Shown: one piece after another, positions 1 through 64,000 of the stretch
Layout: each line of letters starts with the position of its first letter
Numbering within the stretch: the first letter of the stretch is position 1
The notes under the pieces: model-generated
Told to the model about the DNA's origin: nothing
The model's input: only the letters and a program-made list of their open reading frames with translations
The model's database searches: none
Translations under genes and position numbers: made by a program
Assembly: GCF_030848575.1 (NCBI RefSeq)
Contig: NZ_JAVDDX010000005.1
Location: 1 to 64,000, forward strand
Direction of reading: 5' to 3'
DNA length: 64,000 nucleotides
Source of the DNA: Haloarcula sp. H-GB4
Lineage (GTDB): Archaea > Halobacteriota > Halobacteria > Halobacteriales > Haloarculaceae

Positions 1-357
1 ATCGAACCGAAGGCTGGCTTCCCGATTGCGGCAGGGAACGTCACTGTCGCAACGGGACAGTCTCGGGTCGAGCGATCACTCTCTGGCGATGATGAGATTA
101 CGGTCACCGTCGACCAAGGCGAAGTCTCCTCGGCGATAGTCACCTATCGTCCGACCCAAATCTGGTGGGAGCAAGGGCGTGCTGTCCCGGTTCGGGACAC
201 GCAAGAACGCGTTGCGTATGAGGTGGATCTTCCGGACCTATCGGAGTTCATCGACCTCGCTGTAGTGACGCTCCTGACGCTGTTGCCGGCTGTGCTGGTA
301 CTGTACGGCTACGACGTCTGGACAAGAGGCAAATTCATCGGTTGGTATAATCCATGA
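1..357 (+). CDS. C-terminal part of a membrane-anchored surface protein (cut by window edge)
   Basis: Open from base 1 in frame 1 to a TGA at 355-357, giving 118 visible codons. The visible part is an extracellular beta-rich segment followed by one hydrophobic helix (about residues 84-102 of the visible part, ending VLYGY) and a short cytoplasmic tail. The layout matches the end of the 598-residue surface protein at 18914-20710, whose final helix also ends LYGY. Its stop overlaps the next gene (ATGA), so it is translated with the conjugation operon. I infer an outward-facing structural or adhesion protein of the first type IV secretion-like system. The N-terminus and any signal peptide lie outside the window. 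Confidence 0.75.
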   Translation: MEPKAGFPIAAGNVTVATGQSRVERSLSGDDEITVTVDQGEVSSAIVTYRPTQIWWEQGRAVPVRDTQERVAYEVDLPDLSEFIDLAVVTLLTLLPAVLVLYGYDVWTRGKFIGWYNP

Positions 358-1202
358 CAAAGCAAGATATACCACGAAATAGCAGTATCGACCGCAGAAC
401 CGTGCTTGGACTCCTCAGCGGGGGTCTTGCCACGCTTGCAGGATGCAGTGGCGGGCTGTTTGATGACAGTGGCGGAGACGGCGGAAGCGCCAGCCCGCCA
501 GAAGAGCAGTCCGACTACATCGAAGAAACATCGATTGAGATTGTCGAGAACGGCCGCCAATTGGCTCTGGAAGTGGCTGTGACCGATGAGATCGAGCCGT
601 CATCGGTCAGCCTCATCACAGAGTCCGGGCGGGAGTTCTCCAGCGACTATTTCAGTTCTGGTGAAACCCGGATACGCCTCTCACTAACAGAAGGAGAGGA
701 CTCGAATGAACCGCTGCCTCGGGGCCAGCACACACTCTATCTCCGTGGTGACGGCGTCGAAACTAAACTCCCACTCGAACTGGGCACCACGTTTGAGTTT
801 GAAGAAACTGTTCCTGGGACTGAGCACAAAAATATCCGCGACGATAGCTTAGGGGTGGTTGTCCGGAATGTGGGCCAGCGAACCGGCGCAGCAACGCGGA
901 CAATCCTCAATGGAGAAAACAAAGACAGCGATCCGTTTGAACCAATAGAACCTGGTGAGACGGGAATTGTCGAATTTACTTTTCTCCTCGCCAACGGCTC
1001 ACACTGCGTAAAAGTTGAAGAAACGACGGTAAGGGAGGAGGAATTGACTGTTGGATTCCTCTGGAGTGACCCGGTTATCGTCACCCAACCTATCAAGTAT
1101 ACCGACAGGTTTGACAGCACCGGTAACGGGTGCAAACGAACCCTAGCTGGTGAGCCAGAAAGGGTCACCACAACCCCGAGAAAGACGGAGACGGAGACGT
1201 AG
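354..1202 (+). CDS. Tat-exported lipoprotein of the conjugation operon
   Basis: A 282-residue protein with a twin-arginine signal (RRTVLGLLSGGLATLAGC, residues 14-31), whose last four residues form a lipobox, so a membrane-linked extracellular lipoprotein is expected. After a Gly/Ser/Asp linker, residues 55-265 read as beta-sandwich-like sequence with no catalytic motif I recognise; the C-terminus is Thr/Glu-rich. The start overlaps the preceding stop (ATGA) and the gene ends 2 nt before the VirB6-like gene, so it is part of the same transcript. Position between a surface protein and the channel proteins suggests a cell-surface component of the secretion apparatus; that role is inference. Confidence 0.8.
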   Translation: MTKQDIPRNSSIDRRTVLGLLSGGLATLAGCSGGLFDDSGGDGGSASPPEEQSDYIEETSIEIVENGRQLALEVAVTDEIEPSSVSLITESGREFSSDYFSSGETRIRLSLTEGEDSNEPLPRGQHTLYLRGDGVETKLPLELGTTFEFEETVPGTEHKNIRDDSLGVVVRNVGQRTGAATRTILNGENKDSDPFEPIEPGETGIVEFTFLLANGSHCVKVEETTVREEELTVGFLWSDPVIVTQPIKYTDRFDSTGNGCKRTLAGEPERVTTTPRKTETET

Positions 1203-1204
1203 CA

Positions 1205-2914
1205 ATGCAGTCGGAAATTGGTGAAGAAATCGTTAAGGAAATCGTTGAGAGGGCGATTAGAGAACTCGCGTCGGCAATTACAGCTGGCATCAGTGGTTTC
1301 CTTGCTCAAATTAAAACGCAGATAATCGATTATCTTGACGGGTTTTTCGAGAGCATTATCGACCCAATGGTGCGGACGCCTGCTCCAGAAGGGCCGAATT
1401 CAGCGGCCCCCGTCGACATTGCATTTGAGTCTGCGAGCAATGCCCCGTGGGACGCGTTAATCTCAGGCATCTACTTCGATGCAATCGTTGGGCTAGCACT
1501 CGGTATCCAGTTTTCTGTTCTAGCGATGATTGGGCTCAGGTACGGGTCGATGAACCCTGTTATCCGGAAGAAGCTCCTACGTCGCCTCGGAGTGGCATTT
1601 CTTTCGCTGTTCTTCTGGCTCCCAGTGGCCTCACTGGGGACGCAATTCTTCGACGCTATCGGAAAAGCAATCTACCGCTCCGGTCAGTCGAAGACTGAGG
1701 CAGCCGCACTAATCGGCTCAGTCCAGACAATTGCGGATCTCAGTCTGGGGATATTCATTGTTCTGATGATCGTCGGACTGTACGTCTACCTGAAGGCGGC
1801 GTTCATCTTCATCACCAGGTGGCTGCTGGTCTTCCTGATGACCCTCTCGATGCCGCTGGTCGCGACATTCTGGGCAGTGGAAGTCTGGCCGCTGAACCGC
1901 TTCTCGGGACTGGCGAAGCAGGTCGCCGGCGCGTATCCCGGCGTCCTCGCTGCGGGCATTCCACCTGCAATCCTGATCCGGATGAGCTTCGAGGCGACAA
2001 ACTGGGGACTGGCCTCTGACCTGTCGCTGTTCATTAGCCTCGTGACGCTGTACCTGGCGGCAAAATCACAGAAGGTCCTCATCCAGCGCAGTAGCCGCGT
2101 TGCGATTCAACTCAGCGAGCAGGCCCTTGCCGGTGGCAAAAAGCCACTCAAGGTGGGTGCGGCGGCCACTGGTGCAGCGGCGACGGCTGGCGCTGGAGCG
2201 GTCGGTGGACCCGGCACAGCGATGGCGACCGGGGGCACGATTCGAGCGGCTTCAGGTGCCGCAAAAGGACGCGTTGGAAGCGCTGCCACGGGTGCCCAAA
2301 TGGTCCACCGTCAGATGGCGGCCAACCCAGCCGGCATGAAGAGCGGTTCCAGTAGCAGTGGCTCCGGGAGCGGTGGTAGCGGTGGAAGCGGAACCAACGG
2401 CTCCGGTGGTGGCGGAAGCAGTGGCGGCGCAGGCGGTTCCGCCCCGCCCTCTGGTGGCAGTGGTAGCAGCGGGTCCGGTGGTTCAGGCGGTTCAGGTGGC
2501 TCCACTTCCCCCGTCAGTGGGGGCGGCGGGTCCAATGGCGCGTCTGCCGGAAGTGCCCTTGACAGCCGGTTCACCAACTCCAGTAACGGGAGTGCTCCAT
2601 CTGGAGACTCCGATAGCGATGCTGACCCGATAGAGGAACGCCAGACAGAGGTTGAGCGGCAAACAGAACTGGAGCCTCAGACCAAGATCGAGCGCCAGAC
2701 ACAGGTCAACTCCGGTGACACCAGAGTCTACGAGTCTGGCTCGGACCCGCCGTTCTCCGACGAGGACAGTGCTGCAACCGGGACCGACACCGACAGTGGG
2801 TCCGATGGCTCTGAGTCGTATGACTCGCTGCAGGACGTGTTTGCGACTGATGACGATGTATTAGGGCCGGATGTGTACCGCGACGGCCTGCCCCACCGGG
2901 AGGATGACGACTAA
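1205..2914 (+). CDS. VirB6/TrbL-like polytopic membrane protein with Gly/Ser-rich tail
   Basis: 569 residues. An amphipathic N-terminal stretch is followed by about six hydrophobic segments between residues 75 and 290, the usual layout of the VirB6/TrbL channel family of type IV secretion systems. Residues about 380-455 are an extreme Gly/Ser linker and the last 100 residues are acidic with a repeated ERQT-type motif. Sequence identity to VirB6 is not something I can show; the call rests on topology and on direct coupling to the VirB4 gene (TAATG, stop and start share one base). It probably forms the membrane conduit. Three proteins of similar kind occur in the second locus (13.3-17.6 kb). 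Confidence 0.7.
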   Translation: MQSEIGEEIVKEIVERAIRELASAITAGISGFLAQIKTQIIDYLDGFFESIIDPMVRTPAPEGPNSAAPVDIAFESASNAPWDALISGIYFDAIVGLALGIQFSVLAMIGLRYGSMNPVIRKKLLRRLGVAFLSLFFWLPVASLGTQFFDAIGKAIYRSGQSKTEAAALIGSVQTIADLSLGIFIVLMIVGLYVYLKAAFIFITRWLLVFLMTLSMPLVATFWAVEVWPLNRFSGLAKQVAGAYPGVLAAGIPPAILIRMSFEATNWGLASDLSLFISLVTLYLAAKSQKVLIQRSSRVAIQLSEQALAGGKKPLKVGAAATGAAATAGAGAVGGPGTAMATGGTIRAASGAAKGRVGSAATGAQMVHRQMAANPAGMKSGSSSSGSGSGGSGGSGTNGSGGGGSSGGAGGSAPPSGGSGSSGSGGSGGSGGSTSPVSGGGGSNGASAGSALDSRFTNSSNGSAPSGDSDSDADPIEERQTEVERQTELEPQTKIERQTQVNSGDTRVYESGSDPPFSDEDSAATGTDTDSGSDGSESYDSLQDVFATDDDVLGPDVYRDGLPHREDDD

Positions 2915-5900
2915 TGGCTGACTCACAAGACGAATACAACACGAACATCATTCACGAATCTCTCGGAGATACAACCAACTTCTGGGGGGACTACACGCTG
3001 GGGGAACTCATTCTGTTCCTCATCCCACCGTTTGGCTTCCTCGTTGCGATGGGGATGCCATTCGTGCCAGCAGCGCTGTTCTTCCCAACGTTGGCTCTTA
3101 CAGCGGTCATCGAGGTCTTCCTCTACATCCTGCATAAAGTCCGCCCGGACCACTACCGACTGACTGAGTGGTTACGAGTCAAACTGTTCTGGCTCGTCAA
3201 AAAGCGTCAGTACACTCACGGGCAGGGCAATCAGGACACTCGTCAGGTCACACGCCTTGAGCGGATCATGCCCCACGGCGTTGAACGCGTCGACGGAGCA
3301 TACCTCGGAGCAGTCGAGGTCGAACCCGCCAATATGGCCCTGCAGGATGATGAGAAGTGGCGCAAAGCCGTCAAGTCACTCACACGCCTGTCAGAGTCGC
3401 TGACTGGGCGAGCGAAACTCCACGTCACGACGGCAGAGGTCGACAACGAATCCCATATCCAGGCACACATCGACCGGCTCGAAGATCCTGACGCGAAGAG
3501 CCACTCGATCTTCCGTGGGGTATTAACCGAGTTCGTCAACCGCTACACCGACGATAACGGTAGTGTCGAGACTGAGACCGAGATCCAGCGCAAGTACTAC
3601 ATCATCGTCTGGGTGACCGACGATGATATCCACGACCTCCAGATGGAAGGTGACTCTGTCACGGATTATCTGGCTGGGATTCCGGTTATTGGCCGACTGT
3701 TCGGCCGGTTCGACAGTGACACACTCACCGATGCCGAGCGAGAGGAATTCAAGGCCAAGAAACTGCACGACCGGCTCCAGACTGTCGACAGGGCGGTCAA
3801 CAACATGTTCCGGTGCCGCAGTCGGTCGGTCAGCCCGCACGAGCTGGCACATCTGACTGAGGACTACTGGGCCTGTGAAACCCGGTCGGAACGTGAGTAC
3901 GAAGAGGCGGCCTCGGTCTCCACGGTGACGTACTCCGCACGGGAACTCATCAAGCACGGCGAGGGTGCTGCAGCCCACGACGCTGCGGAGGGCATGGACA
4001 CTGACGACGTTGGCGGGACCGACTACGAGGTCGACGAGACAGACTTCGTCTCCCAACTGCACCGGCCCGGTGAAAACCACCGGTCGCTGGTCGCACCGAC
4101 AGATATCGAATGGGAAGCCGAGCATGCTCTGATCGATCAAGAGACCTACACCCGCTGCTTCTGGATTGAGACCTACCCAGAGCATCCGACCAGTGGTATG
4201 CTGGAGCAACTGCTACTCGATACGGACCTTGCCGTCGATGTCTCAATCTACATTGACCCTTACGACTCGGATGCAGCGGTCTCAGTGATGAAAGAGTGGA
4301 TCTCGTCGCTGAAGATGCTGCAAAACGACAAGGGGGAGCTGGAAGCGGAAGACATCGAGCAGGAGGTCAATCAGGCGAAGTACATCCGGCAGATGGTCCG
4401 GCGCAACCACACGTCGCTGTTCCGTGTCGGCGCGTTCATCCGGTTGACTGCCGAGACCGAAGAGGAACTCCGAAAGCAAACGAACCGGCTCGAAACGCTG
4501 CTGCGAGATTCACCATCGAATTGCGGGGTCAAGCGAACGACCCGCCGGCAGGAAGCAGGACTGGTGACAGTCTCGCCGATCGGGGCGAACGAACTCGGGC
4601 AGAACCGGCTCTCGTCGATGACCGGGGAAGCGCTCGGGTCGCTGTTCCCGTTCTCGTCGAACTACCTGCGGATGGACGACGGCATCGAGTACGGACTGCA
4701 CGGGCACAACGACTCCTCGCTGCTGATCGACCCGTGGGAACTGGAAACCGGCCACTCAGAGCTGGTGACCGGAATGCCCGGCGGCGGCAAAACCCACGGT
4801 ACGCAGGCTCGGGCGATGCGGATGCTGAAAAAGCGGTCGGACGTCAAGCAGATCTACGTCGACCCGGTCGGGGATATGCACGGCAGTGCGAAGATGCTGG
4901 ATGCAAAGACGATCACAATCAGCGGCGAGACGCCGCTGAACCCGTGCGAGATGCATCCGACGCCGGACCATGTGCTCGAACAGTCTCCGGATATGCAGCC
5001 CGTCTCCGCCAAGAAAGACGAAGTGTACGGGGTCATCGAAAACTTCCTGCAATCGCGGGATGTCGATCTGGAGATGCACAGCGGCCTGATCACGTTCCTG
5101 ATCGACAAGATATTCTCGGAGTCCGATATTGACCCGGCTGACCCGTCGACGCACACGCCAGAGAACTCGCCGGACCTGAGTGACTTCTTGGAGGTCGTTG
5201 ACCGCCTCCAGGAAGACCCGGGAATGTTCCCGGGAGCGACAACGGAGTCCTCTCAGGAGAAAATCCAGCAGTACGCAAACGAACTCTCGATTGCGCTGCA
5301 TCCGTTCCGTCCGGGGAGTACGTTCGGCAATCTCTCGAAAGAGTCTGACTTGCGGCTGATTGATGACAGTAGCAAGGCTGTCTATCTGGATCTCCAGCAG
5401 GTCGAAGGCTCGGGGAGCGGCCTCGGCAAGCAGTCGTTCATCATGCAGTTGCTGTTGTCGACGCTGTACCAGCAGGCGAAAAACATGGAACAGAAGGTAG
5501 AAATCATCATCGACGAGGCCCACTATCTGTTCAACGACGACGCGAACTTGGAGTCGCTGAACCAGATTGCCCGCCACCAGCGCCACGCCGGGCTGCGGCT
5601 GGTGATGCTGTCTCAGACTCTCTCGGAGTTCGAGGACAAGGGCGCAGCCGAGGAAATCGCGGGGATGTGCCCGATCAAGGTGCATCACCGCGAGCCAGAA
5701 CTGGGCGACGAGACAGCGAAAAGCGCTGGACTGACGAGCGAACAGCAGTCCTACATCCAGCACGCGGAAGCCGGGAAAGAATCACTGGGCGACGGTCAAG
5801 GCTACTCACAAGCGCTAGTCCGCGTCGACGAACACGGCGACTATCCGTTGACGATCAAGATGTCGTGGGAAGAGAAGCAGATTATCGACCTCGACGCTGA

Positions 5901-6168
5901 TGCGGAAGATGCGCTGGACGTTGTTGCTCACGAGGTTGATCCCCACGTTGCTGACTTCGAAGAGTTCGTCCATTCCAAAGCAGTCGAGCAAGAGCTAACG
6001 AATCACGGATTATCGCCTGAGAAGGCTGAACACGTCCTCAATGATCTTAGCGAAGACGAGTTGGTGGACGTGGTGTCTGTAGCACTCGACCAGGCAGAGC
6101 CGGATGCAGTTATTGCCGATGGTGGTATCGAGTCGCAAGAGAGCTCGGAGTTTGACAGTACGGAGTGA
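2914..6168 (+). CDS. virB4-like: VirB4/TrbE-like secretion ATPase with fused VirB3/PrgI-like membrane domain
   Basis: 1084 residues. Residues about 28-75 contain two hydrophobic helices followed by a basic stretch, resembling a VirB3/PrgI protein fused to the front. The ATPase has Walker A GMPGGGKTHG (about residue 623) and Walker B VEIIIDEAHYL (about residue 867), followed by an SQT-type segment typical of VirB4/HerA/TraC ATPases. The C-terminus is acidic. VirB4 proteins power assembly and substrate transfer at the inner face of the membrane. Start ATG overlaps the upstream stop (TAATG). The second locus carries the same three parts as separate genes (22061-26088), which supports the fusion reading. 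The PrgI assignment is by topology. Confidence 0.88.
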   Translation: MADSQDEYNTNIIHESLGDTTNFWGDYTLGELILFLIPPFGFLVAMGMPFVPAALFFPTLALTAVIEVFLYILHKVRPDHYRLTEWLRVKLFWLVKKRQYTHGQGNQDTRQVTRLERIMPHGVERVDGAYLGAVEVEPANMALQDDEKWRKAVKSLTRLSESLTGRAKLHVTTAEVDNESHIQAHIDRLEDPDAKSHSIFRGVLTEFVNRYTDDNGSVETETEIQRKYYIIVWVTDDDIHDLQMEGDSVTDYLAGIPVIGRLFGRFDSDTLTDAEREEFKAKKLHDRLQTVDRAVNNMFRCRSRSVSPHELAHLTEDYWACETRSEREYEEAASVSTVTYSARELIKHGEGAAAHDAAEGMDTDDVGGTDYEVDETDFVSQLHRPGENHRSLVAPTDIEWEAEHALIDQETYTRCFWIETYPEHPTSGMLEQLLLDTDLAVDVSIYIDPYDSDAAVSVMKEWISSLKMLQNDKGELEAEDIEQEVNQAKYIRQMVRRNHTSLFRVGAFIRLTAETEEELRKQTNRLETLLRDSPSNCGVKRTTRRQEAGLVTVSPIGANELGQNRLSSMTGEALGSLFPFSSNYLRMDDGIEYGLHGHNDSSLLIDPWELETGHSELVTGMPGGGKTHGTQARAMRMLKKRSDVKQIYVDPVGDMHGSAKMLDAKTITISGETPLNPCEMHPTPDHVLEQSPDMQPVSAKKDEVYGVIENFLQSRDVDLEMHSGLITFLIDKIFSESDIDPADPSTHTPENSPDLSDFLEVVDRLQEDPGMFPGATTESSQEKIQQYANELSIALHPFRPGSTFGNLSKESDLRLIDDSSKAVYLDLQQVEGSGSGLGKQSFIMQLLLSTLYQQAKNMEQKVEIIIDEAHYLFNDDANLESLNQIARHQRHAGLRLVMLSQTLSEFEDKGAAEEIAGMCPIKVHHREPELGDETAKSAGLTSEQQSYIQHAEAGKESLGDGQGYSQALVRVDEHGDYPLTIKMSWEEKQIIDLDADAEDALDVVAHEVDPHVADFEEFVHSKAVEQELTNHGLSPEKAEHVLNDLSEDELVDVVSVALDQAEPDAVIADGGIESQESSEFDSTE

Positions 6169-6173
6169 TTCAT

Positions 6174-6551
6174 ATGAGTGATGTCATCTCGCTACGGCTG
6201 AGTGAAGAAGAGAGAGATCAGATAGTACGGCAGGCTCGGAAGGTAGATGAAGAGCCATCGGAATATGTTCTGAACGCTGTTGAACAGCGAATTGACCGTG
6301 AGTTGAAAGAGCAACGAGCCAATGAGTTGAATCTTGAGTCGGAACTTGGTGATCTAGCAGATATTGTCGCGGCAGAGGTTGACGGGGCAACAGACATCGA
6401 CACGGATCAGGAACTGTTCTACTCGGTAGCGCTGTGGGACTTAATTTCATCTGAGTTCCCAGCAGACAAGCGCGCTGCTGCGATGGAAGGTGCGTCAAAG
6501 AAAGTCCAAGAAGAGGTTGCAAACATCCGAAACAAGGAGGGTCAGGAATGA
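6174..6551 (+). CDS. Ribbon-helix-helix-like small protein 1 (relaxosome accessory candidate)
   Basis: 125 residues from ATG 6174; a GTG at 6165 overlapping the upstream stop is an alternative. The N-terminus (MSDVISLRLSEEERDQIVRQ) has the short beta-strand plus amphipathic-helix pattern of ribbon-helix-helix DNA-binding proteins, then a second helix ending near residue 45. The remainder is acidic and helical. It overlaps the next gene by ATGA. Many conjugative plasmids encode an RHH protein beside the relaxase that binds the transfer origin and recruits the relaxase; I infer that role here from position only. Confidence 0.65.
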   Translation: MSDVISLRLSEEERDQIVRQARKVDEEPSEYVLNAVEQRIDRELKEQRANELNLESELGDLADIVAAEVDGATDIDTDQELFYSVALWDLISSEFPADKRAAAMEGASKKVQEEVANIRNKEGQE

Positions 6552-7012
6552 CTGAGAGAGATACCCTACTCCAGATTTATACGACCGAAGCGTACAAAGA
6601 GTGGTTTGACCAGTTGGCTGACGAAGCGGGCACGTCCACCTCGAAATACGGACACGAGGTAATTGAAGAACACATCGACCGAGAAACTGGGGAGGACCAG
6701 TATCGCCGGTACAACACTGACACGAGCATAGAGCTACTGCTAGAAGAGGCACAGCGCGAGGTGAAAGAGCTGTTAGCGGAGTTTGAGTCTGGAACGATGG
6801 AGGAGGTGAAGACCATTCAGGAGGTCAGAACAGCATACACCATCGCGATCTGGAAACTGCTCCAAGATGACTACTCAGCTGAAAGGCGACGGCTAGCGCT
6901 GAAATTTGCTGGTGAGCATGTTGGACAAGATCCGTGCCTCGAATCAAGAGAGGAAGGCAACTCTGAGTCAGCTTCCCCGTCTGCTGTTGAATCGGCAGGT
7001 GAGAGCGCATGA
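6548..7012 (+). CDS. Ribbon-helix-helix-like small protein 2, paralogue of the preceding gene
   Basis: 154 residues, starting at an ATGA overlap with the preceding gene and ending in an ATGA overlap with the relaxase-like gene. The N-terminal 45 residues (TLLQIYTTEAYKEWFDQLAD and following) keep the strand-helix-helix pattern of the first protein, and both share a later pattern ending in an alanine-rich helix (AYTIAIWKLLQDDYSAERRR here, SVALWDLISSEFPADKRA in the partner). The two genes therefore look like an old tandem duplication, perhaps forming a heterodimer. The immediate coupling to the relaxase suggests a nicking accessory factor. No enzymatic motif is visible. Confidence 0.6.
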   Translation: MTERDTLLQIYTTEAYKEWFDQLADEAGTSTSKYGHEVIEEHIDRETGEDQYRRYNTDTSIELLLEEAQREVKELLAEFESGTMEEVKTIQEVRTAYTIAIWKLLQDDYSAERRRLALKFAGEHVGQDPCLESREEGNSESASPSAVESAGESA

Positions 7013-7764
7013 TGCTGAAAACAGACTATCAAGAAGGTGGTGCAGGGAACCTCGTCGATTACATTCAGCGTGATCGTGAACAGGACGCCGGAGCAACAGT
7101 TGACCTACGGAATCCCGCTGGCCGAGAACTGTCCGATCCAGAGGTGAATCGGTTTGTCGACAAGAGCCGAGAGTTCGGATTCCAGCGGCACATGATCGTC
7201 TCTCCTGACCCCACGGGACAATATTCGCCAGAAGAAGTCCGTGCCAACACCCGGGAATTCATGAACAGTGAGTTCGCCCAGCAGCCGACGACTGACTACG
7301 TGTATGGGGTCCACCGGGACACAGAGTTCCCACACGCACACATCGCGGCGACTGGCGAGCGCGCAGAGTTGGAGATGGACCGGGAAGACATCCGACAGCT
7401 ACGCGAACAAGCAGCCACCGCATACGAAGAGCCCGCTCGAACGCGAGACCCAACGGCCGCTGCTCGTGACTCACCAGACAGTCCCGTCCGAGTCGTAGAT
7501 CAAGAGGCCCGGGAGCAATACCACGAAGCGGAATTGTCGCTGAACCCCGAAGCTGAAAAAGCGCTCAAGCGGGCGACTGAGAAGAGTCAGCAGAAAGACG
7601 CCGGACAGCCCACGGCTGAGAAAGCGACTGGTGAGCGCCAAACTGAGCCACTCTCAGAACGTGCTGCGGAGAGGGCCGAAGAACAACCGGAACCTGAACG
7701 CGAACCCGAAGTTGATCTTGAACGCGAGCAGGAACCCGAGCGCGAAGTTGGGTGGTGGCAGTGA
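7009..7764 (+). CDS. Small HUH (VirD2/MobA-type) relaxase-like protein
   Basis: 251 residues. Motif III of MOBP/VirD2-type relaxases is clearly suggested by HRDTEFPHAHIA (His102, His109, His111), matching the family pattern H-x-D-x(4)-H-x-H used to bind a metal ion. Another His lies at 61 (RHMIVSPD), and an N-terminal tyrosine in LVDYIQRD (Tyr18) fits the catalytic Tyr of motif I. The catalytic domain fills residues 1-125; the rest is a Glu/Arg-rich tail. Relaxases nick one strand at oriT and pilot it through the coupling protein, whose gene follows with a GTGA overlap. At 251 residues it is shorter than most relaxases. Alternative: another HUH nuclease, but the context argues for transfer. 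Confidence 0.75.
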   Translation: MMLKTDYQEGGAGNLVDYIQRDREQDAGATVDLRNPAGRELSDPEVNRFVDKSREFGFQRHMIVSPDPTGQYSPEEVRANTREFMNSEFAQQPTTDYVYGVHRDTEFPHAHIAATGERAELEMDREDIRQLREQAATAYEEPARTRDPTAAARDSPDSPVRVVDQEAREQYHEAELSLNPEAEKALKRATEKSQQKDAGQPTAEKATGERQTEPLSERAAERAEEQPEPEREPEVDLEREQEPEREVGWWQ

Positions 7765-9980
7765 GTTCGAGTTCCTCTGCGCCACTAGGACAACGCTCTG
7801 GGGAGGTTCCGAATAGTCTCAAGTACGACAACGTCGTTGGGTTCGTCTGGGCCGGGTTCATGCTGCTGTTCCCGCCGATGATTGTCGATAGCGACAAGAT
7901 CCTCCCGAAGCGGTTCTGGGCGTGGCGCTACATCTACCTCGGGTTCGGACTGATTAGCGCGGCATTCTTCTATGACGTGCTGGTCCAGACACCCAGCGTC
8001 GCACTGCTGTTCCCGTTCGCACACGTTCTGGCTGCTATCTCGGTCGGGACACTGTTCGCTGACTTCACCGTGCCCGGATTGTCGCTGCCGATGGTCTCGT
8101 ACTCGACGACGGTGATTCTGTATGCTATTTCAGTCGGCATCGTGTTCTCCGGAGAACTGCTCCGCCGGACCTCGCCGGAAATGCTCGCGATGAACCGGTG
8201 GGACCACGACGACGGGGAGTCTGTCGTTCCACTGGAAGAGGTCTCTCACGAACACAACGAGGCTGAGATGCCGTTCACGCTCGATCAGGATGTCTCTACA
8301 GCCGTTGTGGGCGAGACTGGTTCGGGGAAGACGTCGATGATGAAGCTGCTGGCTTACCAGTTCCCGTACTACAGCGACACGGCGGTCATCGCCCACGATA
8401 CCGGCGAGGACTTCCAAGAGTTCTACGCGGAATTAGGCTTTGAGGTTCAGCGCATCCGCCACGAAGATAGCGATGTGGTCTGGAATCTGTTCAAGGATGC
8501 TGATTCGGAGTCAGACTTCCGTGAGGTCGCCGGCGCGATCTTCGGTGAGGCCGACGGCCATGACCCGTTCCACCGACCCGCCAAACAGACCTTCGCAGAG
8601 ATGCTGATGTATCTCCATCTCAGTGCGAAAAAGAACAATCGCCGCCATGCGCTCTGCCATGCCGATATCGTCTCCTTGCTCAACGAGGGCCACATTGCCC
8701 TCAAGAAAGCCCTCGACGAGTTTGACCGGCTGGACTCGGGTCACATTGACCCTGACAAGGGGAAAGGCGCACAGAATGTCTACCAGACGATCAAGGAGAA
8801 TGTCGACCCTGTCTTCACTGGCGACTTCGGGGAGTACGGGGAGTTCTCGCTGCAAGAGTACATCGAGAACCCGGAGGGGCGGGTCCTCATCATCGACTCG
8901 AACCCAACGGAACTGGAAACGCTCGGGCCGATGTACCAACTGCTCGTAGACTGGTCGATCCGCTATGCGATGAATTCTTCAAACCCGACGGTCCACATCC
9001 TCGACGAGATTGACGCGCTGCCGTCGCTCACGCAGGTAACGAACCTCACGGCCCGGGGACGGAAGCATAAGGCTCGCGCACTGGTCGGCGTCCAAACCAT
9101 CGGCCAGCTCAAGGACACGTACAGTACTATCTCTGGGATTGTGGGCAACTGCCCACAGGGAGTCTATTTCGGCCCGGGTGACACGGAGTCGACGGACTTT
9201 ATCCTCGACGAACTTGGCGAGAGTCGTCAGTACGACCGTTCTGAGATGGTGTCGATGAGCCACCAGGGGCGCGGCGAGAACCCACGAACGCAGGCTCGGG
9301 ACACGTACAAAGAGAAGGATAAGACGCCGATCACCTCTGGTCTGCTCCGAGACTTCCAGCCCGGTGAGTGCGTTGCCGTCTCTCGAACGACATGGGTCCA
9401 CGGCCAGTCGTATGAACTGGAGGACGTTCGCGATAGTCTTCCGGAACAGGGTGCGGAGTCACCGGGCAGTTCGGAACCGGAACCTTCCGAGGATGACACC
9501 GAACTGGAAGAACATGACAGTTGGCTCTCGCTCGCTCAGTCGCAACTCGGGGAATTGGTTCGTGAGTCAGACGATGAGATTGAAGACGACGACTCGACGA
9601 ACAGTGAGCCGGATCGTGACCATGACGTCGAGCCGACTGTCGACGCGACAGATGGGTTGGGCGACGACGATTCGAGCGACCCACTCGACCAGACAACAGC
9701 AAACACTGCTGTCACGTCTCCGGATGCAGACCACTCAAACCTATCAGATTCAGAAGACAAATCTACTGGTGTCGATCAAGGCCCAGACTCGGACGACAAC
9801 ACTGGGGGACTCTTCTCTGAGTCGGAGCCAAATCCCAGCATAGGCGGAACGGAATCTGCCGAGCAGGAAGGCGGTGAATCACCAACTGAATCAGACGCAG
9901 AGGGAGACTCAGATGAGACTGAAGATCGGGACGAAACCGAATCGAGAGAGCAGGGGCGAGACGTATCTGAGTTTATGTAA
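7761..9980 (+). CDS. virD4-like: VirD4/TraD-like type IV coupling ATPase
   Basis: About 739 residues from GTG 7761, chosen because it overlaps the relaxase stop (GTGA); GTG 7752 and 7755 are in frame upstream. Several hydrophobic helices occupy residues 25-135, then the ATPase domain with Walker A GETGSGKTSMM (about residue 183) and Walker B VHILDEIDALPS (about residue 411), followed by a conserved VGVQTIGQL segment typical of TraD/TrwB-type enzymes. Coupling proteins recruit the relaxase-DNA complex to the channel. Residues from about 555 to the end are a very acidic Ser/Asp/Glu tail. The last 20 codons recur, diverged, at 26387-26440, beyond the second secretion locus. Confidence 0.87.
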   Translation: MSSSSSAPLGQRSGEVPNSLKYDNVVGFVWAGFMLLFPPMIVDSDKILPKRFWAWRYIYLGFGLISAAFFYDVLVQTPSVALLFPFAHVLAAISVGTLFADFTVPGLSLPMVSYSTTVILYAISVGIVFSGELLRRTSPEMLAMNRWDHDDGESVVPLEEVSHEHNEAEMPFTLDQDVSTAVVGETGSGKTSMMKLLAYQFPYYSDTAVIAHDTGEDFQEFYAELGFEVQRIRHEDSDVVWNLFKDADSESDFREVAGAIFGEADGHDPFHRPAKQTFAEMLMYLHLSAKKNNRRHALCHADIVSLLNEGHIALKKALDEFDRLDSGHIDPDKGKGAQNVYQTIKENVDPVFTGDFGEYGEFSLQEYIENPEGRVLIIDSNPTELETLGPMYQLLVDWSIRYAMNSSNPTVHILDEIDALPSLTQVTNLTARGRKHKARALVGVQTIGQLKDTYSTISGIVGNCPQGVYFGPGDTESTDFILDELGESRQYDRSEMVSMSHQGRGENPRTQARDTYKEKDKTPITSGLLRDFQPGECVAVSRTTWVHGQSYELEDVRDSLPEQGAESPGSSEPEPSEDDTELEEHDSWLSLAQSQLGELVRESDDEIEDDDSTNSEPDRDHDVEPTVDATDGLGDDDSSDPLDQTTANTAVTSPDADHSNLSDSEDKSTGVDQGPDSDDNTGGLFSESEPNPSIGGTESAEQEGGESPTESDAEGDSDETEDRDETESREQGRDVSEFM

Positions 9981-10148
9981 CCGATCACTGCTATTGGCTC
10001 TTCTCTTTTGATAATAAAGCTAACACTTAGCTACCATTCTACGATCAGAATATCTGCCCTCTTCCTCATAATCAAATTTGTTCTGGGCGACTCTCCGCTC
10101 AAATATCAAAATTTGGTAAATTCCTTTATTTCTATCACTATCACCTCG

Positions 10149-10236
10149 AAATCGCAAGATGGCGTCGGTTTTGCCCGGTTTGAATCACCGGCACTGAATT
10201 ATCACCCTCCGACTGAACTAGTACCAAATCGCAAGA
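10149..10236 (+). other. Two AAATCGCAAGA motifs behind the coupling gene (possible transfer-origin element)
   Basis: AAATCGCAAGA occurs at 10149-10159 followed by TGGCGTCGG and at 10226-10236 followed by CGGCGGCGG. A third copy is at 26611-26621 in the right-hand repeat. Repeated short motifs in the non-coding DNA beside a relaxase operon are what an origin of transfer or accessory-protein binding region would look like. That function is inference; the repetition is seen directly. Confidence 0.4.
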
Positions 10237-10539
10237 CGGCGGCGGGGTAATTCACCGATATACCCGGATTGTTTACACTCTTTATCTTGTCCGCAGGGAT
10301 TCAGTCGTGAGGCGGATGAGTTTGACGAGAATACATAAGAAATAGAACATAGATATCGGTGGCGCATCGCGGAACTCGGATGGGGTGAGAGCTGCCCGCA
10401 CAGTCCTCGCAAGCACCTATTGGAATACAGATATATCTCGGCACACCTGGCAGTGTCTGAGTGGAACTGCACACGACGGGCCAACCCACACGAGAGTCAT
10501 GCGATTCCGGTGCCCCAAGCACGCCATCGGTTCACCGAC

Positions 10540-10705
10540 GTCCAGCGCCACGCCGATCACGGACCCATCCGAACTGAGCCAGAGTTGGCAGACCCACGTT
10601 CGAGTCGCGCTCACTTCGAGCCTTCATGGCGCACAACTCGCCACTCACTGACTGAGGTCCACACCACCTTGTCCGGAGCTTTGTATCTGAATCCTAATAG
10701 GTTAA
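10540..10705. repeat. 166-bp near-identical core of the flanking direct repeat (left copy)
   Basis: Begins GTCCAGCGCCACGCCGATCA and ends AATCCTAATAGGTTAA. It aligns without gaps to 26926-27091, with only scattered substitutions, and is much better conserved than the sequence on either side. It lies just beyond the truncated VirB6-like tail. The strong conservation suggests a recent exchange or a functional site such as an attachment or transfer site. Confidence 0.85.
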
Positions 10706-11000
10706 CCTCGCATTGGTTTCGTCGCAGATATTCATCGTAATTCGGGAGTTCGTTTGTGATGCCATTCCGGTTCTGGTAGTCTTGGTTGGCGTATTTATTG
10801 AGACCAATGGACTTGGCGACTCCGCTCTTGAAGCCGCCTGCGCCGCCGATGGCTGCAGCGGCGGCGATGGCGGGGAGGCCACCACTAGCCGTCCCAAGCA
10901 TGAGACCTGTACCACCACTCGTTGAGGTGGCTAATGGGTCCTGAACCGTGGTATTGGTCGCTGATGAACGGACACGAAACGGTCGCTGACACCGGTTTGG
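10611..11000 (-). pseudogene. Relic of the C-terminal tail of the VirB6-like protein at 13288-15135
   Basis: In the minus-strand frame the segment contains LMLGTASGGLPAIAAAAAIG followed by GGAGG and VAKSIGL, nearly identical to residues about 540-575 of the 615-residue protein. Upstream it reads SATNTTVQDPLATSTSGG, matching that protein near residue 395, so about 115 residues between are missing. After the tail the frame runs on into the conserved repeat and stops at 10611. It has no credible start and no membrane domain. It lies after a paralogue of the gene that follows the intact copy, so a block of genes was duplicated and this end decayed. Confidence 0.75.
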
Positions 11001-11025
11001 AATGGTTGCCGTCGTATTTGGTGCT

Positions 11026-11748
11026 CTATGTTGCACCGATACCATCGCCGACGATGTTGAGTTTCCCGATACCTTCGACGCGATACTCTGCCGGTGGGTC
11101 TTCGCCCATGTTGAGGTAGATATCCCGAATTTGGGCCATCAGGTGTGACATAATCACATCAGCGAATTCTTCTTCATACTCGAACCCGTCAGCGAATTCC
11201 AGTTCCGGCATCGCAAAGATGAGCTCCTTGTTGGGGTACGACGGATTCGAGCCGATGCGGTGCTCACTACCATCGGTGAGTTTGTAGTCGATAACCACGT
11301 CTGACACGTCGAGTACTTCGCTATCATCGAAGTGGACGGCTAAGTTGACGATAATCGACTCTTGGTTGACGGGACTATCGTCGATGTACTGCATCGGGTT
11401 TCTGAGCGCTTCGTAGTACTCCCGGAAATCTTCTAAGAATTGTTCCATGGGGTAGTTGCTGAATGCCTCGATACCAGCCTTGATGTGTTCTGGCCGCCAC
11501 ATCGGGCTCAGGATATCCGCCTCCGGGAACTCCTGTTGGGCCGCGAACCGTGCCCGAGCTTCGACCTGAGTCATTATTCGCTGCTCTTCATCGGTTCGTT
11601 CTTCTTTTTTATGTGGGTAATCTTCATTCTCATGACCTCGGACTGTACCATCCCACATTACAACTATCCAATGCCGTGAACCGTTTTCATCATATACCTC
11701 TACTCCAATTCCCTGTTCTGAGTCAGAACCAGTTATTTTTGTTTTCAT
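11026..11748 (-). CDS. Uncharacterised 240-residue protein, paralogue of 12558-13298
   Basis: Begins MKTKITGSDSEQ and shares with its 246-residue partner an N-terminal beta-rich domain (VEVYDENGSRHWIVVMWDGT), a shared ERTDEEQRIM segment, a YPMEQFLEDFREYYEA helix and a strongly conserved end (QIRDIYLNMGEDPPAEYRVE). It is acidic, lacks a signal peptide or membrane helix, and so is probably cytoplasmic. It follows the small Gly/Ala-rich gene with a 3-nt gap. I do not recognise the family. Its duplication beside secretion genes would suit an immunity or chaperone-like role, but nothing in the sequence proves this. Confidence 0.8.
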   Translation of the reverse strand: MKTKITGSDSEQGIGVEVYDENGSRHWIVVMWDGTVRGHENEDYPHKKEERTDEEQRIMTQVEARARFAAQQEFPEADILSPMWRPEHIKAGIEAFSNYPMEQFLEDFREYYEALRNPMQYIDDSPVNQESIIVNLAVHFDDSEVLDVSDVVIDYKLTDGSEHRIGSNPSYPNKELIFAMPELEFADGFEYEEEFADVIMSHLMAQIRDIYLNMGEDPPAEYRVEGIGKLNIVGDGIGAT

Positions 11749-11751
11749 GAA

Positions 11752-12147
11752 TTATCGAAGCTCATCAGTATCTGTTGTGCTACCGAAACCACTGGCACTC
11801 TCAGCAGCCCCTTGCGCTTCTTCGGCAGCCACTCTGGATTGAGCCATGCTTTGCTTGAAGTCTGAGTAGGCGCCAACGGTCAGGTCTGAGACAGCAGAGG
11901 CCGTGTTGGAAATGCCGTCCCGAAGGCCTTGCTTGTTCATTTGTTTTCCAGCGAAGGTGATTGTTCCGGCGAGGGCGACAGTCCCGGCGGCAACGGCGAG
12001 ACCGCCAGAGAGTCCGACTGCGGTGGCAGCGGCTCCGGCCACTGCGCCCCCGGCTGGCCCCATCATCTCCCCGAGGAGTTTGCGGCCCGACTGCATTGAA
12101 TCCTGTTCGTAGTCTCCCACGCCGACCGCATCGTGATTTGAGTTCAT
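11752..12147 (-). CDS. Small Gly/Ala-rich hydrophobic protein of the secretion locus
   Basis: 131 residues. The middle (about residues 30-68) is an unbroken Gly/Ala/Val hydrophobic stretch (VAGAAATAVGLSGGLAVAAG), followed by a helical charged C-terminus. The mix resembles the tail of the VirB6-like protein at 13288-15135, which also has a Gly/Ala hydrophobic block followed by a helical segment, although alignment is weak. It is directly followed by the 240-residue paralogue. Possible roles are a small secreted effector-like tip, a membrane-active peptide or a pilin-like subunit. I cannot decide between these from sequence. Confidence 0.65.
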   Translation of the reverse strand: MNSNHDAVGVGDYEQDSMQSGRKLLGEMMGPAGGAVAGAAATAVGLSGGLAVAAGTVALAGTITFAGKQMNKQGLRDGISNTASAVSDLTVGAYSDFKQSMAQSRVAAEEAQGAAESASGFGSTTDTDELR

Positions 12148-12185
12148 TAATCACTGGTGTCTCAAACGGAGCCGTTGGTTCACTA

Positions 12186-12419
12186 TTACTCCATATGCCT
12201 GTCATCCCAGACGTTGGTCACCGCCCCTCCAAGCATGACGAGAACCGCCCATTGAAGCGTCCAGATAAGCCCGATTACAGTGCCAGCGATGATCAATAAG
12301 AGCGAGACAATCATGTCGGGCACCTCGGGCCTGTCAGTCAAGTGCCGAACGTACATTCCAGTCCCAATAAACTGTGCCACTGCAAGCAGCCCGAATAGCC
12401 CCCAACTGTATTCGACCAT
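12186..12419 (-). CDS. Small membrane protein, 77 residues
   Basis: Three hydrophobic segments are visible (about residues 5-22, 34-52 and 54-70) with short charged connections. It starts with an ATG after an AT-rich stretch and lies in the minus-strand series between the two 240-residue paralogues. No motif is recognisable. Presence inside the secretion locus suggests a small inner-membrane accessory component. Confidence 0.65.
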   Translation of the reverse strand: MVEYSWGLFGLLAVAQFIGTGMYVRHLTDRPEVPDMIVSLLLIIAGTVIGLIWTLQWAVLVMLGGAVTNVWDDRHME

Positions 12420-12557
12420 TAATTCAATACAGCATTTATTTTGGAATATAATTTCTGATATTATCCTGCTAAAAACTCTGATTGCGTCTGTCTCTTTGCA
12501 TCAGTGCCAACGAGTCGGCCAGTCAGTGTTGGACTCTTCGCTTGTTCAGGTCTTGTA

Positions 12558-13298
12558 TCAGCCATCCGGCCGGGAGACAAGGCCATCGTGAAGGGTCGCC
12601 GTTTTGCCGATGCCTTCGACCTGGTATTCGGTGGGTGGTTCTTCGCCCATGTTGAGGTAGATGTCCCGAATCTGGCACATGAGATTGCTGACGACGAGTG
12701 CTTGGAATGACTCGGGGAACTCGAAATCATCACGTTCGAACGTTAGTGCTGGGAGCGTGACGACATGCGAGTCAGCGTGTGCAGGTTCATCAACATCTCG
12801 ATTCGTTACCTGCGTTTCCCCATTCTTGTCCGTGTATTGAATGGTTGTTGCTGAGGAGCCGATAAACTCATTATCATCTGAAATGTGGATGAGTTTTCGA
12901 ACCCGGTCAACGGATTGGACATCGTCGTTGATGCGCTCGCCCGTGTGGTCCCGAACGGCATCGTAATACTCGCGAAAGTGTTCAGCAAATGTCTCCGTGG
13001 GCAGGGTACGCATAACTTCCATCGCTCGCTCTATCTCGCCCGGGAGCCAGGCCGGGTCTTCAATAATGTCTTCGTCTTCGAAGTGAGCGTGTGCCGCGTA
13101 TTCAGCGCGTATGCGGACCTGCTGCATGATCCGCTCTTGTTCGTCCGTGCGCTCTGAAGCCTCAAGAGGGTATGTCTCTTGTGCGTGATTGAGTACTGTC
13201 CCATCCCAATTTATTCTGATTATGTGTCTGTCGCCGTTATTATCGTATACTTCTACACTGCAATCTTCCTCGTCATGGCCGCGTATTTCAGTTTTCAT
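12558..13298 (-). CDS. Uncharacterised 246-residue protein, paralogue of 11026-11748
   Basis: Begins MKTEIRGHDEED and ends close to the shared string QIRDIYLNMGEEPPTEYQVE, nearly the same as in its partner at 11026. The start overlaps the end of the VirB6-like gene by 11 bp, so translation of the two is coupled. Acidic, soluble-looking, no catalytic motif seen. The repeated arrangement (membrane or hydrophobic protein followed at once by this family, here and at 11752/11026) suggests it works with the product of the gene just before it. Confidence 0.82.
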   Translation of the reverse strand: MKTEIRGHDEEDCSVEVYDNNGDRHIIRINWDGTVLNHAQETYPLEASERTDEQERIMQQVRIRAEYAAHAHFEDEDIIEDPAWLPGEIERAMEVMRTLPTETFAEHFREYYDAVRDHTGERINDDVQSVDRVRKLIHISDDNEFIGSSATTIQYTDKNGETQVTNRDVDEPAHADSHVVTLPALTFERDDFEFPESFQALVVSNLMCQIRDIYLNMGEEPPTEYQVEGIGKTATLHDGLVSRPDG

Positions 13299-15135
13299 AA
13301 TCTTTCACATTTTCACTGTCGAAGCCACTACCAGCTTCAGCATCGCCAGTCGCTCTCTGAGTGTCTTTCTGGCCCGGTGAGAAGCCAACCCAATCGCGGA
13401 CACTGTCAGCGACATTGCTGGCGTCTTTCGGAACTTCGTTTTTGATACCATCCAAGCTCTGGTAGTCTCTGTCGAGCTTATCGAGACCAATGGACTTGGC
13501 GACTCCGGTCCCGAAGCCGCCTGCGCCGCCGATAGCCGCAGCGGCGGCAATGGCGGGGAGGCCACCACTAGCCGTCCCAAGCATGAGACCTGCACCAGCA
13601 ATCCCGCCTTTTGCGATTGACTTGAACGCACCTTTCTTGCCGCCGGCTTTGAGGTGGTCGCTGAAGTCTTTGTCGCCAATTTCGCCGATGCCTTCGCTCA
13701 GCGCATCGATGTTGTCATTCTCGAAGGCCTGTTCGATAATTTCTTGTTGGACCTCCTCTGATTTCTGGCGGAACTCGTAGCTGCTCATCCCGTCGAGGTC
13801 ATGTTTCTGGGCAGGGTCCTCATCCGTCCCGTGGCCCGGTTTATCTCTGATGTCCCGCACGGACTCCATCTGGTATGAGGAGTCGCTGACCGACGGCTCT
13901 GATGGCTGTGAGTCAGCACTGCCACCATCCGGAGCCACTGCTGAGGTGGCTGACAGCTCCTGGGCCGTGGTATCGGTCGCTGCTGAACCCGGCTGGCCGT
14001 CATCAGATCTCCCACCCGTTGGGTCGGTCGAGGGGACAACGCCTCCAGACGACGGCCCGGAGCCGCCACCCCCACTGCCACCGATGCCGACCGCGCCAGC
14101 AACTGTGTTTTTGCCCTTCGACAGGCCCTTCGAGGCACTCCCCATAGCCATCTGGGCAGCGCCACCCAGCGAACCAGCGAACATCGACAGGGTGTACATT
14201 ATGGTCAGGCCAGCCATCGCAGCAATTGTCATGGCTGGCATTGCCATCTGAATCAATGGGTTCGGACCGCTGGCGAAGACCGCTGTGGTGGTCCCACCTG
14301 TTGCTCCGCCGCTGAAGGTTGAGAGTGTTCTGGAGGTGAATTTTGTGCCAACGGCGAAGATACCCGCGATGAGTATCCCACCCGGAATCAACATCCCGGT
14401 TGCTTTGAACAGTTTCTCGGCCAGTTCTTTCCCGTACTTGAGCGGCCCAACGTCAGCCACCCAGAAGAGTATCAACAGCGGGAACAGCCCGTATGTGAGA
14501 CACACCACCACCTGTCTGGCGACCAGGACGACGAACAACAGGACCTGTGAGAGCACCACGACGAGCAAAATCGCGATTCCGTACAGCAACAGCACAAACG
14601 ACCCTGCGGAGGTCTGTGCAACAGGATTGCTCGGCAAGTTAGCGTTCAGACTGACGCCTTTGAGGAACAGGTCGATACTCTCATTCGAGATCGCAAACGC
14701 CCACGCGAAGGCGCCACGACTAAACAGCGTGCCAGACCCGGGTGGGTTGACGATGAACAGCGACAGTGTCGCCGCCAACGCTCGTGACATAAACCGATAC
14801 GGGTCCATCTTCTCGTTGTCAGGGAACAACTGGAACAGTCCCAGATATGCCAGTCCGAAGACTCCCAACAACGAGAAGTAAATCACCATCGAGAGATCCC
14901 ACATGCTCTGGAACTCGTCAAGCAACGACGGCTCCAGTTGTAGCATCTCGGAAAGGACGCTCGAAAACAGGATCTCGATCAGCTCGAACACTGCTTTGAA
15001 CAGTTGTTCATTAATCCACGTGATGAGACTCTCAAGCCCGATGTCAACGACCAGAAGCGGAGCTACGAGTGACACAGCCAGCCGCTGACCGTGCGTTGAC
15101 TCGTCCTCCAGACGCCCTGGCCCCGACCCTGCCAT
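13288..15135 (-). CDS. VirB6/TrbL-like membrane protein with long variable tail
   Basis: 615 residues. About seven hydrophobic segments lie between residues 20 and 345. It shares many signature strings with the next gene (15195-16571): FQLFP followed by DPYRF, IVNPPG, GAFAWAF, LLVARQVVV, and GPLKYG, so they are clear paralogues. Residues about 350-500 are a Ser/Gly/Asp-rich linker, then comes a Gly/Ala hydrophobic tail (residues 535-570) that recurs as a relic at 10611-11000. VirB6-type proteins form part of the membrane channel of type IV secretion systems; the extended tail may be exposed or translocated. Function is by topology and context. Confidence 0.75.
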   Translation of the reverse strand: MAGSGPGRLEDESTHGQRLAVSLVAPLLVVDIGLESLITWINEQLFKAVFELIEILFSSVLSEMLQLEPSLLDEFQSMWDLSMVIYFSLLGVFGLAYLGLFQLFPDNEKMDPYRFMSRALAATLSLFIVNPPGSGTLFSRGAFAWAFAISNESIDLFLKGVSLNANLPSNPVAQTSAGSFVLLLYGIAILLVVVLSQVLLFVVLVARQVVVCLTYGLFPLLILFWVADVGPLKYGKELAEKLFKATGMLIPGGILIAGIFAVGTKFTSRTLSTFSGGATGGTTTAVFASGPNPLIQMAMPAMTIAAMAGLTIMYTLSMFAGSLGGAAQMAMGSASKGLSKGKNTVAGAVGIGGSGGGGSGPSSGGVVPSTDPTGGRSDDGQPGSAATDTTAQELSATSAVAPDGGSADSQPSEPSVSDSSYQMESVRDIRDKPGHGTDEDPAQKHDLDGMSSYEFRQKSEEVQQEIIEQAFENDNIDALSEGIGEIGDKDFSDHLKAGGKKGAFKSIAKGGIAGAGLMLGTASGGLPAIAAAAAIGGAGGFGTGVAKSIGLDKLDRDYQSLDGIKNEVPKDASNVADSVRDWVGFSPGQKDTQRATGDAEAGSGFDSENVKDYEN

Positions 15136-15194
15136 CTACTTCATTTTTATATTTCTTTGTATTAATATTTTCTATACAATACTAAAATAATTCC

Positions 15195-16571
15195 TCAGTC
15201 GGATGTCCTTCGCTGTGATCGTGAGCCTGTTTCGGAGTCCGCCGCGGAATCACCTGATTCGGCCTGCTGTTCGGATTGAGCGGTCGAGACATCCGTCAGC
15301 GATTGTGCGCTTGGGGACATGGTACTGGCAGACCTACCCGAGGCTTGATTGCCAGCAGTTCCACCCGGCTTAACGCCAGCCTTCGCTCGCTTCTTGACGC
15401 CTTTTTTCGCTTGGTTCATCCCTTTCTTTGCAGTCGCTTTCACGCCCTTCTTGACTCCCTTCTTTGCAACCATTTTCCCGCCCTGTCCAGCGAGTGATGC
15501 GGCAGCGCTTGCACCACTTGTTGCAACCGCGGCACCGACCTGTGCGATGCCTGTGACAGCACTTCCCACAACGCCTAACATCTGTGTCAGCATCAGTGTC
15601 GGGAGGACGAGAATCCCGATGATGATGACGGCTTTGATAAGGAAATTAAGGATCACATCGCCACCACCTGAGCTAGCGAACACACCGCCCTGGACAGGCG
15701 GTCCACTTACTGCTGATTGAGCCGGTGGCGTTCCACCAGCGAATATTTGACTACTTCCACTGATGAGGCCGAGTCCGACGGTAAATACGGCCGCTATGAG
15801 GATACCACCAGCAAGAAGCATCGTCGAGGTCTTGAACATTTTCGACGCGAGCTTACTCCCGTATTTGAGCGGCCCATGGTCGACTACCCACAAGATAATA
15901 AGTACCGGATACAGCCCATATGTGACCAGAACTATCACTTGTCGTGCCACGAGCAGGACTAGCAAAACGATTTCAGCAAGAAGTATTACCTTGCCGATGA
16001 GGATGCCCGCTGCAAGCAACATAAAGGGACCGCTCAGCGCACCAGCGATTGTGCCACTCTGGAAGGAAATAGATGTGCCAACCTGACTGAGATACCATTC
16101 GGAGAGATTATTTGTGACGACAAAGGCCCACGCAAATGCTCCCTTGCCGAAGAGATTCGCACCCCAGCCCGGTGGATTCACAATCCAAATTGATGTCGTT
16201 GCAGCGAGAGCACGAACACCAAACCGGTAGGGATCCGTCTTCTCTGTACTGGGGAACAACTGGAACGACCCAAAGATTGATACTGCATACAACGAAAGCA
16301 GCGCGAGATGGATTGTCACGCTGACCTGATATATTGATTCGAACTGCTGGAGGTACGAAGGATCGATCCGGAGAAACTCTTCTATGATATCTGAGAATAG
16401 CTTCACTATAAGATCGAATATGGCGGCGAATACGCTGTTAGCGAAATCTCGAAGGGGATCTCTGAGACCGGCAAGAACCAGTGGGACCGGCTGGTCGGTA
16501 GCGGCGGGGAAGACAGTTAGCGGCAACTGAGTGTGTTCTAGCACAGACCTGATTTGAAAGGTGAAACTCAT
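15195..16571 (-). CDS. VirB6/TrbL-like membrane protein, paralogue of 13288-15135
   Basis: 458 residues with the same core as its neighbour: a helical N-terminus, FQLFPSTEKTDPYRF, IVNPPGWG, GAFAWAF, LLVARQVIVLVTYGL and DHGPLKYG, then two further hydrophobic segments near residues 290-330. The tail is different: a Lys-rich stretch of repeated KKGVK units (residues 375-415) and an acidic Ser-rich end. The basic tail could contact DNA or the ATPase. It sits 59 bp upstream of its paralogue and 52 bp downstream of the third membrane protein, in one operon. Confidence 0.75.
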   Translation of the reverse strand: MSFTFQIRSVLEHTQLPLTVFPAATDQPVPLVLAGLRDPLRDFANSVFAAIFDLIVKLFSDIIEEFLRIDPSYLQQFESIYQVSVTIHLALLSLYAVSIFGSFQLFPSTEKTDPYRFGVRALAATTSIWIVNPPGWGANLFGKGAFAWAFVVTNNLSEWYLSQVGTSISFQSGTIAGALSGPFMLLAAGILIGKVILLAEIVLLVLLVARQVIVLVTYGLYPVLIILWVVDHGPLKYGSKLASKMFKTSTMLLAGGILIAAVFTVGLGLISGSSQIFAGGTPPAQSAVSGPPVQGGVFASSGGGDVILNFLIKAVIIIGILVLPTLMLTQMLGVVGSAVTGIAQVGAAVATSGASAAASLAGQGGKMVAKKGVKKGVKATAKKGMNQAKKGVKKRAKAGVKPGGTAGNQASGRSASTMSPSAQSLTDVSTAQSEQQAESGDSAADSETGSRSQRRTSD

Positions 16572-16623
16572 TGTCTTCCCCCGGAGCAGAACTGTCGATA
16601 CGCGCTGGCTGCACAGGTACCTG

Positions 16624-17622
16624 TCATAATAGATCCATGACTAGTTTGAACCCGATGAAGTCGATTATCAGTAAGGGTGTGATGAGGAAAAAGAAGTCCT
16701 CAATATACTGTATGAGCTGTCCATGAGTCGAGAACTGTCCATCAGGGACAGAATCATTGACCGTGGCCCCACCGGCAAACGTTCCGCTGGAGGCACTATC
16801 ATACGTGCTGAAATCAGTTAGCAGCGTACTTGACCAAATTAACGCAGTCACTAGTATGCCAAACAACATTAACTTTGCACTCACTTTGATGAATTTTTCA
16901 CCCATGGCATTGACACGCTTCCATGGCCCGACGCTCACGAGTTTAAATGCAAGTAATAGCGGCAACAGCGCGTACGTTACGTAGATAATCAACATACGCA
17001 GAACGAGTATCAGTATCAGGCCAAGTCCAGTGATGAGCATAAGACCTGCAGCAAGTAATCCCCAGTTGTAGCCGACGTACAATCCGACTTCGTCCATTAC
17101 AGCCCGGGTAATTGTTACGCCAATACTGAGATCATAGGATGTTTGATAGTACAGCCCAGTGAGTGTGTGCGTGAACGCAACAAAAAACGCTATCAGCTCA
17201 CGTGACATCAAGATTGCTACGAAGTACTTTGTCACCTTTTCCAGATGCAACTGTAGATCAGCTGAATCCGCTCCTGGGAAATACTGCGCCATCAAGAGGA
17301 TATACAGAAACGACAGGCCAGCCACTGCCACATACGCACTGAATGATATCTTCCAGAGCGTATTTAATACGCTAACGTTCGCCGGATTGGGGTAAAAAAG
17401 GAACATCTCATAACCGAGAGAGAATATCATCGACAGAGTGTCCAGAAGCCCCGAAACGGCGTTCGTCAGAAACCATTCGATTCCGTTTTTGAACAGTTGG
17501 TATAGGTCGGGGATGCCCGGGAAGTCAATCTGAAGTAGCAACAACGCAGCCACTACCCCACGAGTGACAGTGGCTTGCTCTGCAGTCCCTTCCGATTTTT
17601 TTCTCCTCCCGTCAATTACCAT
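16624..17622 (-). CDS. Third VirB6/TrbL-like membrane protein, first gene of the leftward operon
   Basis: 332 residues with six or seven hydrophobic helices. It is more distant from the other two but keeps the same plan: an amphipathic N-terminal helix, a long helix after FYPNPANVSVLNTLWKIS, a central LILVLRMLIIYVTYALLPLL block, the counterpart of the LLVARQVVV helix, and GPWKR where the others have GPLKYG. It has no long tail. It faces the S16-protease gene across a 95-bp divergent promoter region, so both arms of the locus can be switched together. Confidence 0.72.
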   Translation of the reverse strand: MVIDGRRKKSEGTAEQATVTRGVVAALLLLQIDFPGIPDLYQLFKNGIEWFLTNAVSGLLDTLSMIFSLGYEMFLFYPNPANVSVLNTLWKISFSAYVAVAGLSFLYILLMAQYFPGADSADLQLHLEKVTKYFVAILMSRELIAFFVAFTHTLTGLYYQTSYDLSIGVTITRAVMDEVGLYVGYNWGLLAAGLMLITGLGLILILVLRMLIIYVTYALLPLLLAFKLVSVGPWKRVNAMGEKFIKVSAKLMLFGILVTALIWSSTLLTDFSTYDSASSGTFAGGATVNDSVPDGQFSTHGQLIQYIEDFFFLITPLLIIDFIGFKLVMDLL

Positions 17623-17717
17623 TTCAAATATTCGGTCCGTGAATTTAGATGTTTATTCCACTAAGGTAAAGGTTATTATATACCAGATACTTCTTTGTAT
17701 ATGCAGAGGATTGTCCT
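17623..17717. promoter_or_regulatory. Divergent promoter region between the two arms of the second secretion locus
   Basis: Only 95 bp separate the start of the leftward VirB6-like gene (17622) from the GTG of the rightward S16 gene (17718). The region is AT-rich. A TATA-like TTATATACC at 17675-17683 is placed to give a short leader for the rightward gene; GAATAAACAT on the minus strand (about 17650-17659) could serve the leftward operon. Confidence 0.5.
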
Positions 17718-18446
17718 GTGAATACGGACCGTACACTCATCCTATTGCTGGTTGGCATCGTTGTTCTGAATCTGAGCTGGACAGGCGCAGTCAATAACCG
17801 GACCGGATCGCTTGAAAGTCGCGTTGAGACTGTTGAACAGGATCAAGAATCTATGGCCGTCTTTGCAGGTACGAACCAATCACGCAGTGATACGACATCT
17901 GCCACGGCGTCATTGTATGCGTACAACACAGCCACAGGCAAGGCAACGGTCGTGCCGGCGGAAATAGATGCTGTCCCAGCCAGCGGCGTATATCTGGACG
18001 TAGCGCCGGTCGCACATACTGCTACGGTTCAGCGTTCCATCGTGCATGCATGGTCAGTAGCCAACGAGAGCCAGTCTCCGCCACCATATCGTGGCACTGT
18101 CATCAGGATCAACCCGCCAGAGAGTTGGGATACCGTTGGCGGTGGGAGTGCTGCACTTTCATTGGCATCTGGATTTGCTGCAACGAACCCCTGTATTGAA
18201 TTGAACGGAAGCGTCGCCATGACTGGCGGTCTGACGCGGTCTGGGACGGTTATTGAGGTGCAACACGTGCGTGAAAAGGCCGTTGCAGCAAAAGATCGGG
18301 GCGTTACTGTGTTTGTGGTTCCACAGGGACAAGCAGTGGATGTGGATGGCATTCGAGTCGTTGAGGTCGCAACCTTCGCCGAAGCGACCAACTACACTCT
18401 GGGACGAACTCCCGTATGCCGGTCTGAGGCGGCAAAACTAAATTGA
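17718..18446 (+). CDS. Exported Lon-type (S16) serine protease domain protein
   Basis: 242 residues from GTG 17718. A hydrophobic segment at residues 7-22 acts as signal anchor, so the domain should lie outside the cell. Residues 125-225 match the Lon protease domain: GGGSAALSLASGFA with Ser144 at the position of the Lon nucleophile, the VAMTGGLTRSGTV strand pair (AMTGEITLRG in Lon), and VREKAVAAKDRGV with Lys187 at the catalytic lysine. The Ser-Lys distance is 43 residues, the same as Ser679-Lys722 in E. coli Lon. There is no AAA+ module and no PDZ domain. A protease here could process the pilin candidate downstream or remodel surface proteins; that is inference. Confidence 0.8.
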   Translation: MNTDRTLILLLVGIVVLNLSWTGAVNNRTGSLESRVETVEQDQESMAVFAGTNQSRSDTTSATASLYAYNTATGKATVVPAEIDAVPASGVYLDVAPVAHTATVQRSIVHAWSVANESQSPPPYRGTVIRINPPESWDTVGGGSAALSLASGFAATNPCIELNGSVAMTGGLTRSGTVIEVQHVREKAVAAKDRGVTVFVVPQGQAVDVDGIRVVEVATFAEATNYTLGRTPVCRSEAAKLN

Positions 18447-18497
18447 GTATGCCGGATAAATGTTAATGCATGCATGATAGTTCAAAAACCACTAGAC

Positions 18498-18507
18498 TTA
18501 TTTTATA
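18498..18507 (+). promoter_or_regulatory. TATA element of the pilin-candidate gene
   Basis: TTATTTTATA is centred about 25-26 nt before the ATG at 18527, as expected for a nearly leaderless haloarchaeal transcript. This supports ATG 18527 over the in-frame ATG 21 nt further on. Confidence 0.55.
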
Positions 18508-18526
18508 GCAGCAAAATCTGTATAAT

Positions 18527-18880
18527 ATGGCACAGTGGAGTGCTGGTATGGAAAGAATTGACACGAAAGAAATATTCAAGATCATGATACTGACATTCGT
18601 GGTCTTGAACGTCTTCGTAAGCCCCGTCGCAGCAGATACCGCCGATAAACAGAAAAAAGAGCTCAAAAACCAAATGAATCAGGTCGGTGATTTCCTTGCG
18701 ATTGTCATCGCTGCAGTCGCAATTCCGAACGGTGCTTTCGGTGTGTTCCAGTACATGACAGCTGGCACCGACAGCGAACAGAGCGACACGGGACGGAAAC
18801 GAATCCGAAACTCCTTCATTGGCGTGGCAGGGGCTACCGCTGTGATGACAGCTGTACAGTTGTTGAACGCTCTCATCTAA
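18527..18880 (+). CDS. VirB2/TrbC-like pilin candidate
   Basis: 117 residues. A hydrophobic signal segment (residues 17-34) ends in SPVAADTA, a plausible cleavage site. The mature part has a charged stretch and two hydrophobic helices (about 52-78, FLAIVIAAVAIPNGAFGVFQ, and 95-116, SFIGVAGATAVMTAVQLLNA) separated by a short loop rich in charged residues. Size, signal peptide and the two-helix hairpin are the hallmarks of VirB2/TrbC pilins and of archaeal relatives such as CedA1. It lies between the exported protease and the large surface protein. Sequence similarity to bacterial pilins is too low to judge by eye, so this rests on architecture and context. Confidence 0.65.
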   Translation: MAQWSAGMERIDTKEIFKIMILTFVVLNVFVSPVAADTADKQKKELKNQMNQVGDFLAIVIAAVAIPNGAFGVFQYMTAGTDSEQSDTGRKRIRNSFIGVAGATAVMTAVQLLNALI

Positions 18881-18913
18881 GGTGTAGTAAGCGGTCACGT
18901 CAGTTTCAATATC

Positions 18914-20710
18914 ATGCATCAACTTATCTGGACCTCAGGAATCATTTTTTTCGTGGTCCTTGCCCTGTCGCTACCTGCACAGGGGACGTTATCAGGGGCA
19001 GAAGAGCGAGTTTTCCTCTCCGGAGATGTCGACAAAGACCCAGACTCAGTGTCCGGTGACCTGAGTGACGGGGGCAAGACATTTGCGAAGATTGGCGATT
19101 TGACATTCCGTACAAGTAAGCCCCAGTACGAAATTACGGACACCACTTTGCATGATTACCAACGGAACAGCTTAGATCGGTTAGACACCGGTGTGCGCCA
19201 CGCACGGGCCATGCCGCAATCCGATCAGCGAAACACTGCACTAATAAAAAATGCACACGTAACGTTACTCGGGATTCACGGTGGTGCACAACCGCAATTC
19301 AGTTCCAGGTCATCACCGATGTTTATTGGCGCCGACGGAACTGTCCTGAACCACGCTGACTACCGCGTTCCAGAAGACATTCCTAGAGACGGTAGCTGTT
19401 CTGGCAAAGATTACGACACTTCTGACTGGGATGTTGACGAAGACGGGAGAGACGAGGAAGTCTACATCGATGGCTCCCAGACGTGCTGGGAGTACGAACT
19501 GCACACAGAGATGAAACGCTGGGTTACTGTTGATGGGAGGCGCATATCCGGAGGTGATACGATCTCTTACAGCGGCCTATCGTCGAATTCACCCCAACAA
19601 CTCACTGTCCACGCCGAAATCTCAGTCAGAGTTGAACGCACAACAAAAAAATACAACTGGGATCCACACGATGGATATGGCGATGCTCCATCTGATGGAA
19701 CTTGGCAGCGATCACAGACGGATGTTGATGACCGGTACCGGTTCGATCAGATCCAGGTTAGTGATAGTCAAGAAGTCGTTGTGACAGACGCGGGCGAGAT
19801 TGAGGTGGAACAGACTGTTGTTGAAACCGATGGAAATATGAAACATCTTATTCTCACGATACAGGGACCACGGAACGGGCAGACTGTGTCTCCATCGAAA
19901 CTCGAAGACCGGAAACTCTGGAGCTATCTGGCGATGGGTTCCGACTATTCAGTAGATGGCACGTGGCGGACGTATTCAACGCGCCAGTATGATTCAGTGA
20001 ATCTATATGAGCCAGATGGTGATGTTTCGATGGATTCGAACCCGCCACACGTTCCACAGACGCAGCTGGTTGGGATGGACAGAAAACCGACAGTGACAGC
20101 GGTCGGATCTGGCTCCGCTAAGACTCAGGTTATCGGATATCAAGGGCACAACATCGATGTTTCACAATCCCTCCAATCCGGCGTGGAGATTACACCAAGA
20201 CAACCAGTTGCATACCACCGCATTGTCATCACCAATGCTGAACAGCCTGTGACAGATCTAGTCACGATTCATGGACAATCGGTACCCGTAGATGTTGATA
20301 AGCGAGTGGAACGGCGCAAACCGAGTGTGAAAATAAGGCAAGTCGGCTCCGGTAATTCGTTACAGATTCACGTTGAGGACCCTGAGACAGGCCACCCCAT
20401 CTCAGGCCGCAAAGTGAACCTTCAGGGAGCAGTCCCTAAGTCACCTACTGCCTCAGGCAATGCTGTAACAGACGCAAACGGAGATGTGGAAGCCACCCGT
20501 GTGAACGCATATGTCCAAGCTACTGTTGACCACGACGACTTTCAGTCCGTCTCGAATAGAGCGTTCTATGACAAGTCGACAGCGGCAAGGACATTCCTTC
20601 CGGATGTCCTCTTGCTGTCACGGCTCCATTCGCTTGTATTGACGCTTTCGTTGATAACACCGCTTCTGTTCTTGTACGGTTACATCCGGCACTTTGGCTT
20701 CTTCGAGTGA
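18914..20710 (+). CDS. Large secreted, C-terminally anchored surface protein
   Basis: 598 residues. N-terminal signal segment (residues 4-23) and a C-terminal membrane helix (about 572-590, ending FLYGY) leave nearly all of the protein outside the cell. The ectodomain is beta-rich; residues 478-545 (VEDPETGHPISGRKVNLQGA onwards) resemble carboxypeptidase-regulatory or Ig-like repeats with a DANGD turn. The final helix and tail correspond to the partial gene at 1-357. It starts 33 nt after the pilin candidate, so both are probably co-transcribed. I suggest a structural or adhesive surface component of the secretion apparatus. Confidence 0.8.
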   Translation: MHQLIWTSGIIFFVVLALSLPAQGTLSGAEERVFLSGDVDKDPDSVSGDLSDGGKTFAKIGDLTFRTSKPQYEITDTTLHDYQRNSLDRLDTGVRHARAMPQSDQRNTALIKNAHVTLLGIHGGAQPQFSSRSSPMFIGADGTVLNHADYRVPEDIPRDGSCSGKDYDTSDWDVDEDGRDEEVYIDGSQTCWEYELHTEMKRWVTVDGRRISGGDTISYSGLSSNSPQQLTVHAEISVRVERTTKKYNWDPHDGYGDAPSDGTWQRSQTDVDDRYRFDQIQVSDSQEVVVTDAGEIEVEQTVVETDGNMKHLILTIQGPRNGQTVSPSKLEDRKLWSYLAMGSDYSVDGTWRTYSTRQYDSVNLYEPDGDVSMDSNPPHVPQTQLVGMDRKPTVTAVGSGSAKTQVIGYQGHNIDVSQSLQSGVEITPRQPVAYHRIVITNAEQPVTDLVTIHGQSVPVDVDKRVERRKPSVKIRQVGSGNSLQIHVEDPETGHPISGRKVNLQGAVPKSPTASGNAVTDANGDVEATRVNAYVQATVDHDDFQSVSNRAFYDKSTAARTFLPDVLLLSRLHSLVLTLSLITPLLFLYGYIRHFGFFE

Positions 20711-22060
20711 GTTGTCTCAGGACATTACTCACCCAGTTCACACACGGCTGAAAGCGGGGTCAAGCGTTCATTCGTTTCTCGTCAGCTCATGCGACAACCC
20801 GGCTACACGGACGAGTATAGTCTTCTTACTGCGACCGGCCTCAGACGCCTTCTTCAGAACGTACATGTCGCGACTTCCTGTATCGAAGTTAGATACGTTT
20901 GATGATATGGTATCCAGCTGGCGGGAGCTAACCTGTGACAGTGGGGGCTGCATAAGTTCTGAATAAATCGGGAGAGATGACGTGAGCACAACTATCCTGG
21001 TAGTCTGCTGGTTTCCACGCACTGCTGTCGGCGTTTTTCATTGGGTCTAACAGTCGCACTAATCACTCAAGCGGTAATTCCCGATCGAGCTGACTCACTG
21101 GCAGGAGATTCATACTATCCGTTCGCGTTCATCAGTGCCTTCACAGATGACTGGATATATTCGACAGTCTCTACGAAATACAGGTGGCCATCACTGGTTG
21201 ACAGTCGAAACTCTGTGAGAGACAACGCCGCAGCTACTGGATACCGCCGGTTGTATCGTAAACGGACGAGACGACGTGGTTGCCAAAGGATACGCTGAGG
21301 ATTTACTTCCTGATACAGTGGTCGATCAAAGGTTCGCCACTGTGTCTGTGGCTGATTTTCTAGATGTTCTCTCAGTGCACTGGTGCCCCAATTCGGATCC
21401 AGATATCCCTGTGGGTCTTTAGCAATTATACGCTGTTCGGTGTGATCTGTACTGTTGCATAACGGTACCTGAATGGGGAAGCGGTAATTAAGCCGCCGTG
21501 TGCCCGGCTGGGACTTATTCTTTCAAAACTGGTATCACTTCACTCTGGCTCAGAGGTCGCGTTTCAACACAGCAGCGTGCTCCGCTGAAAAATATACCAT
21601 TTGACGGTAGTAGCAGACACTAACATACCAAACTTCTCGGAGTGTATTAGGTAAGCAAACACGGAGTGTGTGAATGACGTGTGTTGGTATCTCTACCGGC
21701 GGAGTGGGTGAGTGGACGGGGCTTGACCCGGAGCAGTTCATAGGCGCCTCTGGTATGCTGGCCGGTATGCGTTTCACATACGTCGTGACGGTAAACTGAC
21801 GAACGGGGAGTTTGCTGAATCGCTCTACCTGTGGACCGCAGGTGCATGACTATACTTAGTCGGAGATTTCACACTGCTACCGGGAGATAGTCGCTCCCAA
21901 CGAAGGCCAACCACTGGACTATTAACACAGAAACGATGCCATCCTGGGTATGTTCTGACTGCCATCGCTACTAGAAGAGTAACACCTGTGAAAGAGTGTG
22001 AACGTGTCGAGCGTTGCTCCAAGTCAGTGCATACCGACGAGTGGTCATCGCCATTATTTT
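20711..22060. other. 1.35-kb gap with gene relics but no intact gene
   Basis: No convincing complete gene. Some stretches look coding but are broken. From about 21041 one frame runs to 21211 (DDWIYSTVSTKYRWPSL), and a second frame continues to 21420 (DTAGCIVNGRDDVVAKGYAE and then ATVSVADFLDVLS), as expected after a frameshift. At 21674-21799 a 41-codon frame ends RFTYVVTVN, while an overlapping frame ends LTNGEFAESLYLWTAGA at 21849. I cannot name the ancestral genes. The stretch separates the rightward surface-protein operon from the leftward VirB4 operon. Confidence 0.5.
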
Positions 22061-24457
22061 TCAGGAGAGAGCGCTTGAAGCATTCACATTGAGTATCTGT
22101 TCGACTGCCTGCTCTTCGTGGTCCGGAATGTCGCTCCATTCAATAAGATCGTTATCGTACAGGAAAGCCCACACGTTCATATCACCATCTATGACGTGGT
22201 GCTCGAAGTCATTCGACATCACCCGCATACGCATTTTCCCAGCATCAGACACGGAGAGAAGTGATTCGGAGTAGTCTGCCGAGTTCCCGGCCTGAGCTTG
22301 GAGCACGAAGTCCCGTTCACGAGGTGTCAAGTCAAGAGCATCGATGGCTTCTTCGCCGATATCTTGATGTCGCATCAGTGCCCGAATATCACACTGGTCG
22401 TAGATTTCTTTCGCCTTCGGATCAGTCATGAACTCATCGACAGTCTGACTGATAAGCGTCAGGCCACTTCCGTAGTGGCGGCTGTGCCGGGCAAACAGGT
22501 TCAGCATATCCAGCGCCTGTTCATGACCGAGCATATAGTGTGCCTCGTCAATCATCACGACCATCTTCCCAGTACTGGCCTTCGCCCGCTGGAAGAGCCA
22601 GTCAAGCACGATGTGCATAATCAGCCCTTCGTTTGACCCATCAGCAACGCTCGAAAGATCAAACTGAACAACCCGGTCTTGCAGATGAACGTTCGTGTCT
22701 CCATTGAGGTTTGCGCGCTGTCCACCCTTCTTGAACTCTTCTAATCCAAGGAGAACACTTTGGGCATAGTCTGCGAGCCGTTCAGCTTGTTCGCGGTCCT
22801 CGATACTAGTTTCAGTATTGATCGTTGTAATTTCTGACTGAACGGTTTCTGGCACGTTGAGGAACTCACCAGGTGGTGATCCATTTGCCATTCGTGCAAG
22901 AACGTCTAACACATCCTGAATTACAGGGCTTTGCTGATTGTGCGTACTCACGTCTTTAGTAATACCCTGCTCAAGGTACGCGTAGCGGATTGCACGGCGG
23001 AGTACGCCCTCCTCCTCTTTACTGAGTTCTCGTTTCCCCTGGAAATGTGACTCGAACAGCCCCATTACACTCCGGATTTTGTCATCGTATGGGTCTCCCT
23101 CAACGTCATCAATATTATCGACCTGTTTGATGTCTAAGGGGTTAATTCGCGACCGCCCGTCAATGGTCACGCGCTGGCCGTCTACAGCTTCGACAACATC
23201 GCCGAAACCACCGACGGGATCGATAATCAGGACTTCTGTCTCCGGATCCATCATTAGGCGCCGCCACAGAGTAAGCTTGGCCAGATATGACTTCCCAGAC
23301 CCGATCTTTCCGGATATCAGCATATTATGGCCCGACTGTTCGAACCGGTCCACAACAATAGGCGCATTTGTCGACATATGGAACCCCATCAGAACACCGG
23401 TCGATTCCACGACTGATCGATCAGTGAAGGGGAATGCAGTACCCAATGCATCAAGATCCATAATCTGTGTGTTCCGGATCTGATCACTCGCTAACGGCGC
23501 CATTGACTGTTGTGCCTGTAGCTGCCGGTCGTAGAGTGTTGTCACCTTTGCGTTCACTTGTGAGAGAATCTGCTTGAGTTCCTGCGTGCCTTCGTTGAGA
23601 GTGTCTTCGTCGTCAGCCAAAATCTCGAAATACACGCCGAAGTCGAATAGCTTTGTAGATCCCTCTGTTAGTCCCTCTCGGAGTCGTTCAACGTGTTGCA
23701 ACTGGTTTTCTTCTTCGATGGTGTTGAGTTTCCCATCGTTCTTTTTCCGCCGGATCTGCGAGGTAAGCCGTGTCGCCCGAACATTGAGTTTCTGTTGCAT
23801 CTTGTCAGAGCTTCGAGGAAAAATGTGGTATGACACACGGAGTTCTGTTCCATTAACTGACAGCCCGTTAGTGAAGAGCTTATCCAGCCAACCGGGGGCC
23901 ACACGACTCGGGTAATCCGCGATAATAAGTGATCGAGCATACTTTTCAGTTCCTTGATCGCCGAGCCGTTTGATGTAACTCTTTGACTCGATTATCCGCT
24001 CAGGAGACACGGCCAACCCGGCCGATTCAGAGCGCTCGATGGGGTCATTGATTACCCCAGTCCGCCCGTTTTTGACGCTGTTTTGGTCCCGCTTGACGTT
24101 TTCAATATATTGTGCCAGTTTTTCTTGAGTGATTGTTTCGCCTGACTGCTGTAGCCGGCGTGCGGCCTCAGTCACTACGTCATCGTCAGCAGTATCCACT
24201 GACGTGTTAGAGTCGTCAGAGCTTAGTATTGAGGAAAGTGTGCTATCCGTTGGCGCGGATTGGTTCCCATCCCGAGATAAGACGGCTGATATAGCGACAC
24301 CCGCTGTTCCAAGTACCATCGCCCCGCCAAACAGCAGTCCGAAGGATGGCCAGACGCCATACGTGCTAATCACCCATTCGAGCCCAAGCAGTGCATACAC
24401 GGATTTTGTCATTGATGCGATGCCACCGATCTGGAACAGTATTAGCAGTTGTTGCAT
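22061..24457 (-). CDS. virB4-like: VirB4/HerA-like secretion ATPase of the second locus
   Basis: 798 residues. Two hydrophobic stretches near residues 15-60 could anchor it. Walker A is ISGKIGSGKSYLAKL (about residues 380-394), Walker B MVVMIDEAHYMLG (about 631-643), and an LTLISQTVDEF segment follows, as in the 1084-residue VirB4 at 2914-6168. It lacks the long N-terminal domain of that protein, which appears here as the separate gene upstream. It would energise the second secretion system. The 7-nt gap from 24465-25586 shows co-translation. Confidence 0.87.
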   Translation of the reverse strand: MQQLLILFQIGGIASMTKSVYALLGLEWVISTYGVWPSFGLLFGGAMVLGTAGVAISAVLSRDGNQSAPTDSTLSSILSSDDSNTSVDTADDDVVTEAARRLQQSGETITQEKLAQYIENVKRDQNSVKNGRTGVINDPIERSESAGLAVSPERIIESKSYIKRLGDQGTEKYARSLIIADYPSRVAPGWLDKLFTNGLSVNGTELRVSYHIFPRSSDKMQQKLNVRATRLTSQIRRKKNDGKLNTIEEENQLQHVERLREGLTEGSTKLFDFGVYFEILADDEDTLNEGTQELKQILSQVNAKVTTLYDRQLQAQQSMAPLASDQIRNTQIMDLDALGTAFPFTDRSVVESTGVLMGFHMSTNAPIVVDRFEQSGHNMLISGKIGSGKSYLAKLTLWRRLMMDPETEVLIIDPVGGFGDVVEAVDGQRVTIDGRSRINPLDIKQVDNIDDVEGDPYDDKIRSVMGLFESHFQGKRELSKEEEGVLRRAIRYAYLEQGITKDVSTHNQQSPVIQDVLDVLARMANGSPPGEFLNVPETVQSEITTINTETSIEDREQAERLADYAQSVLLGLEEFKKGGQRANLNGDTNVHLQDRVVQFDLSSVADGSNEGLIMHIVLDWLFQRAKASTGKMVVMIDEAHYMLGHEQALDMLNLFARHSRHYGSGLTLISQTVDEFMTDPKAKEIYDQCDIRALMRHQDIGEEAIDALDLTPRERDFVLQAQAGNSADYSESLLSVSDAGKMRMRVMSNDFEHHVIDGDMNVWAFLYDNDLIEWSDIPDHEEQAVEQILNVNASSALS

Positions 24458-24464
24458 CGGAACT

Positions 24465-25586
24465 TCAGTTATTCATGTAGGTCCTCAGTGTTTGCTCATC
24501 CCCCGACTCAACAGAGTACGGACCATTCAGGAAGACGTCGTTGAGTGGTTGTTCGTTGTTGTAATAGTGGTATAGCACGCTCATGACTTGATCACGGTCG
24601 TCCAGGCGCTCAGTCTGCACATCGAACCGTTGGAGCGCTCGCTCAACTCGATTTAGGCGCGTATCAAGCTCCCGAAGGCATTGTTGCGTACTGATGTCTG
24701 TGTTGTCTGAACTGCTGAAGAAGTCGGCTATTGGCGCCAATGGACCGAACTTTTCAGCGGCCATGTCCAGTAATCCTGAGTCAGTGTTCTGGAATTGGTT
24801 TATCTGTTCGGCCGATATTGGAATCACGATGAAGAATCGTCGCTGTTTCATATCGTTATCGAGAATAAAGCGCTCAAGCCAATTCGGATACAGCCGACGA
24901 CCAAGATTCACCAGTTTGCTATCAGTCGATCGGTGTCGACCCTCAGATATTACATCGTTGAGCCGTTCAACGTGATCCGAAATATCGAATTTTGTCGGAT
25001 ACGCAACGATTTGTATCGGGAAGTCAAGTGTTGCAAGGAAACTTGACTTGAACGCCTCGATAATTTCGGACTTCTTTTCCCCCGTGTGTATCGACCATGA
25101 ACGGGGGCGAACCTCAGTAATACCGACGTACTCATCCTCACCCTTGACAATCATTCCAGCACCATCAACCCCAGTTGGGAGAGTGTCGTCTTTGGCTTCA
25201 AGTACAAACTCGAAATCGATCAAATCCTGCGCGTAGTTTGGTATCGATAATGCACCTAGCTCTGTTGGATCGGTCTGCTGAGGTGGTGCAATTCCACTCG
25301 TCTGTGTCGCAGAGTCCGCACCCTCAACTGCCCCGAAACTGTCGGCCTCAGTCGAACTCTCTTTTGATCCTCCGGACGCTGAGTTTGCCGAATTTGACCC
25401 ATTGTGAGATTGACTGTCAGTGGCTTCGGATACTCCGTCGAAACCGGTTCTGGTTTTTTCAGATATGGCCTCTTGTACTTCCGTGCCACTGTCCATAGCT
25501 GCTCCATCCCTACCGTGCTCTTCTGATTTCTCGGTCACCGTTTTTTCCTCCCCTACAAATCCCGAATCTGACTCATTGGCCGTCAT
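24465..25586 (-). CDS. Split-off VirB4 N-terminal-domain-like protein
   Basis: 373 residues. The first 120 are acidic and Ser-rich. Residues 125-330 contain VLEAKDDTLPTGVDGAGMIV, YVGITEVRPRSWS and RRFFIVIPISAEQINQFQ, the alternating strands and helices expected of the N-terminal domain of VirB4/TrbE-type ATPases (the region that binds VirB3 and the membrane). It is placed between the PrgI-like and ATPase genes with gaps of 4 and 7 nt. In the first locus the corresponding parts are fused into one protein. No ATPase motif is present. Confidence 0.65.
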   Translation of the reverse strand: MTANESDSGFVGEEKTVTEKSEEHGRDGAAMDSGTEVQEAISEKTRTGFDGVSEATDSQSHNGSNSANSASGGSKESSTEADSFGAVEGADSATQTSGIAPPQQTDPTELGALSIPNYAQDLIDFEFVLEAKDDTLPTGVDGAGMIVKGEDEYVGITEVRPRSWSIHTGEKKSEIIEAFKSSFLATLDFPIQIVAYPTKFDISDHVERLNDVISEGRHRSTDSKLVNLGRRLYPNWLERFILDNDMKQRRFFIVIPISAEQINQFQNTDSGLLDMAAEKFGPLAPIADFFSSSDNTDISTQQCLRELDTRLNRVERALQRFDVQTERLDDRDQVMSVLYHYYNNEQPLNDVFLNGPYSVESGDEQTLRTYMNN

Positions 25587-25590
25587 AGTG

Positions 25591-26088
25591 TTATTGTGTC
25601 TTGTCGCCGCTAATTGTGCCTATCTGCTGTGCCCTATCTGAACTCTCTTCATTGGCAAAAGCACCTGTCGCATCTTGGTAAGGAATAGGGGTCCCGTCAG
25701 ACACGGATGTATCCCATTCAAAATCTTCCTCACATGTTTCTGACTGAATTCGCGAGGCTGTGTGAACCCTATTTTCGATTGAAACAGAATCGCGCTCACG
25801 CGTCCGTGGTTTCAAATAATACTCGTTTGGTGTAAGTCGACGCTTAACCGCAGCAGGTGCCCATTCTAGTGGTTGCTGGCCCTCAGGTGTCCTGATTACG
25901 ACTGCAATTACACCAAGAAGCGACACCCCGATCAATGCTAGGGTTGCCACCAGCGGAATTTGGTCTATGAACAAACTGGGAAATACCATTACAAGCGGCA
26001 CTGCTCCAAGTATGACTAACTCGTCAAATGTCAGTCCCATAAAAACATCTGTCCGGAGTATCTCTCCTGGAATCGGTACCGCTTTCAT
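25591..26088 (-). CDS. VirB3/PrgI-like membrane protein
   Basis: 165 residues. Two hydrophobic helices at about 26-42 and 47-66 follow a short N-terminus containing GLTFDELVILG, then a basic segment (AAVKRRLTPNEYYLKPRTRE) and a polar tail. The helix pair plus basic stretch matches the N-terminal head of the 1084-residue VirB4 protein (LGELILFLIPPF onwards). First gene of the leftward three-gene ATPase operon. VirB3/PrgI proteins tether VirB4 to the membrane. Confidence 0.68.
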   Translation of the reverse strand: MKAVPIPGEILRTDVFMGLTFDELVILGAVPLVMVFPSLFIDQIPLVATLALIGVSLLGVIAVVIRTPEGQQPLEWAPAAVKRRLTPNEYYLKPRTRERDSVSIENRVHTASRIQSETCEEDFEWDTSVSDGTPIPYQDATGAFANEESSDRAQQIGTISGDKTQ

Positions 26089-26146
26089 CTATACTCTTCT
26101 AGAACATACCTAAATTAATAAAATCTTCTGTTCAATTTATCCCATT

Positions 26147-26299
26147 TCATTCAGAGGGATTATCGCTAATTCGGTAGAGGACATGGGAGTGACAACCCGA
26201 TAGCGTAGACGCCCGGTGCTGTCTCTGTACTATGTTATTATCCGTAATCTCCTGAGCAATCGGCACAATCTCGTCAGTGAAGCGGGAGATTTGCGTCAT
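26147..26299 (-). CDS. Possible 50-residue leading ORF upstream of the PrgI-like gene
   Basis: A short frame beginning MTQISRFTDEIVPIAQEITD and ending HVLYRISDNPSE lies 58 bp upstream of the PrgI-like gene on the same strand. The N-terminal half is a plausible acidic helix. It has no paralogue in the window and could be a real small protein, a gene relic or chance. Confidence 0.3.
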   Translation of the reverse strand: MTQISRFTDEIVPIAQEITDNNIVQRQHRASTLSGCHSHVLYRISDNPSE

Positions 26300-26383
26300 G
26301 GACAACCGAATCACCCTGCTTCAACTCCTTCGATTTAGCCAACTATACCGACGGTATCTAGTGATTCAACAGAGCCGACGAGA

Positions 26384-27135
26384 ATGAAGATCGGGACGAG
26401 ACTGAGTCAAGAGAAGAGCGACATAGACCATCGGAGTTCATGTAACCCATATCAATTAGCTCGCCTTCTAAACCTAAGAATTTCTATACATTCCTATTTC
26501 TGTGACGTTGTGATGCTACTCTTCAAGTTGGTAACTGGGTACTGTCGAGACTGCGGTATTCCAATTACATCAGAAAAATTGAAATTACCTTATTCCGACC
26601 TATATATGCGAAATCGCAAGACTACGTGGGTATAAATCGTGCAAAATCCGACACAGACTACACTCTTTACCTTGCCATGCACATCTCGGCGGAAGCGCGA
26701 TAATCATGAGCAAAAATCCATAAGATGTGGAACATAGAAGTAGGTGGTTGATCGCGGAATCCTACCAGAGCGAAGACTGGCAGACTCACCCCCTCAAGAG
26801 AACCTATTAGGAGAAGGATATGTATCCCACAACCCGGGACCCTCATCGTGACTTGGACACCGTGGGCAGCCCTCACATGAGGCCGTCCGATCTCACTGAG
26901 TCACGCGAGTGACCGACTCACAGATGTCCAGCGCCACGCCGATCACGGTCCCATCCGAACTGAGCCAGAGCTGGCAGACCCACGTTCGAGTCGCGCTCAC
27001 TTCGAGCCCTCGTAGCGCATAACTCATCGCTCACTGACTGGGGACCACACCACCTTGTCCGGAGGTTTGTATCTGAATCCTAATAGGTTAAAATCACGTT
27101 GCTTTCGTCTCCTTCTGCTATCGTAATTTAGAGCG
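26384..27135. repeat. Right copy of the long direct repeat, with a coupling-gene relic
   Basis: Same order of elements as 9920-10755: a relic of the end of the coupling-protein gene (EDRDETESRE... ending SEFM and a TAA at 26436-26438), an AT-rich spacer, AAATCGCAAGA at 26611-26621, TACACTCTTTA, then the conserved core. The spacer is highly diverged, the core is not. The coupling-gene relic has no upstream part. This implies that another copy of the first conjugation operon, or its end, once adjoined this point. Confidence 0.78.
26926..27091. repeat. 166-bp near-identical core of the flanking direct repeat (right copy)
   Basis: Gap-free match to 10540-10705 in the same orientation, from GTCCAGCGCC to CTAATAGGTTAA. 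Similarity falls off sharply after about 27135. Confidence 0.85.
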
Positions 27136-27167
27136 CTATTCAGCCGGGACCCGGACAGTTCTCGGCA

Positions 27168-27314
27168 GGGATCGCGCCCGCTACTGCAGGCACGATTGGA
27201 CCGGCGTGAGGCGCGCGACCGCGCCGAGCGCAGCGCCCCGTCGTCCGAGTGAATGCAAGCGAACGAGGGCACGACAGACGAGCATCGCGAGTCTGTCAGT
27301 GGCGTCGCGCGCTG
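27168..27314 (+). repeat. Cassette-separating repeat, copy A
   Basis: Starts GGGATCGCGCCCGCTACTGC and ends GGCGTCGCGCGCTG. First of six near-complete copies of a GC-rich, non-coding 147-bp element, all in the same orientation (also at 28972, 31957, 33548, 35465 and 38488). This copy carries the one-base insertion CACGATTGGACC shared with copy G, which would shift any reading frame, so the element is not protein-coding. Confidence 0.88.
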
Positions 27315-27467
27315 TCGCGACACCCACTGTTCATTCCAGTTGGTCCCAAGGCAGTGGACTCATGCCTGCAATTCATTTCACCCACTCCGAGACTGTCGAC
27401 TCACTAGGTATTAGCTGGAGGAGCCACGAATCAGCAACTGGTTCCTGATCTGGGAGCGTAAATAACG

Positions 27468-27672
27468 GAGCAACGACCAAGCTGATCGTCTCCCTCGCAG
27501 ACCCACTCGGGATCGATCCTCCCACCCGCAAAGCTCTCGTCGAGTTGTCTAGGAGTCGGGACTCTCTGCTGGTTCTGACTCAGTCTGAAACTGGCCCAAG
27601 CAGTAGCACGTATCGTCTCCAGATCAGTGTCGAGCCAGCGACGCTGGAACCGACAGCGGGCTTGAATTACCC
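27468..27672 (+). pseudogene. Relic of the 3' end of an AbiEi-type antitoxin gene
   Basis: The stretch matches the last third of the intact antitoxin gene at 36567-37397: GCAACGACCAAGC-like start, AGCACGTATCGTCTCCAGAT, and GTCGAGCCAGCGACGCTGGA. The frame is broken and everything upstream is missing. It sits between repeat copy A and the MNT-HEPN pair, showing that an AbiE cassette was once here too. Confidence 0.75.
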
Positions 27673-27707
27673 GTATAGGATACCGCCCTATTACTCGACG
27701 CCGCCAC

Positions 27708-27717
27708 TTATTTATAT
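27708..27717 (+). promoter_or_regulatory. TATA element of the MNT-HEPN operon
   Basis: TTATTTATAT is centred 26-27 nt before the GTG at 27739, consistent with a leaderless start there rather than at ATG 27748. Confidence 0.5.
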
Positions 27718-27738
27718 GCTGTTGCACAAAATCAGATA

Positions 27739-28428
27739 GTGTCTGAAATGGCGAAACGAGATATAACGGTCAGCATCGATGCATATCCTGACCCGGATAC
27801 CGATGTCTTTCGTATCAGTGCCGCAGACGACATCCTACGACTGCTCGTCGATGCCCACGATACGGAGTTTACGATTCCCGAACTCGTCGACGCCACAGGA
27901 GTCACCCGCTCGACAGTCTGGCGGGCTGTCAGCCTCCTCGACAGTATTGGGGCTATCCAAATTCGAGAGACGCCACAACGAAACTACATTACAATCAACC
28001 CAAACCGACTCCAGAAAGACGACCCAATCCTCGCCATTCCGCAGTCTGAGTTCCATGCACCGATCCGGACATTCGTTGACCGCGCGCAAGCCGCGCTGAC
28101 TGACGCCGACGACGTCGACGAACTACTCGGCATCGTTGTCTTTGGGAGCGTTGCTCGGGGCGAGGCTGATCGCCAGAGCGACATCGATTGTTTCGTTGTT
28201 GTCGATGGTGATCGGACGACAGCACGCCGGCGGATTACCGACGTTGTTGGTGATCTCCAGTCCGACCGCTTCGACGGTGAGCGGTTCGCGTTCGAGCCGT
28301 ATGTCGAATCTGCGGAAAGCGCATATAGAGCCGGGTCAAAACTCCGTGAAATCTTCGCCGAGGGAATTACGGTGTACGGCAGCGACCAACTCGACTCAGT
28401 CCGAAAAGAGGCCGTCGCCGATGAGTAG
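27739..28428 (+). CDS. HTH-minimal nucleotidyltransferase, antitoxin of an MNT-HEPN pair
   Basis: 229 residues. An N-terminal winged-helix domain (residues 28-90, ELVDATGVTRSTVWRAVSLL is the recognition region) is fused to a nucleotidyltransferase domain with FGSVARGEADRQSDIDCFV (about residues 136-154), the GSxxRGE-x(4)-SDID signature with both catalytic aspartates. In MNT-HEPN systems the nucleotidyltransferase silences the HEPN RNase by attaching nucleotides to it. The HTH fusion suggests that it also represses its own operon. The HEPN gene overlaps its end by 8 bp. Flanked by repeat copies A and B. Confidence 0.82.
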   Translation: MSEMAKRDITVSIDAYPDPDTDVFRISAADDILRLLVDAHDTEFTIPELVDATGVTRSTVWRAVSLLDSIGAIQIRETPQRNYITINPNRLQKDDPILAIPQSEFHAPIRTFVDRAQAALTDADDVDELLGIVVFGSVARGEADRQSDIDCFVVVDGDRTTARRRITDVVGDLQSDRFDGERFAFEPYVESAESAYRAGSKLREIFAEGITVYGSDQLDSVRKEAVADE

Positions 28429-28921
28429 TACGCGAATCGAGCAACTCATCGATAACGTGCAAGCCGCGTTCGACCGTCGTCCAACAGAAATCGAAACCGG
28501 ACTAGATGTTGAGGGTGCTGCCATCCTCCAATTGCGGAAGGCCTGTCGCTTACTTGCCGGCGCTGAGGCACTTCAAAACGCTAGCTACTACACGCTCGTC
28601 ATCGAAGCGTCGTTCGTCGCTATCGAACGGACTGTGGAATTCCGGCTCCTCGAACGCGGAACGATGCAGCCGGATGATCTCCCCGGGACGCATCCTGGGG
28701 TCTACCGGGAGGCGGCAGCAGCCGGTGTCTTTGGAGAATCAATGGCCGCGGACCTCGCAGATCTCTGGCGCGATCATCGATCAAAAACCTATTATCAGGA
28801 TGGACTCGCCTCAGCAGCGCGTGCCGAAGCGATGTACGAACTCGCAACTGAGATTCATAGATACATCACTGGGCGATCTCGAAATGGACATGAGTGTCTC
28901 TGTGAAGAGACAACACAGTAA
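28421..28921 (+). CDS. HEPN-domain protein, toxin of the MNT-HEPN pair
   Basis: 166 residues from ATG 28421 inside the preceding gene. All-helical, as expected of HEPN proteins; residues 45-70 (LRKACRLLAGAEALQNASYY) resemble the first helices of the family. The usual RNase motif R-x(4-6)-H is not obvious: the equivalent region reads LWRDHRSKTYYQDG, with Arg/His close together and a Tyr pair where the modified Tyr of such toxins often lies. It may be a divergent RNase or a substrate-binding HEPN. Overlap with the nucleotidyltransferase gene supports a two-gene unit. Confidence 0.7.
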   Translation: MSSTRIEQLIDNVQAAFDRRPTEIETGLDVEGAAILQLRKACRLLAGAEALQNASYYTLVIEASFVAIERTVEFRLLERGTMQPDDLPGTHPGVYREAAAAGVFGESMAADLADLWRDHRSKTYYQDGLASAARAEAMYELATEIHRYITGRSRNGHECLCEETTQ

Positions 28922-28971
28922 TCATTCCTGTCGAGAAATGCGGCTTCCTCGTTCCCTCCTCTTTGTCGGCC

Positions 28972-29117
28972 GGGATCGCGCCCGCTACTGCAGGCACGAT
29001 GGACCGCCGCGAGGCGCGCGACCGCGCCGAGCGCAGCGCCCCGTCGTCCGAGTGAGCGCGAGCGAACGAGGACACGACAGACGAGCATCGCGAGTCTGTC
29101 AGTGGCGTTGTGCGCTG
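28972..29117 (+). repeat. Cassette-separating repeat, copy B
   Basis: Same element as copy A, followed by an extended arm to about 29258 (GGGCCGGCAGACCCACGCCT and CCCGGAGCTTTTTGAG) that is shared with copy F at 35465. This arm runs straight into the duplicated 121-codon gene. Confidence 0.88.
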
Positions 29118-29285
29118 GGACGTTCCACCTGCCATCCAGCCCCAGTTGCGTCCGGGCCGGCAGACCCACGCCTGCGATCTATCCAGAACTCCGTGGGACC
29201 AGTACCTCGACGTGTGACAGCTTGAGCCACCCCGACCCGGAGCTTTTTGAGCGATGACGGACAAGCATGGATCGCACCGTTCTCA

Positions 29286-29650
29286 TGCCACAGCCACAAC
29301 TTTCCCCAGAGCAACAGCCATCCAACCAGCGTCAGATTCCGAGTATGGAAACGATTGGGCCAGTCGTCGACGAAGTGATCGACATTGCCCGCCGAGAACT
29401 CGATGCACCGCGTTCGGTCGAGATTGAGACGTGGGAGGACCGCGAGTTCTTAGTACGTATCAAACACTGGTCAGCACCGGGCGTGAACACTCGGTACGGA
29501 TACGAGACAGCAATCCAGTATCACAGTGATCGGGAAACCGTCGAAGCCTTCCTGATCGAAGAGGATACACACACTGACGAGCGAGAGCGACTACTGAAGA
29601 TGGAACTCGGGACAATCTCTGACCCAGTCGACGAAAAAATTGCGGAGTAG
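29286..29650 (+). CDS. Uncharacterised 121-residue protein, copy 1
   Basis: Start ATG 29286 chosen because it aligns with the start of the near-identical protein at 35778-36143. Residues 20-35 (ETIGPVVDEVIDIARREL) form an acidic helix; residues 40-95 read as an alternating beta domain with VEIETWEDREFLVRIKHW and YGYETAIQYHSDRE. No catalytic motif seen. A zinc-ribbon gene lies convergently 10 bp beyond. The whole block is one of two copies made by a segmental duplication of about 1 kb. Confidence 0.75.
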
Positions 29651-29660
29651 GCGACTCGGA

Positions 29661-29813
29661 TTACTTGTCTGTCAGTTCTCGATGACAGCCCTCACAGACT
29701 TGATCGTACTCCTCATCGCGCTCTGAGTCGTAGAAGGTCCCCGCGCGAAACCGTTCGGGGTTATATTCGGTCTGGAACGTCTTCTTACAGCGTGGGCATT
29801 GAATCTCTCCCAT
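29661..29813 (-). CDS. Small zinc-ribbon protein, copy 1
   Basis: 50 residues: MGEIQCPRCKKTFQTEY, then a charged middle and QVCEGCHREL near the end. Two CxxC knuckles spaced 31 residues apart form a zinc ribbon. Small two-knuckle proteins are abundant in haloarchaea. The start is 103 nt from a TTAACCAAC-type dyad. Nearly identical to 36154-36306. Confidence 0.78.
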   Translation of the reverse strand: MGEIQCPRCKKTFQTEYNPERFRAGTFYDSERDEEYDQVCEGCHRELTDK

Positions 29814-29915
29814 TTAAAATATCACCTCCCGGCGGCCCTGAGTTGGCCGCCACCTGCCTGCGGCCACGCAAAATTGAAGCTGAGTACTGTCTGGGATACC
29901 GGGCCCAGATACCGA

Positions 29916-29957
29916 CTAACCAACAGGCACGGGATCAGATCTACCAATGTTGGTTAG
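29916..29957. promoter_or_regulatory. Inverted repeat CTAACCAACA / TGTTGGTTAG, copy 1
   Basis: A perfect 10-bp inverted repeat with a 22-bp spacer. The same dyad occurs at 36399, 50358 and 63753. It lies upstream of the zinc-ribbon gene and is probably a binding site for a dimeric or tetrameric regulator. Confidence 0.6.
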
Positions 29958-30529
29958 AACAGATCGGCACGCCCACGTTGGCCCCCGATTCCAACCACAC
30001 TCACGGTCGGGTCCGTGCTTGTCGCGTACCTTCTGAGAGGATATCATAGAAATATGAACAGCTGATTTACTTTGACGCATCCTGACTGGTGAAGGGTTGA
30101 GATAGAGATGGTTATGGAAGCCGGTGTAAGATATAGAGCGTGAAGTCAGCACAGCAAGTTCATTTCTTTCAGCCTCACACCCTTGAAGTACCCGCTCGAT
30201 GTGGATGCATCCCGATTGCGACGAATTCTATCAGTTGCAGTTGATGTTTTCAGCGTCCTGCTGAATACAGCGCGCATATTCAGCACACCCTGAGAAATGG
30301 TCGGATGTTAGTCAACGATCAGTACATAGTACATATCTTGAGACAGTTCAATTGCGGTCGGTTGTTCTGCATAGTACACCCTTGATAGAATGACTGATCC
30401 CCTTTCCAACATATGGTTGCTACTTACCGCTCGCGGGCACCAGTAATCGTCGCTCCATTCAGTGTTTTATCACCCAGGGGTGACCCAGCTCGTCTCAGGC
30501 AGAGAAAGAGAATTATAAACGCGTATCGA
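29958..30529. other. 570-bp intergenic stretch
   Basis: AT-richer, with no reading frame I would defend. It ends at the 3' end of the leftward gene 30530-31132. No repeat family of this window is found in it. Confidence 0.4.
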
Positions 30530-31132
30530 TCATATCGAACGGATGTCGTATTGCGGAAGCCGCATTCGAAACGGCTTGCCGGACGTTCCGAGGTTAATCC
30601 TGGCGTCGCCTACGATGAAGTACGTTATTTTGACCTTGAGATCGATATGTATCGCATAATTCGGATCGAGATAAAACTGGATCTCTGGGAACGACGTACT
30701 CCCGAACTGACCCGATTCGTACTCCCAAGAATTATCTCTTATATCGACGAACGTTCCGCTGTCTGTCTTCTGTTGGCTGAACTGACCGTTATTCACCGAG
30801 TGACTGAGTTCGTAACCGACCTGTGCACTTGGGTGATCTCTAAATGGCCATATTCCTTGGGGGTCGTCGGTGCTAACAGAGATGCCGCTGTCGAATACGA
30901 CGTCAGGAGCAGAGACGTACCGACCGTACGAAGGCGTTCGATGCTTCGGGACGACGAAGTGCCCAAGAAGCCACGTTGCGGTCTCGTTGGTTCGGAGGTA
31001 GCTAGACGACCACTCAGAATCAAAGTCTCCGTCGTACGCGAGCCACCGCTTTGGTCCTGACTGGCGCCTCAGACTGGTCCAGTGCTCCCACCACCAGCGC
31101 GAACGGGCCCACCAGGCTTCCACACTTGACAT
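30530..31132 (-). CDS. Uncharacterised 200-residue protein
   Basis: Starts MSSVEAWWARSRWWWEHW and is rich in Trp, Tyr and Ser, with many short beta-strand-like segments (VGYELSHSVNNGQFSQ, GSTSFPEIQFYLD). It has no signal peptide or long membrane helix and is less acidic than typical haloarchaeal proteins, which hints at foreign origin. It follows an acidic coiled-coil gene with a 42-bp gap on the same strand. An opposing frame of similar length exists, so strand choice rests on the operon context. Function unknown. Confidence 0.5.
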   Translation of the reverse strand: MSSVEAWWARSRWWWEHWTSLRRQSGPKRWLAYDGDFDSEWSSSYLRTNETATWLLGHFVVPKHRTPSYGRYVSAPDVVFDSGISVSTDDPQGIWPFRDHPSAQVGYELSHSVNNGQFSQQKTDSGTFVDIRDNSWEYESGQFGSTSFPEIQFYLDPNYAIHIDLKVKITYFIVGDARINLGTSGKPFRMRLPQYDIRSI

Positions 31133-31174
31133 TACAGATCCCCCCGAAGTGAAGTGAGTACGGCGACGGATCGG

Positions 31175-31537
31175 TCACTCATTGTCACCCTCTTCTCCAG
31201 CGTCAGCGCCTCTCGTACCGCCATCGTTGCTCTCTTGAGCCGTTGATTGCTGGCGGTCCCGAAGATTCTCAAACTCCTCGGTCAGATTTAATTCAGACGC
31301 GAGACGTTCGGCTACCTGTTCGCGGTAAGCGGCGTGTTGTTCGAGAAGTTCAGTGTCAGGTTGTAACTCACGCTTTCTCTCCTGTATCTCCCGTTCACGC
31401 TCGACGATTGCTCGCATGTGTTCAACTGCTCGCTGCTGTTCCCCCGCTGGTATCGGCATTTCGTCGTTGACTGCCATTGCCGATTCCATACCCTCGAGTT
31501 CGAACTCGTCTGAGTGATCTGAATTCTTGTCAGCCAT
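31175..31537 (-). CDS. Acidic coiled-coil protein, about 120 residues
   Basis: Start ATG 31537 (MADKNSDHSDEFELEG) is preferred to ATG 31552 and to longer forms, whose extra residues look non-coding. Residues 45-105 form a charged helix with heptad-like spacing (EREREIQERKRELQPDTELL), and the end is Gly/Glu-rich and disordered. It is probably a small adaptor or DNA-associated protein. Upstream partner of 30530-31132. Confidence 0.6.
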   Translation of the reverse strand: MADKNSDHSDEFELEGMESAMAVNDEMPIPAGEQQRAVEHMRAIVEREREIQERKRELQPDTELLEQHAAYREQVAERLASELNLTEEFENLRDRQQSTAQESNDGGTRGADAGEEGDNE

Positions 31538-31956
31538 ACCAATTTTTGGCATTATCGTGCTCTTCGATAAATCTTGTGGGCTGTTAACATGACTCACTTT
31601 CACTGTACGATATATGGGACGAAGGACTGAATCCGACTGTAGAGGCAATATCGTCAACGAGTTCAGAGGAATGATCGGATAAATCTGGAAAAAATTTGAT
31701 GCGGTCCACGGTCCCAAATAGCGGATGCCCGCTCAGAACGAGAGCTTAGAACCGGTGGTACGTCGCTCGTGGACTGATGAATCCATCCTCTACATCTTGC
31801 ACGCAAGTCTTGACAAGACTCGGATAGATAGACTATGAGAACTGTTCTATGAGATGCTCCTCGATGCGGTTTCACGCACCTGAACTCCAGTTGGGGCCGC
31901 ACGCTGGTGACAGACTAGCGAAAGAGCGGTTCCTGTCCACATCTCGGCGGCGGGCC

Positions 31957-32102
31957 GGGATCGTGCCCGCCACTGCAGGCACGATGGACCGCCGCGAGAC
32001 GCGCGATAGCGCCGAGCGCAGCGCCCCGTCGTCCGAGTGAGCGATAGCGAACGAGGACACGACAGACGAGCATCGCGAGTCTGGCAGTGGCGTCGCGCGC
32101 TG
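31957..32102 (+). repeat. Cassette-separating repeat, copy C
   Basis: Same element as copies A and B. Its right arm (CCCCGGCCGGCAGACCCACG and GGGATGTCGAAGGTACGGTT) is continued up to the PIN gene and recurs at 34990-35180 beside the broken PIN gene. Confidence 0.88.
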
Positions 32103-32256
32103 TCGCGTCCACCAGTAACCCAGCCTCAGTTGCGCCCCGGCCGGCAGACCCACGCCTGCGACATAGCCGTGAGTCTGTGGGAACAATCGTACCGTAATTG
32201 GAATGCGGGATGTCGAAGGTACGGTTCGGATGTCCCGACAGGGCGTTGAAAATCGA

Positions 32257-32766
32257 CTAGCTGTCGTCTGGGAGTAAATCTTCGAGGAACCGGAAGCCGT
32301 TCACGAACGTCACCGAGTCTCCATATCCCTCACTGGCGAGTACGGTCTCGGTCCCTTCGCCGGCCGCGATATCGGTCGTGTAGATGTACACTTCGCTTAC
32401 CGTCCCCGCGCTGAGATGCTGGACAGCTAGAGCCGCAAGCGCGGCGTCGGCCTGCTCAATCTCGTCCGCGGGTCGGTCGTCGGCGTTCGCGATGTATCGC
32501 TGGACGCCATCCATCGCCCGCGAGACGATGGGCTTGGAAAAATCAAGTGACGCTGCGACGTCAGTCCACCCCTCGTCGATTGCGGCGTCGACCGGCGGTG
32601 CTTCAACGTCGGAGTCATCGACCGTCAACTCTTCGTACACCCGCTCTGGGAGCATGAAGATGATGTCGTTCTGGCGGGCGAATCGACGAACAGCCTTGTA
32701 CCGGTTGTTCGACAGCTGCCCCATGGCGACGAACAGGCCAGTGTCGACGATATGGAGGCTACTCAC
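32257..32766 (-). CDS. PIN-domain ribonuclease toxin candidate
   Basis: 169 residues. The PIN fold is suggested by an early acidic residue in LHIVDTGLFVAMG (Asp8), a central acidic cluster in EIEQADAALAALAVQ (about residues 101-115) and YTTDIAAGEGTE near residue 130, the order of acidic residues that bind metal in VapC-type RNases. It overlaps the HTH gene upstream by ATGA, the usual antitoxin-first layout. A broken copy of the last 75 codons is at 35179-35405. Confidence 0.78.
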   Translation of the reverse strand: MSSLHIVDTGLFVAMGQLSNNRYKAVRRFARQNDIIFMLPERVYEELTVDDSDVEAPPVDAAIDEGWTDVAASLDFSKPIVSRAMDGVQRYIANADDRPADEIEQADAALAALAVQHLSAGTVSEVYIYTTDIAAGEGTETVLASEGYGDSVTFVNGFRFLEDLLPDDS

Positions 32767-33359
32767 GTGTCGTCAGCAGCGCCGTCGTCGATGTCCAACT
32801 CGTCAAGCGACGCGCCCGACGCCTCGATGTCGGAGTGCTTGTGGACGACGGGCCGGAGCGCCTGCAGGATCATCTCCGCAGCCAGCGGCGAGATATCGAG
32901 GTCTTCGGCCATCAGCCGATGGGTCACTTCCCCACGTTCGCGGGCGACCGCGTAGGTGAGCGCCGTTGCGAGGCCGGCGACGCCGTGGCGGTCGATGTAG
33001 GTGTCGATGTCGTCGTTGGTCTCACGGCGACCGACTGCGTCGATGAGCGCTGGCGTGATCGTGTACCCGCGGTCGCCGGCGGCTGTCGTCACAGTCAGGT
33101 TGATCTCGCGGGCTGCATATCGACGGGGCTGTTCATCGTGAGTGACCTCGACGACGCCGGCATCGACGATCCGGTTGACGTAGCTGTAGGCAGTTCCTTG
33201 TGCGATGTCGAGGTCGTGCATTACGTCCTGGACGGTCGCCTCGTCTTCGTGAGCGAGGTACGTGTACAGCTGGGCAAGCTGTGGCTCTTCGAGGATATCC
33301 GCAATCGAGAGGAAGTCGCGGACGATATCGCCGTCGGTCTGGTCTGAGGTGCGTGACAT
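32763..33359 (-). CDS. Winged-helix regulator, antitoxin candidate for the PIN gene
   Basis: 198 residues. Residues 30-85 form a winged helix (ATVQDVMHDLDIAQGTAYSY then VNRIVDAGVVEVT), and the middle carries a beta segment (RRYAAREINLTVTTAAGDRG). The C-terminal half is helical and acidic. It is translated just before the PIN gene (ATGA overlap), so it probably represses the operon and neutralises the toxin. A TATA-like TTTACTGT on the minus strand near 33386 is correctly spaced for a leaderless start. Confidence 0.78.
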   Translation of the reverse strand: MSRTSDQTDGDIVRDFLSIADILEEPQLAQLYTYLAHEDEATVQDVMHDLDIAQGTAYSYVNRIVDAGVVEVTHDEQPRRYAAREINLTVTTAAGDRGYTITPALIDAVGRRETNDDIDTYIDRHGVAGLATALTYAVARERGEVTHRLMAEDLDISPLAAEMILQALRPVVHKHSDIEASGASLDELDIDDGAADDT

Positions 33360-33547
33360 AGTGCGCTTTGATTACAGTTTACAGAGAAACAGTAAAGAGT
33401 GTTCTGGTCACCAGTACGATATCGCGATAAGGTGCTCTTTGAGATCGTGCGTTCAGTAGCTGGCTGGCCCACCGGGATTCTCTCTTGACCGACGGTCGAC
33501 CAACTATGAGCAAGAGCGATCCCAGTCTCTGTTCCCGGCGGCGGGCC

Positions 33548-33693
33548 GGGATCGCGCCCGCCACTGCAGGCACGATGGACCGCCGCGAGACGCGCGATAG
33601 CGCCGAGCGCAGCGCCCCGTCGTCCGAGTGAGCGCTAGCGAACGAGGACACGACAGACGAGCATCGCGAGTCTGTCAGTGGCGTCGCGCGCTG
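33548..33693 (+). repeat. Cassette-separating repeat, copy D
   Basis: Nearly identical to copy C. It is preceded by ACCAACTATGAGCAAGAGCG, a lead-in shared with copy F. The right arm is cut off after GCGCGCTGTCAGC, where the propeller gene begins. Confidence 0.88.
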
Positions 33694-33734
33694 TCAGCAT
33701 TTCCGGAAAGCAAATCAAAAATGAAGGCTGACCT

Positions 33735-34814
33735 TCAGCGCTCAATCGCGTACACGTACCCATCGTTGCTGCCGAAATAGACGGTGTCGTCGGTGATGAA
33801 TGGTTTAGAGAAGACAGCGTTGCCAGTCTTCACTGCCCAGTGCTGTTTCCCTGTCTCGGCGTCAAAGGCCCGCATATAGCCGTGACGGTCGCCGACGTAC
33901 ACTACACCATCGGCAACCCTCGGATTGCTGTTGAGTGGACCTTCTGTCTTCTCTGTCTTCCAGCGGACCTCGCCCGTGGCTGTATCCACACCATAAAAGA
34001 CTCCAAGATGATTACCGAAATAGACTGTCTCATTCCAGACAGCTGGGGTAGAATTAATATCAAGATCAGTTTCCAGTGACCAGATCAGACTACCGTTGTG
34101 ACGGTTCAGTGCGTACAGCGTGGCGTCAGTTGACCCGACAAAGACATGATCCCCAGCAACTGCAGCGTCTGCCCAGATATTGTCCTCGGTCGGGAAGTCC
34201 CACAAATGCTCACCAGTCGTGGCATCAAGCGCGTAAAATGAATTGTCACCACTACCCACATACACAATATCTTTGTGTACAGTTGGACCTGCCCCGACAC
34301 GGCCCTTGGTCAGGTACTCCCAATGCTTGTCTCCTGACTCGGCATTGAGTGCGTAGATATGGTTATCGGAACTTCCAAAGTACACTGTTTCATCATCAGT
34401 GGTTGGACTACTGGTGATATCGTCGCCAGCTTCGAAATGCCAGCGCTCCGTTCCGCTGGAAGTTACTGCGTAGAGGCTATTATCGTCACTTCCAACATAA
34501 ATAGTATCGTTGTTCACCTTTGGACTCGACCAAATTGGGCCGTTGGTTTCAAACTTCCAGTTGAGCGATCCATCAGCCGGATTTAATGAATAAAGGTGGT
34601 GATCACCGCTTCCAACGTAGAGTTGGCCATGCCTACTGCGTACTGCGGTGGGGACACGGCCGTTTGTTTTATATCGCCACCGAAGCCGCTGTGGCTCAGG
34701 CACACGGTTGCTCTCAACTCCTTGATTTCGGCCCTGGAAGGAAGCGTAACAGCCGGCGCTCCCAGCCACACCGCCAGCGATCAGCGTCAAGACCTTCCGT
34801 CGAGTGTATGCCAT
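33735..34814 (-). CDS. Tat lipoprotein with PQQ-type beta-propeller
   Basis: 359 residues. A twin-arginine signal (RRKVLTLIAGGVAGSAGC, residues 5-22) ends in a Gly-Cys lipobox-like site. The rest consists of about seven repeats of the form VYVGSxDxxLYALxxxxG-x(2)-W, the PQQ/WD-like propeller blade seen in BamB and pyrrolo-quinoline-quinone proteins. It is likely a surface-attached scaffold or binding protein. It lacks the residues needed for PQQ-dependent dehydrogenase activity as far as I can see. It stands alone between repeat copies D and F. Confidence 0.85.
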   Translation of the reverse strand: MAYTRRKVLTLIAGGVAGSAGCYASFQGRNQGVESNRVPEPQRLRWRYKTNGRVPTAVRSRHGQLYVGSGDHHLYSLNPADGSLNWKFETNGPIWSSPKVNNDTIYVGSDDNSLYAVTSSGTERWHFEAGDDITSSPTTDDETVYFGSSDNHIYALNAESGDKHWEYLTKGRVGAGPTVHKDIVYVGSGDNSFYALDATTGEHLWDFPTEDNIWADAAVAGDHVFVGSTDATLYALNRHNGSLIWSLETDLDINSTPAVWNETVYFGNHLGVFYGVDTATGEVRWKTEKTEGPLNSNPRVADGVVYVGDRHGYMRAFDAETGKQHWAVKTGNAVFSKPFITDDTVYFGSNDGYVYAIER

Positions 34815-34989
34815 GTAGATTCCTGGTTGTACTCCGTTCGTTCGTAGATGCGGTGTAGAGGTTTCTAGTTTAGGTTTAGTTCATCAGTGAGTGGGAGTAA
34901 AATATCTTCGATTGATCCGAACGATTACTTATTGGGGTCCTCACAGTTTCATTCCCCCAGTGTTGATTTTCAGGGTGTAGTTCGGAACT

Positions 34990-35178
34990 GAACGAGCGAG
35001 TCTGCCAGTGGCGTCGTGCGCTGGTGCGCTCCACCAGTAACCCCACCTCAGTTGCGCCCCGGCCGGCAGGCCCACGCCTCCGACATATCCGTGAGTCTGT
35101 GGGAACAATCGTACCGTAATTGGAATGCGGGATGTCGAAGGTACGGTTCAGATGTCCCGACAGGGCGTTGAAAATCGA
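34990..35178 (+). repeat. Tail fragment of the cassette repeat with its right arm (copy E)
   Basis: Begins within the element (GAACGAGCGAGTCTGCCAGT) and continues through the same right arm as copy C, CCCCGGCCGGCAGGCCCACG to GATGTCCCGACAGGGCGTTG. The first 110 bp of the element are missing. The stretch 34815-34989 before it shows nothing recognisable. Confidence 0.75.
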
Positions 35179-35405
35179 CTAGCTGTCGTCTGGGAGTAAA
35201 TCGTCGAGGAACCAGAAGCCGTTCACGAAGGTCACCGAGTCTCTAGATCTCTCACTGGCGAGTGCGGTTTCGACCCCTTGCCGGCCGCGATTCGGTCCTG
35301 TAGATTTACGCTTCGGTTACCGTCCTCCGCTGAGAGGCTGGACAGCCATGGCCGCAAGCGCGGCGTCGGCCTGCTCAACCTCGTCTACGGGTCGGTCGTC
35401 GGCGT
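35179..35405 (-). pseudogene. Broken 3' copy of the PIN-domain gene
   Basis: Aligns with 32257-32487, the end of the PIN toxin gene, including the stop region and the string coding for the conserved AALA segment, but with substitutions and small deletions that break the frame. It is joined abruptly to the lead-in of repeat copy F (GGTCGACCAACTATGAACAA), so recombination at the repeat removed the rest. Confidence 0.8.
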
Positions 35406-35464
35406 TCGTTGGTCGACCAACTATGAACAAGAGTGATTCCAGTCTCTGTTCCCGGCGGTGGGCC

Positions 35465-35610
35465 GGGATCGCGCCCGCTACCGCAGGCACGATGGACCGA
35501 AGCGAGACGCGCGACCGCGCCGAGCGCAGCGCCCCGTCGTCCGAGTCAGCGCTAGCGAGCGAGGACACGACAGACGAGCACCGCGAGTCTGTCAGTGGCG
35601 TCGCGCGCTG
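35465..35610 (+). repeat. Cassette-separating repeat, copy F
   Basis: Same element; left lead-in shared with copy D, right arm shared with copy B. The hybrid flanks are direct evidence of exchange between copies. Confidence 0.88.
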
Positions 35611-35777
35611 GGACGTTCCACCTGCCACCCAGCCTCAGTTGGCCCCCGGCCGGCAGACCCACGCCTGCGATCTATCCGGGACTCCGTGGGACCAGTACCT
35701 CGACGTGTGCCAGCTGGAGCCACCCGGACCCGGAGCTTTTTGAGCGGTGACGGCCAAATCTGAATCGTACCGTTCTC

Positions 35778-36143
35778 ATGTCACAGCCACACCTTTCTCC
35801 AGAGCAACAGCCATCCAACCAGCGTCAGATTCCGAGCATCGAAACGATCGGGCCGGTCGTCGACGAAGTGATCGACATCGCTCGGCGAGAACTCGATGCA
35901 CCGCGGTCAGTCGAGATCGAGACGTGGGAAGATCGCGAGTTCTTGGTACGTATTAAACACTGGTCAGCACCAGGTGTGAACACTCGGTACGGATACGAGA
36001 CAGCAATCCAGTATCACAGTGATCGGGAGATCGTCGAAGCCTTCCTGATCGAAGAGGATACACACACTGACGAGCGGGAACGACTACTGAAGACTAAACT
36101 GGGGGAAATCCCTGATCCAGTCGACGAAAAAATTGCGGAGTAG
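35778..36143 (+). CDS. Uncharacterised 121-residue protein, copy 2
   Basis: Over 90 percent identical by eye to 29286-29650, differing mainly near the end (LLKTKLGEIPDPVDEKIAE against LLKMELGTISDPVDEKIAE). Most changes at DNA level are silent third-position changes, so both copies have been under selection as proteins. Followed convergently by a zinc-ribbon gene as in the first copy. Confidence 0.78.
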   Translation: MSQPHLSPEQQPSNQRQIPSIETIGPVVDEVIDIARRELDAPRSVEIETWEDREFLVRIKHWSAPGVNTRYGYETAIQYHSDREIVEAFLIEEDTHTDERERLLKTKLGEIPDPVDEKIAE

Positions 36144-36153
36144 GCGACTCGGA

Positions 36154-36306
36154 TTACTTGTTTGTTAGTTCTCGATGACAGCCCTCACAGACTTGATCGT
36201 ACTCCTCATCGCGCTCTGAGTCATAGAAGGACCCCGCGCGAAACCGCTCAGGGTCATACTCAGTCTGGAACGTCTTCTTGCAGCGTGGGCATTGAATCTC
36301 TCCCAT
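36154..36306 (-). CDS. Small zinc-ribbon protein, copy 2
   Basis: 50 residues, differing from copy 1 at only three positions. CxxC pairs at IQCPRCKK and QVCEGCHR. An in-frame GTG extends it to 36357, but the start MGEIQ is chosen from the shared first copy. The DNA upstream carries the TTAACCAAC dyad (36399-36439). Confidence 0.78.
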   Translation of the reverse strand: MGEIQCPRCKKTFQTEYDPERFRAGSFYDSERDEEYDQVCEGCHRELTNK

Positions 36307-36398
36307 TGTCACCTCCTGGCGGCCTTGACTGGCCGCCACCCGCCTGCGGCCACACAAAATGGAGGTGTTCCGCTTGGGATACCGGGCCCAGATACCGA

Positions 36399-36439
36399 CT
36401 AACCAACAGTACCCAGAATGCGCCGACTTTGTTGGTTAA
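36399..36439. promoter_or_regulatory. Inverted repeat CTAACCAACA / TGTTGGTTAA, copy 2
   Basis: Nine of ten positions pair; the spacer is 21 bp and differs from copy 1 in sequence although the arms are kept. It lies between the zinc-ribbon gene (leftward) and the AbiE operon (rightward) and could serve either. Confidence 0.6.
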
Positions 36440-36537
36440 GACGAAGACACCTTTACTCACTCAAGAACTCAGTTTTGTATGAGAGCGATACTGGTTGTCC
36501 TGTCAACCAAGGGAGTCACAAGGCTAAAGCCAGCCTA

Positions 36538-36547
36538 AGTTTATACT
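36538..36547 (+). promoter_or_regulatory. TATA element of the AbiE operon
   Basis: AGTTTATACT is centred about 25 nt before the ATG at 36567, fitting a leaderless transcript. Confidence 0.5.
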
Positions 36548-36566
36548 CTATGTACGAAACGCAGTC

Positions 36567-37397
36567 ATGAGTTCAATAGATCAAACAGAGACTATACGCA
36601 AAGGGCTCTCGACTCGAGAAAGTCGACTCCTCTCACGACTCGCTGGCGCGGGCCACCAGATCATCTCCGTCGACGACATCGAGACGACGTTGGAGATCCC
36701 TCCGAACACTGCCCGAGAGATTGCCTCCCGCCTCACTGAGAAGGGGTGGCTTGACCGACTCTTCCCGGGTACATATCTCATTATCCCACTGACTGCCGGT
36801 GAGAAGGGCGTGTACACAACCCACGAATATCTCATCGCCGCCCACGTCGCTACGCCGATGTACATCGGCTATTACAGCGCTCTCAGCCACCACGGACTGA
36901 CCGACCAAGTCCCCCGGACGGTGTACGTAGTCACGCCGGCCCGAGCCCAAAGCCGGGAGATCCATGGTGTTCCGTACCGCGTCACGACAGTCACTGAGCG
37001 GAAGTTCTTCGGCTTTGAGCCGACATCCATTGAAGGCACGACTGTGCAGGTCAGCGACCTAGAGAAGACACTGGTTGACTGTGCAGATCACCCCGAATTT
37101 GCTGGTGGCCTTCGAGAGCTCGCGACTGCAATGCGAACCGCCGACCAGCGGGGCTGTGCCTGGGACACCGTCGGCGAGTACCTCGAACAACTCGATAACG
37201 GAGCAGCGACCAAGCGGATCGTCTACCTCGCTGACCAACTTGGCATCAATCTTCCCACTCGCGAGGCCCTCGTCGAATCGTTCACGAGTGGGTACTCTCT
37301 GCTGGACCCAACGCAGCCTGACGCGGGCTCAAACAACAGCACGTATCGCCTCCAGATCAACGTCGAACCAGCAACGCTGGAGCCGACGGAGGCCTGA
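36567..37397 (+). CDS. abiEi-like: AbiEi-type antitoxin and transcriptional repressor
   Basis: 276 residues. An N-terminal winged-helix domain (residues 15-75, ISVDDIETTLEIPPNTAREI) is followed by the antitoxin domain with HEYLIAAHVATPMYIGYYSA, SALSHHGLTDQVPRTVYVVT and EKTLVDCADHPEFAGGL, which are the conserved blocks of the AbiEi family. AbiEi binds inverted repeats in its own promoter and blocks the nucleotidyltransferase toxin AbiEii encoded just downstream. A broken copy of its 3' end is at 27468-27672. Confidence 0.85.
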   Translation: MSSIDQTETIRKGLSTRESRLLSRLAGAGHQIISVDDIETTLEIPPNTAREIASRLTEKGWLDRLFPGTYLIIPLTAGEKGVYTTHEYLIAAHVATPMYIGYYSALSHHGLTDQVPRTVYVVTPARAQSREIHGVPYRVTTVTERKFFGFEPTSIEGTTVQVSDLEKTLVDCADHPEFAGGLRELATAMRTADQRGCAWDTVGEYLEQLDNGAATKRIVYLADQLGINLPTREALVESFTSGYSLLDPTQPDAGSNNSTYRLQINVEPATLEPTEA

Positions 37398-37402
37398 TCG
37401 AA

Positions 37403-38206
37403 GTGATCAGTCAAGACCGACTCCGAATTCTCGCTCGCGAACTGGATGTTCGCCAAGGGTACGCCGAAAAGAACTACGTTAATTCGTGGCTCCTCTGGGG
37501 CATCTTCACGAGCGCCTACGGTGACAATCTCCTGTTCAAAGGCGGAACTGCGCTCTCTAAGCTGTACTTTCCGCAGTCATGGCGGTTCTCAGAGGACCTC
37601 GATTTCGGCGTCGAAGGAGAGTATCAGGGATCCAAGCGAGAGCTACGGACAGTCCTCGATACGATTTCCGACCGCTCTGGTATCGAGTTCGAAATTCGAG
37701 AGCATCATGAATCGCAGCAGGATCACTATCCGACCCACTACGTCGACGTTAGCATCCAGTACCGGGCAGTCCTCAACCACCCCAATACGACCAGTATTGA
37801 CGTGATGGTCGACGAGCATGTTGCATTCGACCCGGTTCACCACACCCACACATACGAGGATATCCCCGAATTTAGCCTTCAGGCGTACAGCGTTGAGGAA
37901 ATCTTCGCCGAAAAGCTCCGGGCGATCTATCAACGTGGGGCCGCTCGTGACTACTACGACCTCTACCAGTTGCTCGAAACTGATTCAGTCACGACTGACT
38001 TTGCTGACGTGCGACCCGCCTTCAAGGCGAAGTGCGAACACGACGAGCTCACAGCCACCCTAACAGATGGGTTGCCTGACGAGCAACGAGAGACTATCCG
38101 CCACCAGTGGGAGACCATCCTGCCGGACCTCACCGGTGATCCGCCGGCGTTTGAGATGGTCTGGAATCAATTGGACACGACAATCTCTCAACGAGAGTCG
38201 AGGTAG
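37403..38206 (+). CDS. abiEii-like: AbiEii-type nucleotidyltransferase toxin
   Basis: 267 residues from a GTG 5 nt after the antitoxin stop. The family motif LLFKGGTALSKLYFPQSWRF then SEDLDFGV (about residues 38-67) is intact: KGGTALSK binds the nucleotide and the DLDF pair supplies the catalytic aspartates. A later EIFAEKLRAIYQRGAARDYY block is also characteristic. The enzyme adds nucleotides to RNA targets such as tRNA and stalls growth, serving as phage-abortive and plasmid-stabilising system. The TAG stop is followed in the same frame by 47 sense codons (to 38351), perhaps the remains of a longer end. Confidence 0.87.
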   Translation: MISQDRLRILARELDVRQGYAEKNYVNSWLLWGIFTSAYGDNLLFKGGTALSKLYFPQSWRFSEDLDFGVEGEYQGSKRELRTVLDTISDRSGIEFEIREHHESQQDHYPTHYVDVSIQYRAVLNHPNTTSIDVMVDEHVAFDPVHHTHTYEDIPEFSLQAYSVEEIFAEKLRAIYQRGAARDYYDLYQLLETDSVTTDFADVRPAFKAKCEHDELTATLTDGLPDEQRETIRHQWETILPDLTGDPPAFEMVWNQLDTTISQRESR

Positions 38207-38487
38207 TCAAGGCCCGATATTGGCATCAGTGACCGGCTGCTCTCTCATTCGGAACTCCGGTCCTCGCTCTTCTGTAGAACAGTAGAAAGGCCTGATAACG
38301 ATACAGCCAATGGTTGGCTCGACGAAATCACCAGGGATTGGGCGACCGAATGATACGAAGTGTAACTCACGCAGCGGTGCGAAACCCATCCACTGTTGGT
38401 TACCCCGCTGAAGAGGTTTCCGCCCACTCACAATATCTTAAACAGCGATGCAATGCGGCTTCTTCCTTTTCTCTTCGGCGGCAGGCC

Positions 38488-38634
38488 GGGATCGCGCCCG
38501 CCACTGCAGGCACGATTGGACCGGCGCGAGGCGCGCGACAGCGCCGAGCGCAGCGCCCCGTCGTCCTCGTGAGCGGTAGCGAACGAGGGCTCGACAGACG
38601 AGCATCGCGAGTCTGTCGGTGGCGTCGCGCGCTG
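38488..38634 (+). repeat. Cassette-separating repeat, copy G
   Basis: Sixth near-complete copy and the right boundary of the cassette array. It shares the CACGATTGGACC insertion with copy A. Its right arm is the most diverged (GGGCCGGCTGGCCCACGCTT). Confidence 0.87.
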
Positions 38635-38787
38635 GTACGCTCCACCTGCCATCTAGTCCAGTAGCTCCCGGGCCGGCTGGCCCACGCTTACGCACACACC
38701 AGAACATCAGCCCTCTCACAGCCACCGCCAGACTGACCCACGTCGGCGCGCCGTTGCGGTGGCGCTCCAGTCCGTGCGCGCGGTTGT

Positions 38788-38823
38788 CTCGCCGCCGCCC
38801 GGCTCGCCGGAGGCGGCGGCGAG
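38788..38823. terminator. Strong GC hairpin after the OB-fold gene
   Basis: CTCGCCGCCGCC and GGCGGCGGCGAG form a perfect 12-bp stem with a 12-nt loop. A second, weaker stem (CGCCCCCG / CGGGCG) lies next to the stop codon at about 38881-38898. Both are downstream of the leftward gene 38899-40038 and may mark or protect its 3' end. No T-tract accompanies them, so terminator function is uncertain. Confidence 0.4.
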
Positions 38824-38898
38824 GCCGCGTGCGCGAGCACCGTCGCACCGCCCGAGGAAGCCCCCCGCTCGATGGGGTGACGCCCCCGCTATCGGGCG

Positions 38899-40038
38899 TT
38901 AGTCTGCGGAGTGGACGAGACCCTGATGGGTGGCGGCCCCATGCTCAGTGTCGAAGAGGTCCGAACACTCGGGACAGCGGGCCTTCCCGAGCGTCACGGC
39001 GACCGCGCGGTCAGTGTCCCGCTCGTTGGCCCACTGATGGGTGTCCGACTCTGCTTCCCACGACGCCACGGTCGGGCTATCGCCGGAGGTGCTAAAAGCA
39101 CAGCCAGCGTGTCCGGTGGGCGCGGGACCGTCGCCGCGCTCGATGATGCACATGAGCGTGTCGCTCGTGACCGCCACTGTCGCCATGCCGTTGTACTCGT
39201 CGGGCTTGCCCCCGGAGATTCGCACCCGGTCGCCTTCGTGGAGGGTACGGACCATTTCGCCGCCGTGCATGGACTTGCCCCAGACCGTGACCTTCGCGCT
39301 CGTTCCCTCGTCGTCTTCGAGGTACAGCACTTGATACTGGTTCCGAGCGTCGGGGTCCTCGATGATGTGGGTCACTTCCCCCTCAACGGTACACTCGTAG
39401 CCGTAGGGCGAGACATCCGCGATAGGCGTGGGTGATTCCAGTTCGTCGCGGGCTTCCGCAAGCACGGTAAAGGACGCCTCATACAGGTCGTTGCAGTCGC
39501 CCATCTGCCCGGAGACCAGGGCCGCGAGTCGGCGAGCCTCCGCGGCTTGTGACAGACTGGTCTTGTCTGCCAGCGTCGCGGCCTGCTGGTTGACTCGGGC
39601 CAGCGTGTCGCGGTCCATCCACTGCCGGGGGTCAGCCGGCGAGCGGAAGCCGTCGGCACGTTCCGTCTCGGCTTCGGTGAGCTGGCGAGCCGAGGCTTCG
39701 CGGTCGGGACCGTCGACGTGAGCGCGTGCGACCTTGGAGTGTCGGGCTTGCTCGGCTTCGCGTGCGTGGCGCTTCTCTTGCTGTTCCAGAGTTTCGCCAA
39801 AGTATCGGTCCGGCCCGACTTTGGTCGAGCGGGTCCAGTCGTATGCCTCCTCCTGACGGGCGTAGTAGTTGCCACGGCTATCGCTCCCTTTGTTCATCCG
39901 GAAATCGAGTTCGTCGCCGTTCTCGGTCTCTGCGACCTCCTCTAGAAGTTGCTCGGGACCGCCGTCGACGTGGGCGGAGAGGGTAACCGTCCGGTTGCTG
40001 GGCGATGCTTTCTTACCGCTGGAATTGGTAGCGTACAT
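38899..40038 (-). CDS. OB-fold single-strand-DNA-binding-like protein with C2H2 zinc finger
   Basis: 379 residues. Residues 1-200 are polar and helical, with many Glu/Arg/Ala. Residues 205-300 look like an OB fold (VEGEVTHIIEDPDARNQYQV, TSAKVTVWGKS, EGDRVRISGGKPDEYNGM), the arrangement in RPA/SSB-type proteins. The C-terminus holds a classical finger, CPECSDLFDTEHGAATHQGL followed by VH (C-x2-C-x12-H-x4-H). It is probably a plasmid replication, repair or transfer protein that binds single-stranded DNA. Its composition is more GC-rich than that of its neighbours. The leader contains two hairpins. Confidence 0.75.
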   Translation of the reverse strand: MYATNSSGKKASPSNRTVTLSAHVDGGPEQLLEEVAETENGDELDFRMNKGSDSRGNYYARQEEAYDWTRSTKVGPDRYFGETLEQQEKRHAREAEQARHSKVARAHVDGPDREASARQLTEAETERADGFRSPADPRQWMDRDTLARVNQQAATLADKTSLSQAAEARRLAALVSGQMGDCNDLYEASFTVLAEARDELESPTPIADVSPYGYECTVEGEVTHIIEDPDARNQYQVLYLEDDEGTSAKVTVWGKSMHGGEMVRTLHEGDRVRISGGKPDEYNGMATVAVTSDTLMCIIERGDGPAPTGHAGCAFSTSGDSPTVASWEAESDTHQWANERDTDRAVAVTLGKARCPECSDLFDTEHGAATHQGLVHSAD

Positions 40039-40039
40039 T

Positions 40040-40088
40040 GTCTTTCGGGTTCCTACGGAAAGACACTTGTCGGGTGTTACAGCACCCG
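40040..40088. promoter_or_regulatory. Structured leader of the OB-fold gene
   Basis: Two inverted repeats lie directly before the start codon: GTCTTTC / GAAAGAC (40040-40064) and CGGGTG / CACCCG (40071-40088). On the mRNA the first hairpin would sit over the ribosome-binding zone, so translational control or self-regulation is possible. Confidence 0.4.
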
Positions 40089-40267
40089 ATTTCTGCGGCG
40101 TGAAACTGCTTCGTGAGCGCCGCGTGCGTCGTGCCTTTCCGTACTTAAGGACACGGGTGCATACAACTTAAAGATAACGGACAAGATTGATTGTTTCAAG
40201 TGCAATATTCGGGTGTCTGAGTGGTGTCTAAGCGGTGTATTGCGTTTTTGTTTTTGAGGGAAATTAG

Positions 40268-40640
40268 TATATAAGGGCGGTGTGGGTTTGACACCCCGGC
40301 GGGCGGTCCTATTGTGTGCGGTTGCGGTGAGCCAGCATCCCGCGCGGCCAAGCGAGTGCCGGATGGGTGAAAGCCCGGCAGCGCAACGGAGTGAGCAGCC
40401 CGGAACACAGGGCACTCCGTGCCCGTCCTCGTTCCGGCGAGGGAGCGCCGGCCGCGAGGGTTCCTCATCCAGACCGCGCGCGACTCTGACGCGTGCGTCG
40501 ACTACTGCTGTGCTGCAGTAGTCGGGTGGGACTGAAAGGGGCACGCCGCTGGCGCTTGCTGGAGTCGGTTCAGCGGCCCCTATCCGAACGGAGTGAGGAT
40601 ATGTCGCTGAGCGACCGCCAGCGGCGTGGGGCTTTCAAGA
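40268..40640 (+). ncRNA. Candidate structured non-coding RNA
   Basis: A clear TATA box (TATATAA at 40268-40274) would start transcription near 40298. The following 340 nt are GC-rich and self-complementary: CGACTACTGC / GCAGTAGTCG (40499-40508 with 40515-40524, 6-nt loop) and GCCGCTGGCG / CGCCAGCGGC (40545-40554 with 40616-40625). GGGACTGAAAGGGGC at 40528-40542 and GGGGCTTTCA at 40629-40638 can pair in part, enclosing the second stem. No open frame with haloarchaeal composition is present. It could alternatively be a replication or recombination site. Confidence 0.42.
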
Positions 40641-41025
40641 TGTGCTGGTCCGACACCGAACTCGTCGTCACGATACTGTTTGGAGTGGTTCCAGTACAGC
40701 ATGCCCCAGCAGTCTCATAGCAGTCAGTAGTGCCTCCGAAGTTAGTGTTCCGAGTTGCGCCGCTAGCAGTGCCGTGATTACTACTGTCTGTACTTTTGCC
40801 TCCCTCCAGACCGTCACGAGTGCCACACTACTCGACTCCAGACATAGCAATGCCAGAAGCCTTCCCCCGCCATGCACGCGACCCTTCCACTTTGGACCCG
40901 TTTCGTCCCTTCTCCGTCCTCGTCCCGGCTTCGGAAAGAGCGAGAGTGCCGCCCAGCGGCGGCTGCCCGGGGGCAGAGCGCACACCAGCCAGCCATCCGT
41001 TCCTGCCCGGCCCGTCAGTCCCACT

Positions 41026-41072
41026 CCGACACACGCTCGTCTCTTGTGTTCTCAGCCGGCCTGCCAGCCCCA
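41026..41072. repeat. 47-bp repeat, copy 1
   Basis: CCGACACACGCT...CCAGCCCCA, matching 53094-53140 in the same orientation at 43 of 47 positions. At the second site it abuts the broken 5' end of a gene, so it may mark a recombination joint. Confidence 0.65.
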
Positions 41073-41279
41073 CGCTGTTATCCACCAGCCGTCCGTCCGT
41101 TTCGCCCGCCTGTCTGCCCCACGCTGCAAGTGGTCGACTGCCAGCGCAGTGCAGTCGTGTCCCTTGCGTCTCCAAGCGTGGTCGGGGTCTCAATGTGGGC
41201 GTCTTCTGCGTCGGGGAGTACTAAACAGAAGGGATGGCGACGATCAGACTAGCCGAAAACGCTCTCATAAGTCATCATC

Positions 41280-41387
41280 GTGGACCAGATTTGGACCTAC
41301 GAATCTGGTGATCGAGTTAACGTCGCTATCGAGCTTGAGTCGGTGAGTGAGGCCAATGAATTGGCTGGAAAAGTCTGGATTGTCTAA
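41280..41387 (+). CDS. Possible 35-residue ORF or gene fragment
   Basis: GTG-started frame MDQIWTYESGDRVNVAIELE ending ELAGKVWIV, acidic and of good haloarchaeal codon use, but too short for a known domain. It may be the start of a gene cut off by deletion. Confidence 0.3.
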   Translation: MDQIWTYESGDRVNVAIELESVSEANELAGKVWIV

Positions 41388-41575
41388 GCACCGTTTAGTC
41401 CAGCGATCGGACCAAAGTATCTAATCCTCAGGGAGCCCACCCAGTTCTCAGGCACTGAACGACTATGTCGAAAGCCTCTGTGAACTTCGATAAGCAATCA
41501 CTGCTGTCGAGGCTGACGCCCAAAGATAGGTTAAATCATCGAATAGTAGAGTGGGAATGCTATCTAGAGACTAAA

Positions 41576-42226
41576 CTACCGTATTTCAGCAAGAATCTTA
41601 CCCATACCGTCGGCATCTAGCTCGGCATCGTCGAGCCATTTTTGTAGCTGCTTTCGTCCGTAGAGAGTGACGTCTGAGTTGTCGGCGGCTTCTCTAGCGC
41701 TGTTGGTGTATTGTGAGGTGGTGACTACAGCGGCAGTATCGAATTCGTATTCTGGGTTCCGCACTGTGGCACCGGTGTATATTTCTTGAACTGCGCTGTT
41801 ACCAACCGGGTTCTGTTTATCGTAAGCTTTTGCTTGAATGCCGACTGTCTCCGATTCACGAAACCAGACGACGTCGACGCCTTGGTCACCGGAAGCTTCG
41901 GTGACCTGGGCTTCACCATCGACTCGACTAAGAATCTCGGCGAGAATGTGTTCGAACTCGTATCCAGAAACAAGTTCCAGATCGGTGAGATCCATGTACC
42001 GGGGGGAACGAGCAGACGAATTCCTTGAAATGCTATCGTAGGCAGTAACTCGTTCAAGCTCTTCACGCACAATCGCGACGGCGCGGTCGTGAGGGACCTC
42101 TCTGTCCCAACGGCCTTCGATGAGCGCCTGTGCTTGGGCGTTGACAGATGCGTCAGTCGTCTCTAAGAATTCCGCAAGTGAGTCCGAAGTTTGGAGTTGG
42201 TCCTTGAGAGTGTGCTGGTCGGTCAT
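41576..42226 (-). CDS. Mrr-like restriction endonuclease-fold protein
   Basis: 216 residues. The C-terminal half has the Mrr catalytic pattern: YEFEHILAEILSRVDG, then ASGDQGVDVVW with the first acidic residue (Asp in GVDVV) and GIQAKAY with the Q-x-K form of the PD-(D/E)xK core, followed by VGNSAVQEIYTGATVR and AVVTTSQYTNSAREAA. Mrr enzymes cut modified or foreign DNA. The N-terminal 70 residues are helical. It overlaps the preceding zinc-array gene by one base (TAATG), so it is the third gene of a defence-like operon. Confidence 0.85.
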   Translation of the reverse strand: MTDQHTLKDQLQTSDSLAEFLETTDASVNAQAQALIEGRWDREVPHDRAVAIVREELERVTAYDSISRNSSARSPRYMDLTDLELVSGYEFEHILAEILSRVDGEAQVTEASGDQGVDVVWFRESETVGIQAKAYDKQNPVGNSAVQEIYTGATVRNPEYEFDTAAVVTTSQYTNSAREAADNSDVTLYGRKQLQKWLDDAELDADGMGKILAEIR

Positions 42227-44253
42227 TAATAATCCCCAATAAGCTGTTTTAGCATCCCTGCGCTGTGTCGATGAGCTTCTTCGTCAGATTGGATATCAAA
42301 TACGATCAGTTTGTTGCGGCCAAGCAGTTGCTTTCCAAGAATCACCATGTACCTCTCGTTCCTTCCAGCCTTCACTGAGCGAAACTCTTCGACGACATTT
42401 TTTGGAATCTTTTCAGTGTCTGTCTCACCTATTGAACGACAGGCAGAGCACCATCCGTCATCTAATTCGTTGCTGGCGTAAGCTATGTCACAGGAACTGC
42501 AAACCTTGCGATGGGACTCACACACCTGCCCGGAGCCGACGATTTTCATGTTGCGATGTTCACTGCATAAGGCTTCGTTGCCGACTGAGCAGTGGACTAC
42601 GTGCGTACCACAGAAACCACGGCCGGTCTGCTCTAACTCATCAGAACACGGTGTGCAGTACTCGATGTGGGTATCGCAGAGAGTGTCACCGCACGTGACA
42701 CAGGCATCACCGTGGTCGGAACAAACGCTATCTCCACATTCGTTGCACTGTCTGACGTGCGCTTGACAACGAGTGGATCCACAATGGTCACAGGACTCAG
42801 TATGAGTGTCGCAATGATAGGTATCGCAGTCTGTGCAGTGCGTTAGATGCGTGTCACAGTGGAACTCGCCACAGGTATCGCACGCTTCACCACACAACCG
42901 GCACTCTGTACCTCCACAGGCTTGACATACCTCACTGTGGTCAGCACAGATCGGTGAGTTACAGGATGAGCATGTCTGCCGACAGTCGCTGCACACGGGC
43001 TCCCAGCAAATTTCGCACTCAGAGAATGTAGAATCTCTTTCACAGGCGTCGCAGTACGATAACCCGCAACTACGGCAGGTTGTCGCGCATGGATCACCCA
43101 CGAGATGTCCATTCACACACAACTGTGGTAGGACTCCATTGGTGAGATCTTGTGAGCAGACTTCACAATCCAACCCTTGGAAGTCATCGGTAGCGGGGAG
43201 ATACGACACTTCAATGTTCTGCTCAGTGTGTGACGATTTTATTTTCAGTGCCAGTGTGCCACGGGCGTACGTGACTTCGGTGACGCCGAGCAATGACACA
43301 TCAATGTCGACCTCATTCCGTTCGATTACTTCATCAATTTCTTGACTCTCCTCTGAATCTAATTCGCGTTTTTTCTCCTGTACCTCCCCCTTGAGCTGTT
43401 CTAACTCTTGTTCAGCTTCCTTTCGGTTCTTGATGTACCTGCGACGCGTCTCATCCTTTCGCGCTTTCCGGCGCTTTTTCTTCCATTTTTGAATTTCTTT
43501 CTCTTGCTCACTGATCTGGCTATCAAGTTCGCTCCGGCGTTGTTCGTACCAGTCACTAATTTCAGCTATCCGTTCGCCCGCAGTCTCATCAGCCTCTTCG
43601 CGAATATCGGAGACGATAGGCCTCGAGCGGTCAATTACCGCCTGCTGTGCTTCCTCAAAGGCCTGTTGAACCCTCCTCTGGGAGATATCACGTGCGGTGT
43701 GTTCGTTGTTCTGTTGGAGGAGTTGCGGGAGATGTGCCGTGAGCCGGGCAGTAAGGTCTGGGAGCCGAGCCCCGTTCTCTGGGTCAACCGTCACGGAAAA
43801 CATCTCCTCAGTGTGGAACGATGAAGGCGTCTCGAACTGCACTTGGAAATGGAACGCCAGCGCAAAGTCGGATGTTCGTTTGCTGAAATCAGTGACGCTC
43901 ACACTCAACGACGATTCTTGCAGTACTAATGGAGGTTTGACCTGTAATTCGTCTTCAGTTAAACGCAATTGTCCAACTGTGCCCGGTTGCTCCACTAAAT
44001 CCAGGAGCGCTGAAAACACACGCGTGCCTGGTTGGACGAGCAGGTCACCAGCGCCTAATTCGCGATCTGCGGGGTCGAATACAAGGGTACCGTTTTCACG
44101 GTCCAATCGGTTAGCGAGTTCACGTGGGAATGTGACCTGCCACTTTGCACTGTTAGATTCGTCAACCTCTGCACCGTAGTTTTCCAGTACTGTCTTTGTG
44201 AAACGCTTGATATTGACGCTATTCAGGATTGACGTATCTACTTCTGAGTTCAT
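42226..44253 (-). CDS. Coiled-coil protein with a long tandem zinc-binding Cys/His array
   Basis: 675 residues. Residues 1-210 form an alpha/beta domain I do not recognise. Residues 220-320 are a long charged coiled coil (YEQRRSELDSQISEQEKEIQ). From about 375 to 640 there are roughly a dozen units of the form C-x2-C-x(5-8)-C-x2-H/C (for example CDTCGEFHCDTHLTHC and CVTCGDTLCDTHIEYC), about 18 residues apart, each able to bind zinc. The last 35 residues are a small alpha/beta end. Position between an SNF2 motor and an Mrr nuclease suggests a recognition or scaffolding subunit that binds DNA, RNA or a phage protein. Function is inference. Confidence 0.72.
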   Translation of the reverse strand: MNSEVDTSILNSVNIKRFTKTVLENYGAEVDESNSAKWQVTFPRELANRLDRENGTLVFDPADRELGAGDLLVQPGTRVFSALLDLVEQPGTVGQLRLTEDELQVKPPLVLQESSLSVSVTDFSKRTSDFALAFHFQVQFETPSSFHTEEMFSVTVDPENGARLPDLTARLTAHLPQLLQQNNEHTARDISQRRVQQAFEEAQQAVIDRSRPIVSDIREEADETAGERIAEISDWYEQRRSELDSQISEQEKEIQKWKKKRRKARKDETRRRYIKNRKEAEQELEQLKGEVQEKKRELDSEESQEIDEVIERNEVDIDVSLLGVTEVTYARGTLALKIKSSHTEQNIEVSYLPATDDFQGLDCEVCSQDLTNGVLPQLCVNGHLVGDPCATTCRSCGLSYCDACERDSTFSECEICWEPVCSDCRQTCSSCNSPICADHSEVCQACGGTECRLCGEACDTCGEFHCDTHLTHCTDCDTYHCDTHTESCDHCGSTRCQAHVRQCNECGDSVCSDHGDACVTCGDTLCDTHIEYCTPCSDELEQTGRGFCGTHVVHCSVGNEALCSEHRNMKIVGSGQVCESHRKVCSSCDIAYASNELDDGWCSACRSIGETDTEKIPKNVVEEFRSVKAGRNERYMVILGKQLLGRNKLIVFDIQSDEEAHRHSAGMLKQLIGDY

Positions 44254-44320
44254 ACGTCCCTCCGCATCACAGCGTTCAGAATCTGTGACCGCAGATGACT
44301 TGTGTAGAGATATCTATAGG

Positions 44321-46108
44321 TCATGCCTTGTTATCTCCTGTCTCAAAGCCGTCGAACACTTCTTCGTTGAATTCTTGAGCTTTCTTTGCGGCCTCTTTAT
44401 CGTCTTTGAGGTCAACAGCCATATCTTCAAAGTTATTCTCAAGCTCTCGCTCTGAGCCGGCTTCAATGAGTTGTTGGAGGACCTCCTGTTCGAACTGCCC
44501 ACTGGACTGCTCCCGCTCAGAGAGAATTTCTTTTAGCCCCCCGACAGTTTGGTGGAAGACATCAATTTTCCCATAAAGCTTTTCGAGAACGTAGTCTTCT
44601 ACCGTCCCCTCCAATGCGAGGTTGTATACGTAGACGTCCCGGTCCTGACCGATTCTATCGATGCGCCCAATCCGTTGCTCAACGCTCATCGGGTTCCAAG
44701 GGAGATCGTAATTGATGATAACGTTGCAGAACTGAATGTTTCGACCTTCACTAATTGAGTCAGTGGTGACGAGGACACCCCCACGTTCCTTGAATCGCTG
44801 AATCTGGTTGTCTTTCTCTTCGCTTGATAACGATCCACTCACACGGTGTACTGGGACATCGTTGCCGCCAGCGCCTGCATGCAGCGCGTCCACGATAGCG
44901 TCTTGTGTGGCGCGAAACTGGGTAAATACGATTGTCCGACCAGTATCCATCCGCTGGTTTACACTACGGATGATTTCCAAGAGCTTCTCCTGCTTCGTGG
45001 TTCGGTCGATTTGTCGTGCCTGCTTTGCAATTGAGAGGAGCTCATCGCGCTCTTTACCTCGCACATCTCGTCCATCACCGTCCAACCATTTTTCAACAGT
45101 ACTGAGAACCGCCCACGGTGAGCTCACCACCTCTTTCTGCAGCATCAGCATTACGAGGTGCTGTCCAGCCTGTTTTGAGTAGTGATTCTTTACATAGTCT
45201 GTGACAGCACTGTACAGGGATTGCTCCTGCCGACTGGGTTTGAATGTCTTTGTCCGCACTTGGCGATCTGTGAAATCAATCGCGGTGTCCCCACGCTTGT
45301 GACGAATCATCACCGACCGAAGTTGGCGGTTCAATTCGGCAGCATTTTGCACCCCGCCAGAATCATCCTTCGGAAGATACCGCCGTTCAAATTCACTCTC
45401 GGTGCCAAACAGCCCGGGCTGAATTAGATTTGTCACATTATATAGGTCTGTAATGTCGTTCTGAACGGGTGTTGCAGTAGCGAAAAAGGCATATTGATAT
45501 TCGATGTCGTCTACGAAGTCGTAGCGGTTGGTGTCTTGGTTACGCAGATAGTGTGCTTCGTCGACAATTAGTGCGTCCCATGAACGCTTCTGAATCTCGT
45601 TGGCATAGGAATCCCGCTTTGCAGTGTCAATGCTGGCCACGATTTTATCATACTCGGTAAAACCTTCGAACCCATCATCATAGTTACAGACGAACTCAAG
45701 CCCGAATTTTTCACGCATTTCTTTCTGCCATTGCGTCGCAAGCTGTGCTGGTGTGAGGATTAAGAATGTATCATGGGCCTCACGAAACACCATCTCTTTC
45801 AGCACCATCCCAACTTCAATCGTTTTTCCCAACCCAACCTCATCTGCAAATAGTGCTTTTCCGTCCATCTGGAACAAAGCTCGATGTGCGGCGTCCAGCT
45901 GATGTTCCAGCAGCTGGACTTGATCCGAAATCTCTTCGAGAGATTGTAGCTCTTGTTGGCTTTGTGCGATTGAAAGTCGATTTGCTTCGATGTTAAGCAG
46001 ATGGTCTGAAAGATCTTCGTCAGTCGATGTGCCGATCTTATCGAGTATGTTGGGGGAGTCTTCTAACTCGAAAGTGGTGTCGACGAGCGATTGGTCGTCT
46101 GTTGCCAT
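44321..46108 (-). CDS. SNF2/RapA-type helicase-like ATPase
   Basis: 595 residues. Both RecA-like halves are complete: motif I DEVGLGKTIEVG (about residues 88-99), motif II VDEAHYL (about 187), motif III ATATPVQND, then the C-terminal half with IVFTQFRATQDAIVDAL and motif VI QRIGRIDRIGQ (about 487). It is compact, lacking the extra domains of RapA. SNF2 enzymes translocate on double-stranded DNA; defence systems such as DISARM use them with nucleases. First gene of the operon: 67 bp before the zinc-array gene. A TATA-like TTATAATTCC on the minus strand at about 46135-46144 is suitably spaced. Confidence 0.87.
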   Translation of the reverse strand: MATDDQSLVDTTFELEDSPNILDKIGTSTDEDLSDHLLNIEANRLSIAQSQQELQSLEEISDQVQLLEHQLDAAHRALFQMDGKALFADEVGLGKTIEVGMVLKEMVFREAHDTFLILTPAQLATQWQKEMREKFGLEFVCNYDDGFEGFTEYDKIVASIDTAKRDSYANEIQKRSWDALIVDEAHYLRNQDTNRYDFVDDIEYQYAFFATATPVQNDITDLYNVTNLIQPGLFGTESEFERRYLPKDDSGGVQNAAELNRQLRSVMIRHKRGDTAIDFTDRQVRTKTFKPSRQEQSLYSAVTDYVKNHYSKQAGQHLVMLMLQKEVVSSPWAVLSTVEKWLDGDGRDVRGKERDELLSIAKQARQIDRTTKQEKLLEIIRSVNQRMDTGRTIVFTQFRATQDAIVDALHAGAGGNDVPVHRVSGSLSSEEKDNQIQRFKERGGVLVTTDSISEGRNIQFCNVIINYDLPWNPMSVEQRIGRIDRIGQDRDVYVYNLALEGTVEDYVLEKLYGKIDVFHQTVGGLKEILSEREQSSGQFEQEVLQQLIEAGSERELENNFEDMAVDLKDDKEAAKKAQEFNEEVFDGFETGDNKA

Positions 46109-46320
46109 CTAATTACGATATAGAATCATTAGGTGGAATTATAAGTTGTGGCTGAGAATGTCACCTCGATTGTATTTCCCGGTTCTATACCCCTCTTATC
46201 GGCTGTAACTTAATTTAAGCTCAACTGCCAGGGGGAGGTCTTTTTATATGCCGGCCACTGTGAGAGCGTTTGGATATTCGCAGCCACTGGGTGGGGCTGC
46301 CGTCAGTTGAGACAGGGCAC

Positions 46321-46458
46321 CTATTTGCCGCCGTGTGGTTGGCCTTGGAAGACCTCACCACTGGTCTGCGCCTGTCGATGCTGGGCACGAACGTCTGGTT
46401 GGTCGTCGGCTTCGGTATCTGAAGACTGTTCGTCGACGGACTGCTGTTCGGTGCTCAT
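46321..46458 (-). CDS. 45-residue acidic small protein
   Basis: MSTEQQSVDEQSSDTEADDQ, followed by DVRAQHRQAQTSGEVFQ and a GGK end. The central part is nearly the same as residues 28-58 of the frame at 54487-54831, so it belongs to a repeated small-protein family of these elements. Disordered and acidic; function unknown. The following stretch 46459-46753 shows no gene. Confidence 0.55.
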   Translation of the reverse strand: MSTEQQSVDEQSSDTEADDQPDVRAQHRQAQTSGEVFQGQPHGGK

Positions 46459-46753
46459 GATCGGGAAACCCCTCACCCAGTGGGGGGTCACAAAATCGCC
46501 TCTAATACTGCCGTCAGACTGGTATCGCTACGGCTCTATACGCTTGTAACAACCACCAAGTTGGTCCGTTGACGCTGTACTTTCTATACGACCCCGTTAG
46601 ATGACGAAATCGATCTGACGGCACCACCATGGTTTAATCACACAATGCACTAGAGAGGGCTTACACAGTAGCGTTAATTTGTAGTCGGCCAAACATCACC
46701 AGTGGGCAGAAGACCTGCAGTGAATGGCAAAACACTCCGCACTTGCTGAAAAT

Positions 46754-47902
46754 CTATTTTGAGGACTCAAATACTCTTTCTGGGTCCGTGAATAGCTTCG
46801 TAACAGATGATTCAGGCCCAAACATCTCTGCAAACTCATTTTCGTCGTACATGGGGATGTCCTGAATATTACCCCCACGTGCTGTACTCTTGTTGAGATG
46901 AAGATAGGGTTCGTTATTTTTCTTCCCCCGATCTCCATACCGGATATACTTTTTATCCCCAGCAGAATTTGTAATCTCTGCGACTGTAATCTGTCCACGC
47001 CCCGATTCATAATCGTCGGCAATGCACGCTAATTCCCCCTTTTCAAATGCCTTGACATAACACTCATCCATCGATGAGAGTAGTTGTCGCCATTCTTCAG
47101 GGCTAAAGAACAACCGGCCACCGTTCTTAGACCCCTCTTCATAGACGCTCTGAAATACGACCGCTACAGGAACCCTTTCAGTCTCTTCGTAGGGCTCGAT
47201 CGCTTTATGAGGGATTTCTACATCCTTTTTGAGTCTGATTGAATTCTCACCCGCCGTATAGGATGACGTTCCAATCTGTTCCCATGATACGACCAATTCA
47301 TTCTTCAGTAACTTTCGGTATTCAGAAAGCAGCAGTCTAACTGTTTCTCCACTAATTTCCTCCCCTGAGATCTCAGTTTTACCGATCTCATCAACAGGAG
47401 TATTCAACAGTGCCCCAATTTGCTGACTGAGTGCTTCCCATGTTACAAGATCGAACTCTGACGCTTCCAACTCGCGGGCATGATCTTGTAATTGTGACTG
47501 ATTGAATGTACTGCCTTCTTTCGCTTCTACTCCGACAACGAGTTCATCATTAATCTCGATCGTTATGTCTAGCCTCCTCGGCTCTTTCGGTGGCTGTGAC
47601 GGATCAAGCTCAGTCACATCTGGTTTGTCGTAATCATGGCCCTGGGTAGCTAATCCTATGAGCGCCGCGTCATCTGACCGTTCTGCCGACACTGCAGTAT
47701 TTTCTTGAGCTTTCACCGTGACACTACTTGGATCAATAGTCTGTAAATTGATATCGTGGTCTACTGGGTCAACTAGTGTTTCCAGCATCTTCCGTGAGAT
47801 ATCCCAAGGAAGTTTGTTCAACAACCAACAGAGGTTCTTCGTTGCATTATCTTCTTTGTGGCTCCCGTGATGTGCGAACAACAACTCTTCTGCACGTGTC
47901 AT
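46754..47902 (-). CDS. PD-(D/E)xK nuclease-like protein of the defence island
   Basis: 382 residues. An N-terminal helical part (residues 1-110) is followed by RRLDITIEINDELVVGVEAK (about residues 112-131), which has the D-x(n)-E-x-K spacing of PD-(D/E)xK nucleases: Asp in LDITIE and Glu-Ala-Lys in VEAKEG. A helix with FNQSQLQDHARELE follows as in such folds. The C-terminal 150 residues are mixed alpha/beta (FSPEEWRQLLSSMDEC). Single gene, 645 bp upstream of the SNF2 operon and in the same direction. It resembles nuclease genes often found alone in defence islands. Confidence 0.68.
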   Translation of the reverse strand: MTRAEELLFAHHGSHKEDNATKNLCWLLNKLPWDISRKMLETLVDPVDHDINLQTIDPSSVTVKAQENTAVSAERSDDAALIGLATQGHDYDKPDVTELDPSQPPKEPRRLDITIEINDELVVGVEAKEGSTFNQSQLQDHARELEASEFDLVTWEALSQQIGALLNTPVDEIGKTEISGEEISGETVRLLLSEYRKLLKNELVVSWEQIGTSSYTAGENSIRLKKDVEIPHKAIEPYEETERVPVAVVFQSVYEEGSKNGGRLFFSPEEWRQLLSSMDECYVKAFEKGELACIADDYESGRGQITVAEITNSAGDKKYIRYGDRGKKNNEPYLHLNKSTARGGNIQDIPMYDENEFAEMFGPESSVTKLFTDPERVFESSK

Positions 47903-48029
47903 AACTATTTCTAATAAGACAGCGAAAAAAACCTATTGGTACACAATTGTATTCGATTGGGTATTTCATATATGGATATTCTAACTAGTTAGTATGTAGC
48001 AGAAAAGTTACTTGATAATGAACCCAATT

Positions 48030-48467
48030 TCAAATCTTCCATCTCACATTTCGTCCAATTTCTATATAGTGAGCACCCCCATGACAATTCGCGTCGTCTA
48101 TTTCGGCTTTTGCACGAGACGTCAGAGCACCCATAGCGATCACCAGCCACTCGGTTCCAGCGGGGAGGTCATGCAGTCGGTCCTGCACTGTCGGCCAAGT
48201 CACTGGACCTCCACGGTAGAATTGCACTCGGAGGTCTTTGTGTGCAAACTGGAGTTCGACCTCATCTTTAACGAACACAACCGTGGCCTCTCTCGCAGAT
48301 GGAGTAAATGCGTCATAGTCACGCACCAACGCTAGAAGGACCCCTGCTAACCCTCGTGCTGAGAGGGTTGCAACCGTGTTGTCGAGCAATACAGTACCGG
48401 GAGAGTTAGGAAGTGTAACGCTCTCGACAGTGAAGTCTCTCTTGGAGTGGGAATCATCGGAGAACAC
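48030..48467 (-). CDS. Uncharacterised 145-residue acidic protein
   Basis: The middle (VATLSARGLAGVLLALVRDY) is a helix followed by beta segments ATVVFVKDEVELQFAHKDLR and EWLVIAMGALTSRAKAEIDD. No signal peptide or membrane helix. It reads as a normal haloarchaeal cytoplasmic protein, perhaps of a family confined to haloarchaea, but I recognise no function. Confidence 0.65.
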   Translation of the reverse strand: MFSDDSHSKRDFTVESVTLPNSPGTVLLDNTVATLSARGLAGVLLALVRDYDAFTPSAREATVVFVKDEVELQFAHKDLRVQFYRGGPVTWPTVQDRLHDLPAGTEWLVIAMGALTSRAKAEIDDANCHGGAHYIEIGRNVRWKI

Positions 48468-48800
48468 GCACCCCTCAAACCGAAAGAGACATTTAGCACT
48501 TTGGGTTTTAGCAACTGAATAGTCAGACGTACCGTTGTACGTCGAATCTTTGTATAATAGTCAGAGTTAGATAATGAGTTGATGAGGGATATCGCGGCAA
48601 ACTGCTATACCCGTGGTTGTGTCTTCAATGGTTTCTACTGGGTATAAAATCCAGCGGTTTTAGCGTTCATATTGGCATCCTTACTGTTCTATGATGCTGC
48701 CTCTACACTCAATCCGATACACAAGAATAGTCCGCCGAGTTGCAAAACTTTAATATACTAGTTTCGCCAGAACCGCCAGCGATATACATCACGTTTCAGT
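48468..48800. other. Intergenic stretch with a short hairpin
   Basis: AT-rich, without a credible gene. It includes a 7-bp hairpin GACGTAC-CGTT-GTACGTC at about 48526-48543 and a TATA-like TTTAATATAC near 48750. Confidence 0.4.
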
Positions 48801-48812
48801 CTATTCGAATAG
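48801..48812. promoter_or_regulatory. Palindrome CTATTCGAATAG abutting a start codon
   Basis: A perfect 12-bp palindrome ends at the base before the ATG of 48813-49175. A dimeric repressor bound here would block transcription start or translation of that gene. Confidence 0.4.
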
Positions 48813-49175
48813 ATGTCTTGGCCTGATGAGAGAACCCAAGCGTCTGCTGGCACCTCAGATGAGACCTTCGTGAGCTGGGAGTTGACGTATGAACGGGGGT
48901 TTGCCTCAGCACCCGATGATTCCGAAAGCGCACTTGGGATGGTCCTCTTGATGCTGTTGGACACAAATCGAACAGACGAGTGGGAGGACCGCCGGAAGTG
49001 CGCCGCCATCGCACGAGACCACTCTGATCTCAACGTCCCAGAGATCGCTGGTCTGCTTGGGATGGAGCCGATGGGAGTCCACCATGTCTCAGCCGTTAGT
49101 GAGCCGCCTTGGACGTTAACTCACCCGGAAGAGAATCGTCGGGTGCGATTACGTCGAGAGATCGAGACGAGGTAG
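48813..49175 (+). CDS. Uncharacterised 120-residue protein with HTH-like segment
   Basis: An acidic N-terminal half is followed by SDLNVPEIAGLLGMEPMGVH (about residues 71-90), which has the helix-turn-helix spacing of small regulators, and a basic end (RRVRLRREIETR). The palindrome just before its start would suit autoregulation. The family is not recognised. Confidence 0.55.
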   Translation: MSWPDERTQASAGTSDETFVSWELTYERGFASAPDDSESALGMVLLMLLDTNRTDEWEDRRKCAAIARDHSDLNVPEIAGLLGMEPMGVHHVSAVSEPPWTLTHPEENRRVRLRREIETR

Positions 49176-49226
49176 CCAACGAGGAAATCGTGACTCTGAG
49201 TTAGTTTGATAGCTGCTCCTCACATC

Positions 49227-49877
49227 CTACTCGAACGCCAGTCGCTCTCCATTCCGGTCAGAAATCGAAGTTCCTTCGATACGTTGTTGAACGCGTTCGA
49301 TGTCGTACGGAACCCGATAGAGATCGACAGACAGGTCGGATAAATCGACGATTGCATATGCGGCATCTGGATTGCCGTCACGAGGCTGGCCAACACTGCC
49401 GGGGTTGATCACGAGTCCGTCATTGAATGTTTCGGCGTGTTGGATATGCGTGTGACCTAAAACGAGGACATCCTCATCCTCAAGTAGCGTTGGCACAAAG
49501 TCAGCCGGTTCTGTGTATCGGTCTTGCTCGTCAGGAGGGTCATGAACGATTTTGAGCCGCTCGTCGAACAGTCGGAGTTCGCGAGGAAGATCTCCCAACC
49601 ATTCGATATCATCCGCCGAAAGGACTCGCCGGGCATATTCGTCGCCAGATTCCCAGGTCATCCCCCTGACGACCTCGCGGTCGTGGTTTCCCACGACGGT
49701 TGGGATCTCTCGGTCCCTGATCATGTGTAGACACGCCTGAGGCGATGGCCCGTAGCCGACGATGTCACCGGCACAGACGAGCGCATCAACAGGTTCCATA
49801 TCGTCGAGGACCGCTCTCAATGCGACAGCGTTGGCATGAATGTCGGAGAGTAAGCCGATACGCGTCGTCTCGGTCAT
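49227..49877 (-). CDS. Calcineurin-like metallophosphoesterase (YfcE/MJ0936 type)
   Basis: 216 residues with all metal-binding motifs in order: LLSDIHANAVAL (D-x-H, residues 9-20), CAGDIVGYG (GD), VVGNHDREV (GNHD), and VLGHTHIQHA (GHTH) near residue 140. The length is right for the single-domain YfcE/MJ0936 family, which hydrolyses phosphodiesters in vitro. Natural substrate unknown. It is a single gene and appears intact. Confidence 0.88.
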   Translation of the reverse strand: MTETTRIGLLSDIHANAVALRAVLDDMEPVDALVCAGDIVGYGPSPQACLHMIRDREIPTVVGNHDREVVRGMTWESGDEYARRVLSADDIEWLGDLPRELRLFDERLKIVHDPPDEQDRYTEPADFVPTLLEDEDVLVLGHTHIQHAETFNDGLVINPGSVGQPRDGNPDAAYAIVDLSDLSVDLYRVPYDIERVQQRIEGTSISDRNGERLAFE

Positions 49878-49947
49878 CGTGTCTCTGAATTTGGCATGTG
49901 GATCGTGATTAACCTACGGGCCAGCCATCGGCGTCTGATCATTGGTC

Positions 49948-50062
49948 AACGGCTGAGTCCGGGGTTCTGAGTTCCACATCGACATGGACCACAGTTCGGG
50001 TCGTGCGACTACCAATCGGTATCCGTGTAACCTCGCCTGAAAGAGTGCTGCTTCGGCCCTAC
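49948..50062 (-). pseudogene. Short coding-like fragment behind the zinc-finger gene
   Basis: A minus-strand frame without start reads GEVTRIPIGSRTTRTVVHVD and ends at a TGA at 49948-49950. It may be the frameshifted continuation of the zinc-finger gene at 50063-50317 or of another decayed gene. Confidence 0.3.
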
Positions 50063-50317
50063 CTACTCGCCTTCGCAGAGTAGGTAGACGTGGTCGGCAT
50101 CGCTAATCTGGATCTGAATCTCGCCGAGCGGCTCGTAGGTTCGCTCCTTGCCGAAAATCCGGTAGAGGTTGCCTTTCTCCAGTTCGAGCGATCAGAACGT
50201 TCCACCACAGGCCGGACAGGAGGGTTTGTCACCATCCGTCGACGGAACCACGCTGAGCTGGCAGTGGTCACACCATAACCGTCGCTCGCGGGTTCCATCT
50301 GGTGTGTTATGGGTCAT
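50063..50317 (-). pseudogene. Zinc-finger protein gene interrupted by an in-frame TGA
   Basis: From ATG 50317 the frame gives 41 residues (RRLWCDHCQLSVVP and SCPACGGTF), a two-knuckle CxxC zinc ribbon, then a TGA at 50192-50194. The same frame continues for 42 codons with normal protein-like sequence (LEKGNLYRIFGKERTYEPLG, DADHVYLLCEGE) to a TAG at 50063-50065. Either the short protein is the true product and the rest is a relic, or the gene is broken. A TTAACCAAC dyad begins 41 nt upstream. Confidence 0.55.
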
Positions 50318-50357
50318 GGTTGGATATACGTCTGCTGGGATAAGAGTTCCACTACCC

Positions 50358-50400
50358 GTTAACCAACGCAACGGAGCCGAACGTCCCTGTGTTGGTTAAC
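50358..50400. promoter_or_regulatory. Inverted repeat GTTAACCAAC / GTTGGTTAAC, copy 3
   Basis: Perfect 10-bp arms with a 23-bp spacer, just upstream of the zinc-finger gene that starts at 50317. Confidence 0.6.
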
Positions 50401-50541
50401 CCACAGTCGGGCATTGACAATTTCGGACCGATCTGGAGTAATCACCCGGTCAGTAGTAGTGCAAACGACCCAATAATTAACTTTTCAACTGAGTTAAATT
50501 ATGTCCATAATGTCTAAGTGATTTTGTGCTCCTTGTTAGCC

Positions 50542-52011
50542 ATGGATCGATATATAGCGAGATTCGTGAGTTATTTTCCAAAAATTTTCATTCTTTGTAT
50601 CGGGGTCCTCCTCATTACGAATGCATCGCTGATTGGTGTCATGGGGACAGTGTCTGGGAGACCGTCAGATGAACTGCAGCAAAACACTCCTTCACAGAGC
50701 GCCTCACAGGCCATCCCGATGGAAAGCGATTGTGACTTTTCCGGCGAGTACCGGTTCGCTGTCGAAGATGGAAAGGTCGGTGAGGTCAGAGTTGAACGGC
50801 CCAAAAGCCTTGATAACTTGGAACACCCTCGAAAGACGGTCACAACGTTTGCAGATGTGACCCGATTGCTCAATGTTTCTGATTCAGATCAAAACACAAC
50901 CGTTGGAGTCGTTTCTTCAGAAAATATTGACAGTTGGGGATTTGCATCAGGAGATAACGTGTGTCTTAAAGGGGATAGTCGGGCGCTCTGGGATGGGTTG
51001 ATGACCCACGAGTATCTCCATACTCGGCAAGAGTTTGCAGTCAATTCGGAGATGGAATGGATTATCGAAGCAAGCGCATTCTACTATATGGCAGTACTCC
51101 CGTATGAACGTGGGACGATGAGCCAATCCCGTGCTAACGAACGACTTAGAGAGCCATCATGGAAAGAATATACCGATGATGGCAAAGCACCAGTGTTGAA
51201 AGGCAATTCAAGTTATCGCGTGTGGTCTGGACGGGGTGCGCCAGTGCTAGCTGCCTTGGACCGAGAAATTCGAAATCGAACGAATGGAGACCGGACCCTT
51301 GAGCATGTCTTTCAGCGAATGAGCGAATCGGACAGAGAGATTACATTTAGTAATTTCAAACGAATTGTCGCAGAGGTTGCGGGTGAGAACATGGATGCTT
51401 GGCTCAAACGCTACGTAGCGGGCACAGAACCTGTCGGCCCACAGCAATCACAAGTAAATGGCCTCACATTGACTGCTCCTGCTGCGAATCCGGAGGTGGA
51501 CATTGAGAGTGTCAGCATGAGCGGGAAGCAAACTAAGGGAAATCCAGAATCTCCGCACCTCACCATCCCCGAAGATCAATTGGAGTATCTCGCTGTTAAC
51601 ATCAGTTCCTCGGCGGAATATCCGACCTACCCAACAGTTCGGGTCTTCGCGACCGATTCGGAACAGGGCCAGACAGAACTCGGAACCAGACGGAATACTG
51701 GTATCGAGGGGCCGACAACCCTTGTCTTCCCACCTAGTTCAGAGTCCGCAGGGTCAGTATCCAATCTTGAGCCAGGAGAGTATACTCTGAGGATAATAGC
51801 AGGACAAACCAAGATGTATGTGACGCTAAGTGTAGTTCAGGAAAAGACCTCAAGTGCAACGTCTACGCCAACAGAAACCTCAACCAGAACATCTCCGCCA
51901 ACAGAAGCACCTACACCGACCACAGAACGTACGGAACAGGTCGAGGAACCTGATGACAATCTATCAGATTTGATTGATAGAGTGTCTCGGTGGTTTGACT
52001 CACTGTTCTAG
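50542..52011 (+). CDS. Secreted zinc metallopeptidase-like protein
   Basis: 489 residues from ATG 50542; a GTG at 50518 is in frame. A signal segment lies at residues 12-36. MTHEYLHTRQEFAVNSEMEW followed by IIEASAFYY (about residues 154-182) is a gluzincin-type site: HEYLH binds zinc and supplies Glu, and the Glu of WIIEASA is the likely third ligand. Residues 330-440 are beta-rich; then comes a Thr/Pro/Glu linker and a short amphipathic C-terminus (LIDRVSRWFDSLF). It resembles secreted M1/M61-type peptidases in layout. Stands alone. Confidence 0.75.
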   Translation: MDRYIARFVSYFPKIFILCIGVLLITNASLIGVMGTVSGRPSDELQQNTPSQSASQAIPMESDCDFSGEYRFAVEDGKVGEVRVERPKSLDNLEHPRKTVTTFADVTRLLNVSDSDQNTTVGVVSSENIDSWGFASGDNVCLKGDSRALWDGLMTHEYLHTRQEFAVNSEMEWIIEASAFYYMAVLPYERGTMSQSRANERLREPSWKEYTDDGKAPVLKGNSSYRVWSGRGAPVLAALDREIRNRTNGDRTLEHVFQRMSESDREITFSNFKRIVAEVAGENMDAWLKRYVAGTEPVGPQQSQVNGLTLTAPAANPEVDIESVSMSGKQTKGNPESPHLTIPEDQLEYLAVNISSSAEYPTYPTVRVFATDSEQGQTELGTRRNTGIEGPTTLVFPPSSESAGSVSNLEPGEYTLRIIAGQTKMYVTLSVVQEKTSSATSTPTETSTRTSPPTEAPTPTTERTEQVEEPDDNLSDLIDRVSRWFDSLF

Positions 52012-52166
52012 GAGGCGTTGGTACTCACTGTCGAGGGCCCCGATAGAGTGAGAGCAACGATGCCACAAAGAATATGCGCATTTGCGCGGGACATGGAATC
52101 ACTACCTCGCTTGATGAATTCCGATACTAACAGTAGCTCTTTGATCTGTTTCAGATAGTCTCTAAT

Positions 52167-52637
52167 ATGGGCACACCAGCAGGATTTCGATTCAGTGGCC
52201 GCGCACTAATCATGATTGCAGTCGCAGCGTTCGTCATAGCTGGCCTATTCTTGTTCGTTGCCCCGGATACGGGGACCCAAGTTCTCGTCACGGAGGTGGA
52301 TGACTCGGAAGTCTCTCCGGATGAGGAGGTGCTGAGGTACAATAGTCTTTCAGAAGGGGGCCAGGAAGTATTCGACCAAGGACTGCGTGCTGATGGATTT
52401 CTCAGGGTATATCAGTCACCGTCAGATTTCGACTATCCAACGGGTGATACAGTGGCCGCTGCCCGTGTCGAAAAGAACGGGACGATATACAGTATACTCA
52501 CCGCCTCAAGATGCAAGCTCTGTGGCTTCGTGGATGTGTTTGGCTACGGGGTTGGGCTCGCTGGGATCGTCCTGTTAGTGTGCGGGGCGTCTCGCTTGGT
52601 GAATAGGGAAGCCGACGCACGAGCTGATGATCGGTAG
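52167..52637 (+). CDS. Two-helix membrane protein, 156 residues
   Basis: Membrane helices at about residues 12-32 and 122-143 enclose an extracellular acidic domain (VTEVDDSEVSPDEEVLRYNS) with a Cys pair near its end (SRCKLCGF). A damaged copy of the C-terminal helix is at 62655-62790, and a related domain fragment occurs near 61963-62093. I do not know the function; the family appears several times in this window only as relics apart from this copy. Confidence 0.7.
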   Translation: MGTPAGFRFSGRALIMIAVAAFVIAGLFLFVAPDTGTQVLVTEVDDSEVSPDEEVLRYNSLSEGGQEVFDQGLRADGFLRVYQSPSDFDYPTGDTVAAARVEKNGTIYSILTASRCKLCGFVDVFGYGVGLAGIVLLVCGASRLVNREADARADDR

Positions 52638-52762
52638 CGTGTCCGCTTGAGTTTCCGAAAGAGAGGAAATACTGTCGTTAGCGAAGAGCCTGAATAGCAG
52701 GCAACCGAGGTGAAAATATCTGAACGGTTGTTCTTTGGTGTCGCTACGTGGCCATCAACTAC

Positions 52763-53117
52763 TCAGTGCGCTCCGAGTTCTTCGCGAACACGGAATTCCA
52801 GCAAGTCTACCCGCTCCTCTAGGTCGGACACTCCTTCGTCAATCTCGTCCTCAATCTCTCGAAACCGGCCAGAAAGCGTTCCAAAGGATGAATCTGGGTC
52901 CGGATCCTTCACACCGTCAATTTCTGCGGTCGGTGATATACCTGTGCCGTCGGATGGAAAGTATAGTCCAGCATCTGCCTCGTCTTCGGGAGACACACGC
53001 CGGAACGTAACCTCGGAACGCCAGTACATCCGTTCAAGTAGGGTTGCGACTATAGACTGGCGAGCGGCTTCGGCTCCGTCAACAGCACCCTCCCCGACAC
53101 ACGCTTGTCTCTCGCGT
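52763..53117 (-). pseudogene. 5'-truncated gene for a coiled-coil protein
   Basis: The frame reads well from 53117 (ARQSIVATLLERMYWRSEVT) to GVSDLEERVDLLEFRVREEL and a stop at 52763, but has no start upstream of an internal ATG at 53029. The 5' end runs straight into the 47-bp repeat. The loss of the N-terminal part is best explained by recombination there. From ATG 53029 an 88-residue product remains possible. Confidence 0.6.
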
Positions 53118-53140
53118 TCTCAGCCGCCCTGCCAGCCCCA
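53094..53140. repeat. 47-bp repeat, copy 2
   Basis: Matches 41026-41072 with four mismatches in the same orientation. It overlaps the point where the coiled-coil gene is truncated. Confidence 0.65.
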
Positions 53141-53153
53141 GATTGCTGTACAA

Positions 53154-53519
53154 TCACGCCGCTAAGATGAACACGCTCCCGATAGCGTATACTGAGACAG
53201 ATTTCAAATCAGTATAGTTGAAGTAATCAACCGAATAGTTGAACAGCAACATCGCGCCAATGATCATCGCACCTAGCCGAGTCGTGGAGGGTACTGCGTA
53301 CACTACATCTGCGACGACTGGCTCAAGTTGTTGGAGTCCCCAACCGAGGATAAGCATACCAGCAAAGAATGGGAGTGCTTCTACCTTCCCCTTAAATTGG
53401 TTACTACCGGCAGTTTTGACGTATCGTTGGCCACTTTCGAACAGGAACCCGCCACCGATCAGTCCAGCGGCACCGTACAGAAATGCGTTGAATATCTCAG
53501 CTGTATAGTGTGCTATCAT
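53154..53519 (-). CDS. Four-helix membrane protein, 121 residues
   Basis: Hydrophobic segments at about residues 8-28, 47-66, 72-94 and 106-121. ATG start follows an AT-rich region. No motif is recognised. Confidence 0.68.
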   Translation of the reverse strand: MIAHYTAEIFNAFLYGAAGLIGGGFLFESGQRYVKTAGSNQFKGKVEALPFFAGMLILGWGLQQLEPVVADVVYAVPSTTRLGAMIIGAMLLFNYSVDYFNYTDLKSVSVYAIGSVFILAA

Positions 53520-53711
53520 GCAGGAGAAACAAGCATATCACCTGTAAAAAACCGTCATTACTGTTCTAGTCGATATCCGGACATATATCGCTGTACACGC
53601 CCGAATACGATGGTTTAACCGGCTGTGTATTCCGACTCACCAGGCGTATGAATTTTCTCAAGTACTAAATCTTACTTACCATTTATTATGCTCGGACAAA
53701 AGTGAATAGCC

Positions 53712-54260
53712 ATGCCGATTCCAGAGGAGGTTGAAGACAAATTAGATGCAGATCCAGCGTGGGCCGTTCAGCACGCGGATATCATTCAGGTAATGGACGA
53801 AACGTCTAAGTCCAAACCGTGGTCGCGGTATATGATCCAACAGCATCTTGACTCAGACCCAGCAAAAAAGACAGTCCAAGACAGACTTGATGAACTAGTT
53901 GAGTTGGGTGTTCTTGAACGGTACAAATACTCTAATCTGACATTGTATGATTTAGCATACGACCCGATACTGACAGACGGTGGCCGACTAAAGGATGCAA
54001 ATTTAATTGAGCTAGCGACTCTCCGTGATCGAACCGGTGCCCGAGACCTCGCTGCGGGTGCAATTCTGTCAAGCTTTGCGTTCCTTGCACTTGCAGTGTT
54101 GGCTGAAATGACGACACTGGCATCAGAATTCAGAATTACCAGTAATTTCTATGCAGACACAGCTATAATTTTGTACGTGTTCGGATTTCTAATCATATTC
54201 ATATTAGGATCCATACAGAAGGTTGAACCATGGCTTACATCGGTTGAACTTCCTTGGTAG
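53712..54260 (+). CDS. Winged-helix protein with two C-terminal membrane helices
   Basis: 182 residues. Residues 20-75 form a winged helix (SRYMIQQHLDSDPAKKTVQD, then LDELVELGVLERY), as in haloarchaeal PadR- or ArsR-like regulators. Two hydrophobic helices at about 116-138 and 148-170 follow. A membrane-bound DNA-binding protein is expected, perhaps sensing membrane or surface state. TATA-like TTATTATGC lies about 25 nt upstream. Confidence 0.72.
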   Translation: MPIPEEVEDKLDADPAWAVQHADIIQVMDETSKSKPWSRYMIQQHLDSDPAKKTVQDRLDELVELGVLERYKYSNLTLYDLAYDPILTDGGRLKDANLIELATLRDRTGARDLAAGAILSSFAFLALAVLAEMTTLASEFRITSNFYADTAIILYVFGFLIIFILGSIQKVEPWLTSVELPW

Positions 54261-54272
54261 TGGGGAAGCTTG

Positions 54273-54593
54273 TCAGAAGAGGCCGAGTAACCTTTTGAAG
54301 CGGCCTGTGATGCTGGACATCGCGATAACCTCGATCTCGACAAGACAAGAACACAGTAGCAGCTGCTCGCCACACGCGGGGCACTCCTCGTAGTCACACA
54401 ACTGATGGTGGAGCTCGCCTTGCTCGACGCCACAGGCAGGACATGAGCGGTTGCGCCACCGTTCGGGGTCGATCACAGCAGTTGGCTCACCACTTTCGAG
54501 GGTTTGCCGCTCGTAGGTGAGATACTGGCTGCCCTCGCCCCACGGAATCGGGTCGAAAGCCTGTCCGTCGATTGGTAGCGTTTCTGCATACAT
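54273..54593 (-). CDS. Double zinc-knuckle protein, 106 residues
   Basis: From ATG 54593; the longer form to 54629 overlaps an unrelated frame. The C-terminal half has RSCPACGVEQGELHHQLC and EECPACGEQLLLCSC, enough Cys/His for two zinc sites. The N-terminal half is a beta-rich segment (EGSQYLTYERQTLESGEPTA). Function unknown. Confidence 0.6.
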   Translation of the reverse strand: MYAETLPIDGQAFDPIPWGEGSQYLTYERQTLESGEPTAVIDPERWRNRSCPACGVEQGELHHQLCDYEECPACGEQLLLCSCLVEIEVIAMSSITGRFKRLLGLF

Positions 54594-54831
54594 GCCGACG
54601 CCGACTGTGGCCGACGGCAGTCGGGGCAATACATCTACCTGTCATCCCGGGGACGGCCTGAAAGACCTCGCCACTGGCCTGCGCTTGTCGATGCTGGGCA
54701 CGAACGTCTTGCTGGTCGTCGGCTTCGATATCATTGGCCGACTGTTCGTCGACGGACTCGGTAGCCAATTCGGCTTGAATCGCTTGTGCCGCCCGCCGTA
54801 CTCGCTTGCGCTCTTCCACAGTGCCACTCAC
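54487..54831 (-). CDS. Chimeric small acidic ORF of the repeated cassette
   Basis: The first 28 residues (SGTVEERKRVRRAAQAIQAE) match the gene at 56195-56368, and the next 30 (EADDQQDVRAQHRQAQASGE) match the small protein at 46321-46458. After about residue 60 the frame runs out of phase through the start of the zinc-knuckle gene and looks non-coding. It begins with a GTGA overlap behind a relic of the GVDGEG family. Probably a fused and partly broken gene. Confidence 0.4.
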   Translation of the reverse strand: MSGTVEERKRVRRAAQAIQAELATESVDEQSANDIEADDQQDVRAQHRQAQASGEVFQAVPGMTGRCIAPTAVGHSRRRHVCRNATNRRTGFRPDSVGRGQPVSHLRAANPRKW

Positions 54832-54905
54832 GCCTCAACACCCTGGACAAGATCACCGACGAGCGACCCACCAACGTGTGGCCCAGCGTCCCACCCTGTT
54901 TCAAA
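54829..54905 (-). pseudogene. C-terminal relic of the GVDGEG small-protein family
   Basis: Codes for WDAGPHVGGSLVGDLVQGVE, corresponding to the end of the proteins at 56365-56655 and 59919-60263. Everything upstream is missing. Confidence 0.65.
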
Positions 54906-55111
54906 ATGTTGGTCAGTTAGTCGAGTGATGTGCCATAGACATTTGCTATGGTGGGGGAGGAGAATACAGGGCACATCACGGTACACGAGTTCTCTGACTG
55001 ATCGTTAGGATTAAATAACGAACTCGCCTGTCATTGAGTCACTTCCTGACCTACGATGAACGTCTCATTCAGACTCTCGATACGCAAACCAGAGATCATC
55101 AATTTTCAATC

Positions 55112-56089
55112 GTGAATCGATCACTGCTTATCCCCGTCGCGTGCATCCTTCTCCTGTTATTGGCAGGCTGCTCAAGTACTCCGGACTCGGTCGGAACAGA
55201 AAACACGAGTGTGCAGGAAGCCGACGGTAAACTGACAGACGAAAAAAAGAACCAGACGAACGATACCAGTAACAGCCGGACTGAAGACACCGTTACATAC
55301 CCTTCGGGGACGGACGAACGGCAGATTACGAATGTCTCCATGCTGTTCCAAGAACACTACCGCGTGCTTCTCGGTAGCGATTACGAGGCGAGGTTTGACT
55401 TCACTGGCGATTACTATCTCAGAGACGCTGGACAGTACTCCGAAGTCACCCAGATATGGACGATACAGAGCGATCTCGACGACAGAGACCGAATGTTCGC
55501 GCAGACAAATACATTCGGTGATGGCAACATCTCCAGCCGAACCTGGTACGATGACGGAGGCGTTCTATATGTGCAGGCAGGTGGACAGTCCGCCGACGGG
55601 ACTGAGCATGAGCCGTACTACTACGTCGACCGGCAGTGGACGGAGTACGGATTTGACGTGCACCATACCATGTTCACCCGTATGGTAAAATACCCAGTCT
55701 ACGACCGATTCTTCACCGAACACACTCCCCGTCACTCCAACACTGTCGTCCAAGATGGCGACACCTATCACGTCTACACGGTTCCGAAGGCCGAAGATGA
55801 TACGTCCGGGCGCATCCTTGTCAGAGAGGACGGGTTCATCAAGTCCATCCAGATCAATACGACAGTTGACGACCATAGAGCGACGTTTTCGAGAACTGTG
55901 ACGTTACGCGATGATGTCAACATTGATGAACCGGATTGGAAACAGAAAGCGATACAGGCTGAACAACGACACAACAGCGGCAGTGGCGGAGGTGACACGG
56001 CTGCTGACGGGTGCGGCACGAACGACGGAGATCCAGATTACAACGAAGACAATGATCGTGACAATGACGGCCTCTGTGACGAGAGCTGA
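55112..56089 (+). CDS. Secreted lipoprotein with C-terminal Asp-rich calcium-type repeat
   Basis: 325 residues from GTG 55112, chosen because it places an ideal lipoprotein signal (NRSLLIPVACILLLLLAGCS) at the N-terminus; a TTG at 55034 is less likely. A polar linker follows, then a beta-rich domain (residues 80-290) rich in Tyr, Trp and Asp. The end (DPDYNEDNDRDNDGLCDES) resembles thrombospondin type-3 or dockerin calcium-binding repeats. The plan is that of haloarchaeal surface lipoproteins of unknown function. Confidence 0.75.
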   Translation: MNRSLLIPVACILLLLLAGCSSTPDSVGTENTSVQEADGKLTDEKKNQTNDTSNSRTEDTVTYPSGTDERQITNVSMLFQEHYRVLLGSDYEARFDFTGDYYLRDAGQYSEVTQIWTIQSDLDDRDRMFAQTNTFGDGNISSRTWYDDGGVLYVQAGGQSADGTEHEPYYYVDRQWTEYGFDVHHTMFTRMVKYPVYDRFFTEHTPRHSNTVVQDGDTYHVYTVPKAEDDTSGRILVREDGFIKSIQINTTVDDHRATFSRTVTLRDDVNIDEPDWKQKAIQAEQRHNSGSGGGDTAADGCGTNDGDPDYNEDNDRDNDGLCDES

Positions 56090-56194
56090 TCTCCGGTGGG
56101 GTAGTGTTTTGCTCACTTACACCGTCGATACCACGTGCTGATACCCGGCCTGTGACGGCGTCGGTTGTAACGGCAACTCAGCCTGCGCTAACTC

Positions 56195-56368
56195 CTAGAG
56201 CACTTCTAGCGGGAGACCCCCCGGACCACATGACACAGCATCCAATGTCCACTGAACGTACTGACTCGCGCTCGGCGCAAGCACGTCCACGGACTCAGTC
56301 GCTACGTCATCCTGAATCGCCCGAGCAGCACGCCGCACTCGCTTGCAATCTTCCACAGTCCAACTCAT
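56195..56368 (-). CDS. 57-residue small protein of the repeated cassette
   Basis: MSWTVEDCKRVRRAARAIQD then VATESVD is a basic helix plus a short variable tail. It overlaps the GVDGEG-family gene upstream by ATGA. The pairing of these two small genes is repeated (damaged) at 54487-54905. Function unknown; the basic helix could bind nucleic acid. Confidence 0.6.
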   Translation of the reverse strand: MSWTVEDCKRVRRAARAIQDDVATESVDVLAPSASQYVQWTLDAVSCGPGGLPLEVL

Positions 56369-56655
56369 GCTTCCACCGCCCGAACGAGATCCCCGACCAA
56401 TAACCCGCCGACGTCCGGGCCGATATCCCACACTCGGTCACCACGCGTATATTCGCACCACTCAGCAAGCATCTCGAACGGCGTCTCGGCTAACACAACT
56501 TTCTCAGCGTCGCCATCAACCGCCACAACAGCCACGGCAAACTCATAGCTATCCCAGTAGTGGGCTGTACCCTCGCCGTCGACGCCCAGGAAGAGCGGTC
56601 GCCCTTGGGTGAGTGTTTCGCAGAGAGTTAGGCAGTACAGACAAAGGATTGACAA
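56365..56655 (-). CDS. GVDGEG-family small protein, copy 1
   Basis: About 96 residues. The conserved core is TQGRPLFLGVDGEGTAHYWD, VDGDAEKVVLAETPFEMLAE and VGGLLVGDLV. The N-terminal 15 residues differ from the second copy (59919-60263), so the true start is uncertain. Soluble and acidic; perhaps a small beta-barrel. Overlaps 56195-56368. Confidence 0.65.
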   Translation of the reverse strand: MSILCLYCLTLCETLTQGRPLFLGVDGEGTAHYWDSYEFAVAVVAVDGDAEKVVLAETPFEMLAEWCEYTRGDRVWDIGPDVGGLLVGDLVRAVEA

Positions 56656-56688
56656 CTCAGAGGTGACCGAGATGGGGCAGGGACGGTT

Positions 56689-59190
56689 CTATGTATAAGC
56701 TGGTATATGAAGTGAGATGATACTACCGGTGGGTTCAGCATCGTTAAATTGGATATCGCCGTCCAATCGAGACATGATTCGTTTGACTAACCACAACCCC
56801 ATCCCACTGCTGTGTGTCAACGAATCAATGTTATCTTTCCCTGAAATCACGCTTCGTTCTTCCGGTGGGATTCCCGGCCCGTTATCTATAATTTGGAGTT
56901 CAACCATCGTGGCGTGTTTTGTTGCCGTTATCTTCACCTGTGCTGGCGCGTCGCCAGTATGTACAATTGCGTTCTCGACGAGTTCTTCGATGCCCCGTTG
57001 TAACTCAGGGATCAATAGTAGCTGTACGTCCGCCGGGACTTCGACTGTAATCTCTACGTCTGGATACTCTGTCATCACTCGTTTGACAGCGGTATCCACA
57101 ACATCGGCGATGTTGAGGTAGGTTGGATCGGATGGGTTTACAAGAATTTCAACGATTTCGCGCTGCTTGTCAGCCTGTTCAAGGATGCGATCGGCTACTT
57201 TGTCAATCGTCATAGCTAATTCTGCTACCTGATCTGAGCCCTGATCTTGAATCATCTCCGCGTGACCCAGAATCACGTTCAACTCGTTGTGAAGGGTGTG
57301 CCGTAGCATCCGATCAAGGGACGCAATATGTTGTTCTCGCTCGATCTGGTCAGTCAGATCATGCATCGTCGCAACGATCCCCTCAATCTGCCCAGTGTCG
57401 TCTTCAAGCGGATAATATCGGATATCAAACGTGCGGTCTGCTCGTGCCGGTCGTGTTCGTGCCATCCGGTATTGGACTGTCTCGCCATCAAACGCTTGCT
57501 CCAAGTATGGTTCGACCGTCTCGTAGGTCTCTGAGCCGATGCCGTCGCCGAGCGTCATCTCGGTCAGCGACTCGTTATCGAGGCCGTGGAAGTCGCGGTA
57601 TGCCTCATTAGCAAAGAGATAGTGCTTTTCTTCACCGATTGCGGCGATCAACTCCTCGGAACCTTCAACCGCAGATTCGTACTGCCGAAGCTTGAACTCC
57701 CGCTCCTTACGGTCGGAAATATCCTGCTGAATGGCGACGTACGCCTCGGTTTCACCATTGTCGTCAGTTAATGGTGCAATCGTTTGGTGCGCATAGTACA
57801 CATCACCTGATTTCCGTTGGTCTTGAATCTCTTCCTCCCAGACGTCTCCACTGGAGATTGTCGACCACAATCGCTCGTAGTACTCATCGGACATTTCGCC
57901 AGATTTGAGTATACGCGGAGTCTGGCCAACAATCTCCTCGCTTTCGTAGCCGGTGGCCCGCTCGAAGGCTGGGTTTACGTACGTGATAGTGCCATCCGGA
58001 TCGGTCATATAGATCGAGTGGCCAGCCGATTCGACCGCTCGCTGGAACCGACGAAGCATCTGGTGGTATTCGACGCGTTCGGTCATGTTCTCTTGGAACC
58101 CGATGTAGTTTGTGACCTCGCCCGTACTGTCGGTAACTGGTGCAATTGTCACGCGATTCCAGAACTCCGTTCCATCTTTGCGGTAGTTCTGCAGTTCCAC
58201 AGTCACGGGTTCTTCAGCGTCGATGGCCTCACGCATCTCGGCGACTGGGCTAGGATCGGTGTTCTCACCTTGGAGAAATCGAGTGTTTTGACCGACTACA
58301 TGTTCTTGCTGATAGCCGGTCAATTCTGAGAACTTGTCGTTCGCGTAGACGAGCGGATTGTCCGGTTGGTTGGCATCAGCTATCGTGATGCCGATGGGCG
58401 CTTCGTCGATGGCCCGCTTCGTGAGGCGCAGTTCTTTCTGTTGACTAACATCCCGACAAATGAGAATGACTGCCGGTGCTTCGGCCCACATCACTCTGGC
58501 TGCGGTAATCTCAACTGGGATCTGTACTCCATTGGCAGCGATGAGTTTCCCGTTACAGTGGTCGAGAGTCCGAGAACCGGACTGTACTGCATCAAGGAAA
58601 TAACTGATAGAAGTATCGTCGCCTGAGAGGAGAACGTCCGCTACAGAGTCGTTCGATATCTGACTGCGGTCGCCGCCGTAGATATCAGTTACTCCACTGT
58701 CGTTGAGATACGCTATTTCGCCGTCCTGAACGATGGCAATGGTATCGTGTGCAGCGTTGAGGAGTGTTTTGGCTCGTGCTTCCGTATCGACGACATCACG
58801 CTGGTTGCGGTAGTATCTGACTGCATCGGTGATGAGTGTCGCAAGGTGATCCCACGGATTCTCGTGCCGTTCTTTGACGATATAATCGGTGACGCCAGCA
58901 GAAATAGCACGACTGGCGACCGCTTCGCTCCCCTCGCTTGTAAATAGCATAAACGGAAGTGTCGGGGCCTGTGCACGCACCGCTTCAAGAAACGTGACGC
59001 TATCCGCATCTGGCAGGTCGTGATCGCTGACAATGCAATCAATCTGTGTCTCCCTTCCCAATATATCAATAGCTTCTCCGGCCGACACTGCAGATACGAC
59101 CCGGATATCGCCGTGATCTGGAAGCACACGTTCACAGGCGGTGGCAAATTCCTTGTCGGCTGTAACTATCAAGACGCGAATTAGATCCAC
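56689..59190 (-). CDS. Multi-PAS sensor histidine kinase with N-terminal receiver domain
   Basis: About 833 residues from GTG 59190 (a TTG at 59223 is also possible). Order: receiver domain (VLIVTADKEFA start, CIVSDHDLPD with the phospho-acceptor Asp), a PAS domain, a PAS domain with GQNTRFLQG, two more PAS domains, a HisKA-type helix with LRHTLHNELNVILGH (His as phospho-site) and a HATPase domain with an N box (ELVENAIVHTGD) and DNGPGIPPEERS. The second PAS resembles LOV domains but has Thr where the photoactive Cys stands (GxNCRFLQ). Cytoplasmic, no membrane helices. It probably signals redox or ligand state through a separate response partner. Confidence 0.88.
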   Translation of the reverse strand: MDLIRVLIVTADKEFATACERVLPDHGDIRVVSAVSAGEAIDILGRETQIDCIVSDHDLPDADSVTFLEAVRAQAPTLPFMLFTSEGSEAVASRAISAGVTDYIVKERHENPWDHLATLITDAVRYYRNQRDVVDTEARAKTLLNAAHDTIAIVQDGEIAYLNDSGVTDIYGGDRSQISNDSVADVLLSGDDTSISYFLDAVQSGSRTLDHCNGKLIAANGVQIPVEITAARVMWAEAPAVILICRDVSQQKELRLTKRAIDEAPIGITIADANQPDNPLVYANDKFSELTGYQQEHVVGQNTRFLQGENTDPSPVAEMREAIDAEEPVTVELQNYRKDGTEFWNRVTIAPVTDSTGEVTNYIGFQENMTERVEYHQMLRRFQRAVESAGHSIYMTDPDGTITYVNPAFERATGYESEEIVGQTPRILKSGEMSDEYYERLWSTISSGDVWEEEIQDQRKSGDVYYAHQTIAPLTDDNGETEAYVAIQQDISDRKEREFKLRQYESAVEGSEELIAAIGEEKHYLFANEAYRDFHGLDNESLTEMTLGDGIGSETYETVEPYLEQAFDGETVQYRMARTRPARADRTFDIRYYPLEDDTGQIEGIVATMHDLTDQIEREQHIASLDRMLRHTLHNELNVILGHAEMIQDQGSDQVAELAMTIDKVADRILEQADKQREIVEILVNPSDPTYLNIADVVDTAVKRVMTEYPDVEITVEVPADVQLLLIPELQRGIEELVENAIVHTGDAPAQVKITATKHATMVELQIIDNGPGIPPEERSVISGKDNIDSLTHSSGMGLWLVKRIMSRLDGDIQFNDAEPTGSIISLHIPAYT

Positions 59191-59561
59191 GATTCTATAC
59201 ACTACCAAACCTCTGTCTCTCAATCAAGTTGGCTATTCTCTCTTTGGTATCTCTGAACGTGTCATAGAACCATCCTCACGAGATTTGTTCCATCGATATT
59301 CGACTGAAGCACCAGTTCGGTAAGCACGCACACTGAGCAGTTGATTCGCTTGATCAAGCTTGAAATAAGACAACTTCGGTAGTAACGACTTATTATATAT
59401 CTGGTAATCGGCCAGCAATGCCCTTACGAATTATTCAGTACCTGTCAGTACCGGCGCGACCGATACAGAGGATGGTTGTAACACCCAAGTTACGTTCAAC
59501 TCGCCTGAGCCAACCCTAAGTCACATTTGCATAGTTACAACCACCACAAGCAGCAATTCAT
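59191..59561. other. Intergenic stretch
   Basis: No gene or repeat is recognised. AT-rich around 59390-59400 (TTATTATATATC). Confidence 0.4.
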
Positions 59562-59672
59562 TTATATCACATTGAAATACTGAAGGCTAGCAATCAGCAG
59601 GATAGAAACAATCAACACAGCTTTCAGCAGCCATGATGGGACATCTTTCCGGATTCTGAAGGCCCAGTCCAT
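59562..59672 (-). CDS. 36-residue single-helix membrane protein
   Basis: MDWAFRIRKDVPSWLLKAVL followed by IVSILLIASLQYFNVI: a basic N-terminus and one hydrophobic helix. Starts 5 nt after the stop of the 56-residue membrane ORF. Very short, so a small-peptide role such as a membrane regulator or holin-like toxin is possible but unproven. Confidence 0.45.
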   Translation of the reverse strand: MDWAFRIRKDVPSWLLKAVLIVSILLIASLQYFNVI

Positions 59673-59677
59673 ACAGT

Positions 59678-59848
59678 TCAATGATACTTTCGGTAATTAT
59701 ATTTCACGAAAGAGTTCTTCGCTACGGGGACAAGAAAGTACGCCACCCCTCCAATCAGTCCTGTCACGACCCCACTAAAGACGGCTAGAAACCCCGGTTC
59801 CAGCTCGCCGACCGGTCCCGCCGTCGTACGCTGTGCAGCCTCAGTCAT
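59678..59848 (-). CDS. 56-residue single-helix membrane protein
   Basis: MTEAAQRTTAGPVGELEPGF, then a hydrophobic stretch (LAVFSGVVTGLIGGVAYFLV) and a basic end. Follows the GVDGEG-family gene on the same strand and precedes the 36-residue membrane ORF, so the three could be one transcript. Confidence 0.5.
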   Translation of the reverse strand: MTEAAQRTTAGPVGELEPGFLAVFSGVVTGLIGGVAYFLVPVAKNSFVKYNYRKYH

Positions 59849-59918
59849 GTCCCTGTAGCCGCCCGCTCGTGGGTGGTTCTCGACCGGCGTGGATCCAGTG
59901 TACAGCGGACGGTCTTAC

Positions 59919-60263
59919 TCATGCTCTCAGCCCCTGAACGAGATCGTCAACGAGCGACCCACCGACGTGTGGGCTGATATCCCAGCCGCGTTCGTTGTTC
60001 GTGTACTCACACCACTGTGCGAGTGTTTCAAACGGCGTCTCGGCGAGTACGACTTTCTCGGCGTCGCCATTGGTCGCAACAACGGCCGTCGCGAACTCGT
60101 AGCTGTCCCAGTAGTGGGCTACGCCTTCACCGTCGACGCCCAAGAACAGGGGGCGACCCTGGGTGAGGAGTTCGTGAGCGGGACGGTCAGTACAAAACGG
60201 ATATTTATTAGCGCTGTTACGACGAAAACCGAGTGTCAAGAAGATATTTATTCTGCGGACCAC
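59919..60263 (-). CDS. GVDGEG-family small protein, copy 2
   Basis: 114 residues with the same core as 56365-56655: TQGRPLFLGVDGEGVAHYWD, NGDAEKVVLAETPFETLAQW and VGGSLVDDLV. The N-terminal extension is not shared. Its stop is overlapped by a 25-codon frame that is too short to place in the basic-helix family. Confidence 0.65.
   Translation of the reverse strand: MVRRINIFLTLGFRRNSANKYPFCTDRPAHELLTQGRPLFLGVDGEGVAHYWDSYEFATAVVATNGDAEKVVLAETPFETLAQWCEYTNNERGWDISPHVGGSLVDDLVQGLRA
60243..60252 (+). promoter_or_regulatory. TATA element of the gene at 60275
   Basis: GATATTTATT centred 27 nt before ATG 60275. The 14-nt string AGAAGATATTTATT is the same as at the promoter of the lipoprotein gene at 63000. 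Confidence 0.55.
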
Positions 60264-60274
60264 CCACCGCTATT

Positions 60275-60496
60275 ATGACTTCTAGAAGTGGATCTTGGTT
60301 CCACGGCTACGTATCATGGTATCTTCGAGCTGTTATTTGGTTCGTACAAACTGCCATCGTGGGGGCGGTTTTGCTAGTCATTCTCGGGACGGAAGGATTA
60401 CTCGGAACAGTCGGGACTGTTTTGGCTGGACTTCTCACCGCACTCCTCCTTTTCAGACAGGTAGATATGCACATTCAACAGGAGATGAAAAACTGA
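60275..60496 (+). CDS. Small two-helix membrane protein, 73 residues
   Basis: ATG 60275 is chosen from the TATA spacing. Hydrophobic segments at about residues 14-36 and 40-60 (LGTVGTVLAGLLTALLLF), then a short charged tail. No recognised motif. Confidence 0.6.
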   Translation: MTSRSGSWFHGYVSWYLRAVIWFVQTAIVGAVLLVILGTEGLLGTVGTVLAGLLTALLLFRQVDMHIQQEMKN

Positions 60497-60555
60497 GCTT
60501 ACCGACACCGCGGTCCATATGTATGTGTGCTGAACGTTAATATCAGTAAGTTGAA

Positions 60556-60939
60556 CCCCACTCCTATCTAGCAAACGCACTGACCGTGCTTGAAGCGGGT
60601 ATTCCGTTACTGAACTGTCGACACAAGCCCAGAGTGGCGGCGACCTTTCTGGAACGACTCGACCCAGGCGAGGCACAGGCCGTAGCCGTTGCAGAGACCG
60701 TCGATGGGACCGTCATCACTGACGACGGCGATGCTCGCACAATCGCGACCCAACGAGACATCAGGTTAGCCGGATCGATCGGCCTCCTCGTCCGTTTTGT
60801 CGAGAGCACTCTGATTTCTGCGGCGAGTGCAGATACGCATCTCAAATGCTGGATCGACGAAGCCGGGTTCCACTCGCCTGCCCGCGAGTTTGAGACATTC
60901 CTCTCGAACTGGGACCGGTTTCGTTCCAGCAGCTCCTGA
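60556..60939 (+). pseudogene. N-terminally truncated PIN-domain gene
   Basis: The frame has typical C-terminal PIN blocks of a haloarchaeal family: LDPGEAQAVAVAETVDGTVI, TDDGDARTIA, GSIGLLVRFVE, and a final WIDEAGFHSPAREFE. The first 60 or so residues with the initial catalytic Asp are missing: a TAA precedes the frame at about 60540 and no start fits. An inactive toxin relic. Confidence 0.65.
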
Positions 60940-60957
60940 ACGACGCCAGCCAATAGT

Positions 60958-61809
60958 CTAATCCGCCGTGGACTGGTGTTGCTGAACACGCTCAGCAATG
61001 GCAGACTGGAACGCAGATAGCGAGGCGACAAACTCGCCATCCACGAATAGATCCACATATGCCTCGCGGGCCACATTGGCGACGAGCCGGTCACGTATTG
61101 TGTCGACAGTCACCGAGTGTCCATCTGCCTGCAGCTCAGCAATCGTCTGCTCGATTCGCTTGTCAGTCGCATACTCCGCTGCTAAATCCACCGCTGCCTG
61201 TGGTTCGGGAGCAGTCACTGTGTTTTGTTCTCGACACCATTCGGCGGCACGCCCACCGGATTTGTCTCGGATCAGCACACCAGCGGCGTGCCCCTCTCGC
61301 CACTCTGACTCAGGGAATCCAACTTGGTCTTCATACCGAGCGAAATCAGCGTGTACAGCGGCCAGCTCCTTTTCAATGGCTGGTAGCGTCGGCAACCCCA
61401 ACTGCTTGAATACGCCAGCCGCCGCATCCGGCGGGAGAAACTGGTCCTTACGATCGGACCAGATGTCGATGCCGACGAACGCCGGGACTGTGTGCCAGTC
61501 GTACTCGACCCCCTTATTTCGAGTGGCAATCCCGCAAAACGTCACATCACTTGGGTCGTCCGTAGCCGCTGCAAGTGCGTCACGGTCCAGTCGCTCGTTG
61601 ATTAGTTCGGCTGCCAGACGGAACTGCGGTGGGACAGTGGCGGGTGTATCGAAAGATTGCTGGGCTGTAGCGAACGTGACCAGCCCCGACGCCGTCACTT
61701 GAAACCGGAACTTCCCACCGGTGGGGAGTTCTTGCACCCAGACGTGTCCAGAGAACTCAACCTCGTCAAGCGCGGGCGTCTCGGGACACTGCTTCACGTT
61801 GCAACCCAC
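60958..61809 (-). CDS. RNA-ligase-like nucleotidyltransferase-fold protein
   Basis: 283 residues. GHVWVQELPTGGKFRFQVTA resembles the area around motif I of the RNA/DNA ligase superfamily, but the expected KxDG lysine is not evident. VPAFVGIDIWSDR matches the motif III area, and EGHAAGVLIRDKSGGRAAEW resembles motif IV (EGxVIR). The C-terminal 80 residues are helical (TDKRIEQTIAELQADGHSVT). If the fold assignment is right, the enzyme may have lost or moved its nucleotidyl-accepting lysine. Other alternatives cannot be excluded. Confidence 0.5.
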   Translation of the reverse strand: MGCNVKQCPETPALDEVEFSGHVWVQELPTGGKFRFQVTASGLVTFATAQQSFDTPATVPPQFRLAAELINERLDRDALAAATDDPSDVTFCGIATRNKGVEYDWHTVPAFVGIDIWSDRKDQFLPPDAAAGVFKQLGLPTLPAIEKELAAVHADFARYEDQVGFPESEWREGHAAGVLIRDKSGGRAAEWCREQNTVTAPEPQAAVDLAAEYATDKRIEQTIAELQADGHSVTVDTIRDRLVANVAREAYVDLFVDGEFVASLSAFQSAIAERVQQHQSTAD

Positions 61810-61962
61810 ACAGGCTACGATAGTAAAGGAGGTGGGCTACTCCGATGCAATTGGACGCCCTGCGGTTCTCCGCGTCCAGTAGTGGTCTCACATAGGACCG
61901 TCCGTGAGGTCGGCCAGAGGGCAGTACTGCTCAACTCTGGAATTACACCAGTGATCGGTTCT

Positions 61963-62093
61963 CTCCGCTCGCAACTGTCTCATCAAAACGCACGTAGCGA
62001 TACATGTTGAGTGGATCGTTGAGGCTCGCCTCGATAACCTGCTTCTGACTGTCGGCTAACTCCGCAACTGGAACGAGGGTCAGTGGGATGTTG
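61963..62093 (-). pseudogene. Fragment of a membrane-protein family related to 52167-52637
   Basis: A minus-strand frame reads LTLVPVAELADSQKQVIEAS and LNDPLNMYRYVRFDETVASG, clearly coding-like, but is open at both ends without start. The wider stretch 61810-62308 holds no intact gene. Confidence 0.45.
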
Positions 62094-62308
62094 CGTCAGG
62101 AAGTATCCGCTCGCCATGCCATCGAGCGTGACCCTCAATACTGACCCCGATTCCAGTATCGTGGATTCGAACACTGAGTGAGCAGCCTGATATCGAAGCC
62201 TATGAGATCGGTAATCAGACCTAATGCTGGGATGTACAACGCTCAAACGTACTTTTGAGCGTTCGTAGCTACAGGTGAACCACTCACCGCGGGTTACATA
62301 GACCCGAC

Positions 62309-62569
62309 TCAAAATAGGTCGATAACAGCACTAAGAGCAAAACCGACCCCCAGTGCAAGCGTTGAGTAAAGGGCATATCTGCTGGTAGCGCGAAAAACAC
62401 CGGAAAGCATTATGCCGATTGAACAACCGAAGAGGAGACCATGAATTACCGTCTCCTCACTGCCGACCGGCGCTGATGATGCGACGACGTCAACGAGGAT
62501 TATGCCAGCGAAGCCGAGCAAAAAGAGGGTCCCATCTCGCCGTATGTTCCGTTCTTGCCGCTGAATCAT
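62309..62569 (-). CDS. Three-helix membrane protein, 86 residues
   Basis: Starts MIQRQERNIRRDGT at ATG 62569 (a GTG at 62608 would add 13 residues). Hydrophobic segments at about residues 13-31, 42-57 and 64-84. The basic N-terminus places it inside. No motif. Confidence 0.6.
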   Translation of the reverse strand: MIQRQERNIRRDGTLFLLGFAGIILVDVVASSAPVGSEETVIHGLLFGCSIGIMLSGVFRATSRYALYSTLALGVGFALSAVIDLF

Positions 62570-62654
62570 ACAGTACTGTTGAAATGATACTTGAATAGGC
62601 TTTGTCACTCTTTTTGCTAAGCTCGCTCGCTTACTGAGCAGTTGTTTCAGGGAA

Positions 62655-62790
62655 GTACCCGAGCAATAACCTCTGTGGCTTCATGGATGCACTCGGCTAC
62701 GGGGTAGGGATCGCTGGGATCACCCTGTTACTGCGCGGCGTGTATCGCTTGGTGACTGGGGAAGCCGACGCACGAGTTGATGAGCGGTAA
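62655..62790 (+). pseudogene. C-terminal relic of the 52167-52637 membrane protein
   Basis: LCGFMDALGYGVGIAGITLL followed by RLVTGEADARVDER and a stop, against LCGFVDVFGYGVGLAGIVLL in the intact protein. The upstream domain is absent. Confidence 0.75.
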
Positions 62791-62967
62791 AGTGTCCGTT
62801 TGCGGCTATAGCTTCGACCCGGCTGCAGGTTCGGCCACGACCAATTCTGGCCAACATGATGATTTGCGGCCTGTGAGCTACCGAGGAAACAGATAGCAAG
62901 CCGATTTGAGTCATTCTGGTTGATCACAAGAGTTCCGAATTTTCGGTCGTTTCTGGGACACCGAGAA

Positions 62968-62977
62968 GATATTTATT
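62968..62977 (+). promoter_or_regulatory. TATA element of the lipoprotein gene at 63000
   Basis: GATATTTATT centred 27 nt before the ATG, giving a leaderless transcript. Confidence 0.6.
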
Positions 62978-62999
62978 CAAATGAGCAGTCATTTCCCAT

Positions 63000-63668
63000 A
63001 TGAATCGTCGAGCGCTCCTTGCGGGACTGGGCTCAGTAGTTTCTCTTTCATGTGCTGGCTGCAGTGCACCTTCATCTGATTCACAGACAACTTCTCACCA
63101 TAGGGATACACCTACCCCTGAGACAGAAACGACGGGCTCTGAGTTCGATCCCGCGGTTGAGCCAACGCTCCGACTTGGGGCTGCATCCGGGCTTACATTC
63201 GAGGTATCGCCAAGTCGAGAGTACGAATATCTCGAAGAGAACAACAGTGTCCGGATTACATGGGACGCAGGAGACAGCAGTACAATGCCATTTGCACGGT
63301 GGGGAACGCATCGAGCTGTTGACCATGCATCAGACCGACTACAGACTCTCCTAGACGAGAAGTCGCTTACCGGAACGGGCATTAGTGTTGGCCAGGGGCG
63401 CTTCGAGTTATCGGACATCGACGTGCCCGCTGATGAGGAGCCACCAACAGACGCAGAATTCAAACGTGCCGTGCCACTTGGCCCCATGGTCTTTCATCAA
63501 CATCACTATTCACGTGATGGGCTACTCTTATCAGAACCCGATATCAATTTTCAAAAGATCGTTGCGAATACGCCTCGGGTTATGGAGATCACCGTGCTGT
63601 TCCCCGAGCAAGAATACACTGCCATCTTGCCTGTCGTATGCGATAGAGGATGGATACGGGATGAATGA
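63000..63668 (+). CDS. Tat-exported lipoprotein, 222 residues
   Basis: NRRALLAGLGSVVSLSCAGC (residues 2-21) combines the twin arginines with a CAGC lipobox. A Ser/Thr/His linker precedes a mixed alpha/beta domain (LRLGAASGLTFEVSPSREYE, later MEITVLFPEQEYTAILPVV). No enzymatic motif. A single gene with its own leaderless promoter. Confidence 0.8.
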   Translation: MNRRALLAGLGSVVSLSCAGCSAPSSDSQTTSHHRDTPTPETETTGSEFDPAVEPTLRLGAASGLTFEVSPSREYEYLEENNSVRITWDAGDSSTMPFARWGTHRAVDHASDRLQTLLDEKSLTGTGISVGQGRFELSDIDVPADEEPPTDAEFKRAVPLGPMVFHQHHYSRDGLLLSEPDINFQKIVANTPRVMEITVLFPEQEYTAILPVVCDRGWIRDE

Positions 63669-63752
63669 AGAGGCGTTATTGCGGTACTCGACGGTGTAAC
63701 CCGCAATAAGAGAGTCACTGATACGCAATGCAGCCACAACTTGTTCGGCAGG

Positions 63753-63796
63753 GTTAACCAACACGTCCGGGCGGACATGACCGGTTGTTGGTTAAT
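63753..63796. promoter_or_regulatory. Inverted repeat GTTAACCAAC / GTTGGTTAAT, copy 4
   Basis: Nine of ten positions pair, with a 24-bp spacer. It lies between the lipoprotein gene and the leftward partial gene at the window edge; no small zinc-finger gene is visible beside this copy. Confidence 0.55.
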
Positions 63797-63867
63797 GCTT
63801 TACCACCGTTCGCTTCGTATCCTCGGTACCTGGGCTGGGCCATCGGAGGAATCGGTGTCTAATCCCG

Positions 63868-64000
63868 TCAACGTACCTTGCTAAACGGCGGCTTGCGAAT
63901 CGTGAGTTTACCTGCTGGGTCGACGATAATCGATGTCTTGTGTCGGCCATAGTCGTCGTCCTTCGTGACTGTCCATTGCGTCGATGCACTGGATCCGTTC
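63868..64000 (-). CDS. C-terminal end of a gene cut by the window edge
   Basis: In the minus strand the frame reads SASTQWTVTKDDDYGRHKTS and IIVDPAGKLTIRKPPFSKVR to a TGA at 63868-63870. Only 43 residues are visible, too few to identify. Confidence 0.5.
   Translation of the reverse strand, partial: NGSSASTQWTVTKDDDYGRHKTSIIVDPAGKLTIRKPPFSKVR

Follow-up and report, generated by a model that had tools for sequence, protein, structure and literature searches.

Can a haloarchaeal plasmid be transferred by a relaxase, in the manner of bacterial conjugation? This question is raised by an operon in the window, the stretch of 64,000 nucleotides analysed here, which opens a contig of 172,765 bp and whose haloarchaeal origin is confirmed by its closest named relatives, Haloarcula genomes and plasmids. 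The relaxases of archaeal conjugation were described as unknown in papers from 2023 to 2025 (PMC9905601, PMC11389934, PMC12857230). An earlier survey listed pNG500 as the only such conjugative plasmid that it found in archaea, and relaxases of unknown type were suspected for the remaining archaeal plasmids (Guglielmini et al. 2011, PMC3158045). Plasmid pNG500 of Haloarcula marismortui carries the same operon, with a relaxase that is 91% identical, and the same putative oriT region (78.5% identical); the survey only classed the plasmid, and its relevant sections do not cover active site, fold, oriT or spread. A 2019 paper noted in passing that relaxase and TraD-like genes, a rare trait for archaeal plasmids, are common to pNYT1 of H. 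taiwanensis and an H. californiae contig, and its relevant sections contain no study of mechanism or oriT (PMC6333295). A relaxase on Haloarcula plasmids was thus implied in 2011 and noted in 2019, which qualifies the newness of the proposal made by the sequence-only reading; what is new here is the candidate oriT.

The operon and its genes

The operon encodes, in this order, a lipoprotein, a VirB6-like protein, a VirB4-like ATPase, two ribbon-helix-helix (RHH) proteins, the relaxase and a VirD4-like coupling protein, and its genes overlap (Table 1). ATGA overlaps are found at RHH1/RHH2 and RHH2/relaxase, and the VirB6-like and VirB4-like genes meet in a TAATG junction. The coupling-protein reading frame has two possible starts, GTG 7752 or GTG 7761, and the GTGA overlap with the relaxase stop, which had been proposed beforehand, holds if the latter is used. 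The two RHH-like genes, the VirB4 gene and the VirB6-like gene that the sequence-only reading had placed ahead of the relaxase in a haloarchaeal operon are present; the VirB6 label is weak, because the protein matched no family in profile searches (Pfam, NCBIfam) and the label rests on position and hydrophobicity only.

Table 1. Features of the transfer locus and of the candidate oriT, in window coordinates
Feature	Position	Strand	Evidence
3' end of ~690-aa gene, truncated by contig end	1..353	+	blastn match to pNG500 (L077) 13049-13406, within 2073-bp CDS
Putative Tat lipoprotein, 282 aa	354..1202	+	ORF; position kept in Haloarcula operons examined
VirB6-like polytopic membrane protein, 569 aa	1205..2914	+	ORF; conserved position; hydrophobic character
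VirB4-like ATPase, 1084 aa	2914..6168	+	NF045971 CD1110 family, E 3.1e-40
RHH1, ribbon-helix-helix accessory protein	6174..6551	+	NikA-like PF21983, E 0.0016, below cut-off
RHH2, ribbon-helix-helix accessory protein adjoining relaxase	6548..7012	+	Family matches to PF21983
HUH relaxase, MOBP-like, 251 aa	7009..7764	+	PF03432; AF2 fold; conservation; hhalign
VirD4/TraD-like type IV coupling protein, 742 aa	7752..9980	+	PF10412, PF12696
Candidate oriT region, non-coding	10120..10320	+	Conserved in Haloarcula plasmids; close-relative profile
oriT direct repeat 1, AAATCGCAAGATGGCGTCGG	10149..10168	+	Candidate accessory-protein site; conserved block, 9 Haloarcula sequences
oriT direct repeat 2, AAATCGCAAGACGGCGGCGG	10226..10245	+	Conserved block, 9 Haloarcula sequences
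Candidate nic site TTTATCTTG/TC	10281..10291	+	Predicted cut between 10289 and 10290
Second candidate nic site TTTACCTTGCC	26666..26676	+	Within second copy of coupling-protein 3' end and oriT

The coupling protein is well supported, with scores of 104 bits for PF10412 TrwB_AAD_bind (cut-off 20.5) and 42 bits for PF12696 TraG-D_C (cut-off 22). The VirB4-like ATPase reaches 138 bits against the CD1110 VirB4 model NF045971, below its equivalog cut-off of 325, and 19.4 bits against PF03135 (cut-off 21); in its similarity it is closer to CD1110/monoderm-type systems than to the full Gram-negative set. An RHH1 profile matched solved DUF1778 RHH antitoxins (E 6e-5). Nine of the ten members of the RHH2 family match NikA-like PF21983, a mobilisation accessory family, with a best E of 4.2e-6; the RHH2 of the window itself has no Pfam match, and its AlphaFold2 model is too weak to prove an RHH fold (pTM 0.29). 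Matches of RHH2 to designed trefoil-knot proteins fall in its helical C-terminal portion and were disregarded. In relatives, a T4SS pilin-like gene stands before the ~690-aa gene, as it does before the 690-aa CDS of pNG500; the pNG500 pilin scores 24.8 bits against PF18895 T4SS_pilin, slightly under the cut-off of 26.6. No VirB7-VirB11 genes were seen at the locus, so that the transfer gene set is minimal and the claim of a bacterial-style system needs to be qualified in this respect. The same window also holds a second T4SS cluster.

A minimal HUH relaxase

Family, model-predicted fold and catalytic residues identify the 251-aa protein as a minimal HUH relaxase. It matches the Pfam family PF03432 Relaxase with an E of 2.4e-7 (31.5 bits, above the cut-off of 24.6), and so do all 27 members of a family alignment drawn from Haloarcula and other haloarchaeal genera. 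The motif described beforehand, Tyr18, His61 and H102-x-D104-x(4)-H109-x-H111, held exactly, and the three-His metal site (His102, His109, His111) is complete in the window protein. Tyr18 and His102 are invariant in the alignment (27/27 each), His109 is kept in 24 sequences, and His111 and His61 in 23 each. One clade that lacks His61 also has the last His replaced by Gln (HUQ), and in another an Asp stands ahead of the last U-H (D-U-H). The conservation that the sequence-only reading had named as a check was thus met in full by the tyrosine and the first histidine and in most sequences by the others.

In NCBIfam, only the MobP1 and TraI/MobP models were matched, both far below their cut-offs. 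MobP1 is the best-scoring relaxase model, but its cut-off is not met (24 bits versus 200), and the protein is therefore named MOBP-like rather than MobP1. When the family profile was compared with five bacterial MOBP-type relaxases by hhalign, a probability of 98.4% was obtained over 118 columns; other MOB families were not compared. Identity to this bacterial set is 16% across the profile alignment, and the nearest bacterial tblastn matches are 25-31% identical. One homologue weakly matches the replication-associated G2P model (E 0.035).

The AlphaFold2 model of the relaxase has a mean pLDDT of 70.5; its core is confident, reaching 86-95 in blocks of residues 30 to 140, whereas the C-terminal third is disordered. 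A Foldseek search of the PDB with this model gave no match at E <0.001, and no relaxase was retrieved when the sequences of solved structures were searched with the protein or its family profile; relaxases surfaced only by VIA re-alignment. There, residues 1-146 aligned to 2ns6, the MobA of R1162, with Z 10.9 and an rmsd of 3.1 over 135 aligned residues, and the top 18 rows were all relaxases (Z 8.1-10.9), followed in row 19 by a viral HUH Rep (Z 7.9); the best unrelated row reached Z 6.6. A fold without the HUH core would have refuted the original claim, and the predicted fold is that of an HUH relaxase.

The candidate oriT

A conserved nick-like site on the strand of the relaxase gene accompanies the operon; we interpret it as a candidate oriT with its nic, an interpretation that is inferred from sequence alone, as are nicking and the position of the cut. 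In nine Haloarcula sequences, a block CTTTA-CTTG-C is invariant 3' of the coupling-protein gene. In the window, the non-coding 300 bp 3' of this gene also contain two direct repeats, both upstream of the putative nic. The nick consensus of MOBP systems is (C/T)ATCCTG(C/T), i.e. YATCCTGY (PMC3772185), and the invariant block read with this consensus gave the candidate nic pattern TTTANCYTG/YC; TATCTTGT of the window is one base off YATCCTGY, and another clade has TTTAACCTGCC. The predicted cut position is inferred from the MOBP consensus. A simple pattern scan upstream of traJ of plasmid R751 did not recover a MOBP-like site, so that the comparison of nic sites rests on the published consensus. 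The short pattern TATCYTGY by itself was too unspecific and was lengthened.

The pattern was tested on 27 loci that had been dereplicated so that their relaxases share less than 85% identity, and matches were counted from 500 bp ahead of the RHH start to 100 bp into the gene, or up to 600 bp 3' of the coupling gene. TTTANCYTGYC stands beside the RHH-relaxase-coupling triad in 17 of the 27 loci, in all 17 on the strand of the relaxase gene and in none on the opposite strand, with about 0.2 matches per strand expected by chance. This expectation derives from the background density, five matches on the two strands of 393 kb outside the zones, and reversed or permuted control patterns gave no match. 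The exact pattern is missing beside the triad in 10/27 loci, and it must be kept in mind that it was shaped partly on the same data that were used for counting. In the 4.19 Mb genome to which the window belongs, the stricter TTTAHCYTGYC has five matches, one for each of the three relaxase operons, one at the second oriT copy and one in another place; TTTANCYTGYC has eight, four of which are common to the former set. At about 26378-27321, the 3' end of the coupling-protein gene and the oriT region occur a second time. A nucleotide profile of ten close Haloarcula sites found the same place in diverged loci, with E 1e-6 to 0.016 for sites 3' of coupling genes of the genus Haloarcula and weak, rightly placed matches in some others.

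The position of the site differs between groups: in Haloarcula it lies ~300 bp 3' of the last gene, and in many loci outside Haloarcula just upstream of the RHH gene. An origin upstream of the RHH gene would let the mobilisation genes enter first, unlike in typical bacterial conjugative plasmids. At several loci an inverted repeat ends 2-8 bases ahead of TTTA, in some of them better than in shuffles; because it is clear in only part of the loci, and the nic of the window has no adjacent inverted repeat, it is not regarded as a defining feature. In Mantel tests against relaxase divergence, r was 0.51 for the nic variant and 0.75 for the coupling protein (p 0.0005). These correlations are no proof of recognition, since linked modules share descent, which alone would suffice to produce them. 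No paper on a haloarchaeal oriT was found in the open-access literature searched (titles and abstract starts; subscription journals were outside the scope).

Spread, rival explanations and the proposed transfer route

In sampled genomes, the relaxase family occurs in 33/391 Halobacteria genomes and 11/86 genera, with 17 of the 24 Haloarcula genomes of that sample carrying it. A phylum-wide sample of 295 genomes contained it solely in two Haloarcula members, and PF03432 itself was nearly missing there (3/295). Viral contigs yielded no relative. The RHH, relaxase and VirD4-like genes are directly consecutive in most of about 40 loci. In Haloarcula, this triad is joined to the VirB4-like, VirB6-like and lipoprotein genes, and the operons, with all seven reading frames intact and tightly packed, are found in plasmids of many species; outside Haloarcula, the triad is mostly solitary, as in mobilisable plasmids. 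In one genome, relaxase and coupling protein are naturally fused in a single frame of 689 aa, whose product scores above cut-off for both Pfam families. Many distant loci have no nearby VirB4, some coupling genes are split, and some plasmids with the relaxase carry their own Cdc6/Orc1 gene nearby.

The haloarchaeal family resembles MOBP relaxases such as RP4/R751 TraI, VirD2 and MobP1 of IncX in its early catalytic Tyr, its HxDx(n)HxH motif and its RHH partner, and the order traJ-traI-coupling protein of the IncP plasmid R751 is the same as the haloarchaeal order. It differs, however, in being very short, about 170-260 aa, and in having HUQ or D-U-H instead of HUH in some clades. The conjugative plasmids of Sulfolobales, the Ced system and pT33-3 of Thermococcus likewise have archaeal ATPases that are VirB4-like, VirD4-like or related to these, but no relaxase has been recognised in them (PMC9905601, PMC12857230).

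It could be argued that the HUH protein acts as a Rep that initiates rolling-circle replication of the plasmid, and that the nick-like site is a replication origin. The HUH fold is common to relaxases and such initiators, the relaxases at the top of the fold matches are followed directly by a viral Rep (Z 7.9), and one homologue has the weak G2P match (E 0.035). However, the constant linkage to the coupling protein, including one fusion, the separate Cdc6/Orc1 gene near the relaxase on some plasmids, the NikA-like RHH neighbour and the relaxases as best fold matches make this explanation very unlikely. A decayed or domesticated remnant, in which the genes persist and DNA transfer has been lost, is just as unlikely. 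It would fit that no mating report for these plasmids was found in the literature, and that distant loci often lack a nearby VirB4 and some coupling genes are split; against it stand the seven intact, packed reading frames in the Haloarcula plasmids of many species and the conservation of both relaxase and putative oriT sequences.

The relaxase could also be real while TTTANCYTGYC serves the module as a promoter or regulatory site, with the true oriT elsewhere. Many sites outside Haloarcula directly precede the RHH gene, as would be expected of a promoter, and TTTA is similar to the archaeal TATA element. We consider this unlikely, though less so than the other two alternatives, because the Haloarcula site lies ~300 bp 3' of the last gene and, in the window, no gene follows it closely on that strand, and because the CYTGYC half is conserved equally with the TTTA half and fits the MOBP nick consensus.

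Family, fold, catalytic residues, gene order, co-occurrence and the strand-specific conserved nick-like site are shown, and they support the earlier claim of a relaxase-driven, bacterial-style system, in which DNA transfer remains inferred. The locus is likely to serve a conjugative Haloarcula plasmid as its transfer module, by relaxase-led single-strand transfer; RHH binding, nicking, covalent attachment, cut position and transfer are inferred. According to this model, one or both RHH proteins would bind the oriT repeats, in the region ~150-310 bp 3' of the coupling-protein gene. The relaxase, whose predicted cleavage target includes TTTATCTTGTC, would then cut the + strand at TTTATCTTG/TC via Tyr18, with the metal held by His102, His109 and His111, and would remain on the new 5' end. 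Relaxase and single strand would be passed together to the VirD4-like coupling protein and on through a VirB4/VirB6-like channel.

It is tempting to go further and to propose, with a slight preference over the opposite view, that haloarchaea own a diversified branch of MOBP-like relaxosomes, consisting of an RHH protein, a tiny relaxase, a coupling protein and a cognate TTTANCYTG/YC oriT, which would drive plasmids that transmit themselves as well as, in other genera, mobilisable ones with their own coupling protein, some branches cutting DNA by means of metal sites of the HUQ or D-U-H type. Since the active site of the relaxase is intact and a nick site is predicted, relaxase-led single-strand transfer in archaea becomes directly testable in culturable Haloarcula, and the candidate oriT would give haloarchaeal genetics a natural mobilisation origin. 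Plasmid typing currently misses this relaxase family: MOB-suite types 21 of 22 relaxase-bearing plasmids as non-mobilizable.

Active-site variation and a natural fusion of the relaxase

Among the homologues of the window relaxase, several variants depart from the usual HUH metal-site motif (loci L025-L027, L028; L029, L036, L038); they show either HUQ together with the loss of His61, or D-U-H with altered spacing. Tyr18 and His102 are retained in both kinds of variant. HUQ also replaces HUH in a protein encoded at 7854-9923 of locus L089 (G073:C33), in which the relaxase and the VirD4-like coupling protein are naturally fused in a single frame.

Genomic settings of the mobilisation genes

The window's own genome holds two more relaxase operons, one located at the ends of contig C6 and the other on contig C7. 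Since the relaxase gene spans the contig ends of C6, this contig probably represents a circular plasmid, roughly 135 kb in size. On a 16.7-kb plasmid of Halomarina (L080), the triad of RHH, relaxase and coupling-protein genes is found alongside genes annotated as encoding a terminase and a minor head protein, and this small plasmid might be a phage-plasmid that carries its own mobilisation module.

At some loci (L090, L092, L094, L114-L117 and L119), the nick-like site lies upstream of the RHH gene on the gene strand. From this placement, it is inferred that the mobilisation genes would reach the recipient first, which would be the reverse of the entry order in the Haloarcula arrangement.

Second T4SS-like cluster and repeated candidate oriT region

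The window also contains a second T4SS-like gene cluster at 13288-26088, mostly on the opposite strand, whose VirB4 has relatives on >200 plasmids, many of them haloarchaeal.

Members of the second T4SS-like cluster and repeated segments nearby
Feature	Window position	Remark
VirB6-like proteins	within 13288-26088	three, large
Lon-C-domain protein	17718-18446	
T4SS_pilin-like protein	18527-18880	
VirB4-like gene	22061-24457	798 aa
PrgI-like gene	25591-26088	
VirB6-like fragment	10611-11045	minus strand
Coupling-protein 3' end and oriT region, second copy	about 26378-27321	orientation as first copy

The second copy of the coupling-protein 3' end and candidate oriT region shares 93-94% identity with a contig of Haloarcula sebkhae. 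Because both copies share the same orientation, the cluster is bracketed by two direct copies of the candidate oriT, which points to recombination or cointegration at oriT. In addition, the minus-strand fragment resembles the C-terminal end of the VirB6-like protein encoded at 13288-15135 and appears to be left over from a duplication.
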